A stretch of DNA of 64,000 bases from Sneathiella sedimenti (GTDB lineage Bacteria > Pseudomonadota > Alphaproteobacteria > Sneathiellales > Sneathiellaceae). The translations under genes were made by a program, and so were the position numbers. The notes under the pieces were generated by a model, which made no database searches, was not told where the DNA came from, and saw only the letters and a program-made list of their open reading frames with translations. The stretch is from assembly GCF_017313765.1 (NCBI RefSeq), contig NZ_JAFLNC010000001.1, positions 868,001-932,000 of the forward strand, given 5' to 3'. Below, in pieces: positions 1-64,000 of this stretch; position 1 is the first letter of the stretch; every line of letters starts with the position of its first letter.

Positions 1-732
1 CGACGGATGGTTGACCCGGCGCCATGCGATATCGGTAACATGGAGCAGGCCATCGACACCACCCAGATCGACGAATGCGCCGTAATCGGTGATGTTCTTG
101 ACCACGCCTTCCAGCGTCTGGCCTTCTTCGAGGGTACCGATCAGCTCGGAACGGGCTTCGGCGCGGCTTTCTTCCAGGACGGCGCGGCGGGAAACAACGA
201 TGTTGCCCCGGCGACGATCCATTTTCAGGATCTGGAATGGCTGTGGAATACCGCGGAGCGGTCCGATGTCACGAACCGGGCGAACGTCCACCTGGCTGCC
301 GGGCAGGAAGGCCACAGCGCCGGAGAGGTCGACCGTAAAGCCGCCCTTGACGCGGCCAAAGATGATTCCGTCAACCCGCTCGTTATTGCCAAAGGCAACT
401 TCGAGTTTTTCCCAGGCTTCCTCGCGGCGGGCCTTGTCACGGGAGAGGACTGCTTCACCGGCAGTGTTTTCAATTCTTTCAAGAAATACCTCGACCGTGT
501 CGCCGATTTTAAGGTCTGCTTCCTGGCCGGGGGCGGCGAATTCCTTCAGGGGAATGCGGCCTTCGGACTTCAATCCGACATCAATGATGGCAAGATCGTT
601 TTCGATATTGATAACGGTGCCTTTGATGACGGTGCCTTCGAGGCTGTCGCTGGCGCCATAGGATTCGTCGAGAAGAGCTGCGAAATCCTCAACAGCGGGC
701 ATGCCTTCATCGGCAAGAGATGTATCTGACAT
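1..732 (-). CDS. rpsA: 30S ribosomal protein S1, N-terminal part (cut by window edge)
   Basis: Reading the minus strand from the ATG at 732 gives 244 codons without a stop, running off the left edge. The protein begins [20 protein letters not shown] and continues with successive S1/OB-fold repeats (segments such as [21 protein letters not shown] and later [20 protein letters not shown]), the hallmark of ribosomal protein S1, which holds mRNA on the 30S subunit during initiation. A GAAGGA Shine-Dalgarno motif lies about 9 nt before the ATG. It is followed upstream by cmk and aroA on the same strand, the classic aroA-cmk-rpsA order of proteobacteria. The family is normally about 560 residues, so roughly 40 percent is present. 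Confidence 0.96.
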
Positions 733-879
733 ATTTGATTTCCTTCAAGATCCTGATATCAGGCCAAACCGGTCGTCCGGCGGATCGATGGCCACGGGCT
801 TCTCCAAATCAAGATACGCACGCAAGAGAAGCGCTGTTAATGTTAAATTCCGGCGCGGTCGGAACGGTCTCCTTCATAT

Positions 880-1497
880 TCAGGCGGCGTCAATAATCTT
901 GCAAGCCGCAGTAACAGCCGCTTCTATATCCAATTTTGAGGTATCAAGCAAGTGTGCATCGTCAGCTTTTTTGAGCGGAGCCGTGCCCCGGCCCTGATCG
1001 CGGGCGTCGCGAGCCTCCAAATCTTTGAGCACGGCATCATAGGTTGTCTGGATGCCCTTGGCGGCGAGTTCGTCGAAACGCCGGCGCGCCCGCACCTCGG
1101 CACTGGCGGTAACGAACAGTTTCACATCGGCGTCTGGGCAGACCACAGTGCCAATATCGCGCCCGTCCAGCACAGCGCCCGTGGGCGTTTGCGCGAAATC
1201 CCGCTGATATTGCAACAAGGCCGCGCGCACCGCCTGATTGGCGGCGACAATGGCAGCAATTTCTGCTGTTTCCTCGTTTCGAAGGGCGGGGTCATCGAGT
1301 GCAATGTCATCTAGGCTACCCGCAGCTTTAACCGCGAGTTCAAAATTGGTCGGGTCGCTTCCCAATCGCAACAATTTTAACGCGACGGCTCTGTAAAGCG
1401 AACCAGTATCAAGATAATTGAGATTATAGATTTGTGCGATTCGCCGGGCGAGAGTACCCTTACCCGCGGCGGCTGGTCCATCGATCGCGATAATCAT
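880..1497 (-). CDS. cmk: Cytidylate (CMP/dCMP) kinase
   Basis: A 205-residue protein of normal family length. The P-loop is GPAAAGKGT near residues 7-15, followed by the LDTGSLYRAVALKLLR nucleotide-binding segment and the GRDIGTVVCPDADVKLFVTA motif typical of CMP kinase. It phosphorylates CMP and dCMP with ATP in the cytosol for pyrimidine nucleotide supply. Its ATG overlaps the aroA stop by four bases (ATGA), so the two are translationally coupled, and rpsA follows 147 bp downstream. No unusual residue replacements are visible. Confidence 0.97.
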   Translation of the reverse strand: MIIAIDGPAAAGKGTLARRIAQIYNLNYLDTGSLYRAVALKLLRLGSDPTNFELAVKAAGSLDDIALDDPALRNEETAEIAAIVAANQAVRAALLQYQRDFAQTPTGAVLDGRDIGTVVCPDADVKLFVTASAEVRARRRFDELAAKGIQTTYDAVLKDLEARDARDQGRGTAPLKKADDAHLLDTSKLDIEAAVTAACKIIDAA

Positions 1498-2846
1498 GCC
1501 GCCGTCCCGCGTGTCATGTTCCCGCCGAGCGAGGTGAGCAGGTCGACAAATCCCGGAAAGCTCGTTTCCATCACCCGGCCGTCATCGACGGTGACCGGTT
1601 CCTGTGCGGCAAGCCCCATCACCAGGAAAGACATGGCGATGCGGTGGTCGAGGTGGGTCTCGATATGGCCGCCGCCCTTGGGTGCGCGGCCACTTCCTTC
1701 GATGATCAGGCCGTCCTCAAGCTCCTTGAAGGAGACGCCGCAGGCTTTCAGGCCTGCGGCCATGGCGGCAATTCGGTCGGATTCCTTGACACGAAGCTCA
1801 TGCAGACCCCGCATCACCGTTGTTCCTGTCGCAAAGGAGGCGGCGACAAAAAGGACGGGAAATTCATCGATCATCGTCGGCGCGCGTTCCGGCGGAACCT
1901 CAATCCCCTGAAGGGAACCGCCTTTTATGCGGATATCGCCAACTTTCTCGCCGCCCTGTTCGCGCGGGTTCATGATTTCTATATTCGCGCCCATCTCCTG
2001 CAGGGTAATGAAGAGACCGTCGCGCAACGGATTAAGGCCGACATTGGTAATGGTCACGTCTGAACCCGGCTGGATTGCCGCCGCAACCGCGATAAACGCC
2101 GCAGAGGAGGGATCGCCCGGTACGACAATGTCGGCTGCGGTCAGTTCCTGCTGTCCCCGGTATTCAATCACGCGACCGCCGGTGTCGATATCCGTCACCG
2201 TTACCTCCGCCCCAAAATGACGGAGCATGTTTTCCGTATGGTCGCGGGTCGGCTTGGGCTCTGTCACGCGAGTGAGGCCGGGCGTATCGAGCGCGGCGAG
2301 CAATATTGCAGATTTCACCTGCGCCGAGGCGACGGGCAGCTCATAATCGATCGGCATCAGGGTCCGGCCCGTCACCGCGAGGGGGAATCGCCCCCCGGAT
2401 CGGCTGGTAATCAGGGCGCCCATTTCCTCAAGAGGCCGGGCGACACGCCCCATCGGGCGCTTATGCAGGCTGGCGTCCCCCCTAAACATGGTCGTAAAGG
2501 GGCTGCCTGCCACCAGGCCCATCAGAAGTCGCGCCGCTGTTCCGGAATTTCCCATGTCGAGAACTTCCTCCGGCTCCCTAAGCGCGCCGATGCCGTTACC
2601 GGTGACGTGCCAGTCGCCGACAGAATTCTTGACGACTTGGGCGCCGAGTTGCCGGAGTGCCGCGGCGGTACGGAGCACATCCTCCCCCTCGAGCAGGCCG
2701 GAAATTACCGTCGTACCGGTCGCAAGGCCGCCAAAAATAAGGGCGCGATGGGAAATTGACTTGTCGCCCGGCACGATAATGGAACCGGTGAGCGGGCCAG
2801 TCGGATGTGCCGTAACGGGGACGGGAAGAGAGATTTGAGAGGTCAT
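1494..2846 (-). CDS. aroA: 3-phosphoshikimate 1-carboxyvinyltransferase (EPSP synthase)
   Basis: A 450-residue protein. It transfers the enolpyruvyl group of PEP to shikimate-3-phosphate, the sixth step of the chorismate pathway. Visible motifs are GDKSISHRALIFGGLATG near residue 28, the PEP loop MGNSGTAARLLMGL near 98-111, SAQVKSAILLA and the C-terminal HLDHRIAMSFLVMGL. The glycine of the NSGTA loop is retained; by general knowledge of the family, an alanine there is associated with glyphosate tolerance, so nothing suggests tolerance. First gene of the aroA-cmk-rpsA run; divergent from the TIGR02300 gene with about 210 bp between. Confidence 0.97.
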   Translation of the reverse strand: MTSQISLPVPVTAHPTGPLTGSIIVPGDKSISHRALIFGGLATGTTVISGLLEGEDVLRTAAALRQLGAQVVKNSVGDWHVTGNGIGALREPEEVLDMGNSGTAARLLMGLVAGSPFTTMFRGDASLHKRPMGRVARPLEEMGALITSRSGGRFPLAVTGRTLMPIDYELPVASAQVKSAILLAALDTPGLTRVTEPKPTRDHTENMLRHFGAEVTVTDIDTGGRVIEYRGQQELTAADIVVPGDPSSAAFIAVAAAIQPGSDVTITNVGLNPLRDGLFITLQEMGANIEIMNPREQGGEKVGDIRIKGGSLQGIEVPPERAPTMIDEFPVLFVAASFATGTTVMRGLHELRVKESDRIAAMAAGLKACGVSFKELEDGLIIEGSGRAPKGGGHIETHLDHRIAMSFLVMGLAAQEPVTVDDGRVMETSFPGFVDLLTSLGGNMTRGTAA

Positions 2847-3056
2847 GGATTTCTAGCTGGGTTTGCCCTTGGGCTGTTAAAAAACGGAAACTCCTGCCTC
2901 GGGGTTTTAGCAAGCTTTTTTGCTCATGTCACATAAAGCTGCCACGAAATGAAAGAAACTTTTGACAGCGATCCTATATTCTGGCAATTCACCCCCTTCA
3001 ATGGTGAGTTAGGGCGCTGTTGCGCAATTTGGCGCCCAGGCAAGAATGAGGTGACA

Positions 3057-3410
3057 ATGGCAAAACCGGAATGGGGCGAAAAGCATCGTTGCAGTGCTTG
3101 CGGCAAGCCTTTTTACGATATGAAGAAATCGCCGATCATCTGCCCGTCATGCGGCGCAGAGAACACGCCGGAGCGGTTGCTGAAACCACGGCGGTCGGCG
3201 CCGACAACACCGTCAGAGGCGGAGAAAAAGGCAGCAGCGGCAAAGAAGAAGGCTGCGGAAGCCGTGGATGATGATCTCGAGGTGGATGTAGACGACGAGA
3301 TTGATGACGATCTTATCGATCCGGATACAGTTGACCTTGCGGATGACGATGACGATGACGACGATCTTTCCGGTGTCGTAATCAAGCCGAAAAGCGACGA
3401 CGAAAGCTGA
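3057..3410 (+). CDS. TIGR02300-family zinc-ribbon acidic protein
   Basis: 117 residues when started at the ATG at 3057, which has a GAGGTG Shine-Dalgarno motif just upstream; a longer in-frame reading from 2949 exists but starts in the promoter region. The N-terminus (MAKPEWGEKHRCSACGKPFY) carries two CxxC pairs (CSAC, CPSC) forming a zinc ribbon, followed by an Ala/Lys helix-forming stretch and a very acidic tail with eight consecutive Asp. This matches the alphaproteobacterial TIGR02300 family, whose function is unknown to me. It is divergent from aroA and about 85 bp upstream of tRNA-Ala. Confidence 0.88.
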   Translation: MAKPEWGEKHRCSACGKPFYDMKKSPIICPSCGAENTPERLLKPRRSAPTTPSEAEKKAAAAKKKAAEAVDDDLEVDVDDEIDDDLIDPDTVDLADDDDDDDDLSGVVIKPKSDDES

Positions 3411-3495
3411 TTTAAGCGGGTCTGCATTTTTGACTTGAATCTGAACGGGCTTCGGCATAGGTTCCGAACCCGCGGCGGGCATTCCTCGCCATTAT

Positions 3496-3571
<76 letters not shown>

Positions 3572-3578
3572 ATATTTC

Positions 3579-3608
3579 AAGGGCTTAGCCGGAAACGGCT
3601 AGGCCCTT
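3579..3608 (+). terminator. Hairpin downstream of tRNA-Ala, probable terminator
   Basis: AAGGGCTTAGCCG pairs with CGGCTAGGCCCTT across a GAAA tetraloop, a 13-bp stem with one wobble. It starts 7 bp after the tRNA CCA and is followed by an AT-rich stretch rather than a long T-run, so it is a plausible but not canonical intrinsic terminator. Confidence 0.7.
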
Positions 3609-3830
3609 ATTCTATTGAACTTACCTTCAGAGAAGGTTTCAGGTAGCGCTAAGCATTTGTGCCTACCACTCAATGACCTGTAATTTGCTACAAGCTAAAA
3701 CTGGCGGCAATATGGTGCCAACCCTTTGGGGGGGGTGGCGTTAATGACACAGGATTCTCAGGGTATTTTGGAGAATCTCAGACTCAAAGCTGAAAAAAAC
3801 ACTCACGAAAATACTGCGTCAAAATGTATT

Positions 3831-3858
3831 TTGACAAATCGGCCTCGCGCACTATTGT
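3831..3858 (+). promoter_or_regulatory. Candidate sigma-70-type promoter for the EAL-like gene
   Basis: TTGACA at 3831-3836 and TATTGT at 3853-3858 are separated by 16 bp, about 70 bp before the translation start at 3930. The rest of the 320-bp gap between the tRNA hairpin and the gene is AT-rich; apart from an eight-G run at 3728-3735 and a short ORF I do not support, I see nothing else in it. Confidence 0.45.
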
Positions 3859-3929
3859 AAGTTAGTAATATAAATAATCAATACAACTAATAGGGTAAAT
3901 TTTGATCGTGAATTAATAGTGAGAAGATA

Positions 3930-5654
3930 TTGTCAAACACAAGTTTCTCTATACTGAAGACCAATTGGAAAAAACTATCGCGGAAAATATTTTCCTTTGA
4001 TGGGACCGATCCCCCAAACGCCAGCTCTAGCAAAAAGGGGAAGAAGTCAGAAGAGAAACAACGCGATGCCTCACTTTCCGAGATTGATCAGGAAATACTG
4101 GCCCTGATTGCAGAAAATGATTTTCTGGTAAACGGCAAGGTTAGCCTCGTAAATCTTGGCCGCATCAAGGAAAAACTGGGCAAGAAATGGCCTAAATATT
4201 CCGATTTTGTCCATGAATTTGCCGAAAAAGTTATCGAACGCCGAATAACCAGCCAAGACCTTTATTACCGGGTTGGTGAAGATGTCTATGTATTTGTCTT
4301 TGCGCGGCTGACGGAAGAGGAAGCCATCATAAAATGCTCGTTGATTGCGAAGGAAATTGGTGAGCAGATATTCGGAGACGCCTGGTCATCGGATGAATTT
4401 GGCGCCTCCATTGCCGTTACCAAAACAGATGGGAGCGTTGTCTTTGAAGAACGGTCGATAAAGGATTCTATCGCCAACAGCCTGCTCACAGCAAATACGG
4501 TCAACCCAAAAAATGCGCTACAAGCGATCACGCCGGAAGCTGCAAATAAGGCGTTTAAAGATATCTCCGCCAGAATAGACGCCATTGAAATACCGAGCGG
4601 CCACACAGACGCCGAGGACGACCCCGAAAAACTGTTGCAGAATTTCAGGCTCATGATGAACGGGGTTGACGAAATAGTCTCTCATTTCAACGATACCACC
4701 GAGTTGGTAAATCTGAACAAAAATACGCCGCAATGGAAGTCATTCGTTCATGACTCTCACACCGCCGGCGACTTTACCGTCAGTGACTTATCACAGAAAT
4801 TAAATGCTCTGATTAGCGATACCCAAAAACTCTACGATAATATCCAGGATACCGTGATTCCAAGCCTTGAGTTGCAAGACAAACTCAAAGAGGCAGCCGA
4901 TAGTGAAGATGGCTTGGACGAAGCAGAAATGGAGCTTTACTACTGGCCGGTCCTGCAACCTGCAGTCTCTGCCATTCACTCATATCGTTTGACCTCAAAT
5001 ATTATGTTGGATAAATCCTTATGGACCTTTGAGGACCTCCCGGAAGAATTGGAGCCCGGTACGGTCGCTGCTCTTGACCGCCTTCTCTTGCAAAGGGCAA
5101 TTGTTGACCTTTTGGAGTGTCGTGACAAAGGGTTGCTTAATATAATTATTATCCCGGTCCATTTTTCCACACTGAACATTTCGTCACATCGGCAAGCCTA
5201 TGTGCGGATTTGTTCGAAAATCCCGAATGACATGCGTAAGTTGATCATGTGGGAGATTATCGGCAGCGGTGCCGGACTTTGGCATTCGCAACTCCAGAAC
5301 GCGGTTTCTGCGGTGAAGCGGTTTGGTCGGCTGGTTGCGCTGGAAGTAGACTCTAAAAATCCCCGGTTCACGGATTTGAAGGCAATTGGTATGGATGTGG
5401 TCGGGTTTAATTGCCAGAAAATTGAAATTTCGGCCGGGGACGTAAGGGCAAGACTTCCCATTTTCAAAAAGCGGGCGGTTCAAGAAGGACTGCGCAGCTA
5501 CGCATTTGGCATTGAGGACAGGCCCTTGTTGTTCGCGGCCCTAAAGGCTAATTTTGATTTTGTCGCCGGCGCAACTGTGGCTGAGAATGTCCGACACCCA
5601 GAAGGGGTGAAAGAATATCAAGACCTTTTAGGTGAATTTACCCTGAACAAATGA
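3930..5654 (+). CDS. Degenerate EAL-domain protein with GGDEF-like middle region
   Basis: 574 residues starting at TTG with a GAGAAG motif upstream. Residues about 345-570 follow the layout of an EAL domain (YYWPVLQPAVSAIHSYRL for the FQPI..EAL strand, LLLQRAIVDLL helix, FGRLVALEVDS, DFVAGATVAENVRHPEGVKEY for the final strand and helix), but the ExL signature and the metal-binding acidic residues are not there. Residues about 90-135 (YYRVGEDVYVFVFARLTEEE) faintly resemble the C-terminal part of a GGDEF fold. No membrane segment is evident. It is therefore probably a non-catalytic c-di-GMP-type sensor or scaffold; binding is not predictable. Codon use is more AT-rich than in the neighbours and it sits immediately after a tRNA gene, which may mean acquisition. 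Confidence 0.65.
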   Translation: MSNTSFSILKTNWKKLSRKIFSFDGTDPPNASSSKKGKKSEEKQRDASLSEIDQEILALIAENDFLVNGKVSLVNLGRIKEKLGKKWPKYSDFVHEFAEKVIERRITSQDLYYRVGEDVYVFVFARLTEEEAIIKCSLIAKEIGEQIFGDAWSSDEFGASIAVTKTDGSVVFEERSIKDSIANSLLTANTVNPKNALQAITPEAANKAFKDISARIDAIEIPSGHTDAEDDPEKLLQNFRLMMNGVDEIVSHFNDTTELVNLNKNTPQWKSFVHDSHTAGDFTVSDLSQKLNALISDTQKLYDNIQDTVIPSLELQDKLKEAADSEDGLDEAEMELYYWPVLQPAVSAIHSYRLTSNIMLDKSLWTFEDLPEELEPGTVAALDRLLLQRAIVDLLECRDKGLLNIIIIPVHFSTLNISSHRQAYVRICSKIPNDMRKLIMWEIIGSGAGLWHSQLQNAVSAVKRFGRLVALEVDSKNPRFTDLKAIGMDVVGFNCQKIEISAGDVRARLPIFKKRAVQEGLRSYAFGIEDRPLLFAALKANFDFVAGATVAENVRHPEGVKEYQDLLGEFTLNK

Positions 5655-5788
5655 TCTGCGAAATATTGTAGGAAAACAGCATCCTGCTCTTAAATATAAG
5701 AGAGCAGTTTCCCGCGCCATGTCATGAAAATTCAGGGCCGGATTGCCAGAAATGCGCAGATATGGGTATTTTCCGATCCCAAAAGAAC

Positions 5789-5817
5789 GGCCCCGCCGGG
5801 TAAGCGGGGCCTTTTTT
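5789..5817. terminator. Bidirectional intrinsic terminator
   Basis: GGCCCCGC (5789-5796) pairs with GCGGGGCC (5804-5811) across a 7-nt loop and is followed by TTTTTT on the plus strand and a T-rich tract (complement of AAAAGAAC) on the minus strand. It lies between the convergent ends of the EAL-like gene and the helicase gene and can serve both. Confidence 0.9.
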
Positions 5818-5842
5818 CGTTTTCACGCGATGCGTTGGTTGG

Positions 5843-7186
5843 TTAGGCTGCGGCGCGTTGCGGGCGGCGGTTGCGCTGGCGGGGCTTGCCCGACCCGGCG
5901 TTCTGGGATTTCGGTGCGCCGGTACGGCCACCCCCGTTATTTTGCCGATTGCCGGAACCGGAACCAGAACGGCCATTTCTGGCGCCACGGCGCCCGTTTC
6001 CGTTGTTCGAAGGCTTGCTCTCCTCACCTGCCGGGGCATTGGCGATGCCTTCCGCATGAAAGGGATGATCCTCAAGGACGGGGACAGGCTGGCGGATGCT
6101 CTTCTCGATATCCTTTAGGAATGCGCGTTCCTCATGATCACAGAAGGAGAGGGACGCCCCTGTCGCGCCGGCACGGGCCGTCCGGCCGATCCGGTGGACA
6201 TAGCTTTCGGGCTCGTTCGGGATCTCGAAATTGATCACATGGGTGACCCCATCGACATCGATTCCGCGTGCGGCCACATCCGTTGCCACCAGGGCCCGTG
6301 TCTCGCCGGAGCGGAAATCATTGAGTGCCTTCTGGCGTGCATTCTGCGACTTGTTGCCGTGAATGGCGGCAGAGGAAATACCCAGCTGCTCGAGCTGACG
6401 CGAAACACGGTTCGCGCCATGCTTGGTGCGGGTGAAGATAAGGACGCGGCTGAGACTTTGATCCTTCAGCACATGGGCGAGCAGCTCGCGTTTGCGGCCT
6501 TTCGGTACCATCAGCACATGCTGCGCAACCTTCTCCGCCGTCGTGGCGGCCGGGGCAACCTCGATGCGGAGGGGATTCCGGAGAATGCTGTTCGCGAGCT
6601 TTTCAACCGAAGTTGGCATGGTCGCAGAGAAGAGCAGGGTCTGGCGCGTCTTGGGTAATTGCGCGATGATCTTCTGGATATCGCGGATAAAGCCCATATC
6701 GAGCATCCGGTCGGCTTCGTCCAGCACCAGATATTCAACATTGGAGAGGCTGACATGCCGTTGGTTCATCAGATCGAGCAGGCGACCCGGCGTTGCAATC
6801 AGGATATCGACACCGGCGGTCATTGCCTTGATCTGCGGCTTGGCCCCTGCACCACCATAGATCAATGTGGTCTTCAGGTGCAGATACTTGGAATAAGCTT
6901 GGATATTTTCGGAAATCTGTATCGCCAGTTCGCGTGTCGGGGCAAGGATCAGGGCGCGGGCACCTTTTGCGGTGCGCTTGCCTTCTCCGGTCAGGAGTTT
7001 CTGGATCAATGGAAGCGAGAAGGCGGCGGTTTTTCCGGTGCCGGTCTGCGCAATTGCGATCAGGTCCTTGCCATCCATAACGGCGGGAATCGCCTGTTCC
7101 TGGATTGGCGTCATGGTTTCATAACCGCCCTCTTCGACAGCGCGAAGGACGGATTGGTTCAGACCAAGGTCTGTAAATTTTGTCAT
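5843..7186 (-). CDS. rhlE: DEAD-box ATP-dependent RNA helicase, RhlE type
   Basis: 447 residues from the ATG at 7186 (MTKFTDLGLNQSVLRAVEE); an upstream in-frame ATG at 7240 would add 18 residues unlike the family. Visible motifs: Q motif TPIQEQAIP, Walker A AQTGTGKTAAF, APTRELA, DEAD box VLDEADRMLDMGF, SATMP, and C-terminal HRIGRTARAG. The last 60 residues are Gly/Asn/Arg-rich (an RNA-binding basic tail), as in RhlE. It unwinds RNA in ribosome assembly or mRNA decay. It is monocistronic by spacing, with 250 bp upstream in which I see no clear element. Confidence 0.93.
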   Translation of the reverse strand: MTKFTDLGLNQSVLRAVEEGGYETMTPIQEQAIPAVMDGKDLIAIAQTGTGKTAAFSLPLIQKLLTGEGKRTAKGARALILAPTRELAIQISENIQAYSKYLHLKTTLIYGGAGAKPQIKAMTAGVDILIATPGRLLDLMNQRHVSLSNVEYLVLDEADRMLDMGFIRDIQKIIAQLPKTRQTLLFSATMPTSVEKLANSILRNPLRIEVAPAATTAEKVAQHVLMVPKGRKRELLAHVLKDQSLSRVLIFTRTKHGANRVSRQLEQLGISSAAIHGNKSQNARQKALNDFRSGETRALVATDVAARGIDVDGVTHVINFEIPNEPESYVHRIGRTARAGATGASLSFCDHEERAFLKDIEKSIRQPVPVLEDHPFHAEGIANAPAGEESKPSNNGNGRRGARNGRSGSGSGNRQNNGGGRTGAPKSQNAGSGKPRQRNRRPQRAAA

Positions 7187-7437
7187 TACTTTAGTTACTT
7201 TCCAGTTTTTATAAGGCCTGTTGCAGCGCAGACGCTCCACGATCCAAACAAAAACAAACGACCGGTCGAGTTTCTCGATCGATGCGGGTGTATTGCTGTT
7301 TCGGGGGTGGTTTCGACGGCCTAATTAATAGAGATCGAAATTAGCGCCATGCGAAAGACTGCAACGCGACACTCTACTGGTATCGCTTCGGCAATGAGGC
7401 GACTTATACGCTAATTAACTGGAATGTCAAACTTTCT

Positions 7438-8517
7438 CTATTTACCGGCTAGCGCCTTCAGGCGCCTTTGGGCGTCCGACGCAAGGGTGCGGGTAAGCTC
7501 CCCGGCATCCAGATTGCGACCCAGTGCCGCCGCCTGACCCGACCAGAGCGAGGTGAAATCAACCGATCCGGTCTGCTCTGCTTTCGCTTTCAAGGGCGCT
7601 AGTGCGGCGCCCGCAGTCGGGAAGGGCGGGGCATCTTCCGACATCGGCCCGACCTCGCGGATTATCCGGTTGATCAATCCGCGGGCGGGCTTGCCCGAAA
7701 AGACATTGGTTAAAACCGTTTGGTCATCCTTGGCCTGATGAAGGGCGGTGCGATGGATATCGCTGATCAGGGATTGCGGGGTAAACAGATAGGCCGTGCC
7801 AATTTGAACACCGGCGGCTCCCAGGGCGAAAGCCGCGGCGATACCCCGCCCATCGGCAATGCCGCCAGCCGCAATGACCGGTACGTTCACGGCATCAACA
7901 ACCTGCGGCAACAGCGCCATGCTGCCCGCCTGCGCCGTAATATCCTGGGTCAGGAACATGCCGCGGTGACCGCCCGCCTCATAGCCTTGCGCGATAATCG
8001 CATCGCAGCCGTTTTCTTCCAGCCAGCGCGCCTCCTTTACCGTTGTCGCGCTGGAAAGAACGCATGCACCTGCTGCCTTGACCCGTTTGAGCAGGGCAGC
8101 ATCGGGCAGGCCGAAATGAAAGCTGACCGCATTTGGCTTGATATCCTCGATCAGTTCACACATGCCCTCATCAAAGGCGCGGCGGACGGGGGCAGCGGCA
8201 ACGTCGTCTGTGTTGAGGCCGTATTCAGCGTAGAAGGGCGCGAGCCGCTCCGTCCAGGCGGCCTGTTGTGCGGCTGACGGTGGGGTGACCGTATGGCAGA
8301 AGAAGTTCATACTGAATGGTTTTGTGGTTTGCTGGCGGATATTGCCTGCCTCGGCGCGCATCTTGTCCTCGTTCAACATGGCGCAGGGGAGGGACCCGAG
8401 GCCGCCCGCCTCGCTTACCGCGATGGCCATTGCCGACCCATTGGCCCCGGCCATGGGGGCCTGGATAATCGGCACCTCGAGTTGAAGAAGATCAAGCAGT
8501 CTTTCGTTCGGCCACAT
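7438..8517 (-). CDS. Nitronate monooxygenase (2-nitropropane dioxygenase family)
   Basis: 359 residues from the ATG at 8517, which has GGGAGGG 6 nt upstream; the in-frame extension to 8580 lacks this. The start PNERLLDLLQLEVPIIQAPMAGANG, the EEARWLEENGCDAIIAQGYEAGGHRG-type segment and VIAAGGIADGRGIAAAFALGAAGVQIGTAYL form an FMN-binding TIM barrel of the NPD family. The HRG segment supplies the catalytic His of class I enzymes. It oxidises alkyl nitronates, using FMN and oxygen. Downstream of the TetR gene on the same strand with a 138-bp gap; a functional link is unproven. Confidence 0.85.
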   Translation of the reverse strand: MWPNERLLDLLQLEVPIIQAPMAGANGSAMAIAVSEAGGLGSLPCAMLNEDKMRAEAGNIRQQTTKPFSMNFFCHTVTPPSAAQQAAWTERLAPFYAEYGLNTDDVAAAPVRRAFDEGMCELIEDIKPNAVSFHFGLPDAALLKRVKAAGACVLSSATTVKEARWLEENGCDAIIAQGYEAGGHRGMFLTQDITAQAGSMALLPQVVDAVNVPVIAAGGIADGRGIAAAFALGAAGVQIGTAYLFTPQSLISDIHRTALHQAKDDQTVLTNVFSGKPARGLINRIIREVGPMSEDAPPFPTAGAALAPLKAKAEQTGSVDFTSLWSGQAAALGRNLDAGELTRTLASDAQRRLKALAGK

Positions 8518-8655
8518 AGCAAACCCTCCCGCCACCTGGATTATACAGGACAAATTGTAACATATTGCGCCGGTTTGCAAGACAACTCAGCCGTTTGATT
8601 GCGCGGATCTTATCCTCTAAGCCTGATCAGGCTTTCACCCCAAAACTGGAGCTTC

Positions 8656-9381
8656 CTATCGGCTCTCCGTCAGCCGGGATCTCGTTTCAGACGAGACCGG
8701 GGCGATAAAGGCGGCGCTGGCCATGTCGATCAGGTTCTCGACCGCGCGGTCGAAGTTGAATGATCCGGTTTCCTTGAGCTTGCGGGCGCGCACGGCCTCG
8801 ATATCCGCGACGGCGAAAATCAGCATCGACCTCAAGGTCGCGATCCTTGTCATGCGTAATTCGGCCGGGATATTCTCAAGCTGGCCCAGCAGCAACTCAT
8901 TCATACGCCGGATGCCCCGGTCGGCCTTGCCGGCGATGATGTCGTCAAAGCTGACGGTCGGGCTGCGATGCACTTCCAGCAGAAAGCGGTTGTAATAGCT
9001 CGGCTGCTGAGATTCCTCGATCGGGCGGATGAAGGGAATAACGGCCGTCTCCACAATGCCGCGGATATCATTGCCGCGGCCCTCTGCCAGCAGATCATCA
9101 ATCATTTGGTTGCGATGGGCATCAATCTTGGTAACCCGCCACATGAGAATGGCCTCAATCAACGCATCGCGGGAGCCAAAATGATAATGCATGGCAGAGG
9201 AATTGCGCTGGCCCGCGCCTTTCAGGATCTGCTGAAGGGTCACCCCGTCCACGCCGTGAATGGCAAACAACTTCTCCGCGGCGGTGACAATCCTGAGTTT
9301 TGTCCCGTTAAGCGCGGCCGGTGCAGCGTCCGGTGTGACCGGATACTCAACGGTCAGCTTATCAAGATTGCTGTTTGTCAT
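8656..9381 (-). CDS. TetR/AcrR-family transcriptional regulator
   Basis: 241 residues. The N-terminal helix-turn-helix is at about residues 28-75 (RIVTAAEKLFAIHGVDGVTL followed by the recognition segment SSAMHYHFGSRDALIEAIL). The C-terminal ligand domain is not informative. It is divergent from the TauD-type dioxygenase gene with 129 bp between, so it most likely controls that gene and itself; the nitronate monooxygenase may also be a target. The effector cannot be inferred. Confidence 0.9.
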   Translation of the reverse strand: MTNSNLDKLTVEYPVTPDAAPAALNGTKLRIVTAAEKLFAIHGVDGVTLQQILKGAGQRNSSAMHYHFGSRDALIEAILMWRVTKIDAHRNQMIDDLLAEGRGNDIRGIVETAVIPFIRPIEESQQPSYYNRFLLEVHRSPTVSFDDIIAGKADRGIRRMNELLLGQLENIPAELRMTRIATLRSMLIFAVADIEAVRARKLKETGSFNFDRAVENLIDMASAAFIAPVSSETRSRLTESR

Positions 9382-9430
9382 GGCGGCGGTTTTCCCAAAA
9401 TACCATTGTATCTATCACCATATTATCGGC

Positions 9431-9471
9431 TTGACAATTTAATCACAAGTAATTAATCAGTATCAATTAAT
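9431..9471 (+). promoter_or_regulatory. Candidate promoter and operator in the tetR/tauD-like gap
   Basis: TTGACA at 9431-9436 is followed 17 bp later by a weak TAATCA, and two AATTAAT copies sit at 9451-9457 and 9465-9471, 14 bp apart. The AT-rich repeated motif overlapping a promoter between divergent genes is a plausible TetR-family operator. The assignment is weak, since AT-rich DNA gives such motifs by chance. Confidence 0.3.
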
Positions 9472-9510
9472 GAATGCCCATTAAAGGCCAATAAAACAAG
9501 GGAGAGGGAA

Positions 9511-10380
9511 ATGGTGATGTTGAATATCGTTGCGGACAAGCTGCATTTTGAACCGATGACGGTGCGACTGGGCGCTGTTGTATCGGGTGTGGATCTGCGG
9601 GAAACCCTCGATCAGGAGGTTGTCGTCCAGCTCATTGAGGCGCTTGTTAAATACAAGGTCCTGTTCTTCCGGGATCAGGATATTACGCGCGAACAGCATC
9701 TCGCTTTTGGTCGGCGGTTTGGTGAACTGGAGATTCACCCCCTTACTCAGCATAAGGAAGGGTTCAAGACACAGGATATCGATCCGGAAATCATGATCGT
9801 GGAAAGCACTGCGAAAACCCCGATCACGGCGGATGAATGGCATAGCGATGTGACCTGGCGGAAGGAACCGTCGCTCGGGTCAATCCTGCGGTGCATTGTT
9901 TCACCCAAGGTGGGCGGCGATACCCTTTGGGCGGATATGGAGGCGGCCTATGACGGGCTGGACGAGGAAACCAAGGAAGAGATTGAGGGGCTGACCGCGA
10001 TGCATGACTGGAAACCGTTCCGTCAGGCGATGTATGCCCAGCCGGGCACCGAGGAACTGGTCAAGGAACTCAAGGCCAAATATCCGCCGTCGGAACATCC
10101 CATCGTCCGCACTCATCCGGTATCTGGACGCAAGTCCATTTATGTGAACAACCCTTTCACGACGAATATCAAGGGCAAGACCAGGGAGGAAAGCATGGAG
10201 CTGCTGACCAGGCTCTACCGGACCGCGTCGACGCCGGACTATCAGGTGCGCTTCCGCTGGCAACCGCATTCCATCGCCTTCTGGGACAACCGGAGCACGC
10301 AGCATTACGCAGTCGGGGATTTCTTCCCTGAGCAAAGGCTGATGGAGCGGGTGACAGTCGCGGGCGAGCGGCCTTTTTAA
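9511..10380 (+). CDS. TauD/TfdA-family Fe(II)/2-oxoglutarate dioxygenase
   Basis: 289 residues, normal for the family. The start FEPMTVRLGAVVSGVDLRE is the typical TauD opening. The iron ligands are in DEWHSDVTW (HxD, about residues 112-114) and the distal His in RSTQHYAVGDF near residue 270; the Arg of ERVTVAGERPF near the C-terminus would bind 2-oxoglutarate. Such enzymes hydroxylate sulfonates, sulfates or aryloxy-acids, releasing sulfite or an alcohol; the substrate here is unknown. The ATG is preceded by a GGGAGAGGG tract. Divergent from a TetR gene that likely regulates it. Confidence 0.88.
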   Translation: MVMLNIVADKLHFEPMTVRLGAVVSGVDLRETLDQEVVVQLIEALVKYKVLFFRDQDITREQHLAFGRRFGELEIHPLTQHKEGFKTQDIDPEIMIVESTAKTPITADEWHSDVTWRKEPSLGSILRCIVSPKVGGDTLWADMEAAYDGLDEETKEEIEGLTAMHDWKPFRQAMYAQPGTEELVKELKAKYPPSEHPIVRTHPVSGRKSIYVNNPFTTNIKGKTREESMELLTRLYRTASTPDYQVRFRWQPHSIAFWDNRSTQHYAVGDFFPEQRLMERVTVAGERPF

Positions 10381-10433
10381 GGCAGCGTTCATGGGCATTA
10401 CAAGGTGTAGGTATCCATTGTTAACCCGGGTTC

Positions 10434-11336
10434 TTATGCCTTTCCCGTTTTCCGGAACAGATTGAGAATCCGTCCGTCAATCAAGGCGAGGCCGGCGAAT
10501 ATGATTGTCATGCCAAGAAGGGCAAGGGGGTGGATCGCCTCTTGCAATATACCCACCCCGAGGAGCAGTGCCGTCACGGGGATCAGGAAGGTGACCAGCA
10601 GCAGGTTGACCGCGCCAGCGAGCGCAAGAAGCTGAAAATAGAAGATATAGGCAAGCGCCGTGCCGAACAGGGCGAGGGCGACAACAGCGGAGAGACTGAT
10701 CCAGTTCGGGTTGGCCGAGAAGGGATCATCTACAATCAGCGCCACGGGTAACATGATGACGCTGGAACAGGCGAGCATCCCGAAGGCGTTGACGAGCGCC
10801 GATGTCCCCTTCAGGCGCTTGCCCCAGATTCCGGCGAATCCATAGGAAAGCGCGGCGCCGAGGATGGCGAGCTGTCCGATGCTTTCGAAATTGAACCCTT
10901 CTGCCAGGCTTGGCTGCATCATGACGACCACGCCGCCATAGCCAACCAGGACACCCAGCAGCTTGTAGCGGTTGAGCTTTTCGTCCGCTGTGAAGAAATG
11001 CGCGAGAATGACGGCGAAGAGCGGCGTCGTGGCATTAAGGATTGAGGCGACGCTGCCCGTGATATGTGTCTGGCCCCAGACGATCAGGCTGAAGGGGAGG
11101 ATATTGTTGAGCAGCCCCATCACCAGAAAAATTCCCCAGAGGTGAAGATCGCGGGGAACTGCCTCGCCCTTTAGCTTGAGATAGGCGAACAGCGCAACGG
11201 CGGCGATCAGGACGCGCAGGCAGACGATGGTGAAGGGCGTGAAATCCACAAGCGCCAGCTCGATAAAGAAAAACGTACCGCCCCAGAGAACAGACAGCGT
11301 CAGCAAAATCACCCAGGCGCGCGAAGACATCTTCAA
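10434..11336 (-). CDS. DMT-family (EamA) transporter
   Basis: 300 residues with ten predicted hydrophobic segments arranged as two EamA repeats (first WGGTFFFIELALVDFTPF, second about residue 150 onward). The family exports or imports small metabolites such as amino acids; the substrate cannot be read from sequence. The gene is convergent with the TauD-type gene across a 53-bp gap that contains an AACCCGGGTT palindrome but no clear terminator. Confidence 0.9.
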   Translation of the reverse strand: MKMSSRAWVILLTLSVLWGGTFFFIELALVDFTPFTIVCLRVLIAAVALFAYLKLKGEAVPRDLHLWGIFLVMGLLNNILPFSLIVWGQTHITGSVASILNATTPLFAVILAHFFTADEKLNRYKLLGVLVGYGGVVVMMQPSLAEGFNFESIGQLAILGAALSYGFAGIWGKRLKGTSALVNAFGMLACSSVIMLPVALIVDDPFSANPNWISLSAVVALALFGTALAYIFYFQLLALAGAVNLLLVTFLIPVTALLLGVGILQEAIHPLALLGMTIIFAGLALIDGRILNLFRKTGKA

Positions 11337-11423
11337 CCCTCATTTCCGGAAATTCCGATGCGCCTACCATGCCACTCCCGGCATTGTAAAACTATCTGAA
11401 ATCAGTTCTCTAATTTCGCGAGG

Positions 11424-11540
11424 TCATTCAGCTTGACGTTCGCCAGGTTCACTGCCACCTGCGGCGGCGCACCCGGAAATTGAAGGAACAAAGCCGATCG
11501 TCACCAAGAGCAAGATTACTTTGAGAAAATTGCAGATCAT
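11424..11540 (-). CDS. Small lipoprotein-like peptide, 38 residues
   Basis: ATG at 11540, stop TGA at 11424-11426. The peptide begins MICNFLKVILLLVTIGF, continues with PSISGC and ends with a hydrophilic stretch of 14 residues. A lysine and a hydrophobic core precede a lipobox-like SISGC with Cys at residue 24, so it resembles entericidin-sized outer-membrane lipopeptides. A GGAAGC Shine-Dalgarno-like motif sits 5 nt upstream of the ATG. It lies alone between the DMT gene and the manganese riboswitch. The reading frame is short, so the call rests on the combined signal peptide, lipobox and ribosome-binding site. Confidence 0.5.
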   Translation of the reverse strand: MICNFLKVILLLVTIGFVPSISGCAAAGGSEPGERQAE

Positions 11541-11660
11541 GATGCTTCCTTTCAAGTTAATCTCAGGACTCCACTTACTGGCACCATAAATCTACTCGAT
11601 TTTCCGGTTTCTTCAAAATTTGGCGCCTGAGCCTATGGACAAAGACAGACAAGAAAACTA

Positions 11661-11800
11661 ACGTACGGCCGGTCATAGGGGAATAGTCCGCTCAGCATCT
11701 GATGAGTGAGCCTGTCAACATACTCAAGCCCTCAAGGCTTGTGGCAGGTTCGTATTGCGTTACTGCGTAATACCGACAAGACCTAAGGCAAATGACGGCC
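11661..11800 (+). promoter_or_regulatory. yybP-ykoY manganese riboswitch
   Basis: The region contains the three landmarks of this RNA in order: GGGGAATAG (11678-11686; consensus GGGGAGTAG), TGTCAACATACTC (11713-11725) and ACAAGACCTAAGG (11776-11788; consensus GCAAGACC). A closing stem pairs GGCCGGTCAT (11667-11676) with ATGACGGCC (11792-11800). It precedes a TMEM165/GDT1 gene by 55 bp, the genomic setting known for this Mn2+-sensing riboswitch, which switches on Mn exporters when Mn is high. Confidence 0.87.
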
Positions 11801-11855
11801 CATCCGCGGGCGGCCGCTGTTTGTCTTTGGTTTATTGTCCCGCTGGAAGAACATT

Positions 11856-12422
11856 ATGGATGCATTTCTTACCTCTGTTTTTACCGTTGCCCTTGCAGAA
11901 ATAGGCGACAAAACCCAGCTTCTCTCGCTCTTTCTTATTGCCCGTTTCAACAAACCCTGGAGCATAATTTCAGGCATTTGCGTTGCTACGCTGGCCAATC
12001 ATGCGGCATCGGCAGGGGCCGGGGCCTGGCTCGGGCAGTTTCTTCAAAGCGAGGCAGGGCGCTGGATTATCAGCGGCAGTTTTATTGCTGTGGGCCTGTG
12101 GCTTCTGATCCCGGACAAGGAAGATACACCAACATCACGCTGGGACGGCTATGGCGCGTTCCTGGTCTCGACCATTCTGTTCTTCCTCGCTGAAATCGGT
12201 GACAAAACACAAATCGCAACGGTTCTGCTGGGGGCGCATTTCAGCCTGCCGGTAATCGTTACCCTTGGGACGACCGTCGGCATGCTGCTTGCTAATGTAC
12301 CGGTAGTATTTCTAGGCGCGGCCCTGATGCGGCATATCCCGTTTCGCACGGCGCGGATTGTTGCCGCCGTTGTTTTTATCGCGACCGGCATCTATACGCT
12401 TTGGGCCGGTTCAGTTCAGTAA
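11856..12422 (+). CDS. TMEM165/GDT1-family (UPF0016) cation transporter, probable Mn2+ exporter
   Basis: 188 residues from the ATG at 11856, which has GGAAGA 5 nt upstream; an in-frame TTG at 11835 has none. The protein has six hydrophobic segments in two repeats, each carrying the family signature EIGDKTQ (about residues 15-21 and 113-119), where the acidic residues bind the metal. Family members move Mn2+ (or Ca2+) across membranes, exchanging protons. The manganese riboswitch directly upstream makes Mn efflux the likely job. Confidence 0.88.
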   Translation: MDAFLTSVFTVALAEIGDKTQLLSLFLIARFNKPWSIISGICVATLANHAASAGAGAWLGQFLQSEAGRWIISGSFIAVGLWLLIPDKEDTPTSRWDGYGAFLVSTILFFLAEIGDKTQIATVLLGAHFSLPVIVTLGTTVGMLLANVPVVFLGAALMRHIPFRTARIVAAVVFIATGIYTLWAGSVQ

Positions 12423-12521
12423 CTTGGGCGGGATTGACTGCCCGCGGCCTTGATCCATATCAATGCAATCATTGCTCAGGCCAATAATATGGGGGAATAA
12501 CTTCTTTCAGGAGGGTGTGCC

Positions 12522-12866
12522 GTGGATATCAAAGCAGCCGAAACGCAGTTACGGGACAAGCTGGCCAGAGAGGTTCGCAGGCTGGAGGCGATCGAACAGC
12601 GACTGCGTAGTACGCACAGCCCCTCTTTCGGGGAACAGGCCATCGAGCGCGAAGGGGACGAGGTCGACGAGCGGATGGAAGAAACCATCATCCATGAGAT
12701 TGACATGATCAAGGCGGCGCTGGAGCGGATCGAGGCCGGAAACTACGAAAGCTGTTCGTCCTGCGGCGAGCAGATCAACGAGGCGCGGCTAGAGGCGCTC
12801 CCCTATACAACGCTCTGCATCAGTTGTGCGCGGAAGCGAAGCGGAAAAATCCTGGGGAGTCCATAA
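12522..12866 (+). CDS. DksA/TraR-family C4 zinc-finger protein
   Basis: 114 residues from a GTG at 12522 with AGGAGGG upstream. An N-terminal helix pair (residues about 1-70, rich in Glu/Arg) precedes a C4 zinc finger CSSCGEQ ... CISCARKR, the DksA signature. At 114 residues it is shorter than DksA (about 150), so it may resemble TraR-type short members that bind RNA polymerase through the secondary channel. The coiled-coil tip sequence GDEVDERMEE is not the DksA DxxDxA. Convergent with znuA, 7 bp away. Confidence 0.85.
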   Translation: MDIKAAETQLRDKLAREVRRLEAIEQRLRSTHSPSFGEQAIEREGDEVDERMEETIIHEIDMIKAALERIEAGNYESCSSCGEQINEARLEALPYTTLCISCARKRSGKILGSP

Positions 12867-12873
12867 GGTCGAG

Positions 12874-13827
12874 TCAGGACGGGTCCTGCAAACAGTCCGT
12901 AAGGTTGTGGGCGAGCGCATTCATCAGCTCGACATAAAGATCCGGTCCCGCGTCGAGTGTCGCGCCGAGCGGATCGAGAGTGCCCAGCCGGACCGGCAGG
13001 CCTTCCGCCGCGGTTTGCAGGAGCCGGTCGTCGAACTGCGGCTCACGGAAGATGCAGACAGCCCCGGTTTCCTGAATTTTCAACCGGATTTCCTTCAGTT
13101 TTTTCGCACTTGCCGGGGCGTCGGGCTCCAGCGTAAGGGAACCCACTGGCTGCAGGTCATAGCGGCTCTCGAAGTAGGGGTAGGCGTCGTGCAGGACGAT
13201 ATAGGGTTTGTCATGTAACGGGGCGAGGCGGGTGCGCAGTTCCGCGTCGAGAATTTCAAGCCTGGCAATCTGGTTTTCCGCGTTCTGAACATAGAGCGGC
13301 TGGTTTTCCGGATAGAGGCGCCCCAGCTCCGCCGCAATGGCACGGGTGATCATGATTGCATTTACCGGGTCTAGCCAGAGATGTAGGTTATCCGCCTCTG
13401 TACCGTGATCGTCCGTAACGCCATGCGCGTGGCTGTGGCCGTGCTCATGTCCGTGATCGTCCTCCTCCCAGGCGCCGCCCTCACGCCGCGCAAGGAGTTC
13501 AACTCCCTCTGCATGAGAAAGGGAGACCTTGCGCACTCTCTCAGGCAAGGCTGCCAGCGCATTTTTCAGGAAACTCTCAAACGACCCGTCAATATAAAAC
13601 ACCACAGCCGCATCTTGCAGGCCGCGCACCTGCGACGGTTTAAGGGAAAAGCCGTGCGGTGATGCGGTTCCGGAGATCAGCAGGGTCGCCTTTCCCGTCT
13701 CGCCCATCACGCCCTGAACCAGCGAGTGCAGCGGCTTGATGGTCACGACAACTGCGTTTGTTTCCGTGGCGAGGGCGCTGGCAGGAACCAGAAAAAGAAG
13801 GATCAGGCGAAAAAGAAAATGCATCAT
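12874..13827 (-). CDS. znuA: Zinc ABC transporter, periplasmic zinc-binding protein
   Basis: 317 residues with a signal peptide ending at about ALA (residue 20). The SBP9 fold has the zinc ligands H (TIKPLHSLVQG), the loop rich in His and acidic residues (EEDDHGHEHGHSHAHG, about residues 120-135) that collects Zn, HLWLDPVN and HDAYPYFE. It captures Zn2+ for ZnuBC. It is transcribed divergently from zur-znuC-znuB and shares the Zur operator at 13869-13885, so it should be derepressed under zinc limitation. Confidence 0.95.
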   Translation of the reverse strand: MMHFLFRLILLFLVPASALATETNAVVVTIKPLHSLVQGVMGETGKATLLISGTASPHGFSLKPSQVRGLQDAAVVFYIDGSFESFLKNALAALPERVRKVSLSHAEGVELLARREGGAWEEDDHGHEHGHSHAHGVTDDHGTEADNLHLWLDPVNAIMITRAIAAELGRLYPENQPLYVQNAENQIARLEILDAELRTRLAPLHDKPYIVLHDAYPYFESRYDLQPVGSLTLEPDAPASAKKLKEIRLKIQETGAVCIFREPQFDDRLLQTAAEGLPVRLGTLDPLGATLDAGPDLYVELMNALAHNLTDCLQDPS

Positions 13828-13868
13828 GATAGGTCATGTCTCAAGTTTCGGGTTGCGAAGGATCGCGA

Positions 13869-13885
13869 ATGTTATATTATAACAT
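13869..13885. promoter_or_regulatory. Zur box between znuA and zur
   Basis: ATGTTATATTATAACAT is a perfect 8-1-8 inverted repeat. It matches the Zur consensus of alphaproteobacteria (a TGTTATATTATAACA core) and lies 36 bp before the zur ATG and 42 bp from the znuA start, in the place expected for an operator that represses both directions when zinc-loaded. Confidence 0.93.
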
Positions 13886-13920
13886 AATATTGTCAATCGG
13901 CCTTTCTGGAAAAATTCGAG

Positions 13921-14385
13921 ATGCATAACTGTACGTCCCATAACGACTGTATCGCCGACGCGCTTCACCGGGCAGAGGAAATTTGCGAGGCGCGGGAGTT
14001 GCGCTTTACCGAATTGCGCCGCAAGGTGCTGGAGCTAGTCTGGGAACGCCATGGCCCGATCAAGGCCTATGATATTCTCGACAAGCTGGACAACCGGATT
14101 GGGGCGACCAAGCCGCCGACAGTTTATCGCGCCCTTGATTTTCTTACCGATAACGGCCTTGTCCACAAGATCAACAGCCTGAATGCCTTTGTCGGCTGCA
14201 GCCATCCGCTGACGCATCGTGAATGCTATTTCCTGATCTGTTCCGATTGCGGGGAAGCAAAGGAATGCTGCAATTCGGAAATCACCGACGTGATCTCGAA
14301 GACAATCCGTCGAAACGAGTTTTTGACAGATCATATCACCCTAGAGATCACTGGCGAATGCCGGGATTGTCGCGGAGTTCACTAA
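13921..14385 (+). CDS. zur: Zinc uptake regulator, Fur family
   Basis: 154 residues. The winged helix (about residues 25-85; RELRFTELRRKVLELVW and KPPTVYRALDFLTDNGLVHK) and the C-terminal dimerisation domain with CSHPLTHRECYFLICSDCG and CRDC match Zur. The paired cysteines form the structural zinc site. It represses znuA and its own operon through the adjacent palindrome. znuC follows 3 bp after its stop, so zur-znuC-znuB is one transcript. Confidence 0.94.
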   Translation: MHNCTSHNDCIADALHRAEEICEARELRFTELRRKVLELVWERHGPIKAYDILDKLDNRIGATKPPTVYRALDFLTDNGLVHKINSLNAFVGCSHPLTHRECYFLICSDCGEAKECCNSEITDVISKTIRRNEFLTDHITLEITGECRDCRGVH

Positions 14386-14388
14386 TCC

Positions 14389-15174
14389 ATGACAGATTTG
14401 CTCTCCGCTAATCACATCAGTGTGTATCGCGACGGGAAGACGATCCTTGAGGATGTATCGCTCAGCATCGGCAAGCAGGATTTTATTACCATTATCGGGC
14501 CGAATGGCGCGGGAAAATCCATGTTGCTGAAATGCATGATGGGGTTTTACGCGCCGTCCAGGGGCGATGTGGCCCGCAGGGAGGGACTGAAAATCGGCTA
14601 TGTGCCGCAGCGACTTGTGGCCGATCACACGGTACCGATCCGGGTCCGAAGGTTCCTGACCCTGCGAAAAAGGGCGGCGAAGGATGCCTTGATGAAAGTG
14701 GCTGCAGAAACCGCGATCGAGGAGATCCTTGATCAGCCGATCCATGTCCTCTCTGGTGGAGAGCTGCAGCGGGTCCTGCTGGCGCGGGCACTTCTGGATG
14801 ACCCTGACCTCCTGGTATTGGACGAGCCGGCGCAGAATCTCGATGTGACCGGGCAGCTCGCCTTTTACAAATTAATCGAGAAAATCTACGCCGAGAGGGA
14901 CGTGAGTATCCTGATGGTGTCCCATGATTTGCATCTGGTGATGTCAAGTACGCGGGAAGTGGTTTGCCTCTACCATCATATCTGCTGTCACGGAGAGCCG
15001 AGCATGGTGACCCGTGACCCGGAGTTTATCAGCCTGTTCGGCAATGACATGGCGCGGCTGATGGCGGTTTATAACCACAGTCATGACCATGATCACAATC
15101 ATGACGAGGCGGCCCCTCTTCATGATCACGGGCATTCCCACGACCACGAACATATGGAAAAGCTAGATGGTTGA
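14389..15174 (+). CDS. znuC: Zinc ABC transporter ATP-binding protein with His-rich C-terminal tail
   Basis: 261 residues. Walker A is GPNGAGKS (about residue 36), signature LSGGELQR (about 122), Walker B LLVLDEPAQNLD (about 142-153). The last 35 residues form a histidine-rich tail (NHSHDHDHNHDEAAPLHDHG, then more) that could bind zinc on the cytoplasmic side. It energises zinc uptake with ZnuB. It overlaps znuB by 8 bp. Regulated by Zur through the upstream operator. Confidence 0.95.
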   Translation: MTDLLSANHISVYRDGKTILEDVSLSIGKQDFITIIGPNGAGKSMLLKCMMGFYAPSRGDVARREGLKIGYVPQRLVADHTVPIRVRRFLTLRKRAAKDALMKVAAETAIEEILDQPIHVLSGGELQRVLLARALLDDPDLLVLDEPAQNLDVTGQLAFYKLIEKIYAERDVSILMVSHDLHLVMSSTREVVCLYHHICCHGEPSMVTRDPEFISLFGNDMARLMAVYNHSHDHDHNHDEAAPLHDHGHSHDHEHMEKLDG

Positions 15175-15964
15175 TGATTTTATCCTGCGGGCGCTGGCCG
15201 CAGGGATCGGCGTTGCACTGATTGCCGGGCCCCTCGGTTGCTTCGTGGTGTGGCGGCGGATGGCCTATTTTGGTGATTCGCTGGCCCATAGCGCGCTTCT
15301 CGGCATTGCCCTCGGGCTCTTGTACGGCATCAATATCAATCTCGGCACGGTCATCGTATGCGCCGCATTCGCGCTCTTGCTGGTGTGGTTGCAGCAACGA
15401 CGGGTGCTGGCGACTGATACCTTGCTCGGGATTCTCGCCCATGCGGCGCTGTCGATCGGGATGGTGGCACTCAGCTTTCTCAACAATGTCAGTTTTGATC
15501 TCTACAGCTATCTGTTCGGAGATATCTTGACTGTCCGGATCAGCGATCTTTACTGGATCTATGGCGGCGGGCTTATGGTGATAGGGCTGTTGATCCTGAA
15601 CTGGTCGTCGCTCACCCTGATGACCCTGCATGAAGATCTCGCCCGTGCAGAAGGGGTGAACACGGTCTGGGCAAATATTCTTCTGATGTTGTTGATGACC
15701 ATCGTTGTCGCCGTCTCCATTCGCATTGTCGGCATCCTGTTGATCACCTCGATGCTGATTATTCCGGCGGCGACGGCGCGGCAGCTCGTCACCTCACCTG
15801 AAAGCATGGCCATCTGGGCGGCGGTTTTCGGTCTCATCGCGGTGATTGCCGGGATCTCCGGCTCCGTCGAGTTCGACACACCCTCTGGGCCGAGCATTGT
15901 CACCGCGGCCGCGATCATGTTCGCGCTCTTCTCGACATTTGCGGTAGTGCGCCGCCGCGCCTGA
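15167..15964 (+). CDS. znuB: Zinc ABC transporter permease
   Basis: 265 residues, all membrane segments (eight to nine), with the ABC-3 family segment FGDSLAHSALLGIALG near residue 38, which contacts the ATPase, and the TSMLIIPAATARQL segment near 195. It forms the inner-membrane channel for Zn2+ with ZnuC. Last gene of the zur-znuC-znuB operon; no clear terminator follows in the 79-bp gap before the ThDP enzyme gene. Confidence 0.94.
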   Translation: MVDDFILRALAAGIGVALIAGPLGCFVVWRRMAYFGDSLAHSALLGIALGLLYGININLGTVIVCAAFALLLVWLQQRRVLATDTLLGILAHAALSIGMVALSFLNNVSFDLYSYLFGDILTVRISDLYWIYGGGLMVIGLLILNWSSLTLMTLHEDLARAEGVNTVWANILLMLLMTIVVAVSIRIVGILLITSMLIIPAATARQLVTSPESMAIWAAVFGLIAVIAGISGSVEFDTPSGPSIVTAAAIMFALFSTFAVVRRRA

Positions 15965-16043
15965 ATGCCCGCAATGCGATAAAAGGGTAAATCTTGCCAT
16001 TGGTTTACCCAAACAATCTGCTAGGATCACGCAACTATACAAC

Positions 16044-17747
16044 ATGCATGATCAAGGGATGGGAATGACAGGGTCGATGAAAGCACGGACGGGCGGGCAA
16101 ATCCTCGCCGATCAGCTCGCAATTCAGGGAACGGACACCGTCTTTTGTGTCCCGGGAGAGAGTTATCTCGCGGTGATCGACGGGCTCTATAATTATGCCA
16201 ACAGTATTCGCATGATCAACACACGTCATGAAGGCGGTGCGGCCAACATGGCGGAGGCCTATGGCAAGCTGACCGGTCGTCCCGGCATCTGCATGGTGAC
16301 GCGCGGGCCCGGCGCCACCAATGCGTCGATTGGCTTGCATACCGCCTTTCAGGACAGCACACCGATGATTCTCTTCGTAGGGCAAGTCGGGCGAGATGCT
16401 ATCGACCGGGAGGCCTTTCAGGAAATGGACTATCGCCGCGTCTTTGGCGAGATGGCGAAATGGGTCGCGGAGATTGAGGATGCCCGCCGTATCCCGGAAT
16501 ATATCAGCCGTGCTTTCCATACGGCATTGTCGGGCCGGCCGGGCCCCGTCGTGCTGGCGCTTCCCGAAGACATGCTAACAGATTTGGTCGAGGTCGCGGA
16601 TATCGCCCACCCGGCAAAGGCCCCGTCCATTGCCCCTGCGCCTGCCGATATGATGGCGCTGGAGGCACGGCTCGCGGCGGCGGAGCGTCCTTTCATGATT
16701 GTTGGCGGCGTGACCTGGACCCAGGCGGCTGTCAAGGATATCGAGGCGTTTGCGGAAAGCCACGGCATTCCGGTCGGGGCTTCCCTTCGCTCCCAGGATT
16801 GCTTCGATAACCGCCATGCCAATTATGCGGGGGATGTCGGCATCGCCATCAACCCCAAGCTTGCCCAGCGGATCAAGGATAGCGACCTTCTTCTCGTTGT
16901 CGGACCGCGTCTCGGTGAAATGACGACCCAGGGTTACACGATGATCGACGTGCCGAATCCGGCGATGACGCTGGTTCATGTGCATCCGGGCGCGTCGGAA
17001 CTTGGTCGCGTTTACCTCCCCGATATTGCGATCAATGCCCGCATGCCGGAGTTTGCCGCCGCCGCGCGCGCCATGGCGCCAGGGGGTGTGAAGGCCCGGG
17101 AAGGCTGGGTTATGAACGCCCGCGCAGACTATCTGGAGCGGATCAAGCCGACAGAAGTGCCGGGGCCGGTCAATCTCGGCAAGATCGTCTCTTACCTGAA
17201 TGAAACCCTGCCCGAGGATGCGATCATTACCGCCGGGGCGGGGAATTATGCGGTCTGGGCGCATCGGTTTTTCCAGCACAAGTCATTCCGCACGCAGCTG
17301 GCACCCACCAGCGGCGCGATGGGCTATAGCGTGCCTGCCGCGATCAGCGCCAAGCTCACCATGCCGGAACGGACCGTGGTCAGTTTTAACGGTGACGGCT
17401 GTTTCATGATGCTGGGCCAGGAACTGGCAACGGCAATGCAGTTTAATGCGCCGGTTATCTTCATCATCGTCAATAACGGCATGCTTGGCACAATCCGCAT
17501 GCATCAGGAGCGGACCTACCCCGCCCGCGTACATGCGACGACGCTCGCCAATCCGGATTTCGCCGCACTCGCCCGGGCCTATGGGGCCTTCGGCGAGAAG
17601 GTGACCCGCACGGAAGATTTCGAAGCTGTTTTTGCGGCTGCGCAGGCTTCAGGCAAGGCGGCAGTGATCGAGGTGGTTGTTGATCCGGAGGTATTAACCC
17701 CGGAACAGAGCCTTTCGGCCGCGCGAAAGCAGGGGCAGAAAACTTGA
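16044..17747 (+). CDS. Thiamine diphosphate-dependent enzyme of the acetolactate synthase-like group
   Basis: 567 residues with the three-domain layout of ThDP decarboxylases. The activating Glu lies in RHEGGAANMAEAYGK (about residue 59), the middle FAD/nucleotide-like domain spans about 195-330, and the ThDP/Mg motif is GDGCFMMLGQELATAMQF-INN (about residues 451-485). It decarboxylates a 2-oxo acid; the acceptor is unknown. Residues do not establish acetolactate synthase itself, as no regulatory subunit gene is present. Several in-frame starts are possible (16044, 16065, 16077). A glutathione transferase gene follows 25 bp downstream. Confidence 0.82.
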   Translation: MHDQGMGMTGSMKARTGGQILADQLAIQGTDTVFCVPGESYLAVIDGLYNYANSIRMINTRHEGGAANMAEAYGKLTGRPGICMVTRGPGATNASIGLHTAFQDSTPMILFVGQVGRDAIDREAFQEMDYRRVFGEMAKWVAEIEDARRIPEYISRAFHTALSGRPGPVVLALPEDMLTDLVEVADIAHPAKAPSIAPAPADMMALEARLAAAERPFMIVGGVTWTQAAVKDIEAFAESHGIPVGASLRSQDCFDNRHANYAGDVGIAINPKLAQRIKDSDLLLVVGPRLGEMTTQGYTMIDVPNPAMTLVHVHPGASELGRVYLPDIAINARMPEFAAAARAMAPGGVKAREGWVMNARADYLERIKPTEVPGPVNLGKIVSYLNETLPEDAIITAGAGNYAVWAHRFFQHKSFRTQLAPTSGAMGYSVPAAISAKLTMPERTVVSFNGDGCFMMLGQELATAMQFNAPVIFIIVNNGMLGTIRMHQERTYPARVHATTLANPDFAALARAYGAFGEKVTRTEDFEAVFAAAQASGKAAVIEVVVDPEVLTPEQSLSAARKQGQKT

Positions 17748-17772
17748 ACCTCTTGAAGAAGGACCAAAACGC

Positions 17773-18408
17773 ATGATTGATCTTTATACTTGGGGCACGC
17801 CGAACGGCCGGAAAGTCTCCATCCTGCTGGAGGAGTTGGGGTTGCCCTATCAGGTTAAGCCGATCGACATTACGGCCGGGGATCAGAAAACGCCGGAGTT
17901 CCTCTCAATCTCGCCTAATGGCCGCATACCGGCGATTGTTGATCATGAAACGGGCATTGGGATGATGGAATCCGGGGCAATCATGCTCTATCTCTCAAAG
18001 AAGGCGGGGGGCAAGCTGGTTCCCTCCGATGAGGTGGGCTACTGGCAGATGATGGAATGGTTGATGTGGCAAATGGGCGGGCTTGGACCGATGGCCGGAC
18101 AGGTGCACCATTTCGTTCGCTTTAATACAGGCAAGGCGCCATATGCGGAGGAACGCTATCTCAATGAAGCTAAACGGCTTTACGGCGTGCTGGACACGGC
18201 CCTTGCCGAACGTGACTATGTCGCGGGGGACTACAGCATCGCGGATATCGCGATCTGGCCGTGGATTTCAAGATTTGAGTGGCAGACAATTGATCTCAAT
18301 CAATATTTGAATGTGAAGAAGTGGTACAACCGCATTGCGGGTCGTCCGGCGGTTCAGAAGGGGTATCACATTCCCCATTACGTCTCGGACATTCCAGAGC
18401 CGGACTAA
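17773..18408 (+). CDS. Glutathione S-transferase, YfcG/Nu-class-like
   Basis: 211 residues. The start MIDLYTWGTPNGRKVSILLE and the later ESGAIMLYLSKKAGG match the YfcG/Ure2p-like group, which reduces disulfides with glutathione and uses Thr/Asn in TPNG rather than a Cys or Tyr. The C-terminal helical domain begins near residue 90. It sits 25 bp after the ThDP enzyme gene, with GAAGGACC upstream, so the two may be co-transcribed. Function in that context is unknown. Confidence 0.85.
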   Translation: MIDLYTWGTPNGRKVSILLEELGLPYQVKPIDITAGDQKTPEFLSISPNGRIPAIVDHETGIGMMESGAIMLYLSKKAGGKLVPSDEVGYWQMMEWLMWQMGGLGPMAGQVHHFVRFNTGKAPYAEERYLNEAKRLYGVLDTALAERDYVAGDYSIADIAIWPWISRFEWQTIDLNQYLNVKKWYNRIAGRPAVQKGYHIPHYVSDIPEPD

Positions 18409-18532
18409 TGACGCGAATAACAAGGAAAAATTTCCGCCTGTTAAGGGTTATTAAACGGGTTATTTTTAAAGTGGCGTCAAGGAGTTCAGTAACATAACAA
18501 AAAGACGAAGGCGAAGGACCTGGTTTTAAAAA

Positions 18533-21500
18533 ATGAACGGGCTATTCATTGGTGAAGGAACGCTTCTTGTTCAATGTGCCGAGGAGTTTCGGCGTGCCGG
18601 CGGAGAAATTTCTGCAATCCTGACCCGTGAACCTCGCGTTCGGGCCTGGGCGGAGGCGGAAGGTCTGCCGGTTTTTGATGATCCAAATGGCGATGGCCTT
18701 GAAACCCTCGCCTATGATTATCTGTTCAGTATCGTAAACCTGACAATATTCCCGCAGCATCTGCCCCAGCGTCCGCGCAAATTTGCCATCAACTTTTTTG
18801 ACGGGCCCTTGCCGAAATATACTGGCGTCAATGTCACGTCCTGGGCGCTGATGAACGGGGAAACCTCCCACGCGGTTACCTGGCATGAAATGAAGGACAC
18901 TCCGGATTCCGGCCGTATCCTGAAATCGCGCATGGTCGAGATTGCTCCAGACGAAACCTCCATGAGTCTCAACGCGAAATGTTACGAAGCCGGGCTCGCT
19001 TCCTTCACTGAATTGGTCGCGGAGTTGAAATCTGGCTCTGTCCACCCGCAGGAACAGGGTAGCGAAAAAACCCGCTATGACGCCGAGAAACGACCCGAAA
19101 ATCTCGGCGCGCTTGATTTCACTAAGCCGGCGGCGGAGCTGGACCGGCTTGTCCGGGCGCTAGATTTCGGGACTTATGCCAACCCCTTGGGCGCGGCGAA
19201 ACTCTGGACAGGGAAAGCCATTTCCCTGGTTGGCTCACTCACCATTCACGATGGCACGGCCGCCAACGCACCGGGACATGTGGTCGCGCTGGATGATGCC
19301 GGAATCACTATCTCCGCAAGCGATCATGACGTCACGCTTGGCGCGTTTCGCTGCCTCGCCGGGGAACCCCGCCATCCAAACGCCGTCGGCCTGCAGGTAG
19401 GATCGCAGATTCCCGCCCTCTCTCCGCTATCCGATGACGAAATCACATCGATCGCTAATGCCGAGCTTTACTGGCAAAGGTCTCTTGTCTCGGCACAGCC
19501 ATTGCAATCCCCCTACCCGTCAAACCGGGATACAGCTTCCGGGGCGGTATCCGTCCCGCTTAACCTAAACCAACCTTTGAATGTGGACGAGGCCACGGCC
19601 GGCCTTCTTGTCTGGCATTCTCTCTTGATGGGGGCGAAAACGGTTTCCTGCGGTACGGACGCAGAAAACACGGTGCATCCCCTGATCGCGGAAAATCTGC
19701 TGGTCACGCTTCCCGTCGATGCGGCCTCAAGCGTTACGGAGACGATGCAGTCCTACGCCAAAATTAAGGCGGAAAGTGTGGCCGCAGGCCCACGCAGTGT
19801 AGACCTGATTGCGCGTCTGTCCGATCCTGCGGCGCGTGACGTCGCCTTGCGGTCGCTGAATATTGCCGTCACTACGGAAGAAGCGGCGGATGTCGATCTT
19901 CTGGGCGACCGTCTTCTGATCCTTGCGCTTGGGGAGAGCCCCCGCGTTATCGCCCGGACGGGGCTCTATGCGCGCGATATTCTTGCCGCCATTGGGCGGG
20001 ATCTTTCGTTTTTCCTTAACGCCTTCGTTGCCAACAGGGAAGTTGCGCTGAAAGACCTCCCGCTGACCGATCCAAATGAGAAACAGGCCGGCATGGACGC
20101 CATGGGCGTCGATTATCCCCGTGACAAACGTATTCATGACGTAATCCGCGAACAGGTTGCGAAAACACCGGATGCCATCGCGCTCAAAGCAGATGCGGAT
20201 GTGCTGACCTATGCGGAACTGGAGGCGCGCACGGATGCGCTCGCCGCCGCTCTTGCAGCTCGTGGCGCGGGACGGGGTGTGATTGTCGGAATATGTCTCG
20301 AACGATCGACCGACTTGATCGTTTCTTTGCTCGCGATCCTGAAAACCGGGGCGGCCTACCTGCCGCTCGATCCCGCCTATCCGGCGGAACGTGTCGCCTT
20401 CATGATAGAGGATAGCAACGCGCCGCTGATTGTGGCCAGCCCGACGACCGAGTTCAAGTTCCGGCTCGATCCGAAAAAGATCGTCTATCCGGACGCGACG
20501 GAGAGTGATTTCACCCAACCCGCCGGTGAGCCGTCCGATCTCGCCTATATGATGTACACCTCTGGCTCGACCGGCACGCCGAAGGGTGTGATGTTGACCC
20601 ATCGGAACATTGTCAATTTCTTCACCGGCACCGACCTGACCGTGCCCCATGACGGGGAGGTCCGGCTGCTCGCCATTACGTCAGTTTCCTTTGATATTTC
20701 CGTGCTGGAGATTTTCTGGACGCTGGCGCGCGGTTTCACCATCGTGCTGCAAACGGATGGAGCCGCCTCGACTGCGGTTCCAGGTTTCAGCCTGTTCTAC
20801 TTTGCCTCGGAAGCCGCGGGAAGCGGGCCGGAGGCCTATCGTCTCCTGCTGCAGGGCGCGAAATTCGCCGATGACAACGGATTCGAAGCGGTCTGGACGC
20901 CAGAGCGGCATTTCCATGCCTTTGGCGGCCTCTACCCCAATCCGGCAGTGAGCTCCGCCGCGGTTGCGGCGACGACAAAGAATATCGATATCCGCGCTGG
21001 CTCCTGCGTGCTGCCGCTGCATAATCCTGTGCGGGTCGCGGAAGACTGGGCGCTGGTGGATAATATTTCCGGCGGGCGTGCGGGGATCGCGATTGCCAGC
21101 GGCTGGCAGCCGAATGACTTTGTGCTGCAACCGGAGAATTTCGAGAATCGCAAGGATGTGATGCTGGACGGCATCGACACACTGCGCAAGCTCTGGCGCG
21201 GCGAGAGTATCAAGCTCCCAAATCACAAGGGAGAGGAGATCGAGGTTGCCACCCTTCCGCATCCGGTGAAAGGCGACATTCCCCTTTGGCTGACGGCGGC
21301 AGGGAACCCCGAAACCTTCGCCGCGGCGGCCAGAAAAGGCTGCTATGTGCTGACCCATCTGCTCGGACAAAAGTTTGAGGATGTGGCCGAGAAAATCCGC
21401 GCCTATCGCATGGCCTGGCGCGAGGCCGGTCATCCCGGTAACGGTAAGGTCTCCCTGATGCTACATACCTTTGTGGGTGAGGATGAAGATCAGGTGCGCG

Positions 21501-23041
21501 AAACCGTGCGTGCGCCAATGAAGGGATATCTCAAAAGCTCGGTCGATCTTCTCCGCCGGGCGTCCTGGAGCTCCCCGACCTTCAAGCAGAAGGCTGACGC
21601 AACGGGTTTGACGCCCCAGGAAGTCTTTGAAAAACAGGAACTTACAGAAGAAGAGACAGACGCGCTCCTTGATCATGCATTTGAACGCTATTATCAGACG
21701 AGCGGCCTGTTCGGAACCCCAGACAGCTGTCAGGAGTTGGTGCGGGAAATCGCCCGCATGGGTGTCGACGAGATCGCCTGCCTGATTGATTTTGGCGTCG
21801 ATACGGATATGGTGCTGGCGCATCTCCCTTATATCAATGACCTGAAGAACAATCTGCTGGCCGAAGGCGGGGTGGCCCGCCAGGCCTCCGTCGCGGAGCA
21901 GATTGTCGAGCATGATATCACCCATTTCCAATGCACGCCGTCAATGGCGTCCTTCCTGGTGGCCGAGCAGGCCGGACGGACCGCGCTTGGCAAACTCGAT
22001 GTGATGATGGTCGGCGGGGAGGGGTTCCCGCCCGATCTTGCGCGGAATTTGCGCTCCCATCTCAAGGGAACCTTGCTTAATATGTACGGAACGACAGAAA
22101 CGGCTGTCTGGTCATCGGTCGCGAACCTCAAAACAGTAGGCGAGACGATCCCCCTTGGCGAGGCGATTGCCAACACAATCTATTCTGTACGCAATGAATT
22201 CGGCCAGGCGCTGCCGAGCGGTGTTGCCGGGGAGCTCTGGATTGGTGGCGATGGTGTTGCGGACGGATACTGGAACCGCAAAGAACTGACGGCGGAGCGT
22301 TTCCTCGATACGGCGGAAGGACGTTTCTACCGGACCGGCGACCTGGTTCGTCATATGCCGGACGGCCGGCTTGAGTTCCATGGTCGCATGGACAATCAGG
22401 TCAAGGTACGCGGCCACCGGATCGAGCTTGGCGAGATCGAGGCAAAACTCGGCTCCCTGGACGAGGTGAAGGACGCTGCCGTCACCGTGTTCGAGACGGG
22501 CGATAGTGATAAACGCCTTGTTGCCTTCGCGACAACCGCGCCGGGACATAAGATCGACCCGCAGGAAGTGCGTCGGAAACTCGGCGCCATGCTCCCGGAA
22601 TTCATGACGCCGTCCCAGGTGATCGTGCTCGAAGTGATGCCGCAGACACCGAACGGCAAAATCGACCGCAAGGCACTGCCGAAACCGCAAGGGCAGGCGA
22701 GTGTTGCGACGGAGGCGGCCCAGAGCGATACGGAAGCCGCGATTGCCAAAATCTGGTGCGAGGCGCTTGGTCTTGCCGAGGTAGGCGTGACTGAAAATTT
22801 CTTTGATCTTGGCGGGCATTCCCTTCTGGTGGTGCAGGTGCAGCGGCGGTTAAAGGAATTGTTCGACAAGGAAGTTGCCATTACGGACATGTTCCGCTTC
22901 TCCACAATACAGGCACTGGCCCGTCACCTCGATGGCGGTGGCACAGCAGAGGGAGAATCGACGGCAGCCATGCGCGGTGCCCAACGGGCAGCGGCGCGGC
23001 GCGCCCGCATGACACGACGAACCGGGACGACTGTACAGTAA
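18533..23041 (+). CDS. NRPS loading protein: formyltransferase-like, adenylation domain split by a luciferase-like monooxygenase, carrier domain
   Basis: 1502 residues. Residues 1-230 resemble formyl-THF-dependent formyltransferases (INFFDGPLPKYTG, DTPDSGRIL); the usual catalytic His after Asn87 is Phe89. Residues 300-525 look like a remnant condensation domain without HHxxxDG. The adenylation domain starts near 530 (A3 YTSGSTGTPKG at 675, A4 FDISVLE at 720) and is interrupted by a FMN-dependent luciferase-like monooxygenase of the MupA/Atu3671 type (about 745-1105), then resumes (A5 NMYGTTET 1183, A7 YRTGDL, A8 GHRIELGEIE, A10 NGKIDRK). The ten specificity residues read D-I-L-Q-M-G-M-V-W-K, close to the published glycine code. 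The carrier Ser is 1430 (GGHSLL). It probably activates and oxidises glycine on the carrier. A PKS gene follows 74 bp downstream. Confidence 0.9.
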   Translation: MNGLFIGEGTLLVQCAEEFRRAGGEISAILTREPRVRAWAEAEGLPVFDDPNGDGLETLAYDYLFSIVNLTIFPQHLPQRPRKFAINFFDGPLPKYTGVNVTSWALMNGETSHAVTWHEMKDTPDSGRILKSRMVEIAPDETSMSLNAKCYEAGLASFTELVAELKSGSVHPQEQGSEKTRYDAEKRPENLGALDFTKPAAELDRLVRALDFGTYANPLGAAKLWTGKAISLVGSLTIHDGTAANAPGHVVALDDAGITISASDHDVTLGAFRCLAGEPRHPNAVGLQVGSQIPALSPLSDDEITSIANAELYWQRSLVSAQPLQSPYPSNRDTASGAVSVPLNLNQPLNVDEATAGLLVWHSLLMGAKTVSCGTDAENTVHPLIAENLLVTLPVDAASSVTETMQSYAKIKAESVAAGPRSVDLIARLSDPAARDVALRSLNIAVTTEEAADVDLLGDRLLILALGESPRVIARTGLYARDILAAIGRDLSFFLNAFVANREVALKDLPLTDPNEKQAGMDAMGVDYPRDKRIHDVIREQVAKTPDAIALKADADVLTYAELEARTDALAAALAARGAGRGVIVGICLERSTDLIVSLLAILKTGAAYLPLDPAYPAERVAFMIEDSNAPLIVASPTTEFKFRLDPKKIVYPDATESDFTQPAGEPSDLAYMMYTSGSTGTPKGVMLTHRNIVNFFTGTDLTVPHDGEVRLLAITSVSFDISVLEIFWTLARGFTIVLQTDGAASTAVPGFSLFYFASEAAGSGPEAYRLLLQGAKFADDNGFEAVWTPERHFHAFGGLYPNPAVSSAAVAATTKNIDIRAGSCVLPLHNPVRVAEDWALVDNISGGRAGIAIASGWQPNDFVLQPENFENRKDVMLDGIDTLRKLWRGESIKLPNHKGEEIEVATLPHPVKGDIPLWLTAAGNPETFAAAARKGCYVLTHLLGQKFEDVAEKIRAYRMAWREAGHPGNGKVSLMLHTFVGEDEDQVRETVRAPMKGYLKSSVDLLRRASWSSPTFKQKADATGLTPQEVFEKQELTEEETDALLDHAFERYYQTSGLFGTPDSCQELVREIARMGVDEIACLIDFGVDTDMVLAHLPYINDLKNNLLAEGGVARQASVAEQIVEHDITHFQCTPSMASFLVAEQAGRTALGKLDVMMVGGEGFPPDLARNLRSHLKGTLLNMYGTTETAVWSSVANLKTVGETIPLGEAIANTIYSVRNEFGQALPSGVAGELWIGGDGVADGYWNRKELTAERFLDTAEGRFYRTGDLVRHMPDGRLEFHGRMDNQVKVRGHRIELGEIEAKLGSLDEVKDAAVTVFETGDSDKRLVAFATTAPGHKIDPQEVRRKLGAMLPEFMTPSQVIVLEVMPQTPNGKIDRKALPKPQGQASVATEAAQSDTEAAIAKIWCEALGLAEVGVTENFFDLGGHSLLVVQVQRRLKELFDKEVAITDMFRFSTIQALARHLDGGGTAEGESTAAMRGAQRAAARRARMTRRTGTTVQ

Positions 23042-23115
23042 CTTCGATTTTTGGCAGGATATAGACCTGTCACAATGAACGACACCGCCGAATACGGCGG
23101 GAATGAGCGGAAGTA

Positions 23116-26100
23116 ATGACAGAGAGCAATGAGGGAATTCAGGCTTCTGAGAGGATCGCTATTGTCGGCATGGCAGGGCGATTTCCGTCTGCGCGTTCTG
23201 TTGCGCAGCTTTGGAATCTGCTGGCAAACGAACGTATCGGCACGCGCTGGTTCACCGATGAGGAAATGCTTGAAAACGGCGTCAGCCCTAAGGAGCTGGC
23301 TAATCCCAATTATGTGAAGGCGGCCAACTACCTTTCCGACATGGAATGCTTTGATGCCGGTTTTTTCGGTTTTTCCCCGCGCGAGGCCTCAATCCTTGAT
23401 CCGCAGCACCGCCATTTTCTTGAATGCGCGTGGGAGGCCTTCGAGGATGCAGGTCATATGCCCGAGAATTTCGACGGACGTATCGGCGTTTTTGCGGGCT
23501 CCGGCATGCAGGCTTATTTGCCATATAATCTGCTCACCAATCCCGATCTCGTGGAGGAAATCGGTCTGTTCCTGCTCCGGCATACGGGCAATGACAAGGA
23601 TTTTCTCACCACCCGCCTGTCCTATCTTCTGAATCTGCAGGGCCCCTCCGTCGCGATCCAGACGGCCTGTTCCACCTCGCTCGTCGCGGTGCATCAGGCC
23701 GCGGCCAGCCTCCTTTCCATGGAGTGTGACATGGCCATTGCCGGCGGCGTGACGGTGGAGCTGCCGCATCGCCACGGCTATAAATTCGCCGAGGGGGAAA
23801 TCCAGTCGCCGGATGGCCTTTGTCGCCCGTTTGATAATGACAGTGAGGGAACCGTATTTGGCTCCGGTGCGGCACTTGTGGTCCTGCGCCGGCTAGAGGA
23901 TGCCCTGGCCGATGGCGATGACATCAAGGCGGTGCTGATCGGCTCTGCGGTAAATAACGATGGCGCACAGAAGGCGGGATATCTTGCTCCCAGCGTCGAC
24001 GGCCAGGCGGAGGCGGCGGCCGAGGCCCTCGCCATTGCCGGTGTCCCGGCGGAAACGGTCAGCTATATCGAGGCGCATGGCACGGGAACACCGGTCGGCG
24101 ACCCGATCGAGCTTGCGGGGCTGTCGCAGGTGTATGGTGAAGGCGGAACAGGGTTTTGCGGGATCGGGTCGGTCAAGAGCAATATCGGCCATCTTGATAC
24201 GGCGGCAGGCACCACCAGCTTGATCAAGGTGGTGGAGGCGCTGCGCCATGAAATCTTGCCGGCCTCGCTCAACTACAAAACACCGAACAGCCGGTTTGAT
24301 ATTGCAAACAGCCCCTTTTATGTGGTGGCGGAGACCAAACCCTGGCCGCGCGGCTCTATTCCGCGGCGCGCCGGGATCAATTCACTCGGGGTCGGCGGCA
24401 CGAATGCCCATGCGATAATCGAGGAGGCCCCGCTTCGCCCCGTCGTTACCCATGCGGAAAGCTGGCGGTTGTTTCCCTTTTCGGCGCGGGACAGGAAGGC
24501 GCTGGATGGCCTTCAGGAGAAATGGCGGGATTTTGCTGCGTCGCCGGAAATGCCCGAGCTTGCCGACGCTGCCTTTACGTTGCGCCATGGCCGCCGTGAG
24601 TTTTCCGAGCGTCGGGTCCTTGTCGCGAAAAGTGTGGAGGACCTTAAAGCAGGGCTCTGGAACGACCAGCCCGATCATGTTGCCGAAGGAAGCGTTGGCA
24701 CCGGTAAGGCAGAAGTGGTGTTCATGTTTCCGGGCGGTGGCGCACAGTACCCAGGCGCAGGCGCGGGGCTGCTTGCAAGTTCCGATGCGTTCCGGGTGGC
24801 GGTTGATGAGTGTTTTGCACAGATGCCGGCCGACGCGCCCGCCGATCTTCGCAGCGTCATGTTCGAGAAAACCCTCGGGGATGCAGAGGCGCGCGGCAAG
24901 ATGGAGATGTCGGGTTACGCCATCCCGGCGCTGTTTGTGCTGGAGTATGCCTACGCCACGATGTTCAGGAGCTGGGGCGTGGAACCCGCCGCTGTTCTCG
25001 GTCATAGTGCAGGCGAATATGCGGGGGCTGTGATCGCCCGGGTGATGTCGGTTGCTGACGCGCTTAAAATTGTCGTCTGGCGCGGCAAGGTGATGGATGC
25101 AGCCGCTGCTGGCGCAATGAGTATTATTCCTGCACCGCGCGAAAAAGTGTCGGAACTGATCGGTGATCAACTGGATATCGCGGCGCTCAATGCGCCGGAC
25201 CTCTGTGTGGTATCCGGCGAGGTTGCAAGAATTGACGCGCTGGAGAGTGAGCTTAAGGGAACGGAATATGAAGCGACGCGGGTGCGTATCAATGTTGCTG
25301 CCCACAGTCGGATTCTCGATGACCAGCTTGATAATTTCCGCAAAGGCATTCAGGGTATCCAGCTAACAGAGCCGGAAATTCCCTTTGTGTCCACCTTGCG
25401 TGGCAACTGGCCGAAAAACGGCGACTTCTCGACCATCGATTACTGGGTTGACCATCTGCGTCATACAGTCCGCTTTGCCGATGCGATCGAAACCGTGCTG
25501 CAAAAGCCGAACCGTATCCTGCTGGAAGTGGGACCGGGACAGACACTCGGACCGCTTGCGGAGATGTGCCGGGCGGAGAATGATCCGCTGGCTGTGATTT
25601 CCTCGGGCCGTCCACCCAAAGACGTGGATGACGACATGGCGCATGCACTAGTGGCGGCAGGACATATCTGGACCGTTGGCGGGACACTTGACTGGGAAAA
25701 GCTGCCAGGTGCCGAGGGCAGGCGCGTCTCCCTGCCAACCTACTCTTTCGCGCGCGATCGCCACTGGATCGAGCCGGGGGTTGGCGGCGCGGTCAATGCC
25801 GAGGACGCGGAGAGCGCAAATGCCGTTCATCTTACCCGGCAGGAAAATACTGACGACTGGTTCGTTACGAAAAGCTGGAAATTTGCGCCGATCCCGCCCG
25901 CCGAGCCACGCCATGGTAGCCACTGGCTCCTCTTTCATGGCGGGGATCCGGTCTCGGATGCCCTTGTCGCCGAACTGTCCGAACGGCGGGAGGATGTGAT
26001 CATCGTTCGGCCTGGCGATGAATTCCGAAAAGAGGCGGGCGGATATCGCCTCGCGGCAAACGTGGCGCAAGATTATGATGCACTCTTTTTTGATCTCGCG

Positions 26101-29100
26101 GTCATGCCGAGTCATATTATTCATGCCTGGCCAATGGCGGCGGCAGCGGACGGTCAGGAAGGGTTGTTCGACAGTGCCTTTTGCCTCGCCCGAGCCATAC
26201 AGTCTGCTGATCCGGCCGAAGATTTACGCCTGACCTTTATCGGAAGTGGGGGCTTTTCCGTCGCCGGGGAGCCGATCCCCTATCCGGCGCTTGGCACCCT
26301 GATCGGGCCAGTTCGCGTGGCGCCCCGGGAAGTTCCGGGCTTGAGCGCCCAGTATATAGACCTGGAAACGGCGGAAGACCCGGTCTGGGCTGCGCGGGCG
26401 ATCCTTGATGAACAGGGCGGAACCACCGCGGACGACTGCATCGCTTTCCGCGGGCGTCAACGCTATGCGCAGCAACTGGACTCCCTGCCGGTTACAACGT
26501 CGGATGCCTTGCCCAAGCGGGTGAAAGAGGGTGGTCGGTATCTGATTACCGGTGGCGCGGGAGGTATCGGATTGGAACTCGCGCACTATCTTGGAACAGC
26601 GGCGAAAGCAAAAGTCGCCCTGATTGGCCGGAAGGAAATGCCCGATCGGCGCGAGTGGGAAAAGGTCATTGAGACAGCGCCGTCTTCACGGGAGGCGGCG
26701 GCCCTGAAAACCGCACTGGCAATTGAAGCTGCGGGCGGCAAGCTGCTGTATCTGTCTGCGGATGTTTCGGACAAGCCGGCGTTAAGTAGGGCCCTTGAGA
26801 AGATCAAGGCGGACATTGGCGGCCTCGACGGGGTGTTCCACGGAGCCGGTATCATGGATGATGCGCCGATGCTCGGGAAAAGTCTGGAAGACACCCATCA
26901 TGTGCTCGCCCCGAAAGTGGAGGGCGGGGAAAATCTGTCGGCCCTGCTGCCGCCCGGCAAACTTGATTTCTTTGCGGTTTTTTCCTCCACCTCGGTCATT
27001 ACGGCCCCGCCGGGTCAGGTTGATTACGTCGCAGCAAACAGCTATCTGGAAAGCCTCGCCGCGTCGCGCGCCGATGGTATCGCGATTTCCTGGGGAGTCT
27101 GGCGTGATGTCGGGATGGCCGCCCGCGCCTATCGTAGTCAGGAAGTGGGTGTGGCAGGCGCGCATCCTCTTCTAGGTCCGATCGAGACGGATGACAACGG
27201 AACTCTTTCTTTTACATGCTATTACGATCCGGCTGATCTTTGGGTTCTCGCCGAGCATGTGGTCGGTGGCGTTCCCGTTTTGCCGGGTACAGCCTATATC
27301 GAGATCGTCCGCGCCGCGATGGAACAGGCCGCGCCCGGGCGCAAATGGGAAATCCAGTCTCTCTCCCTGTTAAGCCCGATGATATTTCCGGATGGAGTTC
27401 GGGCGCGCGTTGTCGTCACCCTGACCCCGACAGACCGTGGGTATGACTTCCAGGTACAAAGCAGTGCCTCGGCGGAGGCGCCGCTGATCGAGCATTGCCG
27501 TGCCAATCTCATGTTGAAACGGTTGACGGATCGCAAGTTGCCCGCGGGCCTTCAGGCGCCCGCAAATATGTCCGTCTCCGAAAACAGCGGCCAGGATTCG
27601 CAAGAGGAGCTGATTGATTTTGGTCCGCGCTGGGATAATGTCGGGGAGATTCGCGTTGGCGCCCAGATTGTCGAGGCGGACTTTGCCCTGCCAGAAGCAT
27701 ATCTCGCAGACCTCGAAACCTATGCGGCCCACCCGGGGCTGACGGATACGGCGGCGACGATCGGGCTCAATCTGCTGGCAGACGTTGGCACCGAGGGCGC
27801 GTTCTATGCGCCAATGTCCATCGACCGCCTGCGTATTCTGAGACCCTTAACGCCCCGCTTTGTTGCGCGGGCGCGTCTGGTTGCGGAGACACCGGGACGG
27901 TTCGCAAGCTTCGATGTCGTCTTTTCTGATGAGAAGGGCGCGCCGCTCATGATTCTGGAGGGGTTCGCGCTCAGTCGCGTTGAAGGCACCAGCTTCGACA
28001 CCGCGCGCGCGCCGGAACAGCTCGTTGATATCATGATTGCACAAGGCATTGCCGCGGAAGATGCGCCTGCGGTATTCCGCCGGGTCCTTAATTCAGATGC
28101 GAAAACGATCGTTGTCTCGCCGACGTCAATGACGGATATTGCCCGCGAGATGGCGCGGATCGGGGCGCAACGGCGGAAAAAGTCTGACGGAGCGCGCAAA
28201 GAACAAGCCGGCAGCCAGACAGCATATGCCAACTCGGTCGAGGAAAAAATTGCTGAATTCTGGTCCGATCTTCTCGGCGTGGACCAGGCAGAACCGGATG
28301 CCGACTTCTTTGATCTGGGCGGCCATTCGTTGGCCGCGGTGCGCCTTTTCGCGAAAATTCGCAAAGAATATGACACGGATCTGCCACTTGCCACCTTGTT
28401 CCAGGCGCCAACATTGCGCCTCCTCTCGGAGATGGTGATTTCCAAAGGCGGTATCGATATTGAGATGTCGGCAGGCTCCGACACCGTAACGGTTACAGAT
28501 AGTGATTCAGACTGGTCGCCCCTGGTTCGGATCAAGAAGGGAGCACCGCAAGTAAAGCCTCTCTATCTGGTCCATGGTGCGGGCGGCAATGTTCTCAATT
28601 TCAGGTCGCTCTCTGGCTATATCGATTCCAAGATACCTTTCTATGCTTTACGCGCCCTTGGCTCGGACGGCGAACCGGAAATTCACGAAACAATTGAGGA
28701 GATGGCGAGTTGCTACGTTGCCGCGATTCTTAAGAGCCAGCCAGAGGGGCCGTATAATCTCGCCGGCTATTCCGGTGGCGGGGTGATTGCCTTTGAAATG
28801 GCGCAGCAGTTGCGCGCAGCCGGGCACGAAGTGGGTCACCTGATCTTCTTCGATACTCTCGCGCCGGACATCGACCCGCAACCGGTCAGTATTCTAGAGA
28901 AAATATGGACAGCACGTCACTGGAGCCTGGGATTCGCCCTCAAATGGCCAATCCGGAAATGGCAGAGTCGCTCTGCCGGACGTGAAATGGCGCAAATCGC
29001 TGAGCTACTTGCAAAGGGGGAGAAAATCCCCGACGAGCTAGTTGGCCAGCGGATGACCAGCGCCTATCTCACGGCGGAAAGCCGTTATCGACCTGCGGAT

Positions 29101-29301
29101 TACCCTGATGATGTTCTGCTGTTTAAAGGCAGACAGGCGAGCATGGACTTCCTGCGAGCCGGCCCGCACCTCGGCTGGGATAAATTCGTTTCCGGAAATA
29201 TTGAGGTAATGATTTTCGACTGCGATCACTTCAACATGATGATCGATCCAACAATCAGCGAGATCGGCAAGATTCTGAACGAGTTGCTGCTTAATCGGTG
29301 A
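23116..29301 (+). CDS. Type I polyketide synthase KS-AT-KR-DH-ACP-TE
   Basis: 2061 residues. KS (about 12-435) has Cys185 (TACSTS), His321 and His359. AT (about 532-830) has Ser631 (GHSAGEY); the specificity loop reads VAAHS instead of the malonyl HAFH or methylmalonyl YASH. KR: structural half at 915-1120, NADPH motif TGGAGGIG (1145), LDD-like MDD (1247), Tyr1304, Asn1308. DH: His1381 (HVVGGVPVLP) and Asp1544. Residues about 1640-1680 look like the C-terminal lid of a KR, so the DH seems nested in it. ACP Ser1738 (GGHSL). TE: Ser1886 (GYSGGG), Asp1913, His2038. It should extend the upstream carrier-bound glycine by one malonate, reduce, dehydrate and release it. The last 11 bp overlap the opposite-strand hydrolase gene. 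Confidence 0.93.
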   Translation: MTESNEGIQASERIAIVGMAGRFPSARSVAQLWNLLANERIGTRWFTDEEMLENGVSPKELANPNYVKAANYLSDMECFDAGFFGFSPREASILDPQHRHFLECAWEAFEDAGHMPENFDGRIGVFAGSGMQAYLPYNLLTNPDLVEEIGLFLLRHTGNDKDFLTTRLSYLLNLQGPSVAIQTACSTSLVAVHQAAASLLSMECDMAIAGGVTVELPHRHGYKFAEGEIQSPDGLCRPFDNDSEGTVFGSGAALVVLRRLEDALADGDDIKAVLIGSAVNNDGAQKAGYLAPSVDGQAEAAAEALAIAGVPAETVSYIEAHGTGTPVGDPIELAGLSQVYGEGGTGFCGIGSVKSNIGHLDTAAGTTSLIKVVEALRHEILPASLNYKTPNSRFDIANSPFYVVAETKPWPRGSIPRRAGINSLGVGGTNAHAIIEEAPLRPVVTHAESWRLFPFSARDRKALDGLQEKWRDFAASPEMPELADAAFTLRHGRREFSERRVLVAKSVEDLKAGLWNDQPDHVAEGSVGTGKAEVVFMFPGGGAQYPGAGAGLLASSDAFRVAVDECFAQMPADAPADLRSVMFEKTLGDAEARGKMEMSGYAIPALFVLEYAYATMFRSWGVEPAAVLGHSAGEYAGAVIARVMSVADALKIVVWRGKVMDAAAAGAMSIIPAPREKVSELIGDQLDIAALNAPDLCVVSGEVARIDALESELKGTEYEATRVRINVAAHSRILDDQLDNFRKGIQGIQLTEPEIPFVSTLRGNWPKNGDFSTIDYWVDHLRHTVRFADAIETVLQKPNRILLEVGPGQTLGPLAEMCRAENDPLAVISSGRPPKDVDDDMAHALVAAGHIWTVGGTLDWEKLPGAEGRRVSLPTYSFARDRHWIEPGVGGAVNAEDAESANAVHLTRQENTDDWFVTKSWKFAPIPPAEPRHGSHWLLFHGGDPVSDALVAELSERREDVIIVRPGDEFRKEAGGYRLAANVAQDYDALFFDLAVMPSHIIHAWPMAAAADGQEGLFDSAFCLARAIQSADPAEDLRLTFIGSGGFSVAGEPIPYPALGTLIGPVRVAPREVPGLSAQYIDLETAEDPVWAARAILDEQGGTTADDCIAFRGRQRYAQQLDSLPVTTSDALPKRVKEGGRYLITGGAGGIGLELAHYLGTAAKAKVALIGRKEMPDRREWEKVIETAPSSREAAALKTALAIEAAGGKLLYLSADVSDKPALSRALEKIKADIGGLDGVFHGAGIMDDAPMLGKSLEDTHHVLAPKVEGGENLSALLPPGKLDFFAVFSSTSVITAPPGQVDYVAANSYLESLAASRADGIAISWGVWRDVGMAARAYRSQEVGVAGAHPLLGPIETDDNGTLSFTCYYDPADLWVLAEHVVGGVPVLPGTAYIEIVRAAMEQAAPGRKWEIQSLSLLSPMIFPDGVRARVVVTLTPTDRGYDFQVQSSASAEAPLIEHCRANLMLKRLTDRKLPAGLQAPANMSVSENSGQDSQEELIDFGPRWDNVGEIRVGAQIVEADFALPEAYLADLETYAAHPGLTDTAATIGLNLLADVGTEGAFYAPMSIDRLRILRPLTPRFVARARLVAETPGRFASFDVVFSDEKGAPLMILEGFALSRVEGTSFDTARAPEQLVDIMIAQGIAAEDAPAVFRRVLNSDAKTIVVSPTSMTDIAREMARIGAQRRKKSDGARKEQAGSQTAYANSVEEKIAEFWSDLLGVDQAEPDADFFDLGGHSLAAVRLFAKIRKEYDTDLPLATLFQAPTLRLLSEMVISKGGIDIEMSAGSDTVTVTDSDSDWSPLVRIKKGAPQVKPLYLVHGAGGNVLNFRSLSGYIDSKIPFYALRALGSDGEPEIHETIEEMASCYVAAILKSQPEGPYNLAGYSGGGVIAFEMAQQLRAAGHEVGHLIFFDTLAPDIDPQPVSILEKIWTARHWSLGFALKWPIRKWQSRSAGREMAQIAELLAKGEKIPDELVGQRMTSAYLTAESRYRPADYPDDVLLFKGRQASMDFLRAGPHLGWDKFVSGNIEVMIFDCDHFNMMIDPTISEIGKILNELLLNR

Positions 29302-30133
29302 ACTTAGCGTCCGGAACATGAACCCGGTAGAAGGCGAGACTGTCCTCTATCAGTCCCTGATCCGCGAGATTGACGTGCGTCCCGTCGGTATAGGTTCTGA
29401 ATTGTTTTGGCTCGTTTGCAGCGTCAAAGAGTCGCCGGGCAGAGGTGATCCGAATGGCGTCGTCCTGTTCGCCATGCAGCATGAGAATCGGCGCCTTTAC
29501 CGCGCCAATGCGGTCTATTGAATCATACCGTTCCTGTGTCATGAGACGGCAGAACGGGAGGCCATAATATTTATCCGTGAAATAATCGCAGAAACGGGCG
29601 TAGGCTGCCTCCAGGGTCAGGGCGGCGACGGGGCGCTCTGCCGCGAGCCGAACAGAAATCCCGGTTCCAAGGCTGTATCCATGGGCAATACGCCGGGTTT
29701 CGGGGATTTCAACCTTCATCAATATGTCAAGCTGGTCATACAGGGCGCGGGCGTCGGCGGCAAAAGCCTCCTCTGACGAGGTCCCCGTCTTGCCGCTCGA
29801 TCCGCGATAGACGAGGGCGGCGACCCCGTACCCTTTTTCCAGAAAGGGTTTCAATCGGCTGACGGACGGCCCGATTGACGTGAAATTTCCCATGAAATAG
29901 AGAATAACCGGCGCTTTTCCTTGTGGCGGCTTGATCCAGGCGGCTATTTCCGTCCCATCCTCCGAGGGAAAGGCCACTTCTTGAACGCCCTCAAGTCCAT
30001 AGTTTTCCGGGCCATCCGTCGACTGACCAAACTGGTAGATGGATTTATAGAAAAAGTGCATCCCGACAAAGCCGCCGATGACAGCAAGGACAATAAGCCC
30101 ACCGATGAGTATGAGACCATTCTGGAAGGACAT
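29291..30133 (-). CDS. Membrane-anchored alpha/beta hydrolase
   Basis: 280 residues from the ATG at 30133 with GGAAA upstream; the frame begins at a TTG at 30145 with no ribosome-binding site. An N-terminal hydrophobic segment (about residues 5-27) anchors the protein. The nucleophile is in GYSLGTG (about residue 150), the acid in HGEQDDAI and the His in DGTHVNL near the C-terminus, as in YqkD/Bem46-type hydrolases. Substrate unknown. Its end overlaps the PKS stop by 11 bp on the opposite strand; a role in product release from the PKS is possible only by position. Confidence 0.8.
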   Translation of the reverse strand: MSFQNGLILIGGLIVLAVIGGFVGMHFFYKSIYQFGQSTDGPENYGLEGVQEVAFPSEDGTEIAAWIKPPQGKAPVILYFMGNFTSIGPSVSRLKPFLEKGYGVAALVYRGSSGKTGTSSEEAFAADARALYDQLDILMKVEIPETRRIAHGYSLGTGISVRLAAERPVAALTLEAAYARFCDYFTDKYYGLPFCRLMTQERYDSIDRIGAVKAPILMLHGEQDDAIRITSARRLFDAANEPKQFRTYTDGTHVNLADQGLIEDSLAFYRVHVPDAKFTD

Positions 30134-30162
30134 GGAAGTTTCCAACGCGATTTACGGCTGCG

Positions 30163-30420
30163 TCAGCCTCGAGATTTGATGAGCTTGATGATGAACAGGA
30201 ACAGCACAGCGCCGATCGTTGCGTGGATGATGGCACCGAGAATACCGCCGCCGATGTCAATGCCGACTTGTGGCAGGATGAACCCGGCAAGAAAGGCACC
30301 GATGATGCCAACGACGATGTTGCCGATCAGGCCGAAACCGAAGCCCTTTATGATCAGCCCAGCCAGCCAGCCGGCCACTGCACCGATTAGCAAGAAGATG
30401 AGAAGACTTTCCAATCCCAT
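30163..30420 (-). CDS. GlsB/YeaQ/YmgE-family small membrane protein
   Basis: 85 residues, with three hydrophobic glycine-rich segments (MGLESLLIFLLIGAVAGWLAG, then GLIGNIVVGIIGAFLAGFIL and ILGAIIHATIGAVLFLFII). This is the transglycosylase-associated family, known as stress-induced inner-membrane proteins. A GAGGTG ribosome-binding site precedes the ATG at 30420. A promoter and three phased palindromes lie upstream (see separate entries), so its expression is probably tightly regulated. The hydrolase gene lies 29 bp downstream and may be co-transcribed. Confidence 0.9.
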   Translation of the reverse strand: MGLESLLIFLLIGAVAGWLAGLIIKGFGFGLIGNIVVGIIGAFLAGFILPQVGIDIGGGILGAIIHATIGAVLFLFIIKLIKSRG

Positions 30421-30456
30421 GACGATTCACCTCTTTCAAAATTCCCGCCTTCCCTC

Positions 30457-30485
30457 ATTAGGACGGGAGTTCGGGCAAGTGTCAA
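30457..30485 (-). promoter_or_regulatory. Sigma-70-type promoter of the GlsB-like gene
   Basis: On the minus strand TTGACA (30485-30480) and CCTAAT (30462-30457) are separated by 17 bp, about 37 bp before the ATG at 30420. The -35 is a perfect match to consensus and the -10 a 4/6 match. The palindrome array lies just upstream of it. Confidence 0.6.
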
Positions 30486-30521
30486 GAGTGATTTCCGTGC
30501 CTGAACAAAGGCTTTGAGGCA

Positions 30522-30616
30522 ACCATTATGGTGTTAAAAATTCACGACCCCGCACAAACCTATACCATAATGGTATCGTATTTAGCTTAATCGCTTTTCG
30601 GGATCACCATAGTGGT
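30522..30616. repeat. Three palindromic sites spaced exactly 42 bp apart
   Basis: ACCATTATGGT (30522-30532), ATACCATAATGGTAT (30562-30576) and ACCATAGTGGT (30606-30616) share the ACCATNNTGGT core and have centres at 30527, 30569 and 30611, that is 42 and 42 bp apart, or four helical turns each. They lie between the TRAP gene end and the GlsB-like promoter. Face-of-the-helix phasing suggests cooperative binding of one regulator, most likely controlling the GlsB-like gene. Confidence 0.75.
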
Positions 30617-30626
30617 TAGGGGAACC

Positions 30627-31718
30627 TCAGGAATCGCGGGCGGCAAAAAAGGCCTGACGGCTGACCCGCGACCAGCTTTCGGACAGCGCGAGCGCGGTGC
30701 GATAGGAGGAAAGAACCTCCTCCGCCATCGGATCTCCGGCCACGAACTTATCCAGCAGACCCGGAGTCAGCTCTCGCGCACGCGCTAAAAGATCCTTTGG
30801 AAACTCGCGCAAGTTCACCTTCTTATTCTGCACCAGGTCATCGAGGGCGCGGCCGTTTTCCCAATCAGATTCCGAGAGCCCGATGGCGTTTTCGGACTGG
30901 CAGGCATTGGCGACAACCGCTTTCAGGTCTCCGCTCAATTCTTCAAACGCGGTGCGATTGACAAGGCATTCTGCGGTTCCGTTCGGCTTGTTGAAGGACG
31001 GCCAGTAATAATAGGGCGCGGCCTTGTAAAAACCGAAAGCCCGGTCACTCCAGGGCCCAAGAAACTCGGCGGCATCAATCAGGCCGTTCTGCAGCCCGGG
31101 AAAAATATCGCCGGGCGCCAAGAGCACGGCCGTCGCCCCCAGTTCTTCGAACAGATCCCCGCCAAGGCCCGCGCTGCGGATCTTCACGCCCCTTATATCG
31201 TCCAGCGACGTGATTTCCTTCTTGAACCAGCCGCCCATCTGTATGCCCGTATTTCCGGCCATAAACGGTTTGATATCAAAGGGTTGATAGAGTTTGTCCC
31301 AAAGCTCCTGCCCGCCGCCCTGATTGACCCAGGCCATATGCTCCAACGCGGTCAGGCCAAAGGGAACCGTGGTAAAGAAGACGCTTGCTTTCGCCTTGCC
31401 CTGCCAGAAGAAGGACGCGGTATGGCCAAGCTCCGCCGTGCCGCCACCGACCGCTCCGAAAACCTCCAGTGCCGGGACGAGTTCACCGGCGGCATAAAGC
31501 TTAACCGAAAGCTTTCCGTCACTCATGGCGGTGATACGGTCCGCGAGGCGTTGGGCTGTCACGCCGACACCGGGCGCACCTTTTGGCCATGAGGTGACCA
31601 TCTTCCATTGCCTCTTTCCGCTGGCAAGTGCGGGCGCGGGGAAGAGGCCGGCACTCGCAACGCCAACACTGGAGGCGGCAAGAAATTTTCGGCGGGAGAA
31701 TGGTTGTTTCGTCATCAT
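30627..31718 (-). CDS. TRAP transporter solute-binding protein (DctP/TakP-like), Tat-exported
   Basis: 363 residues. The N-terminus is a twin-arginine signal (SRRKFLAASSVGVASAGLFP, then an ALA cleavage region near residue 33). The fold is DctP-type with the ligand-binding Arg in KIRSAGLGG (about residue 178) and the GPWSDRAFGFYKAAPYYYWP segment, which resembles the alpha-keto-acid-binding TakP group. No DctQ or DctM membrane subunits are visible in the window. It starts within the last four bases of thiM, so both are on a transcript under a TPP riboswitch; a thiamine-related ligand is therefore plausible. Confidence 0.87.
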   Translation of the reverse strand: MMTKQPFSRRKFLAASSVGVASAGLFPAPALASGKRQWKMVTSWPKGAPGVGVTAQRLADRITAMSDGKLSVKLYAAGELVPALEVFGAVGGGTAELGHTASFFWQGKAKASVFFTTVPFGLTALEHMAWVNQGGGQELWDKLYQPFDIKPFMAGNTGIQMGGWFKKEITSLDDIRGVKIRSAGLGGDLFEELGATAVLLAPGDIFPGLQNGLIDAAEFLGPWSDRAFGFYKAAPYYYWPSFNKPNGTAECLVNRTAFEELSGDLKAVVANACQSENAIGLSESDWENGRALDDLVQNKKVNLREFPKDLLARARELTPGLLDKFVAGDPMAEEVLSSYRTALALSESWSRVSRQAFFAARDS

Positions 31719-32449
31719 TCCTTCCTTTCCTGAAGGCTGGATTGGCTAATCTGGTATATTTGGTCGAGGATCAGGGCGGCGAAGGTGCCCGGGCCCGCCG
31801 CTTGCGTGGCGGCTTTTTCTCCGGCCTCGCCCAGAAGAGAAAGGCCCGCGGCAACCGCCTGCAGTCGTTTTTCCGGCGGGACGATAGCGAGACACGCACC
31901 GAGCAAAGCTGTCCCGGCGCAGCCGATACCCGTAACCAGACTCATCAGTTCGTGCCCGCCCTCTACAGTGATTTCCATGTTGCCGTCGGTGACGATATCG
32001 GTTACGCCTGTCATGGCGACGATGGCTCCGGTTTTCCGCGCAAGTTCGGCGGGACTTCCACCCAAAAGCGCAATCTCCCCTTTATTTCCGCGGATCAGTG
32101 CCGGGCCCAGTGAGAGGAGTTCTTTCGCATAGGCGGCGCGCGGCCGTGAACGGTCAATAAAAACAGGGTCAAATATCCAGGGAATGTTGTTGTCTCGCGC
32201 CGCGGCGATGGCGGCCTTGATCGAGGTTTTCAGGTCCCCGTCCAAGGTTCCAATGTTGACAAGAAGGGCGTCTGCGCTTTTCGTGAAATCCGCGACCTCG
32301 GCAATATCCGACGACATGGACGGAATGGCCCCGACGGCAAGCAGCGTATTTGCGGTCAAGGCCTGTACCACCGTATTGGTAAGGCAGTGAACAGCCGGAC
32401 GGCGGATTTTCATTTCCTGCAAGAGCTGTTTAGATATGTTCTCGTGCAT
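31715..32449 (-). CDS. thiM: Hydroxyethylthiazole kinase
   Basis: 244 residues when started at the ATG at 32449, which is preceded by GAAAGGAAG; the frame also opens at 32497 without a ribosome-binding site. The protein has the ThiM signatures VHCLTNTVVQALTANTLLAVGA, IPWIFDPVFIDRSR, IRGNKGEIALLGG and the anion-hole/catalytic Cys region GIGCAGTALLGA. It phosphorylates 4-methyl-5-hydroxyethylthiazole for thiamine salvage. A TPP riboswitch lies upstream, so it is turned off when thiamine diphosphate is abundant. Overlaps the TRAP binding-protein gene by four bases. Confidence 0.94.
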   Translation of the reverse strand: MHENISKQLLQEMKIRRPAVHCLTNTVVQALTANTLLAVGAIPSMSSDIAEVADFTKSADALLVNIGTLDGDLKTSIKAAIAAARDNNIPWIFDPVFIDRSRPRAAYAKELLSLGPALIRGNKGEIALLGGSPAELARKTGAIVAMTGVTDIVTDGNMEITVEGGHELMSLVTGIGCAGTALLGACLAIVPPEKRLQAVAAGLSLLGEAGEKAATQAAGPGTFAALILDQIYQISQSSLQERKE

Positions 32450-32458
32450 ACCGTCATT

Positions 32459-32483
32459 CTTCCTTTCGTTCGTTGAAGGGAAG
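32459..32483 (-). promoter_or_regulatory. Shine-Dalgarno-sequestering hairpin of the thiM leader
   Basis: On the minus strand CTTCCCTTC, a 7-nt loop, then GAAAGGAAG gives nine positions with one mismatch, and the second arm is the thiM ribosome-binding site (ATG at 32449). This is the expected expression platform of a translational TPP riboswitch and supports the start at 32449. Confidence 0.75.
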
Positions 32484-32515
32484 GGCGCGATGTGCATTTA
32501 TTACGATGAACCGGC

Positions 32516-32601
32516 CTCAATTCCCTCCGCCGGTGCTAACCGGATCAGGTTCTGCGGGTCAGCGAATGCTTCTCAGCCTCTAAAGGCACCCCGATGAGCA
32601 G
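32516..32601 (-). promoter_or_regulatory. TPP riboswitch (THI element)
   Basis: On the minus strand the conserved series is complete: CGGGGTGCC, GGCTGAGAAG, ACCCGCAGAACCTGATCCGG, TTAGCACCGGCGGAGGGAA. This is the thiamine diphosphate riboswitch consensus. It ends about 67 nt before the thiM start and controls thiM and the following TRAP gene. Confidence 0.96.
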
Positions 32602-32775
32602 TTGCTATATTAGGACTTTTGACTCGCAATGCAATGCGAAAATGGGAACAATTTTCCTAACACGACAAGGTAGAAAAACTATTGTGACAGACCGTTTGTC
32701 ATTATGATAAATTAGGCGGATAATAAAAAGCGCGGTTACCGACCGGCGGTAGCGCCCCAGAACAGGATAAGTTCC

Positions 32776-33987
32776 GTGACCCAGCAGCAAATGCGGTTTA
32801 CCTTTCTTAATTTTGGTCACTTTATTGATCATCTGTTTATGCTGATTTTCGCAAAGGCGGCGTTCAGCGCGGGGCTGTTTTTTGGACTTGCCGAGGATGG
32901 TGCGTATGCGGAAATGCTGCCCTATGGCATTCCCTCCCTTATCCTTTTCGGCGCCGGGGCGCCAATTGCCGCTCATCTGGCCGACAAATGGAACCGTGTC
33001 GGCATGATCACGGTCTTTTTCATCGGGATTGGTCTTTCCGCCATTGGCACCAGTTTTGCCCGATCCCCGATCGAAATTGCCCTTGGCCTGGCCGCAATCG
33101 GACTGTTTGCATCGATTTATCACCCGGTGGGCCTGGCGATGGTGGTTCAGGGCGGCGGCCGGGTTGGTTGGCGCGTCGGGATAAACGGGGTCTGGGGCAA
33201 TATGGGCGTTGCCGCCGCGCCCCTGATTACGGGGTTTATCCTCGCGGACTATAATTGGCAGCTTGCCTTTATCCTTCCGGGAATCGTCGCCATTCTGACC
33301 GGTATCGGCTTTTACATGTTCGCCCGTCGGGGCGGCGCGCGGCCGCCTGCCTTTCCCGCCGGGGAAAAGGAAATTGTCGGTTTCGCTCCGGGATGGAAGC
33401 GGGCCCTGATCGCCATCGCGCTGGTCACTTCTGCTGGCGGGTTTGTCTTTGGTACCATGACCTTTGTCATCCCGCGGATGTTTGAAGTCAGCCTGCCGGA
33501 TGTCACCTCAAACATCGCAACGACAGGGCTGCTGGCAGCACTGGTTTATGCGATTGCCGCTTTTGCCCAGCTTGTGGTCGGTCGTTTGATTGATAAATAC
33601 CGGATCAAGCCGGTACTGTTCATTATTGCACTGGCGCAGCCTGTCCTGATCGGGATTATGGCGACGCAGGTGAACTATGCGCTGTTCTTTGCGACCCTGC
33701 TCGCCATGGCCTTCGTCTTTGGACAAATTCCGATTACCGATACCGTTATCTCGCGTTATGTGCCGGATGCATGGCGGGCAAAAGTCATGTCCGTCAAGCT
33801 GCTGCTCAATCTGGTGATTGGCGCGCTGTCCCTGCTGGCAGCACGCTATATCCTGGAGGCGGGGGCCGGTTTCTCTGGCGTGATTACCGTTGTCGCCATT
33901 GTTGCCGCGCTTATTTCTCTGGCCGCACTTCTTCTGCCGGGGCGTGTCCGCCGGACCCTACAACAACGGGTCAGCCCTGCTGAATAA
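32776..33987 (+). CDS. MFS transporter
   Basis: 403 residues, about twelve hydrophobic segments. The loop AAHLADKWNRVG near residue 71 is the MFS loop-2 motif. The start is a GTG at 32776 with AGGATAAG upstream; an in-frame ATG at 32791 is possible. The substrate is not recognisable. It is divergent from the thiM operon across a gap holding the TPP riboswitch and a TGACA-N7-TGTCA inverted repeat (32685-32701), so an involvement in thiamine precursor traffic is possible but unproven. Confidence 0.85.
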   Translation: MTQQQMRFTFLNFGHFIDHLFMLIFAKAAFSAGLFFGLAEDGAYAEMLPYGIPSLILFGAGAPIAAHLADKWNRVGMITVFFIGIGLSAIGTSFARSPIEIALGLAAIGLFASIYHPVGLAMVVQGGGRVGWRVGINGVWGNMGVAAAPLITGFILADYNWQLAFILPGIVAILTGIGFYMFARRGGARPPAFPAGEKEIVGFAPGWKRALIAIALVTSAGGFVFGTMTFVIPRMFEVSLPDVTSNIATTGLLAALVYAIAAFAQLVVGRLIDKYRIKPVLFIIALAQPVLIGIMATQVNYALFFATLLAMAFVFGQIPITDTVISRYVPDAWRAKVMSVKLLLNLVIGALSLLAARYILEAGAGFSGVITVVAIVAALISLAALLLPGRVRRTLQQRVSPAE

Positions 33988-34063
33988 GAACGATACCGGC
34001 GTTTGCGGGGCATTTAATATTGTGGCACACTCTCTGAAAGAACAAGAATAAGGGAGAACGATC

Positions 34064-35014
34064 ATGGGTGTTGAAATCACCGTGCGGCCAAAACACTTGT
34101 TGGCACCGCCGGTCCGGCTGGATCCAGCCTTTGACGATCCAGAAGGCGTGGTCGATCTCATCAGGAAGGGCAGCCCGTACAAGACACTCTCCGCCGTACA
34201 CAAGAACGTCGGGGAGACATCCGGCGGGTGGTTCCGCAATTTCTGGGCACTTGGCGGCAGGGTCGTATTCGATGGGGCGGAGCCGTTTTTCTATAACCAG
34301 AAATTTATTGAGGCGGCGAAAAAATCCTTTACGGCGGAGGTAATCCGCCCGGTCGCCATGATGACCAATCTCAACCTGCCGGCAAAAGGCCTTCCGGCGC
34401 ATCAGGACTTGCCTTTTTTCCGGGGCGCCCAAAACCGAGAGGTACCAAGCTGGATGCTGGCGCCAATGGGATATTCCGGCCTGTTTCACGATTGGGCGGT
34501 TCCGGTTGCCTCGGCGATTACCTGGTTCTATGACGGTGCGGGCGGAGAGTTTGAATACTGGCCGGATGGCCTGGGCGGGCCCTCGAAAACAGAGCAGCCG
34601 CCCTATAACAATTGCTGCGTGCTGGCGGACAACGAATATATGTTTCACCGGGTTGGCAGCGTTGGCCCGGCGGCAGAACATCATCGCTATGACAATCTCG
34701 ACTATGACGCGACGCTCACCCTGATGGAAGACAAACGCTGGCAAGTCATGGATCAGGGCAAGCCTTTCGCCGATCTCGCCTTTGAGGAGGTGCGGCTTTC
34801 CGTCCTGTGGAAAGGATATTGTTTCAAGGATGAAGCGGAAGCTGCGGCCTATGATGACCACAGTCATGACCTGAATGCGGACCTGATTGTCGATATCTTT
34901 TGTGATGACCTTACAACGCGTGGAATTTCCGTCTCCCGGCCAGTTGATTTCTGGACCGATCCGGCATGGAAAGAGGTGATAACCCGTGCTTATCCGGCGC
35001 CAACCGCAGAATAA
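34064..35014 (+). CDS. Uncharacterised protein with an HxD...H oxygenase-like core
   Basis: 316 residues. I do not recognise a named family. LPAHQDLPFFRG (HxD, about residues 113-115), a Gly/Trp-rich middle (WFYDGAGGEFEYWPDG) and YMFHRVGSVG (about residue 205) are arranged as in Fe(II)/2-oxoglutarate double-stranded beta-helix enzymes, and Arg residues follow. Soluble, no signal peptide. It has a GGGAGAACG ribosome-binding site. An ankyrin protein gene follows. The oxygenase call is inference from motif spacing. Confidence 0.5.
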   Translation: MGVEITVRPKHLLAPPVRLDPAFDDPEGVVDLIRKGSPYKTLSAVHKNVGETSGGWFRNFWALGGRVVFDGAEPFFYNQKFIEAAKKSFTAEVIRPVAMMTNLNLPAKGLPAHQDLPFFRGAQNREVPSWMLAPMGYSGLFHDWAVPVASAITWFYDGAGGEFEYWPDGLGGPSKTEQPPYNNCCVLADNEYMFHRVGSVGPAAEHHRYDNLDYDATLTLMEDKRWQVMDQGKPFADLAFEEVRLSVLWKGYCFKDEAEAAAYDDHSHDLNADLIVDIFCDDLTTRGISVSRPVDFWTDPAWKEVITRAYPAPTAE

Positions 35015-35069
35015 TTCACAGGCGAATTTTACGCTGCGTTATACCCTTATACCTGATATAGTACAGCCC

Positions 35070-35606
35070 ATGGCAGAGGACCCATCCGAATTCCAGCGGC
35101 GGGCCATTGCGTTGCATGCCGCTTATCACGCCGGCGATCTCAAATCGATCCGAAAACTTCTCGATGACCCACCGGGTTTCCCCAATAGCCAGCAACCTTA
35201 TGAGTTGGGGTGTGCCGGCACACCGCTTGAGTACGCATTTTGCTGGTCGCCTGCGTCCCTGATCAGGGAACTTCTCGAGATTGGGGCAGATGTGAATTAC
35301 AGTGTGGTGGATGGGTTTCCGGCACTTTTCACGCTTCTTGAAACGGATCGGGAAGATAAATACGACCTGCTGACCCTAATGCTCGATCACGGAGCCGATA
35401 TTCATCAGCGGGGAATAAACGACTGGACCCCGCTGCACTATGCAGTCGCGCAGCGGGATCTAAAGGCGGCTGAAATCCTGATCGCGCACGGCGCCGATCC
35501 GCATCTCAAGACGCGGATCGATGCCTATACCTCCGCGCTTGAGGATGCCGAACGATACGGGTTGGATGACTTGGCCGCCATCCTAAGAAACCGTACCAAC
35601 GCGTAA
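35070..35606 (+). CDS. Ankyrin-repeat protein
   Basis: 178 residues starting at MAEDPSEF (ATG 35070); a GTG at 34986 would overlap the preceding gene. Three to four ankyrin repeats are visible, for example GTPLEYAFCWSPASLIRELL, LLTLMLDHGADIHQRGINDW and TPLHYAVAQRDLKAAEILIA, each ending in ADxN/H-type turns. Ankyrin repeats mediate protein contacts; the partner is unknown. No signal peptide. Convergent with the MaoC gene across 10 bp. Confidence 0.85.
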   Translation: MAEDPSEFQRRAIALHAAYHAGDLKSIRKLLDDPPGFPNSQQPYELGCAGTPLEYAFCWSPASLIRELLEIGADVNYSVVDGFPALFTLLETDREDKYDLLTLMLDHGADIHQRGINDWTPLHYAVAQRDLKAAEILIAHGADPHLKTRIDAYTSALEDAERYGLDDLAAILRNRTNA

Positions 35607-35616
35607 CGCGACGGTC

Positions 35617-36075
35617 TTATCTTTTTCCAGGAATTATATCGATGAATTCGGCCATGGCGTTGCCCATGGCGACAAGCATGCCGTCCTGGTTGGTCACTTC
35701 CACATCGAAGAGGAGCCAGTATCCCTTTTCCGTCTTCTTCTTGCTCTGCAGGGTAACTACCGGGGTGATGGTATGGCCAAGCTGTACCGGCTTCAGCCAG
35801 CGCGTTTCCAGCCGCCGATGAAATCCGCCACGTGGGATCAGCCAGTCAGTAAGCGTACGGGTGATCAGCGCGAAATTCTGCATCCCGTGCATAATGACGC
35901 CGTCAAAGCTGGTCTTGCCGAACTTGTTCTTCATATAGTTGTCATCGAAATGAAGCGGGTTGTAGTCGAGTGAGGCGTCCGCGAACGCCTGGATGGTATC
36001 GCGCGAGACCGTGAAGGGCCGCCCGGTGATAACCTCGCCCTCGTCAACCTTGTTAAACTGTTCTTCTGCCGTCAT
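35617..36075 (-). CDS. MaoC-like dehydratase/hydratase
   Basis: 152 residues, a single hot-dog domain. The catalytic region is FADASLDYNPLHFDDNYMKN with the Asp and His of (R)-specific enoyl-CoA hydratases near residues 35-40, and FDGVIMHGMQNFALITR for the second conserved helix. It hydrates or dehydrates acyl thioesters. It is the third gene of a VOC-MaoC-MaoC run on the minus strand, with 20 bp to the preceding one; the pair could form a heterodimer. Confidence 0.85.
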   Translation of the reverse strand: MTAEEQFNKVDEGEVITGRPFTVSRDTIQAFADASLDYNPLHFDDNYMKNKFGKTSFDGVIMHGMQNFALITRTLTDWLIPRGGFHRRLETRWLKPVQLGHTITPVVTLQSKKKTEKGYWLLFDVEVTNQDGMLVAMGNAMAEFIDIIPGKR

Positions 36076-36095
36076 TTTAGTATCCTTTTTATTAT

Positions 36096-36578
36096 TTATG
36101 CGGGCCGGATGGTCTGGCCACGGCCGGTGCAGACAATTTCGCCATGCTGGTTGGTGAAGCTGTTTTCATGGACGGCGAATAAACGGTCCTTGCGGATAAA
36201 GCGGTCAAGCGCGGTGCCGCGCATGGTGATGGTGTCGCCGGGGCGGATCGGTACATGATAGGACCAGTTCTGTCCCGCATTGATGGTGCCGGGGGAGCGC
36301 ATCCAGTCCTCTGTCGTGGTGCAGGCGAACATCAGAAGGATATGAATGGAGGGAGGGGCGATTATTCCGCCGTAGATTGTCGTTTTCGCATACTCTTCAT
36401 CGAAATAGAGCGGGTTATCTTCCCCTACGCCCTTGGCGAAACGGGCAATCACTTCTTTAGTGAGCGTTACCGGGGTTGTATCACGCAATTCGCCGGGAAT
36501 GATTTGATCCCAGGTCGCGCGTTTATCCACGTCCTTCCAGAAATCGGTTTCGAAATTATCGAGATCCAAAATTGTCAT
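36096..36578 (-). CDS. MaoC-like dehydratase, N-terminal (FAS1/HTD2-like) type
   Basis: 160 residues from the ATG at 36578, which has AAGGGGAAA upstream. The segment ELRDTTPVTLTKEVIARFAKGVGEDNPLYFDEEYA followed by GGIIAPPSIHIL is the N-terminal MaoC dehydratase layout, where the DNP..FD region lacks the His of active hydratases. It probably partners the downstream catalytic MaoC protein. VOC gene is 56 bp upstream on the same strand. Confidence 0.83.
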   Translation of the reverse strand: MTILDLDNFETDFWKDVDKRATWDQIIPGELRDTTPVTLTKEVIARFAKGVGEDNPLYFDEEYAKTTIYGGIIAPPSIHILLMFACTTTEDWMRSPGTINAGQNWSYHVPIRPGDTITMRGTALDRFIRKDRLFAVHENSFTNQHGEIVCTGRGQTIRPA

Positions 36579-36634
36579 ATTTTCCCCTTTCCGGGAGATT
36601 ATTGGCGCCTTGGCGCGGTTTACTGTTATTGTAT

Positions 36635-37414
36635 TCAGGCGGCGGGAGAGAGACGGAATTCGACGCCGCAAAATTCGAACCCCGTATTAGTGACCAAACA
36701 GCCGGCTTCTTTCGCCCGGTTTTTCATTGCCTCCGGATTATGTGTCGTCATATCAATGGCGGTAAACAGTTCCGGTCCCTGTCCGGCGGTATCGACAAAG
36801 CGAATATAGCCGTAATCAAGACCGATTTCGCGTACTTTGTCCTGCATCGTCACGGGCCGGTCGCAGATATGGCCCCAGTGCTTGGCCCGGACCGCTGCAT
36901 CGGGGCTGGAAATTTCAATGCCGAGAATATCGCCCGACACCTCGGTATTAACATATTTGTGCCAATCGTCCCCGGCCCACTCATAGTGGCCTAGCATTGT
37001 ATCATCACCATAATGGTGGTCGAATTCCATCATGGTGGCACCCGTCTGTTTGGGGTTAAGCTGCAACAAGTCAGCCTTTTCATTGCGCCGCTCGTAAATC
37101 GGGGCAACCCCGACCTCGTCGGCGAGCGATTTATGCCGGTCGATATCGGCGCAATCAAAAATAGCCATATATCCACCCCGGCCGTTATTGCGCGCGAGGA
37201 ATCGATCAACGGCAGTGTCGGGCTTCGTCGGCACAACAATTTCAAGAAAGCAGCCGTTCAGCGCAAACATGATATTTTCCAGTCCGAAATTTGCGAGCAC
37301 GGAACGGTGACAGACTTCAAGGCCGAGAATCTGGCTGAGTACCCGTTCTGTTTCAGCAATATCGGTGGCAACAAGGCAAATTTGCCGGAGCCGGACATAG
37401 TTATTGGATGCCAT
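36635..37414 (-). CDS. VOC-superfamily protein (glyoxalase/dioxygenase fold)
   Basis: 259 residues. Two beta-alpha-beta-beta-beta modules: the first starts LRQICLVATDIAETERVLSQILGLEV, the second near residue 160. Residues such as EFDHH and ELF may supply metal ligands. The family includes ring-cleaving dioxygenases, glyoxalases and epimerases; the reaction here is unknown. It leads a three-gene run with two MaoC proteins, suggesting a degradation or acyl-modification pathway. An inverted repeat lies about 60 bp upstream of its ATG. Confidence 0.75.
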   Translation of the reverse strand: MASNNYVRLRQICLVATDIAETERVLSQILGLEVCHRSVLANFGLENIMFALNGCFLEIVVPTKPDTAVDRFLARNNGRGGYMAIFDCADIDRHKSLADEVGVAPIYERRNEKADLLQLNPKQTGATMMEFDHHYGDDTMLGHYEWAGDDWHKYVNTEVSGDILGIEISSPDAAVRAKHWGHICDRPVTMQDKVREIGLDYGYIRFVDTAGQGPELFTAIDMTTHNPEAMKNRAKEAGCLVTNTGFEFCGVEFRLSPAA

Positions 37415-37475
37415 CTTTTTCCCCCTCCCTGGCGGGACAGACCGGTTGTTGTTGATTGTTTTTAACCGGCCGGTG

Positions 37476-37493
37476 CATTATTCCAAAATAATG
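37476..37493. promoter_or_regulatory. Inverted repeat upstream of the VOC-MaoC operon
   Basis: CATTATT and AATAATG flank CCAA, a perfect 7-bp inverted repeat ending 62 bp before the VOC start. An adjacent ACCGGCCGGT palindrome lies at 37465-37474. Position suits an operator, but the regulator is unknown. Confidence 0.4.
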
Positions 37494-37660
37494 GTAGGAG
37501 GTAAAGGCCTCCTTGTCGATGGCGTCAGGACGCCTTACTTGTTTGGGGAAACAAAAAATCAGTAGTAAATTTGTTCTATGCTGATAGGCTAAGACACTCT
37601 ATTACCCGGACAATTCTTTGAGATAATGAACAAATTGCCAACAGCTTCGTATTGTAGAGA

Positions 37661-40078
37661 ATGACGAAAAGCCTTCCTTCCCCAATAACCCGAATGAGCC
37701 AGGCGATGATCGTTCTGGGGATTTGCGCGGCGTTGATTGTGGCATTTGTAAACTTGCGCGATAAACCATTCATTCAGCTCATCGAAGGGCAGCTGCTGGA
37801 CTGGCGGTTTGTTCTACGCGGCCCGATTGCAGTGGACCCTGACATCGAACTCGTTCTGATTGAGAAAACGCCAGAAAAGGTGGAAGGTGATATGGCGATC
37901 GCCGCTGTGGACCTGTCTTCGGGAATAGACGCCATTGCCGCCAACGGAGCGCGGATTGTCGTTCTTGATCCGGCCATGTTACCCATGAGTGCACCGGGAG
38001 AGGTGACAGATACTGCCGGGGAAGACTCCCTTGCCAGAAAGCTTGCCGGCCTCGACGAGGTGATCGTACCTTATGCTTTTTCCTTGCAGCGCCAGTCTGG
38101 CGCCCGCTCGGCCTTGCCTATTCCCATTCAGAAAACGGCGTATAGCGTGTTCCGTCAGCGCGAATCCGCATCGATTAAGCGGCCAGCAGAGGCAGGGGGA
38201 TATCTGATACCATCGCCTGAATTGCTGCAGTCGAACCATCCGGGCCATGTCATAAATGAACCGCTGCAAACCTCCAGTCGGCAATATGCCTACCCGATTG
38301 TCGGCTATGGCGGATCCTATTACCCCTCTCTCGCCGTGCAAGCTTATCGGCGGTGGGTTGGTTTGCCGATGGAGGCGATCGAGGTCAATTTCGGGGAAAG
38401 CCTGAATATCGGTTCCCTGTATCTGCCAACGGATAACAGGATGCGCCTCGCCGTCAACTATCATGGACCCGGCGGCAGCTATAAACGGACCCGCTTTTCC
38501 GACCTGCTGGATGGCAGCCTGCCGGCGGACAAGTTCAAGGACAAGCTGGTGCTGGTCGGGCTTGCGGCCAATATTAGCGCCAGCCATGTCTCCACGCCAT
38601 TTGACTCGGCGATGTCGGAAGTTGAGTATCTCGCCAACGTCATTGACAACCTCAACCGGATGAACCCGTTGATTCGCTCGCAGCAGGTTGTTGTCTTCGA
38701 TATTCTGCTGCTCGCTTTGATTGGTCTCTTTTTTGCGCTGGTTGCCGCTGCACGGAGCATTTGGGCGGTGTTGACCCTTGCGGTGATCGCGACGGTATTG
38801 TTCGTCGCCGGGAATATCCAGGCCTTTATTCTCTTTAACCTATGGCTGGGCCTCACCTTCCCGTTAATGGCGATGATCCTGTGCACGGCCGTACTGATGA
38901 CGGCAAAGCATGTCTCAAAACGGCGCCGTGCTGCCCTAAAAGTCGCGGAGGAGGCGGAGGAAACGCAATTCGCGGCCCCTTGGACATTCGACCGTGTTGC
39001 CAAGATTGCGCCAGAAGAAACGGCGCCGACGGAGGCGGAGGAAGAAGATACTGAGCCGGAACCGGAACCGGTGCCGGAAGAGGAGGAGACAGAGAATAAT
39101 CTAACTCTCACCCCTGCCGACGAGCAACCCAAGACGCCGGATGAGCGCCCTCTTAAGGAAACCGCCTCGGCGGCTACGGTAGACAGGCTTGAAGAAGAGG
39201 AAGAAATGACGGATGTGTCCGCGGCACAAAATGTAACGCCTTTTCCGCCGCGAAAAACGGCTACGGGTCCAAACTCCCTACCGGTCCCGCCCAAACCTAC
39301 CGTGCCAAAGTCACCGGATACCCAAAAGCAGAAAGAATCGGCCGCTGCGACGCAGAAGAATAAAAAGCCGGCATCGCTGATCCCGGTATTGGACACACCC
39401 GCCCGCGAAGAGAAGATTTCTTTGACCACCGCGTCAAAAATGGCGAAATCGCCAGCGGCTAAAATGTCCAGTGCATCTAAGGCTAACAATGAATTTGATG
39501 TCGCCGTATTGTTTATCAACATGTCGGGATTCAAGACCCTGGCCAAGAGCTTTGGGCCGACGCGTTCGGCCCAGTTCCTCCATGCGATTTATACCCTGAT
39601 CGAGAAAACGGTGGTGAAACATACCGGTTTTCTCGAACAGTTCGGCGAGAGTGATGTGGTGGCAGTCTTCGGATTGCCCGAGGGAAGCTCCGATGATGCC
39701 GAGAATAGCCTGCGGGCTGCGCGGGAGTTGGCGTCAGCTCTTAGCGACTGGGGGGAGAAGCAGGGCCTTCCGGCGGGTAAGTCCGCAAATTTCTGCATTT
39801 GCGCGGACTATGGCCCTGTAAAGGTACATCTTAATGGCGACGGAGAGGATCCCGAGGTTAGCCTGTCCGGTTATACGATCGGGCTCGCAAGCCGCTTGGA
39901 CAAGACCGTCGCCGCAAAGGGCGCGGGTGTGGTCGTTTCCGAAAACATGATGTCGAAAGTCAGTGAAACCGACCTTACCGGCCAGTTGAAAGACGGCTTT
40001 ACGGAGCAACCGATGCAGCAGATCCCTGGCTCGGCGGAGTCGGTTGCGCTATGGCGGTGTGAGCTTGGCGCCATTTAG
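37661..40078 (+). CDS. CHASE2-domain membrane protein with a degenerate class III cyclase domain
   Basis: 805 residues. One N-terminal membrane segment (about 14-31), a periplasmic CHASE2 sensor (about 40-335), three membrane segments (about 343-415), a long Glu/Pro-rich linker (425-600) and a class III nucleotidyl cyclase-like domain (about 612-800). In the cyclase domain the first metal Asp is Asn620 (FINMSGF), the second site reads GESDVVAVFG with Ser664 at the aligned Asp, and the transition-state Asn is Gly741 (Arg745 kept). Catalysis is therefore unlikely. The protein may act as a sensor. The gene stands alone; the 246-bp gap upstream has no clear promoter that I can name. Confidence 0.8.
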   Translation: MTKSLPSPITRMSQAMIVLGICAALIVAFVNLRDKPFIQLIEGQLLDWRFVLRGPIAVDPDIELVLIEKTPEKVEGDMAIAAVDLSSGIDAIAANGARIVVLDPAMLPMSAPGEVTDTAGEDSLARKLAGLDEVIVPYAFSLQRQSGARSALPIPIQKTAYSVFRQRESASIKRPAEAGGYLIPSPELLQSNHPGHVINEPLQTSSRQYAYPIVGYGGSYYPSLAVQAYRRWVGLPMEAIEVNFGESLNIGSLYLPTDNRMRLAVNYHGPGGSYKRTRFSDLLDGSLPADKFKDKLVLVGLAANISASHVSTPFDSAMSEVEYLANVIDNLNRMNPLIRSQQVVVFDILLLALIGLFFALVAAARSIWAVLTLAVIATVLFVAGNIQAFILFNLWLGLTFPLMAMILCTAVLMTAKHVSKRRRAALKVAEEAEETQFAAPWTFDRVAKIAPEETAPTEAEEEDTEPEPEPVPEEEETENNLTLTPADEQPKTPDERPLKETASAATVDRLEEEEEMTDVSAAQNVTPFPPRKTATGPNSLPVPPKPTVPKSPDTQKQKESAAATQKNKKPASLIPVLDTPAREEKISLTTASKMAKSPAAKMSSASKANNEFDVAVLFINMSGFKTLAKSFGPTRSAQFLHAIYTLIEKTVVKHTGFLEQFGESDVVAVFGLPEGSSDDAENSLRAARELASALSDWGEKQGLPAGKSANFCICADYGPVKVHLNGDGEDPEVSLSGYTIGLASRLDKTVAAKGAGVVVSENMMSKVSETDLTGQLKDGFTEQPMQQIPGSAESVALWRCELGAI

Positions 40079-40113
40079 ACGGCAGTAACGCCCCATTTCT
40101 TTTTGGCCAATTG

Positions 40114-40764
40114 CTACCCGGCGTCAGGTTGATGAACGGCCTCGGGCGTGGCTTTCCGAAATGCTTCAATTGTGGCGCAATGATCGCCAATCGCGCGAAG
40201 TCGCGGCATCGCGGACATATCGACCCCCCAGCGTTCGGCGTTATAAAGCTGCGGAACCAGGCAGATATCGGCTATTGTCGGATGATTTCCGACGCAGAAA
40301 TCGCCGTTTTTCGCTTCCATTGCCATAATTTCGAGAGCGGATAGGCCCTTGGTGATGAAATGGCGCATCCAGTTGGCCTTGTCTGCATCGCCACCCTTCA
40401 TCAAAGCCACCGCATGGGCCGCCACATTGAGGTTGCAGACCGGGTGTATATCCATCGCAATGACATCGGCCATGGCCCGCGCCTTTTGCCGCGCTGTTGG
40501 TGTTTCAGGTAGAAGGGGGATCTTTGGCCGTGTTTCCTCCAGGTAATTGATAATAGAGACGGATTGGGTCATGACCTGCCCGTCGATTTCCAGTGCGGGA
40601 ACGTAGCCTTGCGGATTGCGCGCTAGGTGAGCCTCGGACAGGTTTTCCTGCGTCAGCAGGTTGACCGGCACGGCTCTATAGGCAATACCCTTGATATTAA
40701 GCGCAATGCGGACGCGATAGCTCGCACTGGATCGCCAATAATCATAGAGAATAATTTCTGTCAT
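40114..40764 (-). CDS. maiA: Maleylacetoacetate isomerase
   Basis: 216 residues, a zeta-class glutathione transferase. SSASYRVRIALNIKG near residues 12-26 is the signature of the zeta class with the catalytic Ser; NPQGYVPALEIDG binds glutathione. It isomerises maleylacetoacetate to fumarylacetoacetate in tyrosine/homogentisate catabolism. It is the last gene of the minus-strand homogentisate operon, 15 bp after the DUF2783 gene. Confidence 0.93.
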   Translation of the reverse strand: MTEIILYDYWRSSASYRVRIALNIKGIAYRAVPVNLLTQENLSEAHLARNPQGYVPALEIDGQVMTQSVSIINYLEETRPKIPLLPETPTARQKARAMADVIAMDIHPVCNLNVAAHAVALMKGGDADKANWMRHFITKGLSALEIMAMEAKNGDFCVGNHPTIADICLVPQLYNAERWGVDMSAMPRLRAIGDHCATIEAFRKATPEAVHQPDAG

Positions 40765-40779
40765 CGCGGAACCCCTTTA

Positions 40780-40977
40780 TTAAGAGGCTGCCGCACGCTC
40801 AATGGCGGCGGTAAGGCTGTTGATATCCCCGACTTCATTGGCGAGTATAAGGACGAGCCGGGCGTTGAGCGCGGCAGATTGATCGAATTCCAGCCCGTCA
40901 TGCGCGGCCATCAGCAGTTCGTAAAAATCATCGCCATGTGGATGCAGGCGGTCGCGGAGGTCTAAATTCTGGCTCAT
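40780..40977 (-). CDS. DUF2783-family small protein
   Basis: 65 residues, MSQNLDLRDRLHPHGDDFYE at the start, with helical character and no membrane segment. It matches the DUF2783 family, whose members often sit beside FAD monooxygenase genes; the function is unknown. Its start overlaps the stop of the FAD monooxygenase gene by four bases (40974-40977), so translation is coupled. Confidence 0.85.
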   Translation of the reverse strand: MSQNLDLRDRLHPHGDDFYELLMAAHDGLEFDQSAALNARLVLILANEVGDINSLTAAIERAAAS

Positions 40978-42563
40978 ATTGCTGTCTCCAGGGCAAGGCT
41001 GCCGGTGGCGCGAACAAGCGCCCGTTCGATCGCTTTGCTATCCGTTCCGGCCTCGAACGCCGCGGCGATATGCTGGTCCGGGCGGATGAGGTAGATCATG
41101 TCGTCGCCATATTGGGCGATTACGCCGGGACTATTTTCAAAATGCAGGGATTTTACTCCTGATGGGGCAAGCGCTTTTGCCCTGGCTCCAATAGTGAGAA
41201 GAATGAATTCCTTTCCGAGCTGATTGAGAAGCCAGCCATCCTCCAGCGGTGCATCGGGGCAGGGGGTGCCGGGCGCAAGACCACGCGGTGCGGTATGAGG
41301 GCTTTGCAGTGTAAAACCTTCCAGCGAACAGGGGAACGACAGGCGGCCGGAATTCACAAGCCGTCGCGCAAAGGGGAGATCGCTTGCGAGGTTCAGCACG
41401 GCATCACGGAACATTGCCTCCATCTTCGATTTCGGGGTCATGAAATTGGTCGCGCGGGCGGAGTTCTTGATATTCTCGCGCGCGCCGTGCCGCCGTTCCT
41501 CATCATAGCTTTCTAGGAGGGCTGGCTCCGCTTCCCCTTTTAGAACGGCGGCCAGCTTCCAGCCGAGGTTATCCACATCCTGAATGCCGCCATTGCCACC
41601 GCGCGCGCCAAAGGGAGAGACCACATGGGCGCTGTCTCCGACGAAAATTATCCGGCCATGAACAAACTTTTCCAGCATCGCGCAGGTAAAGCTGTACACG
41701 CTGACCCAGTCGATCTTGAAGTCACGGTCGCCGATAATCTGTTTCACACGCGGGATCACCTGCTCGGGCTTTGCCTCCTCCGTGGGGTCAGTATCCGGAC
41801 CAAGTTGAAGATCAATGCGGTATATATTATCCGGCTGCTTATGAAGGAGAGCGGATTGTCCCGAATGAAAGGGCGGCTTGAACCAGAACCAGCGCTCTGG
41901 CGTTTCGCTTTCAAATGGAGGCTCGGGCATTTCAACATCCGTGATCAGGAAATGTTCCTCAAAGGTCTGCCCTTCGAACGCCAATCCCATGCGCTGGCGT
42001 ATTTGTGATTTGCATCCATCGCAGGCAAGAACATAGTCCGCACTGAGCCAGTAATTACCTTCCGACGTCTTCACATGAAGCGCGACACCGTCGTCGGTGA
42101 TCTCTTCACCTGTGACCTTATTCAGCCAGCGTAAATCAATCAGATCCGGAAAATCCGCAATCCGGTCAACAAGGTACTCCTCCACATAATATTGCTGGAG
42201 ATTGACGAAGGCGGGCATCTTATGCGCGTCATCGGGCAGAAGATCGAAATTATAGACCTCCTCCTTCCCATGAAACAATCGACCGACTTTCCACGTCACG
42301 CCCTTTTCCAGCATCCGGTCACCGATACCGAGCCGGTCGAAGATCTCCAGGGTGCGCTTGGCCCAGCAGATGGCACGGGACCCGACGGAGACCATATTAT
42401 TGTCGTCCAGAATTACGGAGCGGATACCATGCAGGGCAAGGTCTATTGCCATGGCCATTCCGATAGGGCCCGCGCCGATGATGGCGACGGGGTATCTGCC
42501 ACGGCCCTCGCCCATCAGCTCTGGCGGAGTTCGAAATGGATATTTCCTGTTCTGATAATGCAT
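40974..42563 (-). CDS. FAD-dependent aromatic hydroxylase-like monooxygenase
   Basis: 529 residues from the ATG at 42563 (MHYQNRKYPF); the frame opens earlier at 42707 inside the MBL gene. Rossmann motif AIIGAGPIGMAMAIDLALHG near residue 27, the DG motif LACDGCKSQIRQRMG, and the GD motif FVGDSAHVVSPFGARGGNGG identify a group A flavoprotein hydroxylase, close to 3-(3-hydroxyphenyl)propionate hydroxylases. It oxidises an aromatic ring with NAD(P)H and oxygen; the substrate may be a homogentisate precursor. Eight bp after the MBL gene. Confidence 0.88.
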   Translation of the reverse strand: MHYQNRKYPFRTPPELMGEGRGRYPVAIIGAGPIGMAMAIDLALHGIRSVILDDNNMVSVGSRAICWAKRTLEIFDRLGIGDRMLEKGVTWKVGRLFHGKEEVYNFDLLPDDAHKMPAFVNLQQYYVEEYLVDRIADFPDLIDLRWLNKVTGEEITDDGVALHVKTSEGNYWLSADYVLACDGCKSQIRQRMGLAFEGQTFEEHFLITDVEMPEPPFESETPERWFWFKPPFHSGQSALLHKQPDNIYRIDLQLGPDTDPTEEAKPEQVIPRVKQIIGDRDFKIDWVSVYSFTCAMLEKFVHGRIIFVGDSAHVVSPFGARGGNGGIQDVDNLGWKLAAVLKGEAEPALLESYDEERRHGARENIKNSARATNFMTPKSKMEAMFRDAVLNLASDLPFARRLVNSGRLSFPCSLEGFTLQSPHTAPRGLAPGTPCPDAPLEDGWLLNQLGKEFILLTIGARAKALAPSGVKSLHFENSPGVIAQYGDDMIYLIRPDQHIAAAFEAGTDSKAIERALVRATGSLALETAI

Positions 42564-42570
42564 TGCCCGA

Positions 42571-43521
42571 CTATCCTTGCAGGGAGGCCCACATTTCCTT
42601 GTCCCGTTCCGCCGTCCAGATACGCGGCGTGTCGATGCCTTGCGCCTCGTCATAGGCGCGGGCGACATTGAACGGCAGGCAATGTTCATAGATTGCATAA
42701 TCGGCAAATTTGGGGTCGCATTCGGCGCGAACCGCGTCCCAGGCTTCCTTCAGGCTTCCGCCGCGTGCGACCACGGCGGCAACGGGACGATACGTGCTCT
42801 CGACGAAATCACGGGTGTTGGTGAGCGCCGCATTTACAAGCTCATCCCCGACAAGTGCATCGCCACGTCCGGGCACGATGGATTTCGGGTTGAAGGCGGC
42901 TATGGCGTCAAGTGTCTTGCCCCAATCGTTGAAATGCCCGTCTCCGCAATAGCAGGCGGAGTGATACTCGACAACGTCGCCGGAGAAAATCACGCCTGAA
43001 TCCGGGACATGGACGACGACGTCGCCTGCAGTATGGGCGCGACCCAGATGCATCAGGTCGACCCGCCGTTTACCAAGGTAAACAGTCATCTTCTTGGAGA
43101 AGGTCATGGTTGGCCAGGTCAGCCCCGGAATGCCTTCATGTCCTTCGAACAGGCGGGGGAAGCGTTCAAACTCACTATCCCAGTCCTCCTGTCCACGCTC
43201 GGCGACCATCGCGCGGCATTTATCGGACGCGATAATTTCCTCTGCGTTATAGGCGGAGGCACCGAGAACCCGGACCGCATGATAATGAGACAGAACAACA
43301 TATTTGACCGGCTTGTCGGTGACCGACCGGATGCGCTCCATTACCATATTCGCCATGCGGGGCGTCGCCTGGGTATCGATAACCATGACGGAATCGTCGC
43401 CGATTATAACCCCGGTGTTTGGATCTCCCTCCGCGGTGAAGGCCCAGAGATCGGGACCGATTTCCGTAAATGAAATGGTTTTTTCTTCCATGTCGCCTTG
43501 TGAGGCAAACGCTTTGCTCAT
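42571..43521 (-). CDS. MBL-fold protein with an altered metal site
   Basis: 316 residues. The metallo-beta-lactamase fold is clear, but the HxHxDH motif reads LSHYHAVRVLG: His79 and His81 are kept, while the expected Asp and His of the second site are Val83 and Arg84. The further metal-ligand regions GRAHTAGD and FSGDVV are kept. The second metal site is probably lost or changed. It lies between fahA and the FAD monooxygenase, in the homogentisate operon. It could be a thioesterase or lactonase-like hydrolase; unproven. Confidence 0.82.
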   Translation of the reverse strand: MSKAFASQGDMEEKTISFTEIGPDLWAFTAEGDPNTGVIIGDDSVMVIDTQATPRMANMVMERIRSVTDKPVKYVVLSHYHAVRVLGASAYNAEEIIASDKCRAMVAERGQEDWDSEFERFPRLFEGHEGIPGLTWPTMTFSKKMTVYLGKRRVDLMHLGRAHTAGDVVVHVPDSGVIFSGDVVEYHSACYCGDGHFNDWGKTLDAIAAFNPKSIVPGRGDALVGDELVNAALTNTRDFVESTYRPVAAVVARGGSLKEAWDAVRAECDPKFADYAIYEHCLPFNVARAYDEAQGIDTPRIWTAERDKEMWASLQG

Positions 43522-43542
43522 CTTGATTTCCCTTTATTGAAG

Positions 43543-44565
43543 TTACGCGCCCTTGGGCGTGTATTTTTGGACAGTCTGCTCAATCGCGCCAAAAATTGAG
43601 GCGCCGTTTGCGTCTTTCATCTCAATCCGGACGGTGTCGCCGAATTTCATGAAAGGTGTGACGGGCTTCCCGCCATTAATCGTCTCGATCATGCGGATTT
43701 CCGCGATACAGGAAAAACCGTCCCCGCCTTCGGAAATTGCCTTTCCCGGTCCGTCATTCAGCTTGTTGGAAACCGTTCCTGAACCGATAATCGAACCCGC
43801 ACACAGCGGCCGGGTCTTTGCTGCATGGGCAATCAGCTCGGCAAAGTTGAAGGTCATGTCGATGCCCGCATTGGCCTTGCCAAAGGGCGCGCCGTTATAG
43901 TCGACAAGCAGCGGGAGGTGGAGTTTCGCCCCGTCCCAGGCATCGCCCAAGTCATCGGGCGTCACAGCGACGGGAGCAAAGGCGCTCGACGGTTTGGAGT
44001 GGAAAAAACCAAACCCCTTGCCAAGCTCTGCCGGGATCAAGCCGCGCAGGGATACATCGTTGGCGATCATGACAAGCCGGATCGCGTCGCGGGCCTGATC
44101 AGTACCTGCGCCCATCGGGACATCATCGACGATCACCGCCACTTCACCTTCCATATCGATGCCATAGGCTTCATCCGCCATCCGGATCGGGTCATGGGGT
44201 GCCAGAAAGCTGTCTGACCCGCCCTGATACATCAACGGATCGGTCCAGAAAGAGGGGGGCATCTCCGCACGCCTTGCTTTTCGCACCAGCTCTACATGAT
44301 TGACATAGGCCGAACCATCCGCCCATTGAAAGGCCCGAGGAAGCGGCGAATGGGCTGCGCTTTGGTCGAATTTCTCGCCGTAAGAGCTATCGTTTTCCAG
44401 TTGTTTCGCCACTTCCTGTAGTTTCGGGGAGGAAACGTCCCAGTTATCGAGCGCACCCTGTAAATGGGCGGCTATGTCTGGCACTTTTACGCAGCGGGTG
44501 AGGTCTTTCGAGACCACGACCAGGCAGCCGTCGCGACTGTCGTCTTTTAGTGTTGCTAGCTTCAT
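43543..44565 (-). CDS. fahA: Fumarylacetoacetate hydrolase
   Basis: 340 residues. The C-terminal FAH fold holds the metal-binding acid residues in [19 protein letters not shown] (about residue 140-158) and the [28 protein letters not shown] segments. It cleaves fumarylacetoacetate to fumarate and acetoacetate, the last step of tyrosine catabolism. It overlaps hmgA by four bases, so the two are coupled. Confidence 0.93.
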
Positions 44566-45869
44566 TTCTTTCCCTCGATCGTTCCATCAAATTTCTTCTC
44601 AAGCCCGTCCCAGCAGTTGATATAGTTCTTTTGCAGGCTGTCGTGGCAGGCGGCGAATTCGGTGACGAGTTGCGGCAGGCGCGTCTCGAACATGAACGCC
44701 ATCGTCTCGTCGAGCTTTTGCGGCGCCAGGTCCGCATTGCTGGCCTTCTCGAACCCGAAGCTGTCCGGCCCGTGCGGGAGCATCATGTTATGCAGGCTGA
44801 TGCCGCCGGGAACGAATCCTTCCTCCTTCGCGTCATACTGACCCTGGATAAGCCCCATGAACTCGCTCATGATGTTGCGGTGATACCAGGGTGGGCGGAA
44901 GGTATCCTCTGCCACCAGCCAGCGCGGCGGGAAGATGGCCAGATCCACATTTGCCGTCCCGGGTTCACCCGTTGGGGCTGTCAGGACAGTGAAAATTGAC
45001 GGATCGGGATGATCAAAGGAAATCGACCCGATGGTGTTGTAGTGACGGAGGTCGTATTTGTAAGGGGCATAATTTCCATGCCAGGCCACCACATCAAGGG
45101 GAGAATGCATGATATCTGTGCCATAGAACTTCCCGCCCCATTTGGTTTCAACCCGGCAGGGAGATTCTTTTTCTTCGTAAGTGGCAGTGGGATACTTGAA
45201 ATCGCGTGGATTTGCGAGGCTGTTCGCACCGATCGGACCGCGTTCAGGCAGGGTGAACCGCGGGCCGTAATTTTCGCAGATATAGCCACGGGCGGATCCG
45301 TCCACCAGTTCCACACGAAACATCATACCGCGCGGCAGGACACAGATTTCCAATGGCTCTACGTCCAGAATACCGAGCTCCGTTATGATCCTCAACCGGC
45401 CCATTTCCGGGACCAGCAGCATCTCCCCATCCGCGTTGAAGAAATAGTCATCTGTCATGTCCGCATTGGCCACATATATGTGTGCCGCCATACCCGCTTG
45501 CGCGAGAACGCTGCCCGCAGTGGTGATGGTGCGAATCCCCGAGATAAAGGATGTGGGTTCAACGGGCACAGCAATCGGGTTCCACCGGAGCTGACCAAGC
45601 GGCGCATCCTCAAAAGCGGCTGGCGCGGATTTCCAAAGCGGCCGGTCTACGGGCCTGAAATGCTGCATATGCCGGACGGAGGGGCGCATCCGGTAAAGCC
45701 AGCTGCGGGCATTCGTGGCATTGGGTGCCGTAAAGGCAGTGCCTGAGAACTGTTCCGCATAGAGGCCATAGGCGCATTTCTGGGGACTATTACGCCCCTC
45801 CGGCAGGGCGCCGGGAAGTGCCTCTGTTTCAAACTCATTATTGAAACCGGACATGTAGGCAAGAACCAT
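44562..45869 (-). CDS. hmgA: Homogentisate 1,2-dioxygenase
   Basis: 435 residues, the normal length. The start [25 protein letters not shown] is typical. The iron ligands are visible in [13 protein letters not shown] (His, Glu six residues on) and [17 protein letters not shown] (the second His). It opens the homogentisate ring to maleylacetoacetate. It is the first gene of the operon hmgA-fahA-MBL-FAD-DUF2783-maiA, divergent from a MarR gene across an 84-bp gap. Confidence 0.96.
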
Positions 45870-45909
45870 AGGGACAAATCCTTGTTGATCTTCATGTTTT
45901 ATATTAGTA

Positions 45910-45917
45910 ACATATGT
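45910..45917. promoter_or_regulatory. Candidate MarR operator between hmgA and its regulator
   Basis: ACATATGT (core of GTAACATATGTAAC) lies in the 84-bp divergent gap, 36 bp from the marR start and 41 bp from the hmgA start, with a further GTAAC about 20 bp to the right. Short palindromes of this kind are typical MarR sites, but an 8-bp core also occurs by chance. Confidence 0.4.
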
Positions 45918-45953
45918 AACAGTCTAATTTGTAACTATCAAGAAAGTTTTTTC

Positions 45954-46418
45954 ATGAATCTCGTTCTAGAGGAATTTTTGCCATATCGTTTCAATCGCCT
46001 TGCCGAAACACTTAGCCGCAACGCGAGCATTGCCTATAAAACCGAATATGGGTTGAGTCGCCCGGAATGGCGGGCCTTTGCATTGCTTGGCCAGAAGGGG
46101 ACAATGACCGCCACCGAGATTTCCTACTATTCAACCATGCACAAAACAAAGGTCAGCCGCGCGATCTATGCGCTTGAGCAGAAACGCTGGCTGGTCCGTG
46201 AGGTTGATGAGAATGACAGGCGGCTGGAGCGTATTACCCTGACAAAGCAGGGACAAAAGGCGTATGAAAATCTGGTGCCAAAAATGCAGCGAATTGAACA
46301 GGAGATGATATCGCGCCTTGGCAAGGAGAACAGCGAAGCCCTCTTCAAGGGGTTGGCGGCCCTTGAAGAGCTGTATCTAGATAAGGAAACGGCGTCCCGG
46401 TCGCGACGAGCCGGTTAG
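45954..46418 (+). CDS. MarR-family regulator, probable homogentisate-operon regulator
   Basis: 154 residues from the ATG at 45954 (MNLVLEEFLPYRFNRLAETL). Winged-helix region about residues 33-100: LSRPEWRAFALLGQKG, then the recognition helix MHKTKVSRAIYALEQKRWLV and the wing ENDRRLERITLT. Divergent from hmgA, so it most likely represses the homogentisate operon until an aromatic effector binds. Its stop overlaps the PhyH gene on the opposite strand by 4 bp. Confidence 0.88.
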   Translation: MNLVLEEFLPYRFNRLAETLSRNASIAYKTEYGLSRPEWRAFALLGQKGTMTATEISYYSTMHKTKVSRAIYALEQKRWLVREVDENDRRLERITLTKQGQKAYENLVPKMQRIEQEMISRLGKENSEALFKGLAALEELYLDKETASRSRRAG

Positions 46419-47227
46419 CTCTGCCAGACGACGGGGAAAAGATCGCTATCCAACGGGGCACCCGGCTGAATCATTGGATCGCGTAGCATTTTCTGCAGGT
46501 TCGGCCTTGGATTGTAGGTCACATCATGACCGGTCCAGCGCTGGATATAGGCACGGCGGCGGATATTCGGTGTCCGGTTTGGCTGCGCCCCGTGCAGGGT
46601 CAGGCCGTGATGGAGGGTGCAATCTCCCGGCTCCAGCTCATAGGAAACAATGTCGTAGTCATCGCGCGCTGCTTCCACATCCGGCACCTCGGGTAAATCT
46701 TCCTCATATTGCTGATCGGGGTCGAAACTGATGGCGAGAAATTTCTTGCCCCAGCGATGCGATCCGCGAAGATACTCAACTGCCCCACTCTCAAAGGTTA
46801 CGGGATCGAGCGCGAGCCAGAGTGTCGCCACCTGGTCCCCTGCAACGGGCCAGTAGGTATAGTCCTGATGCCAGGGCGTTGGTGTGGAAGTATCGGGCTC
46901 CTTCACCAGAATCTGATCGAACAGCAGATTGACTTTCTTGGCCTTCAGGATGGAGGCGGCAATCTGCGATGCCGGGGAGTTGAACACGGCGTCCTTGAAC
47001 CCGTCCAGATGATGACAGACGAAGGTGTCGCCAAAGAAAAAGCCGCTCGCATCCTTGGCATCAATACTTTTTACCATGCCAGATGGGTTGGCCATATCCT
47101 GATCGATCAGATCGCGCAGGCGTTCAATCCAGTCCATATTGAAAAAGCCGCGAAGGCAGACAACCCCATCTTCCTGAAATGTCCTGATTTCCTCGTCTGT
47201 AACCGGCCGTGTCAGTTTATTATTCAT
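46415..47227 (-). CDS. Phytanoyl-CoA dioxygenase-family (PhyH) protein
   Basis: 270 residues. The Fe(II)/2-oxoglutarate core has TPWHQDYTYWP (HxD, about residues 116-118) and TLHHGLTLHGAQPNRTP (distal His). It presumably hydroxylates an unknown small molecule; family members act on acyl-CoA, ectoine or halogenated substrates. The N-terminus is MNNKLTRPVTDEEIRTFQED. Convergent with the MarR gene; no operon partner on its strand. Confidence 0.85.
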   Translation of the reverse strand: MNNKLTRPVTDEEIRTFQEDGVVCLRGFFNMDWIERLRDLIDQDMANPSGMVKSIDAKDASGFFFGDTFVCHHLDGFKDAVFNSPASQIAASILKAKKVNLLFDQILVKEPDTSTPTPWHQDYTYWPVAGDQVATLWLALDPVTFESGAVEYLRGSHRWGKKFLAISFDPDQQYEEDLPEVPDVEAARDDYDIVSYELEPGDCTLHHGLTLHGAQPNRTPNIRRRAYIQRWTGHDVTYNPRPNLQKMLRDPMIQPGAPLDSDLFPVVWQS

Positions 47228-47296
47228 TCTATGCCTCAGAGTTGTGTATGCGCTCCATTTTCTTTTAGTATATACCCCAAATTATGAGGAATTAAA

Positions 47297-47902
47297 ATGA
47301 CCCCTGCGGAGCCGACACGTTCTCCCGCTGAAATCTGGTTCGGTGATCATGTGCTGTGGCCGGATGAAACGCTGCTTTGGTCGGGGCGTCCGAGTGTGTT
47401 CCGATCCCTATTCTTTAATTTCTGGTTTTGCCTCTGCGGTGCGTTCCTGACCGCCCTGCTTGTCATGCTCGTTTGGACATCGGAGGAGTTTGGCGATGTC
47501 CGCTTGCCAGAGGTAGCGTTGGCGTTTGGCTCCCTCTGGCTTTTCTCCAGTCCGCTGCGCTATGGTTGGCGCGCTTATCGCACGGCCTATTTCGTGACGG
47601 ACAAGCGCGTGGTTATCTTGCGAAAGGGCCTTTTCCGCGTCCATGAGAGGGCGTTTCAGACGAGCGAGATTACGAATTTTGAACTTAAACGGCTTACCGG
47701 CAAACGCGGGGACATCCGCCTCCGCCTGAGCGAGGCGACGGCCCCGAACCCCTATCAGGATGACAAGGAGAAATATGTCCCGGGCCTGACAAGTAACGTC
47801 GTCGCCTGGTCCGGCTCCGGTCCTTTCATACAGTATGACGATGGCCTCTGGGGTATCGACGATGTTTCCATCGCTGCCGCCGCCATCCGCAACCTGACTT
47901 GA
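47297..47902 (+). CDS. Membrane protein with a bacterial PH (bPH2)-like domain
   Basis: 201 residues. Two hydrophobic segments (about 32-57 and 70-85) precede a soluble part beginning YFVTDKRVVILRKGLF, the beta-strand pattern of bacterial PH domains, with QTSEITNFELKRL after it. Such proteins are inner-membrane, of unknown function. An AT-rich GAGGAATT upstream ribosome-binding site. Convergent with the acyl-CoA synthetase gene. Confidence 0.7.
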   Translation: MTPAEPTRSPAEIWFGDHVLWPDETLLWSGRPSVFRSLFFNFWFCLCGAFLTALLVMLVWTSEEFGDVRLPEVALAFGSLWLFSSPLRYGWRAYRTAYFVTDKRVVILRKGLFRVHERAFQTSEITNFELKRLTGKRGDIRLRLSEATAPNPYQDDKEKYVPGLTSNVVAWSGSGPFIQYDDGLWGIDDVSIAAAAIRNLT

Positions 47903-47913
47903 TTCTCAGTTGA

Positions 47914-49443
47914 TCATCCCGCGTCAAGCTGTGCCCGCAGTTCCGTTTTCAGAACCTTGCCATAGTTGTTTTTGGGAAGTTCCTCCAGGAAGAAATATTC
48001 CTTTGGCCGTTTGAAGCGGGCGATATGCTTTATGCAATGCTCGTCAAGCTCCTTCGGAGTCACATTGCCGCCTTTGCGCACAACCACAAAGGCAACAACC
48101 TCCTCGCCCCAGTCTGCGTGCGGTCGTCCGACAATGGAGATTTCATCGACATCAGGATGAGTAAGCAATGCCTCCTCGATCTCGCGCGGATAGATATTGG
48201 TGCCGCCGGAGATGATAAGATCCTTAGACCTGTCCTTCAGGGTCAGGAAACCCTCCTCGTCGAAACAGCCCATATCGCCTGTATGAAGCCATCCGCCGCG
48301 CAATGTCTCTGCGGTCGCTTCCGGGCTTTTCCAATAACCCTGCATGACCACATCGCCACGCACCACCACCTCGCCGATCTCGCCAACGGGCAGCGGATTG
48401 TCATCGGCATCGAAAACCTTGACCTCAACATCGGTTCGTTCGGTACCGACGGAGGCGAGGATCTCGCTTCTCCGAGGGTGGCTTTCATCGCGAATTAGGG
48501 CCATTGAGAGCCCGGTGATGGTCATGGGTGATTCACCTTGCCCGTAAATCTGGGCGAAACGGGGGCCAAGCGCACCAATCGCGCGCCGGATATCCGCTTC
48601 ATACATCGGCCCGCCACCATAGACGATAATTTTGAGGTTGCTGGTATCCGCTCCCTCGAATGCCGGGCTGGAAATCAGGCGGTGCACCATGGTGGGGGCG
48701 AAGAAAAAGCAGGAATTGGGATAGTGGGCGATCAGCTCCAGCGTCTCGGCCGGGTCAAACCCGCCGCTTTCCGGCGTTACCTGGATCCCGCCTTTCGCAA
48801 TCAGGGGCAGGCCATACATGCCGGATCCGTGGGTTTGCGGCGCAGCATGAATGACGGCATCCCCCGGATCGATTGCCGTGACATCGGCAAAATAGCTGAG
48901 CACCGAGGTGAGAAGGTTCCGATGGCTCAGCATCGCGCCCTTCGGTTTGCCCGTAGTGCCGGAGGTGTAGAACAGCCAGGCGAGATCATCCGGCGCAGCT
49001 TCCTGCAGCGGGAGCGGAGCTTCGCTTTTAAGCGCCTGATAGCTTTCATCATGGACGGAGATCACGGTTTCAAGCTCGGGTAGTTCACCGGTGAGGGCGG
49101 CGAGTTCGTCAGCCAGCTCCGCTGTTGCGAACACGAGACGGCTATCGGAATTCTCAAGAATATAGCGAAACTCGTTGATATGCAGTTTGGCATTGACCGG
49201 TACGGCGACAAGGCCCGCGCGCCAGACGGCGAAAAGGGCGATCCAGTATTCGGGATGGTTCTTCATGATCAGCGCAACACAGTCCCCGGCGTTTAGGCCG
49301 AGTTTGCTGCGAAGTGCGCCCGCAAGCCGCGCGGACTGGTCCGCATAGTCACGATAAGTAGCTACGATTTTCTTGCCGTAGGCGAGGGCGGGTAAATCCG
49401 GGTAGGTCTTTGCAGTCCGTTCCAGCAGGTTGGCGATATTCAT
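47914..49443 (-). CDS. Acyl-CoA synthetase (AMP-binding)
   Basis: 509 residues from the ATG at 49443; the open frame continues upstream into the AmpG gene. ANL motifs: FYTSGTTGKPKGAMLSH (about 162), the YGQGESPM motif for the acceptor, GWLHTGDMGCFDEEGF, DRSKDLIISGGTNIYPREIEE, and the C-terminal NNYGKVLKTEL with the catalytic Lys. It activates a carboxylic acid to acyl-CoA; the acid is unknown. It follows ampG by 23 bp on the same strand. Confidence 0.9.
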   Translation of the reverse strand: MNIANLLERTAKTYPDLPALAYGKKIVATYRDYADQSARLAGALRSKLGLNAGDCVALIMKNHPEYWIALFAVWRAGLVAVPVNAKLHINEFRYILENSDSRLVFATAELADELAALTGELPELETVISVHDESYQALKSEAPLPLQEAAPDDLAWLFYTSGTTGKPKGAMLSHRNLLTSVLSYFADVTAIDPGDAVIHAAPQTHGSGMYGLPLIAKGGIQVTPESGGFDPAETLELIAHYPNSCFFFAPTMVHRLISSPAFEGADTSNLKIIVYGGGPMYEADIRRAIGALGPRFAQIYGQGESPMTITGLSMALIRDESHPRRSEILASVGTERTDVEVKVFDADDNPLPVGEIGEVVVRGDVVMQGYWKSPEATAETLRGGWLHTGDMGCFDEEGFLTLKDRSKDLIISGGTNIYPREIEEALLTHPDVDEISIVGRPHADWGEEVVAFVVVRKGGNVTPKELDEHCIKHIARFKRPKEYFFLEELPKNNYGKVLKTELRAQLDAG

Positions 49444-49466
49444 GTCAGTAGGTCTCCCGAGGGGTT

Positions 49467-50762
49467 TCAGGCGGCCCCTTCTTGTTGTTCGATTGGTTGA
49501 CGATATGAGAGATACCAGAGGAGTGCAAGTCCCGGCAAGGCTGCCACGGTGGTGATGATGAAAAACTCTATCCAGCCCGTCCGTTCCACCAGCCAGCCCG
49601 CGGGGGACACAAGCACGGTGCGCGCGACCGCCATTAACGAGGTCAGCAAAGCATATTGCGTCGCCGTGTAAGCGGTATTGCACAGGCTGGACAGATAGGC
49701 GACGAAGACGGCGGTGCCCATCCCGCTCGCGACATTCTCAAGGCCGATGGTAAGGGCGAGAAAGGCGAGATCGGGCCCGATGGCCGCCTGTGCAGCGAAC
49801 ATCAGGTTGGAGAGCATTTGCAACAGGCCGCAAATCCAGAGTGTACGGTACATTGTCGTTGCCGCCAGTAGCCAGCCTCCAATGAATAGCCCACCGAATG
49901 TGGCCACGGTACCGAGGACCTTTGAGATTTCCGCAATCTCAATTAGCGTAAAGCCGGTTTGCAGATAGAAGGGTGTCGCCATGGCGCCCGCCAGCGCATC
50001 GCCGAATTTATAAAGCACCGCAAACAGCAGGATGATCAGCCAGTCCGGTTTTTTCATGAAATCGGTGAACGGATCGATGACCGACGTTTTCAGCCAATGG
50101 AGATAGGCATTCGCTGATGGTTCTTCTGCGCTTTCCGGTTTGGCCGGTTGCACCTTGGGCTCGCGGGTGAAGAGCACTGTGACGGTGCCAATCAGAATAA
50201 AGGCGGCCATAACCATATAACTGATCATCCAGCCAAAATATTCGGCGATGACAAGGCTTGAGAACCCCGTAAGCCACATCGCAATACGATAGCCATATAC
50301 GAAGGTTGCCGCCCCGGCTGCCATGTTCTTTTGATCGCAGATCTCAATTCTAAACGCGTCGACGATGATATCGTAGGACGCGGAGGCAAATGCTACTGCA
50401 ATGGCGGCAATCGTGACATAGAGAAGGCTCGCGCTCGGGTCACTGAAGGCGAGAGCGAGGGTGGCAGCGATCAGAAACATTTGCAGCAGGAGCAGCCAGC
50501 TTCTCCGTCTGCCAAACAGCGTGGATAGAACCGGGATCCGGATGTTGTCGATCAGCGGTGCCCAGAGAAATTTCAGCGTATAAGGCAACCCCACAAGGGT
50601 AAACAATCCGATGGAGGTGAGATCTATATTTTCCTGGGTCAGCCAGGCTTGCAAAATACTGGCGGTTAGGAGCAGCGGAGCGCCGGAGGAAAAGCCGAGC
50701 AGCGTAATGCTCATAATACGCTTGTCGCGATAGACAGATAGGGCGGACAGCCAGCCAGTCAT
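49467..50762 (-). CDS. ampG: AmpG-type MFS muropeptide permease
   Basis: 431 residues with about twelve to fourteen membrane segments. The start RIMSITLLGFSSGAPLLLTASILQAWLT and GLPYTLKFLWAPLIDNI are the AmpG hallmarks. It imports anhydromuropeptides for cell-wall recycling. A ~35-residue Pro/Glu-rich loop (EPKVQPAKPESAEEPSANAY) follows the sixth segment. No ampC, ampD or nagZ genes neighbour it. Transcribed with the acyl-CoA synthetase downstream. Confidence 0.9.
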   Translation of the reverse strand: MTGWLSALSVYRDKRIMSITLLGFSSGAPLLLTASILQAWLTQENIDLTSIGLFTLVGLPYTLKFLWAPLIDNIRIPVLSTLFGRRRSWLLLLQMFLIAATLALAFSDPSASLLYVTIAAIAVAFASASYDIIVDAFRIEICDQKNMAAGAATFVYGYRIAMWLTGFSSLVIAEYFGWMISYMVMAAFILIGTVTVLFTREPKVQPAKPESAEEPSANAYLHWLKTSVIDPFTDFMKKPDWLIILLFAVLYKFGDALAGAMATPFYLQTGFTLIEIAEISKVLGTVATFGGLFIGGWLLAATTMYRTLWICGLLQMLSNLMFAAQAAIGPDLAFLALTIGLENVASGMGTAVFVAYLSSLCNTAYTATQYALLTSLMAVARTVLVSPAGWLVERTGWIEFFIITTVAALPGLALLWYLSYRQPIEQQEGAA

Positions 50763-50828
50763 CGGGCGTTTATCTTATACAGGTTGCACATAAAATTACT
50801 CTACTCAATATAAGAAGGGCGTCGTCCG

Positions 50829-51290
50829 CTAGTCGCCGTTCCGGATCATTTCCTTGGCTTTTTGCAAATCATCTGTCGTCCGCACGAGCCTTTCTGCCAG
50901 GACGCGCATCATCTCCACGGCCATTTCGGGAAACTCCGTCACCATCCGGAAAAAGACATCCTTGGTAATTTTGAGCGTCGTCAGTTCCGTCTTTGCCTTG
51001 ATCGTTGCCGTTCGGGGCACATCGATCAGGATGGCAATCTCGCCAACCACGTCATTCTTGCCAAGGGTTGCGACCGTTAATGGTCCCGACGGGGTTTCCA
51101 CGATGACTTCTGCTTCGCCTGCCATGATGAAATAGGCGGCATCGCCGTTATCTCCCTGCTCACAGACGAAATCCTCCGGTTGAAATGTCAACCGTTCCGA
51201 CGTAAAGGCCAGCAGTTTGATCTTGGAAGGCTCGATTTTCGCAAACAGGGGTATCTGCCGGAGGATCTCGACTTCTTCTTTTAGGCTCAC
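50829..51290 (-). CDS. Cyclic nucleotide-binding domain protein
   Basis: 153 residues from a GTG at 51290 with AGAAGGAG upstream. The single CNBD spans about residues 15-130, with the phosphate-binding cassette GEIAILIDVPRTATI retaining the Glu and Arg that contact the ribose and cyclic phosphate; so cAMP/cGMP binding is plausible. No DNA-binding domain is attached. It sits 27 bp downstream of the ABC-exporter-like gene on the same strand and is likely its regulatory partner. Confidence 0.85.
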   Translation of the reverse strand: MSLKEEVEILRQIPLFAKIEPSKIKLLAFTSERLTFQPEDFVCEQGDNGDAAYFIMAGEAEVIVETPSGPLTVATLGKNDVVGEIAILIDVPRTATIKAKTELTTLKITKDVFFRMVTEFPEMAVEMMRVLAERLVRTTDDLQKAKEMIRNGD

Positions 51291-51317
51291 CGAATTTCTC
51301 CTTCTGTTTTAGCGGGT

Positions 51318-53972
51318 CTAAGACGCCGCCAATAATTCCTTATATGGGGCACTGCTCTCTTTCAGTTTATCCGGAGAGCCCTGTTCCACAATCCGACCCC
51401 CGCGCATGATCAGTACATGATCAAAATCGGCGGTCTTCTCTGCATGGTCGAGCGACCATATCAGGCCGCGGCCCTTGAACTCTTCAAGTATGTTGTTCAT
51501 CAAGCGCACCTGGGTCGCGCCATCGAAGGAAGATGTCGCCTGGTTGAGGACCAGCAAGTCCGGATTCTTGATAATTGCCCGGGCGATACAGAGCTTCTGG
51601 CGTTGCGTTGCGTTCAGCCGGGCCCCGGCGGTACCCACTGTAAAGTTGAGCCCGACTTCGATAATTGTGCTCCTAAGGGACATCTCCTCCACCACGGTCG
51701 CCAGGGCTGCACCGATTTTTTCCGCAGCCTGGGCAAAGCCAAACGCAATTTTGCCAAACAGGATATTGTCCTGAAGATTGGTGGCGGCGTTATAGGCGTC
51801 CGCTTCGAAAAACGCGACGCTGTTTTTTAGATGCGGCGGCAGTTCTTCGGCAAATCGATGGCGTGCGGCGACAATCTTGTCCTCAATATCGTCGGTGAGC
51901 ACGCCAAGACGGTGCCGTGAGGGTATGACCTTGAACGGTAGCGACATGAAGCGTAACCGATCCTCTTCACGCAGATTGTTCAGCCGCTCAGAATCAATCC
52001 GGCTGATCATCGCCTGATACTCCGGCAGGTCATCCGAAGAAATAAAGCCGTAAAGCTGGAAGAATTCATGGTCCGGCGGCAAGTCGGCAAACAGTTCGAT
52101 CATCAGGGTAGCGACCTGATAACCCATTCTGAGGAATGTCTCGGTCAGGCCAGCTTCTTCGATGATCTTCTGGACATATTTATTTTCCGCCATCCGATCG
52201 AGGTCGAACTCATCACCAACGGGTGTGCCGAACAGCAGGTTTTCAGCAACGGATGCGTTGGTGTTATATTTATCCTGTTCGAAGGCTTCGATCATGTTCT
52301 TGAGGCTGGGATCGTTTTCGATCTTTTCAAAAAACCGGCGGCGGGCGGCCAGCACCAGCTCTGCGGTTTCAGGCGCCTCTTTCGGATCGATCGTGCTGCG
52401 CAGGCCAAGGCGGTAGACATCTTCGCTGAGATCCACCATCTCCAGTATTTCGAGGGCGCGCGCTTTCAACCCTTCCTCGTTCTCGACGCCGGCAAGCTCA
52501 TAATCATGCCAGTCCGCGTCAATATCATCTATGGAATTACCGGTCAGCTCCGCATTCTTGATATAGGTTTGCCGTTCCTTTTCCATTTCGTCCGTATATT
52601 TTTTCTCATGCAGTGGCCGATGCTTGAGGCCAAAGAAGAGGTTTTCTCCCAATGTCGTATTGAACACATAACCATGCTGTCCGACATAGGAGATTTTTCG
52701 CCCGACTATGGCTTCGGGCGCGGTGACCATATTCACATCTCCAGCCATCAGCCGTCCGCGATCCGGATCAATCAACCTGGCCAGCACATGGGTCAACGCC
52801 TCGCGCCCCGATCCGGCGGGACCGATGATCGCCACTCGCTCGTTCAGCTTGAACCGGGTGTTCAGGCCCTCCAGGATTTTTGATCCGGTATCATCGGAAA
52901 GTTCAATGTTAGAGGCAACCAGTTCACCGGTCAGGCTGGGAATCTCATCCGGTTCTACAAGTTGATTGTCGGCATCCCGCATGCCGGCGGGCTCAAACTG
53001 CTCGATCACCTGTTCATACTTGATGCGGGCGTCCTCGCGCCGCTGGTAATAGGCAAGAAGCTCCTTCCAGGGTGCCGCCATTTCCTTATGGGCACCGATG
53101 GCCGCGACCAGCGTCCCGACCTCCAGCGTCCCATTAATGACCATGGTGCCGCCGATGGCATAGAAGAAGAACGGGCCGAGCTGCTGGATGAAATTGTTGA
53201 GGAACTTAATAATGAACTTGAGAAGATAGATGCGGTAGCGGACAGTATAGATCTTGTCCATCTGATTGGAGAATTGCGCCCGCATATTGCTGGAGGCGTC
53301 GTGGGTATGCACCTCCTCAACGCCACTGACGGACTCTCCAAGCTGATCGGACAACACGCGAACCAGACGCACCCGGGTCTTACCAAGCAGGTTCACTTTC
53401 CGTTGCAGTTTCGGAATGAAGAAAGCCTGGAGCGGATAAAGCGCAATTGCCGCGACGGCCATTACCCAATTCTGGACAACCAGAAAACTAACGATAACAA
53501 GAAGATAGCCGCCCTGAAAGATCGGCAGCGCAAAGGCTTCCCCGATAAATCCGCCGAGCGGCTCAACTTCCGAGGTAATCATCGGGATGATCTCGCCCGG
53601 ACTCTTTTTCTTGAAGGTCGGCATCGGGAACCGCAGGATCCGGCAATATAGCTCATAGCGGAGACGCCGAAGCATCCGCTCACCTGATATTCCCTGATAC
53701 ACATTGATCACATATTTGAATGCCTGATTGACAATCACCATCAGGAGGAAGAGCCCGACTGTCAGGTACAGAAAAGCCGTCTGGTCAAACTCAAAGCCGA
53801 CATATTCGACCGGAAATGAGATATCATTGGCTTGAATAGCTTGGTTGATGATCAATTTTGGAAGTTCGAGATAGTAGTAAAGAGCGGGAAATGACAGGAT
53901 GGACATGATGGTAAGTATGACCTGCTGCTTCTTGCTGTAGCGCAGAATATACTTGTAAATATTATGTTCCAT
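51318..53972 (-). CDS. ABC-exporter-like protein with degenerate ATPase and a large internally duplicated insertion
   Basis: 884 residues from the ATG at 53972. Six membrane segments (about 15-310) form an exporter transmembrane domain; the ATPase-like part begins near 350. Walker A reads GPAGSGREA (Arg390 for the invariant Lys), Walker B reads LLVLNQATSSFD (Asn810, Gln811 for Asp-Glu), and the signature LNATQ replaces LSGGQ; the H-loop His is present. About 340 residues are inserted between the Q-loop and the signature, containing two related segments (about 542-583 and 702-743), each AARxRF...FExDxYN...xNLLFG-like. ATP hydrolysis is doubtful. It is divergent from a glycan/importer operon and followed by a cNMP-binding protein. 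Confidence 0.85.
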   Translation of the reverse strand: MEHNIYKYILRYSKKQQVILTIMSILSFPALYYYLELPKLIINQAIQANDISFPVEYVGFEFDQTAFLYLTVGLFLLMVIVNQAFKYVINVYQGISGERMLRRLRYELYCRILRFPMPTFKKKSPGEIIPMITSEVEPLGGFIGEAFALPIFQGGYLLVIVSFLVVQNWVMAVAAIALYPLQAFFIPKLQRKVNLLGKTRVRLVRVLSDQLGESVSGVEEVHTHDASSNMRAQFSNQMDKIYTVRYRIYLLKFIIKFLNNFIQQLGPFFFYAIGGTMVINGTLEVGTLVAAIGAHKEMAAPWKELLAYYQRREDARIKYEQVIEQFEPAGMRDADNQLVEPDEIPSLTGELVASNIELSDDTGSKILEGLNTRFKLNERVAIIGPAGSGREALTHVLARLIDPDRGRLMAGDVNMVTAPEAIVGRKISYVGQHGYVFNTTLGENLFFGLKHRPLHEKKYTDEMEKERQTYIKNAELTGNSIDDIDADWHDYELAGVENEEGLKARALEILEMVDLSEDVYRLGLRSTIDPKEAPETAELVLAARRRFFEKIENDPSLKNMIEAFEQDKYNTNASVAENLLFGTPVGDEFDLDRMAENKYVQKIIEEAGLTETFLRMGYQVATLMIELFADLPPDHEFFQLYGFISSDDLPEYQAMISRIDSERLNNLREEDRLRFMSLPFKVIPSRHRLGVLTDDIEDKIVAARHRFAEELPPHLKNSVAFFEADAYNAATNLQDNILFGKIAFGFAQAAEKIGAALATVVEEMSLRSTIIEVGLNFTVGTAGARLNATQRQKLCIARAIIKNPDLLVLNQATSSFDGATQVRLMNNILEEFKGRGLIWSLDHAEKTADFDHVLIMRGGRIVEQGSPDKLKESSAPYKELLAAS

Positions 53973-54049
53973 TAAACGCGACCTGTTCAATTCCCATCGG
54001 TTTCACACAATATGTGGGTCCGCTGACGGGACAGTTTTTCACAGTTTTA

Positions 54050-54068
54050 TCCTCCGCCGCAAGGAGGA
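54050..54068. promoter_or_regulatory. Hairpin covering a perfect Shine-Dalgarno motif
   Basis: TCCTCC (54050-54055) and GGAGGA (54063-54068) form a 6-bp inverted repeat with a 7-nt loop. The second arm is part of AAGGAGG, the ribosome-binding site of the short leader frame described next. Confidence 0.5.
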
Positions 54069-54073
54069 AATTT

Positions 54074-54157
54074 GTGCCACCATCACAGGAATGTCCTTCG
54101 GCCTCCCTTTGTCGGTTGATATTTACGCTTTCTGCCCTTAACAAGGACGATATATAA
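54074..54157 (+). CDS. Candidate 27-residue leader peptide ahead of the glycan operon
   Basis: GTG at 54074, stop TAA at 54155-54157, encoding VPPSQECPSASLCRLIFTLS and seven more residues (ALNKDDI). The ribosome-binding site AAGGAGG is a perfect consensus with 6-nt spacing. It ends 18 bp before the first glycosyltransferase start. The strong site, sequestered in a hairpin, suggests a leader that couples or attenuates the operon, but the frame is short. Confidence 0.35.
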   Translation: MPPSQECPSASLCRLIFTLSALNKDDI

Positions 54158-54175
54158 GATTTGAGCCGGAGCGCC

Positions 54176-55450
54176 ATGCCGACCCCAGAATGTGAAAGTC
54201 CTGTTATTGTTGTCGTGCTGAAGGGGTATCCGCGTCTGTCGGAAACTTTTATCGCGCAGGAGCTTCTGGCCTTACAGCGGCGGGGTCTCGATCTCGCGCT
54301 CGTCTCCCTGCGTCATCCGACCGACAATACGACCCATCCCGTGCATCAGGAAATTTCCGCGCCCGTCAATTATTTGCCGGAATATCTATATCAGGAACCG
54401 CTCCGTGTATTGAAGTCCTGGTGGTGCGTACGCAACAACCCGGGATATCGCAAGGCACGGACTGTCTGGCTGAAAGACCTGCGCCGTGACCTGACGCCCA
54501 ACCGTGTTCGCCGATTTGGGCAGGCGCTGGTGCTGGCCGCGGAAATGCCGCCGAACGCAGCAATGATCTATGCCCATTTCCTGCATACGCCAGCGTCAGT
54601 CGCGCGCTATGCCAGCCTGGTCACCGACAGGAGCTGGAGTTGTTCCGCCCATGCTAAGGATATCTGGACGTCTCCCGAGTGGGAGCTTCGCGAAAAGCTG
54701 GCTGAACTTTCGTGGTTGGTGACCTGTACTTCCGTCAATGCAGACTATTTGTCTTCGTTGGCGGTGGATGACACGAAGGTGTCGCTCATGTATCACGGCC
54801 TTGATATGTCCCGGTTTCCGGAGTTTTCAGAACGCCACCATGCGCGGGATGGCTCCGACCGGACGGCGCCGGTAGAGATTGTCTCGGTCGGTCGGGCGGT
54901 GGCGAAGAAGGGATATGATGATCTTTTAAGGGCACTTGCGGCGCTGCCAGCAGATCTCCATTGGAAGTTCACGCATATTGGTGGCGGCCCCCTGCTCAAG
55001 GACCTGAAAGCGCAGGCAAAGGATCTTGGCATAGCAGAAAACCTTGATTGGCGCGGGGCGTTACCGCAGGGCGAGGTTCTGCAGGCGCTTAAGGCTGCGG
55101 ATATTTTCGTCCTAGCCAGCCGTATTGCTGAAGATGGCGACCGTGACGGCCTCCCAAATGTCCTGATGGAGGCGCAAAGCCAGAAAGCGGCGGTGGTGGC
55201 GACGAATGTGTCGGCAATCCCCGAATTGGTAATCGACGATGAAACCGGACTTCTGGTGCCAGAGCGTGACCCAGCGGCATTAACAGTTGCGCTGTCCCGA
55301 CTGATACGGGAGCCTGCGCTGCGGCAGCAATTCTCCGATAAGGGAAACCGGCGCTTGCGTGATCTCTTCGACGCCAACCGCTGGATCGGCAGCCTTGCCG
55401 AAAAACTGGGCCCGCCCTCACAACCCTGCAAAACCGGAACCGCAACGTGA
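54176..55450 (+). CDS. Glycosyltransferase family 4 (GT-B fold)
   Basis: 424 residues from the ATG at 54176, which has CCGGAG upstream; an in-frame TTG at 54161 is possible. It has the opening VVVLKGYPRLSETFIAQELLAL, typical of colanic-acid-type (WcaL-like) GT4 enzymes, and the donor-site region IAEDGDRDGLPNVLMEAQS near residue 320. It transfers a nucleotide-activated sugar to a glycan or lipid acceptor. First of eight overlapping genes; divergent from the degenerate ABC protein. Confidence 0.88.
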   Translation: MPTPECESPVIVVVLKGYPRLSETFIAQELLALQRRGLDLALVSLRHPTDNTTHPVHQEISAPVNYLPEYLYQEPLRVLKSWWCVRNNPGYRKARTVWLKDLRRDLTPNRVRRFGQALVLAAEMPPNAAMIYAHFLHTPASVARYASLVTDRSWSCSAHAKDIWTSPEWELREKLAELSWLVTCTSVNADYLSSLAVDDTKVSLMYHGLDMSRFPEFSERHHARDGSDRTAPVEIVSVGRAVAKKGYDDLLRALAALPADLHWKFTHIGGGPLLKDLKAQAKDLGIAENLDWRGALPQGEVLQALKAADIFVLASRIAEDGDRDGLPNVLMEAQSQKAAVVATNVSAIPELVIDDETGLLVPERDPAALTVALSRLIREPALRQQFSDKGNRRLRDLFDANRWIGSLAEKLGPPSQPCKTGTAT

Positions 55451-56574
55451 AGCTCGCTTTTTATGCGCCTATGAAGTCACCCGACCACCCGGTTCCGTCC
55501 GGAGACAGGCGAATGGGAAGGTTGCTCTGGTCGGCGCTGGAATTGGCGGGTTTCGAACCGGTGCTGGCCTCTGAAAAGAGAAGTTTTGACAGTCAGGGCG
55601 ATGCGGATTTTCAACACGCCATGAAAAAACAAGGGTCGGCGGAGGCGGAGGCACTGATCGCGAAATGGCGCGCCCGGCCCGAAGACGCGCCCAAAGGGTG
55701 GTTCACCTACCACATTTACCACAAAGCCCCCGACTGGATCGGCCCGACAGTATGCGCCGCGCTGGATATCCCCTACTTCGTGGCGGAGGCAAGCCATGCT
55801 CCCAAACGTGCGCGCGGAGGCTGGCAAATGGGTTATGAGGCCGCCGCAAGCGCTATCCGTTCCGCCCGTGCGGTTTTTCATATGACCCGGCTGGATGGGG
55901 AATGCCTGAAGCCGTTGATCGCAGCCGATAACGCGCTTGTCCTGCTGCCACCCTTTGTCGATATCGAGACGTTCATCGAAAATGCGGCCCAGATCGATAT
56001 CGATGCCGCAGTTACGAATGCCGGAGGCAGAAAAGATGTGAATAATTTGTTGGCCGTAGCGATGATGCGTGGCGGCGATAAGTTAATGTCCTATCAGCAG
56101 CTCGGCGCGGCGCTCGCACGTCTTAAAACCCCGGATTGGCAGCTACTCGTGATTGGGGACGGAGAGCGACGGCGCGAAGTGGAGGAGGCGCTTGCTCCCA
56201 TTGGCGATAAGGCCGTCTATCTTGGCGCCATGGCGCCGGATGCCTTGCCTGCCTGGTATGAATATGCCGATATTTACGTCTGGCCCGCCTGCGGGGAGGC
56301 GTATGGCATGGCCTTTCTGGAGGCAGAAGGGTGCGGCCTGCCTGTGGTGGCAGGCAATATACGGGGTGTCCCGGATGTTGTGAAGGACCGGGAAACGGGT
56401 CTTCTAACCGTTCCGGGAGACGCAGCGGCCTTTGCGGCGGCGGTTGATCAACTGCTTGCGGATGCGCCCTTGCGAGAAAAAATGGGGCAGGCAGGGCGGC
56501 AGTTTGTCCGGGAGGAACGGACACTGGCAAAAGCCGCCGAGATCTTGAAATCGCATATCGAAGGAGTACTGTAA
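55447..56574 (+). CDS. Glycosyltransferase family 4
   Basis: 375 residues from a GTG at 55447 that overlaps the previous stop by four bases (GTGA). The E-x7-E donor motif is in GEAYGMAFLEAEGCGLPVVA (about residue 287). N-terminal half less conserved: MKLAFYAPMKSPDHPVPSGD. Likely acts after the first glycosyltransferase on the same glycan. Its stop overlaps the histidine-phosphatase ATG by one base. Confidence 0.87.
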   Translation: MKLAFYAPMKSPDHPVPSGDRRMGRLLWSALELAGFEPVLASEKRSFDSQGDADFQHAMKKQGSAEAEALIAKWRARPEDAPKGWFTYHIYHKAPDWIGPTVCAALDIPYFVAEASHAPKRARGGWQMGYEAAASAIRSARAVFHMTRLDGECLKPLIAADNALVLLPPFVDIETFIENAAQIDIDAAVTNAGGRKDVNNLLAVAMMRGGDKLMSYQQLGAALARLKTPDWQLLVIGDGERRREVEEALAPIGDKAVYLGAMAPDALPAWYEYADIYVWPACGEAYGMAFLEAEGCGLPVVAGNIRGVPDVVKDRETGLLTVPGDAAAFAAAVDQLLADAPLREKMGQAGRQFVREERTLAKAAEILKSHIEGVL

Positions 56575-57155
56575 TGGTTCAGTTGCTGGTCATACGGCAT
56601 GGCAAGACCGACTGGAACTTGCAGAAGAAAATTCAGGGTCGCACGGATATTCCGCTTAGCGAGCTGGGCCGGGCGGAACTTGTGAAAATGCGCCTGCCTG
56701 CCGAGTTTAAGCAGTTCAGCTGGACATCTAGCCCGCTGAAGCGGACCCGGCAGACAGCAGAACTACTGGGCGCAACGGAGCTCAAGATAGAGCCTGCGCT
56801 GATAGAGATGAACTGGGGGGAATGGGAAGGCGAGACGCTGCCCGATCTTCGGGCAAAATATGGGACGGAATTCAAATATAACGAAGCCCGGGGAATTTAT
56901 ATGACACCGCCTGGCGGTGAAAGTCCGGCCGACGTTGTCGCGCGCCTGACACCCTGGCTTCAAAGTCTAAAGATTGACACGGTTGCCGTCACCCACAAGG
57001 GTGTCATACGCGCGTTAAAGTCTCTGGCCTATAATTGGGACATGACGGACAAGGCCCCGGTCAAGTTCGACTGGGCAACGGGTCATCTTTTTGACGTAAG
57101 CCCCGATGGCGGCCTTTCACCGCTGCGTATAAATATCAGTATGGAAGACGCATGA
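56574..57155 (+). CDS. Histidine phosphatase (phosphoglycerate mutase-like)
   Basis: 193 residues. LLVIRHGKTDWNLQKKIQGRTDIPLSELG has the catalytic RHG, and VAVTHKGVIRALKSL the second His; the Glu after the WGEWEG segment is the acid. It removes phosphate from a small molecule. In a glycan operon it could dephosphorylate a sugar- or polyol-phosphate precursor; inference. Overlaps both neighbours. Confidence 0.88.
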   Translation: MVQLLVIRHGKTDWNLQKKIQGRTDIPLSELGRAELVKMRLPAEFKQFSWTSSPLKRTRQTAELLGATELKIEPALIEMNWGEWEGETLPDLRAKYGTEFKYNEARGIYMTPPGGESPADVVARLTPWLQSLKIDTVAVTHKGVIRALKSLAYNWDMTDKAPVKFDWATGHLFDVSPDGGLSPLRINISMEDA

Positions 57156-58315
57156 CAGACCTAATATCCCCGCTGAAAATCCTGTTCTATGTCCAGCATC
57201 TTTTGGGGATCGGGCATCTCAAGCGGACAGCGACGCTGGCACGCAACATGATGCGGGCGGGTTTTGACGTCACCGTTGTCTCCGGGGGACATGAAATAGA
57301 TGTTGATCTTGGCGGGGCACGATTGATCCAGCTGCCAGCGACACGGGCGACGGACCTTTATTTCAAGGTGCTCGTGGATGAGGAAGGACAGCAGATCGAC
57401 GACCAGTGGCGACAGAAGCGGGCCGATAGGCTACTCGATATCTATAACGAGCATAAGCCAGATATCCTGATTACCGAGCTGTTTCCTTTTGGTCGGCGGC
57501 AGATGCGCTTCGAATTGTTGCCGCTGCTCGAGACGGCGCTGGCGGCCCCGTCGCGTCCACTGATCATTTCCTCCGTCAGGGACATCCTCGTGGCGCAGAC
57601 GAAACCCGGCCGGAATGATGAAATGCTGGACCTTGTGGAGAAATATTTCGATTATGTCATGGTCCATGGTGACCCCGATCTCATATCCCTCGACAAGACC
57701 TTCCCCCATACGGAGCGGATCCGGGACAAGATCTTCTATACCGGCTATGTGGTCGACCATACAGGCGTCAAGGGCGGGCCGGACGCGCCGGGCGCGGGCG
57801 AGGTGATTGTCTCCAGCGGGGGCGGGGCGGTTGGTACCAATCTTTTAAAGACGGCGATGAAGGCGCGGGCACTTAGTTCGGCAAAAGACCGGGTCTGGCG
57901 AATGATGGTCGGCGCCACAGTAGAAGCGGAAATCTTTGACGAGTTGACCGGGCTGGCGCCTGAAGGGGTGGTTGTTGAGCGCGCGCGCGCTGATTTCACC
58001 ACACTTTTGATGAATTGCGCGCTATCTATAAGTCAGGGAGGGTATAACACGGTGATGGAAACCCTCCATGCCAAATGCCGGGCAGTGATCGTACCCTACG
58101 CCGGCGGGCTGGAAACCGAACAAACTCTCCGGGCACGGCTGCTGGCCAGGAAAGGCGTTCTGCAAATTGCCGATGAAGACGGGCTCACCCCCGAGATTCT
58201 TGCCGCGAAAGTGGACATTGCCTTGAGCGGACCGCCGGCGCGGGCCGAAATTAATGTTAATGGCGGGGCGAAAACGATAGAATTACTGAAAATGTGGGCA
58301 GACGGAAACGCATGA
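57152..58315 (+). CDS. GT28/MurG-like glycosyltransferase
   Basis: 387 residues, MTDLISPLKILFYVQHLLGIG at the start, with HLKRTATLARNMMRAGFDVTVVSGG, an N-terminal GT-B domain, and a C-terminal half with MNCALSISQGGYNTVMETLHAKCRAVIVPYAGGLETEQ, the donor-binding segment of GT28 enzymes. A third sugar transfer in the same operon. Overlaps the next gene by four bases. Confidence 0.83.
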   Translation: MTDLISPLKILFYVQHLLGIGHLKRTATLARNMMRAGFDVTVVSGGHEIDVDLGGARLIQLPATRATDLYFKVLVDEEGQQIDDQWRQKRADRLLDIYNEHKPDILITELFPFGRRQMRFELLPLLETALAAPSRPLIISSVRDILVAQTKPGRNDEMLDLVEKYFDYVMVHGDPDLISLDKTFPHTERIRDKIFYTGYVVDHTGVKGGPDAPGAGEVIVSSGGGAVGTNLLKTAMKARALSSAKDRVWRMMVGATVEAEIFDELTGLAPEGVVVERARADFTTLLMNCALSISQGGYNTVMETLHAKCRAVIVPYAGGLETEQTLRARLLARKGVLQIADEDGLTPEILAAKVDIALSGPPARAEINVNGGAKTIELLKMWADGNA

Positions 58316-59118
58316 ACAGTTGGGACAGCCTGAACAAGGAACTTGACCTCTGGCGATCTGAGGGACGTGTCGCGACCTTCTGGTGGCGCGACGACGACGT
58401 GGTTGCGCCAACACCCGCCCTGGAACGGTTGTTACATCTAAAGGAACATTTCGATCTCCCGCTGGCACTAGCCGTCATTCCGGAAAAGGTCGATCCCGAA
58501 CTTGTAAACCATCTGGAGGAGTGTGTAATTCTTCAGCATGGCTTTAGTCATGAAAATGTCGCGGCGGCGGGGGCGAAGAAGTCAGAATTCCCCGATACTC
58601 GCGCAGTAGAAGAAATTAAAACCGATCTTCTCAAGGGAAAGGAAACCCTCACACGGATATTTACCAATCAGTTTGTTCCCATTATGGTGCCACCCTGGAA
58701 CAGGATTGCAGACAACCATCTTGGTGTGCTGGCGGAACACGGTTTTGTCGGTATATCCCGCTACAAGGCGCGAAAAGAGGGGCTGGTTCGCCCGGCGCTT
58801 GCCGAAATTAACACCCATGTCGACCCGATAAACTGGCGCGATGACCGAAGTGTGGTGCCGGAGGCAGTGTTGCTCGATATGGTTATTGATCATTTGGCCG
58901 CACGGCGGCAGGGACAGGCGGATCTGCTGGAGCCAACCGGCCTGCTCACGCATCATCTAGTTCATGACGAGAATGTCTGGGCGACGCTTTATAAGTTGCT
59001 GGCAACGCTAACGGATCATCCAGCGGTGCGTTTCCTAACCATAGAAGGGGCACTGGCGTTGATTGACGGAATTCCGGATGAGGTTTTTCTACAGGAGACA
59101 GAACAGGCAGTGGAATGA
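58312..59118 (+). CDS. Polysaccharide deacetylase-like (NodB fold) protein
   Basis: 268 residues starting at ATG 58312, which overlaps the previous stop (ATGA). Motifs: TFWWRDDDVVAP (metal-binding Asp), VILQHGFSHENV (His-x3-His), VPPWNRIADN. These match the metal-dependent carbohydrate esterase 4 family. It lacks a signal peptide, so acts on a cytoplasmic substrate, perhaps an N-acetyl group on the glycan or nucleotide sugar. Confidence 0.82.
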   Translation: MNSWDSLNKELDLWRSEGRVATFWWRDDDVVAPTPALERLLHLKEHFDLPLALAVIPEKVDPELVNHLEECVILQHGFSHENVAAAGAKKSEFPDTRAVEEIKTDLLKGKETLTRIFTNQFVPIMVPPWNRIADNHLGVLAEHGFVGISRYKARKEGLVRPALAEINTHVDPINWRDDRSVVPEAVLLDMVIDHLAARRQGQADLLEPTGLLTHHLVHDENVWATLYKLLATLTDHPAVRFLTIEGALALIDGIPDEVFLQETEQAVE

Positions 59119-59636
59119 TGCGGGTGTTTACATATCCTCTTCGAAGTCTTTTGGGCAGCTATCTGCGCGCCCTGTTTGGTGTGACGTTGACCCTTGTTCC
59201 GCTCTTGTTGTTAAATCCGATTTCTGTCATTGTTTATTTGTTGGTTTTTTTATTATGTGCGTTCGTTTGGTATGGTCTGCGCGCAATTCTCCGGCAATTC
59301 ACCTGCTTTGAAGTGAGTGGTGCCGGTATTGTCATGTCCGGCCCGATAAGGCGTCACATAAAATGGGAGGAACTGGACGGATTCAACCTGAACTATTACT
59401 CGACACGGCGGGATCGGGAAGCGGGTTGGATGCATTTGAAGCTGAAAGGCGGGGGGGCAAGATTGAGTATCGATTCATCCATCAGCGGGTTTGAGGAGCT
59501 GGTAAGGCTGGTGTCGCAGGCGGCGGCTGAGAATGGCCTTGTTCCAGACAAGAATACGGCCAGAAACATGCAGGCCTTGGGAATTACCCGACCGGATCGC
59601 AGGCCTTCGGTAGCTTTTGGAACGGCGAACCAATGA
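59115..59636 (+). CDS. Membrane-anchored PH-like protein of unknown function
   Basis: 173 residues. Two hydrophobic segments (about 12-30 and 35-58) precede a beta-rich domain (RQFTCFEVSGAGIVMSGPIR, WEELDGFNLNYYSTRRDREAG). This resembles the bacterial PH-like module of the protein at 47297. It overlaps both neighbours by four bases, so it belongs to the operon. Function unknown; it may tether the enzymes at the membrane. Confidence 0.6.
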   Translation: MMRVFTYPLRSLLGSYLRALFGVTLTLVPLLLLNPISVIVYLLVFLLCAFVWYGLRAILRQFTCFEVSGAGIVMSGPIRRHIKWEELDGFNLNYYSTRRDREAGWMHLKLKGGGARLSIDSSISGFEELVRLVSQAAAENGLVPDKNTARNMQALGITRPDRRPSVAFGTANQ

Positions 59637-61525
59637 CGAATGTGCTGCTGGTCAGGGACCTCAAAGTTGAATTCCGGGTTCCGGAAGGGACGATCAAGGC
59701 GGTGGACGGCGTCAGCTTCCGGGTACCTGATGGCAAAACCGTTGCGCTGGTGGGGGAATCCGGCTCCGGTAAATCCGTGATCAGCCAGGCAATCATGTCA
59801 ATCCTGCCGAAACCGGCACATATTACAAGCGGCGAAATTCTCTTCTTCGATCCGGAAAAACCCGGCGTATTTTATGATATCGCCAAACTGAAACCCGACA
59901 GCAAGGAAATGCGAAATATTCGCGGCGGCCGCATTTCCATAATCTTTCAGGAACCGATGACCTCTCTTTCGCCGCTGCATACCATCGGCGACCAGATTTC
60001 CGAGGCCCTTCATCTACACCACAAGAAAACAAAGCAGGATGGGGTAAAGGTAACCGTCGACATGCTGCGACTTGTGGGCTTTCCGGAGCCGGAGGAGGCG
60101 TTTCACACCTACCCGTTTGAACTTTCGGGGGGACTGCGCCAAAGGGCGATGATCGCGATGGCAATGATCTGCCATCCCGCACTCCTGATCGCGGATGAAC
60201 CGACGACCGCTCTCGACGTCACGATTCAGGCGCAAATTCTCGACCTGATGCAAAATCTTCAAAAGCAGCTTGGTATGGCGATCCTGCTGATTACCCATGA
60301 TCTTGGTGTTGTCGCCAGTATGGCCGACGAGATCGTCGTCATGTATCACGGCAAGGTTATGGAGCAGGGCACCCTTGAAGATATTTTCAAAAACCCGAGC
60401 CACCCGTATTTAAAAGCGCTCATGCATGCCATTCCCCGTTTCGACATGAAACCGGGAGAGCGCCTGACCCCAATTCGTGAAATCAAGCGCGACGCCAACA
60501 GTAAATTTCTTGAGCAGGCCAACCCGCGCCCGATCGCGACCGGAGATGAGAAACCAATTCTTGAGGTGCGCAACCTCACCAAGAAGTTTACAACGCGAAA
60601 ATCCTCCCTTTTTGGGGCGAAGCCAGGGGGTGAGGTGCTGGCGGTGGATAATGTGAGCTTCTTTATCCAGCCCGGTGAATGCCTCGGCCTGGTGGGAGAG
60701 AGCGGATGCGGCAAGACGACCCTGTCCAAGCTTATCCTGCGGGCATTGACGGCGACAGCCGGGGAAGTAACCTATAACGACCGCGGGCGTGACATTGATG
60801 TTCTCGCTCTCTCGAGTGAAGAGCTTTTCGACTATCGCAACAAGGTCCAGTTTATTTTCCAGGATCCGTTCTCGTCCCTTAATCCGCGAATGACTGTATT
60901 CGACATCATTTCCGAACCGCTGATCATTCACAATGTCGGTACCGCGGCAGAACGCGAGGAAACGGTGAAGGAATTGATGACGCTGGTTGGGCTCGATTTC
61001 CGGTTCCTGCGCCGTTATCCGCATTCCTTTTCAGGCGGGCAGCGGCAGCGGATCGGTATTGCCCGGGCCCTTGCGCTGAAGCCGGATCTTCTGATCTGTG
61101 ACGAGCCGGTCTCGGCGCTGGATGTCTCCATTCAGGCCCAGATCCTTAACCTGCTGAAGGATTTGCAGGCCGAGCTTGGTCTCACCTATCTATTTATCTC
61201 CCACAATCTGGCGGTGGTGGATTATATTGCCGACAGGATTGCCGTAATGTGCAAGGGGCGGCTTGTCGAAACCGCGCCGAAAGAGGCCCTGTTTAAAAAC
61301 CCGGTGCATCCCTACACCAAGCGACTGTTGGCGGCGGTGCCGGAACCGGACCCCAATCATCGACTTAATTTCTCAAATCTGGTAGAGGAAAAGGCCTCCA
61401 ATCCAGAGCTCTGGCCAGCCCCCTTTACCGCGGATTTGAATACGAGCCCAGTCATGATGGACATTGGGGGAGGGCATTTTGTCCGGGTCCACGAAAACAC
61501 GGATCCGAAGGAGCTGCGGCTATGA
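59633..61525 (+). CDS. Fused dipeptide/oligopeptide ABC transporter ATPase (two nucleotide-binding domains)
   Basis: 630 residues. First domain: Walker A GESGSGKS (about residue 42), signature LSGGLRQR, Walker [13 protein letters not shown]. Second: GESGCGKTT (about 359), [28 protein letters not shown]-terminal [19 protein letters not shown] is the family tail. The layout matches YejF/DppDF fusions, which drive uptake of peptides or muropeptide-like solutes. It overlaps the substrate-binding gene by four bases. Confidence 0.92.
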
Positions 61526-63417
61526 AGCTATGGCGCAAAATTTCGCGGGGAGTAGCAATATCAACGTTGATTTGTGCGATCCCGGCTGGCGTTGTTCGCG
61601 CGGAAGTACCTTATTTTCAGCATTCAGTGGTTTCAGGCTTCCTGCCGCCGATGGAGAGCCGGCTCCCGAAAAATCCACTTGTTGTGACGCCCGGGAAGGA
61701 TCAGGTGATCGGCCAATATGGCGGCAAGCTCAAGACATTGGTTGGTAGTCCCTCTGATGTGAAGCTGATGTTCGTAAATGGCTATGCCCGCCTTGTCGGC
61801 TATACGGAAGATTTCGAAATCAAACCCGATATTCTCGCGTCACTGGACGTGACCGACGGTCGAACTTTCGTCATGAAACTGCGGCAGGGACATAAATGGT
61901 CTGACGGCCATCCCTTTACATCGGAGGATTTTCGCTACTGGTGGGAAGACATTGCCAATAACCCGAAGCTTTTTCCAGCCGGACCACCTGCGGAACTATT
62001 GGTCAATGGTGAGTTACCTAAGGTCGAGTTTCCGGATCCGCTGACGGTTATTTATTCCTGGTCGGTTCCTAACCCTAATTTCCTCGCTAATCTTGCCAGC
62101 GCGGCGCCACTCCTTATTTATCGCCCCTCACATTACCTGAAAACCCATCATATCGACTATATTGACCGGTCGAAGTTGTCGCCGAAACAGAAGATCAAGC
62201 TCAAGTCCTGGGCGGCGAACCATAACCGTCTCGATAATCTTTATAAATTCGATAACCCGGAACTACCGACACTTCAGCCCTGGCGCAACACGACCCCCGC
62301 GCCGGCAAACCGGTTTGTGGGCAAGCGAAACCCCTATTTCCATCGGGTTGACCCGAATGGCCAGCAACTGCCCTATATCGATGAGCTGATCTACACGGTG
62401 TCGGAGGGCAAACTGATCCCGGCCAAGGCTGCGTCGGGGGATACTGACCTTCAGGCCAGAGGGCTACGTCTGCAGGACGCCACATTTTTGAAGGAAAATG
62501 AGACGCGCTCCAACTATAAAGTACTGCTCTGGGAAACGGCGCGCGGTTCCCATTTCACCTTATATCCAAACCTGAATAGTCAGGATCCGACCTGGCGCAA
62601 GCTGATGCGGGATGTCCGGTTCCGGCGGGCGCTCTCCCTTGCCATCAACCGCGAGGAAATTAACGATATCCTCTTTTTCGGTCTGGCAGTAGAGGGCAAT
62701 AACGCGGTCCAGAAGCAAAGCCCGTTTTATACCGAAGACCTGCGCACCAAGTGGGCAACCTTCGATATTGACAAGGCCAACAGTCTGCTGGACGAGATGG
62801 GCCTGACGACACGCAATAATGATGGCACCAGAATGATGCCTAATGGCGAGCCGCTGGTCATTGTAATTGAAACCGCCGGTGAAGAGACGGAGCAGTCGGA
62901 CATCCTGGAACTGATCAATGAGTCCTGGGAACAGATCGGTATCGAGGTGTTCACCAAACCGTCCCAGCGGGCAGTATTCCGGAACCGTATTTTTTCCGGG
63001 GAAACCGTGATGTCCGTGTGGTCCGGGTTTGAGGATGGCTTGCCGACTGCGCAATCCAGCCCGGCGGACCGGGCACCGACGAGCCAGACCAGTTATCAGT
63101 GGCCAAAATGGGGCCAGTATTTCGAAACGAAGGGCAAGTCAGGAGAACCTGTCGACCTGCCGGAAGCCCAGCAACTGTTCGATTTGTACAAAAGGTGGCT
63201 GGTCACAACGGATGATGATGAAAAAGCGGAAATTTGGCGGGAAATGCTGAATATCCACGTGGATCAGCAATTTACTATTGGTGTAATCGGGGCAATCTTG
63301 CAACCAATTGTCGTTTCCAACAAATTACGTAACGTACCCAGGGAGGGCATCTATAACTGGGACCCCGGGGCGCAGTTCGGTATTTATCATCCGGATCTGT
63401 TCTGGTTTGAAGATTAA
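61522..63417 (+). CDS. Extracellular solute-binding protein family 5
   Basis: 631 residues with a signal peptide ([23 protein letters not shown] cleavage near residue 28). The family-5 fold appears in LRQGHKWSDGHPFTSEDFRYWWED and VRFRRALSLAINREEI. Its ligands are peptides or oligosaccharides; with YejF-like ATPase it resembles YejA-type or glycan-binding proteins. Followed by the permease gene after 158 bp without a clear terminator. Confidence 0.88.
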   Translation: MKLWRKISRGVAISTLICAIPAGVVRAEVPYFQHSVVSGFLPPMESRLPKNPLVVTPGKDQVIGQYGGKLKTLVGSPSDVKLMFVNGYARLVGYTEDFEIKPDILASLDVTDGRTFVMKLRQGHKWSDGHPFTSEDFRYWWEDIANNPKLFPAGPPAELLVNGELPKVEFPDPLTVIYSWSVPNPNFLANLASAAPLLIYRPSHYLKTHHIDYIDRSKLSPKQKIKLKSWAANHNRLDNLYKFDNPELPTLQPWRNTTPAPANRFVGKRNPYFHRVDPNGQQLPYIDELIYTVSEGKLIPAKAASGDTDLQARGLRLQDATFLKENETRSNYKVLLWETARGSHFTLYPNLNSQDPTWRKLMRDVRFRRALSLAINREEINDILFFGLAVEGNNAVQKQSPFYTEDLRTKWATFDIDKANSLLDEMGLTTRNNDGTRMMPNGEPLVIVIETAGEETEQSDILELINESWEQIGIEVFTKPSQRAVFRNRIFSGETVMSVWSGFEDGLPTAQSSPADRAPTSQTSYQWPKWGQYFETKGKSGEPVDLPEAQQLFDLYKRWLVTTDDDEKAEIWREMLNIHVDQQFTIGVIGAILQPIVVSNKLRNVPREGIYNWDPGAQFGIYHPDLFWFED

Positions 63418-63575
63418 GTGATCAAGGAGGTCGAGATTTTGGGGGGAGGCGACTTCGGTACAATCGCTGCATTTTTGAGAGCGCTGGTTGACGGCGTGCC
63501 ACATTTCGGCGAACAATGCGAAAATGATACGGGGCAGTACCGATGAAAAATCGGTTCCTCTCAGGGCAGAGTTGA

Positions 63576-64000
63576 ATGTTTACTTATTTCGTACACAGAG
63601 TGCTGATTATGATCCCCACCCTGCTGGTGATCAGTATTCTGACATTTGTCATCATCCAACTGCCACCGGGTGACTATCTCTCCAATCAGCTTGAAGAATT
63701 GCGGTCTCAGGGCGAATCCGCGTCAGCGATGGCGAAAATTGCCTTTTACCGGGAGCAATACGCCCTTGATAAATCGCCAATTGAGCAATATGCGCTCTGG
63801 ATGGGATTCTGGCCTGGCCCGAACGGTTTTTCCGGCTTGATACAGGGAAACTGGGGCCAGTCCTTTGCTTATGACTTGCCTGTGAAGGAAGTGGTGGGTG
63901 ACCGCCTTGGCCTCTCCTTCCTGATCAATTTCTCGACAATCCTCTTTATTTATGTTGTCGCGTTTCCCATCGGCGTTTACTCGGCGACCCGTCAGTATTC
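63576..64000 (+). CDS. Dipeptide-type ABC transporter permease, N-terminal part (cut by window edge)
   Basis: 141 codons from the ATG at 63576 (MFTYFVHRVLIMIPTLLVIS) to the window end. The N-terminal membrane segment, the PPGDYLSNQLEE periplasmic region and the INFSTILFIYVVAFPIGVYSA segment match DppB/YejB-type permeases (family BPD_transp_1). It pairs with the upstream solute-binding protein and fused ATPase. Frame remains open. Confidence 0.88.
   Translation, partial: MFTYFVHRVLIMIPTLLVISILTFVIIQLPPGDYLSNQLEELRSQGESASAMAKIAFYREQYALDKSPIEQYALWMGFWPGPNGFSGLIQGNWGQSFAYDLPVKEVVGDRLGLSFLINFSTILFIYVVAFPIGVYSATRQY

Follow-up and report, generated by a model that had tools for sequence, protein, structure and literature searches.

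A glycine-coded adenylation domain split by a luciferase-like monooxygenase: a predicted chain-starting module paired with a one-module polyketide synthase in Sneathiella

An adenylation (A) domain with an oxygenase built into it raises the question of what is done to the activated amino acid, and at which point of an assembly line this happens. In the window analysed here, a stretch of 64,000 nucleotides from the marine bacterium Sneathiella sedimenti, such a domain forms part of a nonribosomal peptide synthetase (NRPS) protein of 1502 residues, and a polyketide synthase (PKS) gene follows. With moderate confidence, we read the two proteins from their sequences as a chain-starting NRPS/PKS line in which glycine would be loaded, alpha-hydroxylated on its carrier, extended, reduced, dehydrated and released. 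A glycine A domain that starts a polyketide line with its own oxygenase would offer a simple two-protein system for the choice between hydroxylation and C-N cleavage by a luciferase-like monooxygenase (LLM). Many environmental bacteria share the set of formyltransferase (F), A(LLM) and PKS, which in Rhodobacterales goes together with exopolysaccharide genes.

The open reading frame of the NRPS protein begins with ATG, and scans with Pfam and NCBIfam profiles give the domain order F-A(LLM)-PCP, with AMP-binding matched as two stretches and a PP-binding match (Pfam) at residues 1403-1466 (Table 1). Since the scans detect no condensation (C) domain upstream of A, the protein is, on its predicted domain content, a chain-starting module. 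A position at the loading step had been proposed in a preliminary description of this DNA, and it is borne out by the missing C domain and by the PKS that comes next; that account was incomplete, however, in that it lacked both the N-terminal F domain and the PKS partner. The AlphaFold model of the A-LLM-PCP region has low inter-domain confidence (pTM 0.51).

Table 1. Predicted features of the starter protein and its neighbours, in positions of the window
Feature	Position	Strand	Remarks
F-A(LLM)-PCP starter NRPS protein, 1502 aa	18533..23041	+	
Formyltransferase (F) domain, aa 1-285	18533..19387	+	PF00551/PF02911; Foldseek; pLDDT 90
Codon 89, TTT (Phe), at formyltransferase catalytic His site	18797..18799	+	NFFDGPLP; NFHDGPLP in relatives
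Folded, fast-evolving linker between F and A, aa 300-525	19430..20107	+	No Pfam match
A domain part 1, motifs A1-A4	20147..20764	+	Code residues D721, I722, L725
Luciferase-like FMN monooxygenase insert (TIGR04020) at the A4/A5 site	20786..21847	+	505.6 bits; 6KET
A domain part 2	21881..22684	+	Code residues Q1133, M1159, G1161, M1184, V1192, W1193, K1376
Peptidyl carrier protein (PCP) domain	22739..22930	+	Serine in DLGGHSL; Pfam
One-module type I PKS, 2061 aa: KS (12-440), AT (535-850), KR (1140-1331), DH (1350-1624), ACP (1710-1774), TE (1815-2050)	23116..29301	+	
Alpha/beta hydrolase (PF12146 family), N-terminal hydrophobic helix	29291..30145	-	Convergent with PKS

Anchoring on the core motifs gives the A-domain code as DILQMGMVWK. 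A survey of 2051 A domains found DILQLGMIWK in all four glycine A domains with MOX (PMC12283262), and the code in the window is identical to this string at eight of ten positions; the exact string occurs in three homologues of the window protein (L044, L062 and L064). The glycine code put forward in the preliminary description was recovered by this anchoring with the same ten residues, although its assignment of the two methionines was reversed: position 299 is residue 1159 and position 322 is residue 1184, an exchange of Met for Met that leaves the code unaffected. Selection of glycine by the A domain is supported, as a prediction from these residues. The split domain together with a code of the form DILQ(M/L/F/Y/A)GM(I/V)WK is present in 28 further homologues (Pseudomonadota, Deinococcus, Nostoc), which argues against a chance combination; a Streptomyces homologue of the split domain has DMVQLGMVWK. 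Second A domains in L082 and L063 carry the codes DTIWIGGVTK and DTIWVGGVTK.

The LLM covers the full length of the seco_metab_LLM profile TIGR04020 (profile positions 1-341 of 341) at residues 752-1105, well above the curated cut-off of 244.45 bits, with AMP-binding matches on both sides, as the earlier claim of a split A domain had it. It falls between A4 (FDISVLEIF, about residue 720) and A5 (NMYGTTET, about residue 1183), the site that had been named and the one at which a flavin monooxygenase is inserted in the glycine A domains of myxothiazol and melithiazol biosynthesis (PMC10204066). Its predicted structure folds like a flavin monooxygenase. Among solved structures, the closest is the monooxygenase domain of PuwE, 6KET (48% identity, Foldseek TMt 0.90), which comes from a different hybrid PKS/NRPS protein and is not known as a glycine-loading starter. 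Membership of the MupA/Atu3671 family (TIGR04020), which covers many architectures and reactions, does not define a product. The survey of A domains also reports that the glycine backbone is cut by the MOX (PMC12283262). We infer that alpha-oxidation of the PCP-bound glycyl unit is the best-supported reaction for the LLM, because of the published code and chemistry of Gly-A(MOX) modules, the relatives with the exact code and the identity to PuwE. A flavin reductase gene lies directly downstream of a Streptomyces A-LLM gene, and a look through the annotated genes around the cassette in the window turned up none.

The PKS gene begins 74 nt after that of the starter protein, in the same direction. 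Its catalytic residues are all present (KS Cys-His-His, AT Ser, KR Ser-Tyr, DH His-Asp, ACP Ser and TE Ser) and are also conserved in nearly all relatives. The 3' end of the PKS gene is overlapped by the alpha/beta hydrolase gene, whose orthologue was found only alongside the cassette: 11 Sneathiella genomes were tested, and the nine without the cassette gave at most about 30% identity. A hydrolase convergent with the PKS is likewise found in Aliiroseovarius M344 (42% identity) and G683 (45%). At another site, the genome has a gene for an Sfp-type phosphopantetheinyl transferase (PPTase; G000:C5, about 402.2-403.0 kb).

The N-terminal domain is a formyltransferase by its Pfam matches and by the AlphaFold model, whose best Foldseek match is the ArnA formyltransferase 2bln (TMt 0.83, E 2.9e-22), with Met-tRNA formyltransferases also matched. 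The catalytic His of such enzymes, H104 in the established ArnA numbering, is aligned with Phe89 in every Sneathiella copy examined, encoded by TTT in some and TTC in others, whereas it is kept in all F domains examined outside Sneathiella, including those of Deinococcus and Paracoccus. The Asn-His-Asp triad is thus incomplete in Sneathiella, N87 and D125 being kept. The F domain is under purifying selection among the Sneathiella copies, with a dN/dS of about 0.1 against 0.03-0.05 for the LLM and the second A segment, values that are rough given the high dS, and it is therefore not simply dead. It has diverged faster relative to the LLM than in other groups (F/LLM divergence ratio 3.3, versus 2.1 and 1.8). 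The lost His, the dN/dS and this faster relative divergence suggest a domain that is constrained but altered, in which formylation has probably been lost. The natural change from His to Phe would allow versions that formylate to be compared with versions that probably do not.

In the pathway that we favour, the A domain would adenylate glycine and load its own PCP, whereupon the LLM, with O2 and with FMNH2 from a reductase acting in trans, would hydroxylate the glycyl unit at its alpha carbon while it is bound to the PCP. The oxidised unit would then pass to the KS of the PKS downstream for a single extension with malonate; KR and DH would reduce and dehydrate the beta position; and the TE would release a small, four-carbon oxidised acid, lactam or ester of the aminobutenoate type. 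In relatives, the amine would be N-formylated first by the F domain, as protection, whereas the Sneathiella F domain is probably inactive or altered, so that either free glycine would be processed or the domain would serve a structural role alone. The order of events, the site of oxidation, the product and the loss of formylation we infer in every case.

In a start in the manner of MtaG, C-N cleavage would come after alpha-hydroxylation, so that the amine would depart as ammonia or formamide and the PKS would start from a glyoxylyl thioester; this is possible but on the whole doubtful. The insertion site is the same as in the myxothiazol and melithiazol modules and the code is near-identical, and in those modules cleavage leaves a glyoxylyl thioester (PMC10204066); moreover, with Phe in place of His in the F domain, the amine would stay unprotected, and an alpha-hydroxyglycyl unit with a free amine would, by chemical reasoning, be expected to lose ammonia. 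Against this, all relatives examined outside Sneathiella keep an F domain with the catalytic His, whose effect would be to shield the nitrogen and not to give it up, and SolF, whose product contains alpha-hydroxyglycine, suggests hydroxylation without cleavage (PMC10204066).

A second question is whether the product is a free small molecule. Genome sampling shows pairs of F-A(LLM)-PCP and KS-AT-KR-DH-ACP-(TE) proteins in several alphaproteobacterial families and also on plasmids; the cassette of F-A, PKS and hydrolase turns up in Aliiroseovarius as well as in a further alphaproteobacterial family. A tree built from the A-LLM-PCP region sets an exopolysaccharide-linked clade apart from that of Sneathiella, Aliiroseovarius and Methylobacterium. 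All 12 Rhodobacterales-clade relatives (L038, L043, L044, L045, L064, L067, L069, L071, L072, L084, L097 and L098) have a family-2 glycosyltransferase gene between those of the PKS and F-A(LLM)-PCP, usually followed by a PPTase gene, and these blocks lie inside exopolysaccharide loci, often with genes for a PPTase, chain-length and sugar-transferase proteins on their flanks. In Ruegeria and Paracoccus, the block is carried on plasmids, and plasmid copies of the cassette in Aminobacter and Shinella also lie within polysaccharide loci. On a plasmid of Deinococcus actinosclerus (L094:6851-18836), a separate F gene, A(LLM)-PCP and then the PKS adjoin capsule genes, which suggests transfer between phyla. 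These contexts speak for an acyl or amide decoration of a cell-surface polysaccharide as the product, a reading to which we give limited credence for the present locus: no polysaccharide, glycosyltransferase or PPTase genes lie within about 10 kb of the Sneathiella cassette, where an alpha/beta hydrolase is found in their place. Possible analogues of such a product are polysaccharide substituents with pyrrolidone rings, mentioned as background and not as evidence. A wider picture, which we offer only tentatively, is that of a widely transferred mini assembly line placing an oxidised glycine-malonate unit on exopolysaccharide in Rhodobacterales and Deinococcus, of which Sneathiella would hold a derived, free-standing version with its F domain reprogrammed or silenced by the fixed change from His to Phe.

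Several further architectures came to light. In Paracoccus marcusii (L097:10133-15054), the annotation gives F and A(LLM)-PCP as a pair of overlapping reading frames, a split of the fused protein. Two alphaproteobacterial genomes of 1.5 Mb (L046, L047) hold large, KS-rich PKS genes with an LLM and no detected AT, a pattern that resembles a trans-AT PKS within a genome of reduced size. An NRPS of 4552 residues (L048:4988-18646) has an LLM inserted late in its A domain, as described for SolF (A8/A9). The literature searched contained no description of a link between the cassette and exopolysaccharide genes in Rhodobacterales; the titles and abstract openings of the papers found on Sneathiella biosynthetic gene clusters and on exopolysaccharide and PKS-NRPS systems mentioned no such cluster; and a search for a formyltransferase together with an adenylation domain and a luciferase-like monooxygenase returned nothing.

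It is unlikely that the LLM passes over the loaded glycine and acts later, by alpha-hydroxylation or Baeyer-Villiger oxidation of the chain after its extension, in beta-keto or alpha,beta-unsaturated form. LLM domains in PKSs may carry out Baeyer-Villiger oxidation or hydroxylation of an extended chain, and TIGR04020-type members in PKS modules, CalD, MndB and others, are so described (PMC8739492); PuwE, too, is a hybrid PKS/NRPS protein. The LLM of the window, however, is lodged inside the A domain, beside the PCP that would carry the glycyl unit and on the protein upstream of the PKS, and the published Gly-A(MOX) modules act on a glycyl residue.

Close relatives belong to Sneathiella species. 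The LLM is present in 11 of 25 Sneathiella genomes, the one of the window included; no match was found in the other 14, several of which are incomplete. In most carriers, a GST gene flanks the cassette on one side and TRAP/thiM genes on the other, whereas in one genome (G023) this GST and TRAP neighbourhood lacks the cassette, which is found elsewhere and has therefore changed place as a unit. A decayed, non-functional NRPS remnant, to which the lost catalytic His and the genomes lacking a match might point, is rejected as highly improbable, contradicted by ten Sneathiella copies free of frameshifts and stops, by A, LLM and PCP domains that are under strong purifying selection among them and by the intact PKS sites. 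The neighbouring ZnuABC zinc genes were likewise rejected as functional partners, being absent around the G023 cassette. Elsewhere in the window, a block at 40114-45869 (-), judged from its translations, resembles aromatic/homogentisate catabolism (maleylacetoacetate isomerase-like, FAD hydroxylase, fumarylacetoacetase-like and homogentisate dioxygenase-like members) and is unrelated to the cassette, and three glycosyltransferase-like genes at 54161-58315 (+), about 25 kb away, give no sign of belonging to it.

Three known systems share parts of this arrangement. MtaG and MelG have a glycine-activating A domain with the monooxygenase at the same A4/A5 site; the likeness to MtaG drawn in the preliminary description thus holds for the module and fails for its position in the line, since modules of that type end the chain and release a terminal amide, whereas the module of the window would start one. 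Here F precedes A, no C domain is present, and KS-AT-KR-DH-ACP-TE follow on the next protein, which the module would feed. Module 4 of SolF, from solanimycin biosynthesis, also combines a glycine A domain with a flavin monooxygenase, but it is an internal module with a C domain and has its insertion between A8 and A9 (PMC10204066). The F-A-PCP of LgrA, from linear gramicidin biosynthesis, gives the best sequence matches in the PDB and has an N-terminal formyltransferase on a starter A-PCP; it differs in lacking an LLM, in its substrate, in its active formyltransferase and in being followed by an NRPS module instead of a PKS. The formyltransferase fold before A-PCP is found in the window protein as in LgrA, without the complete catalytic triad. 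Judged by its predicted domains, the combination of a Gly-A(MOX) module, an F-type initiation module and PKS extension is a new variant among these systems.
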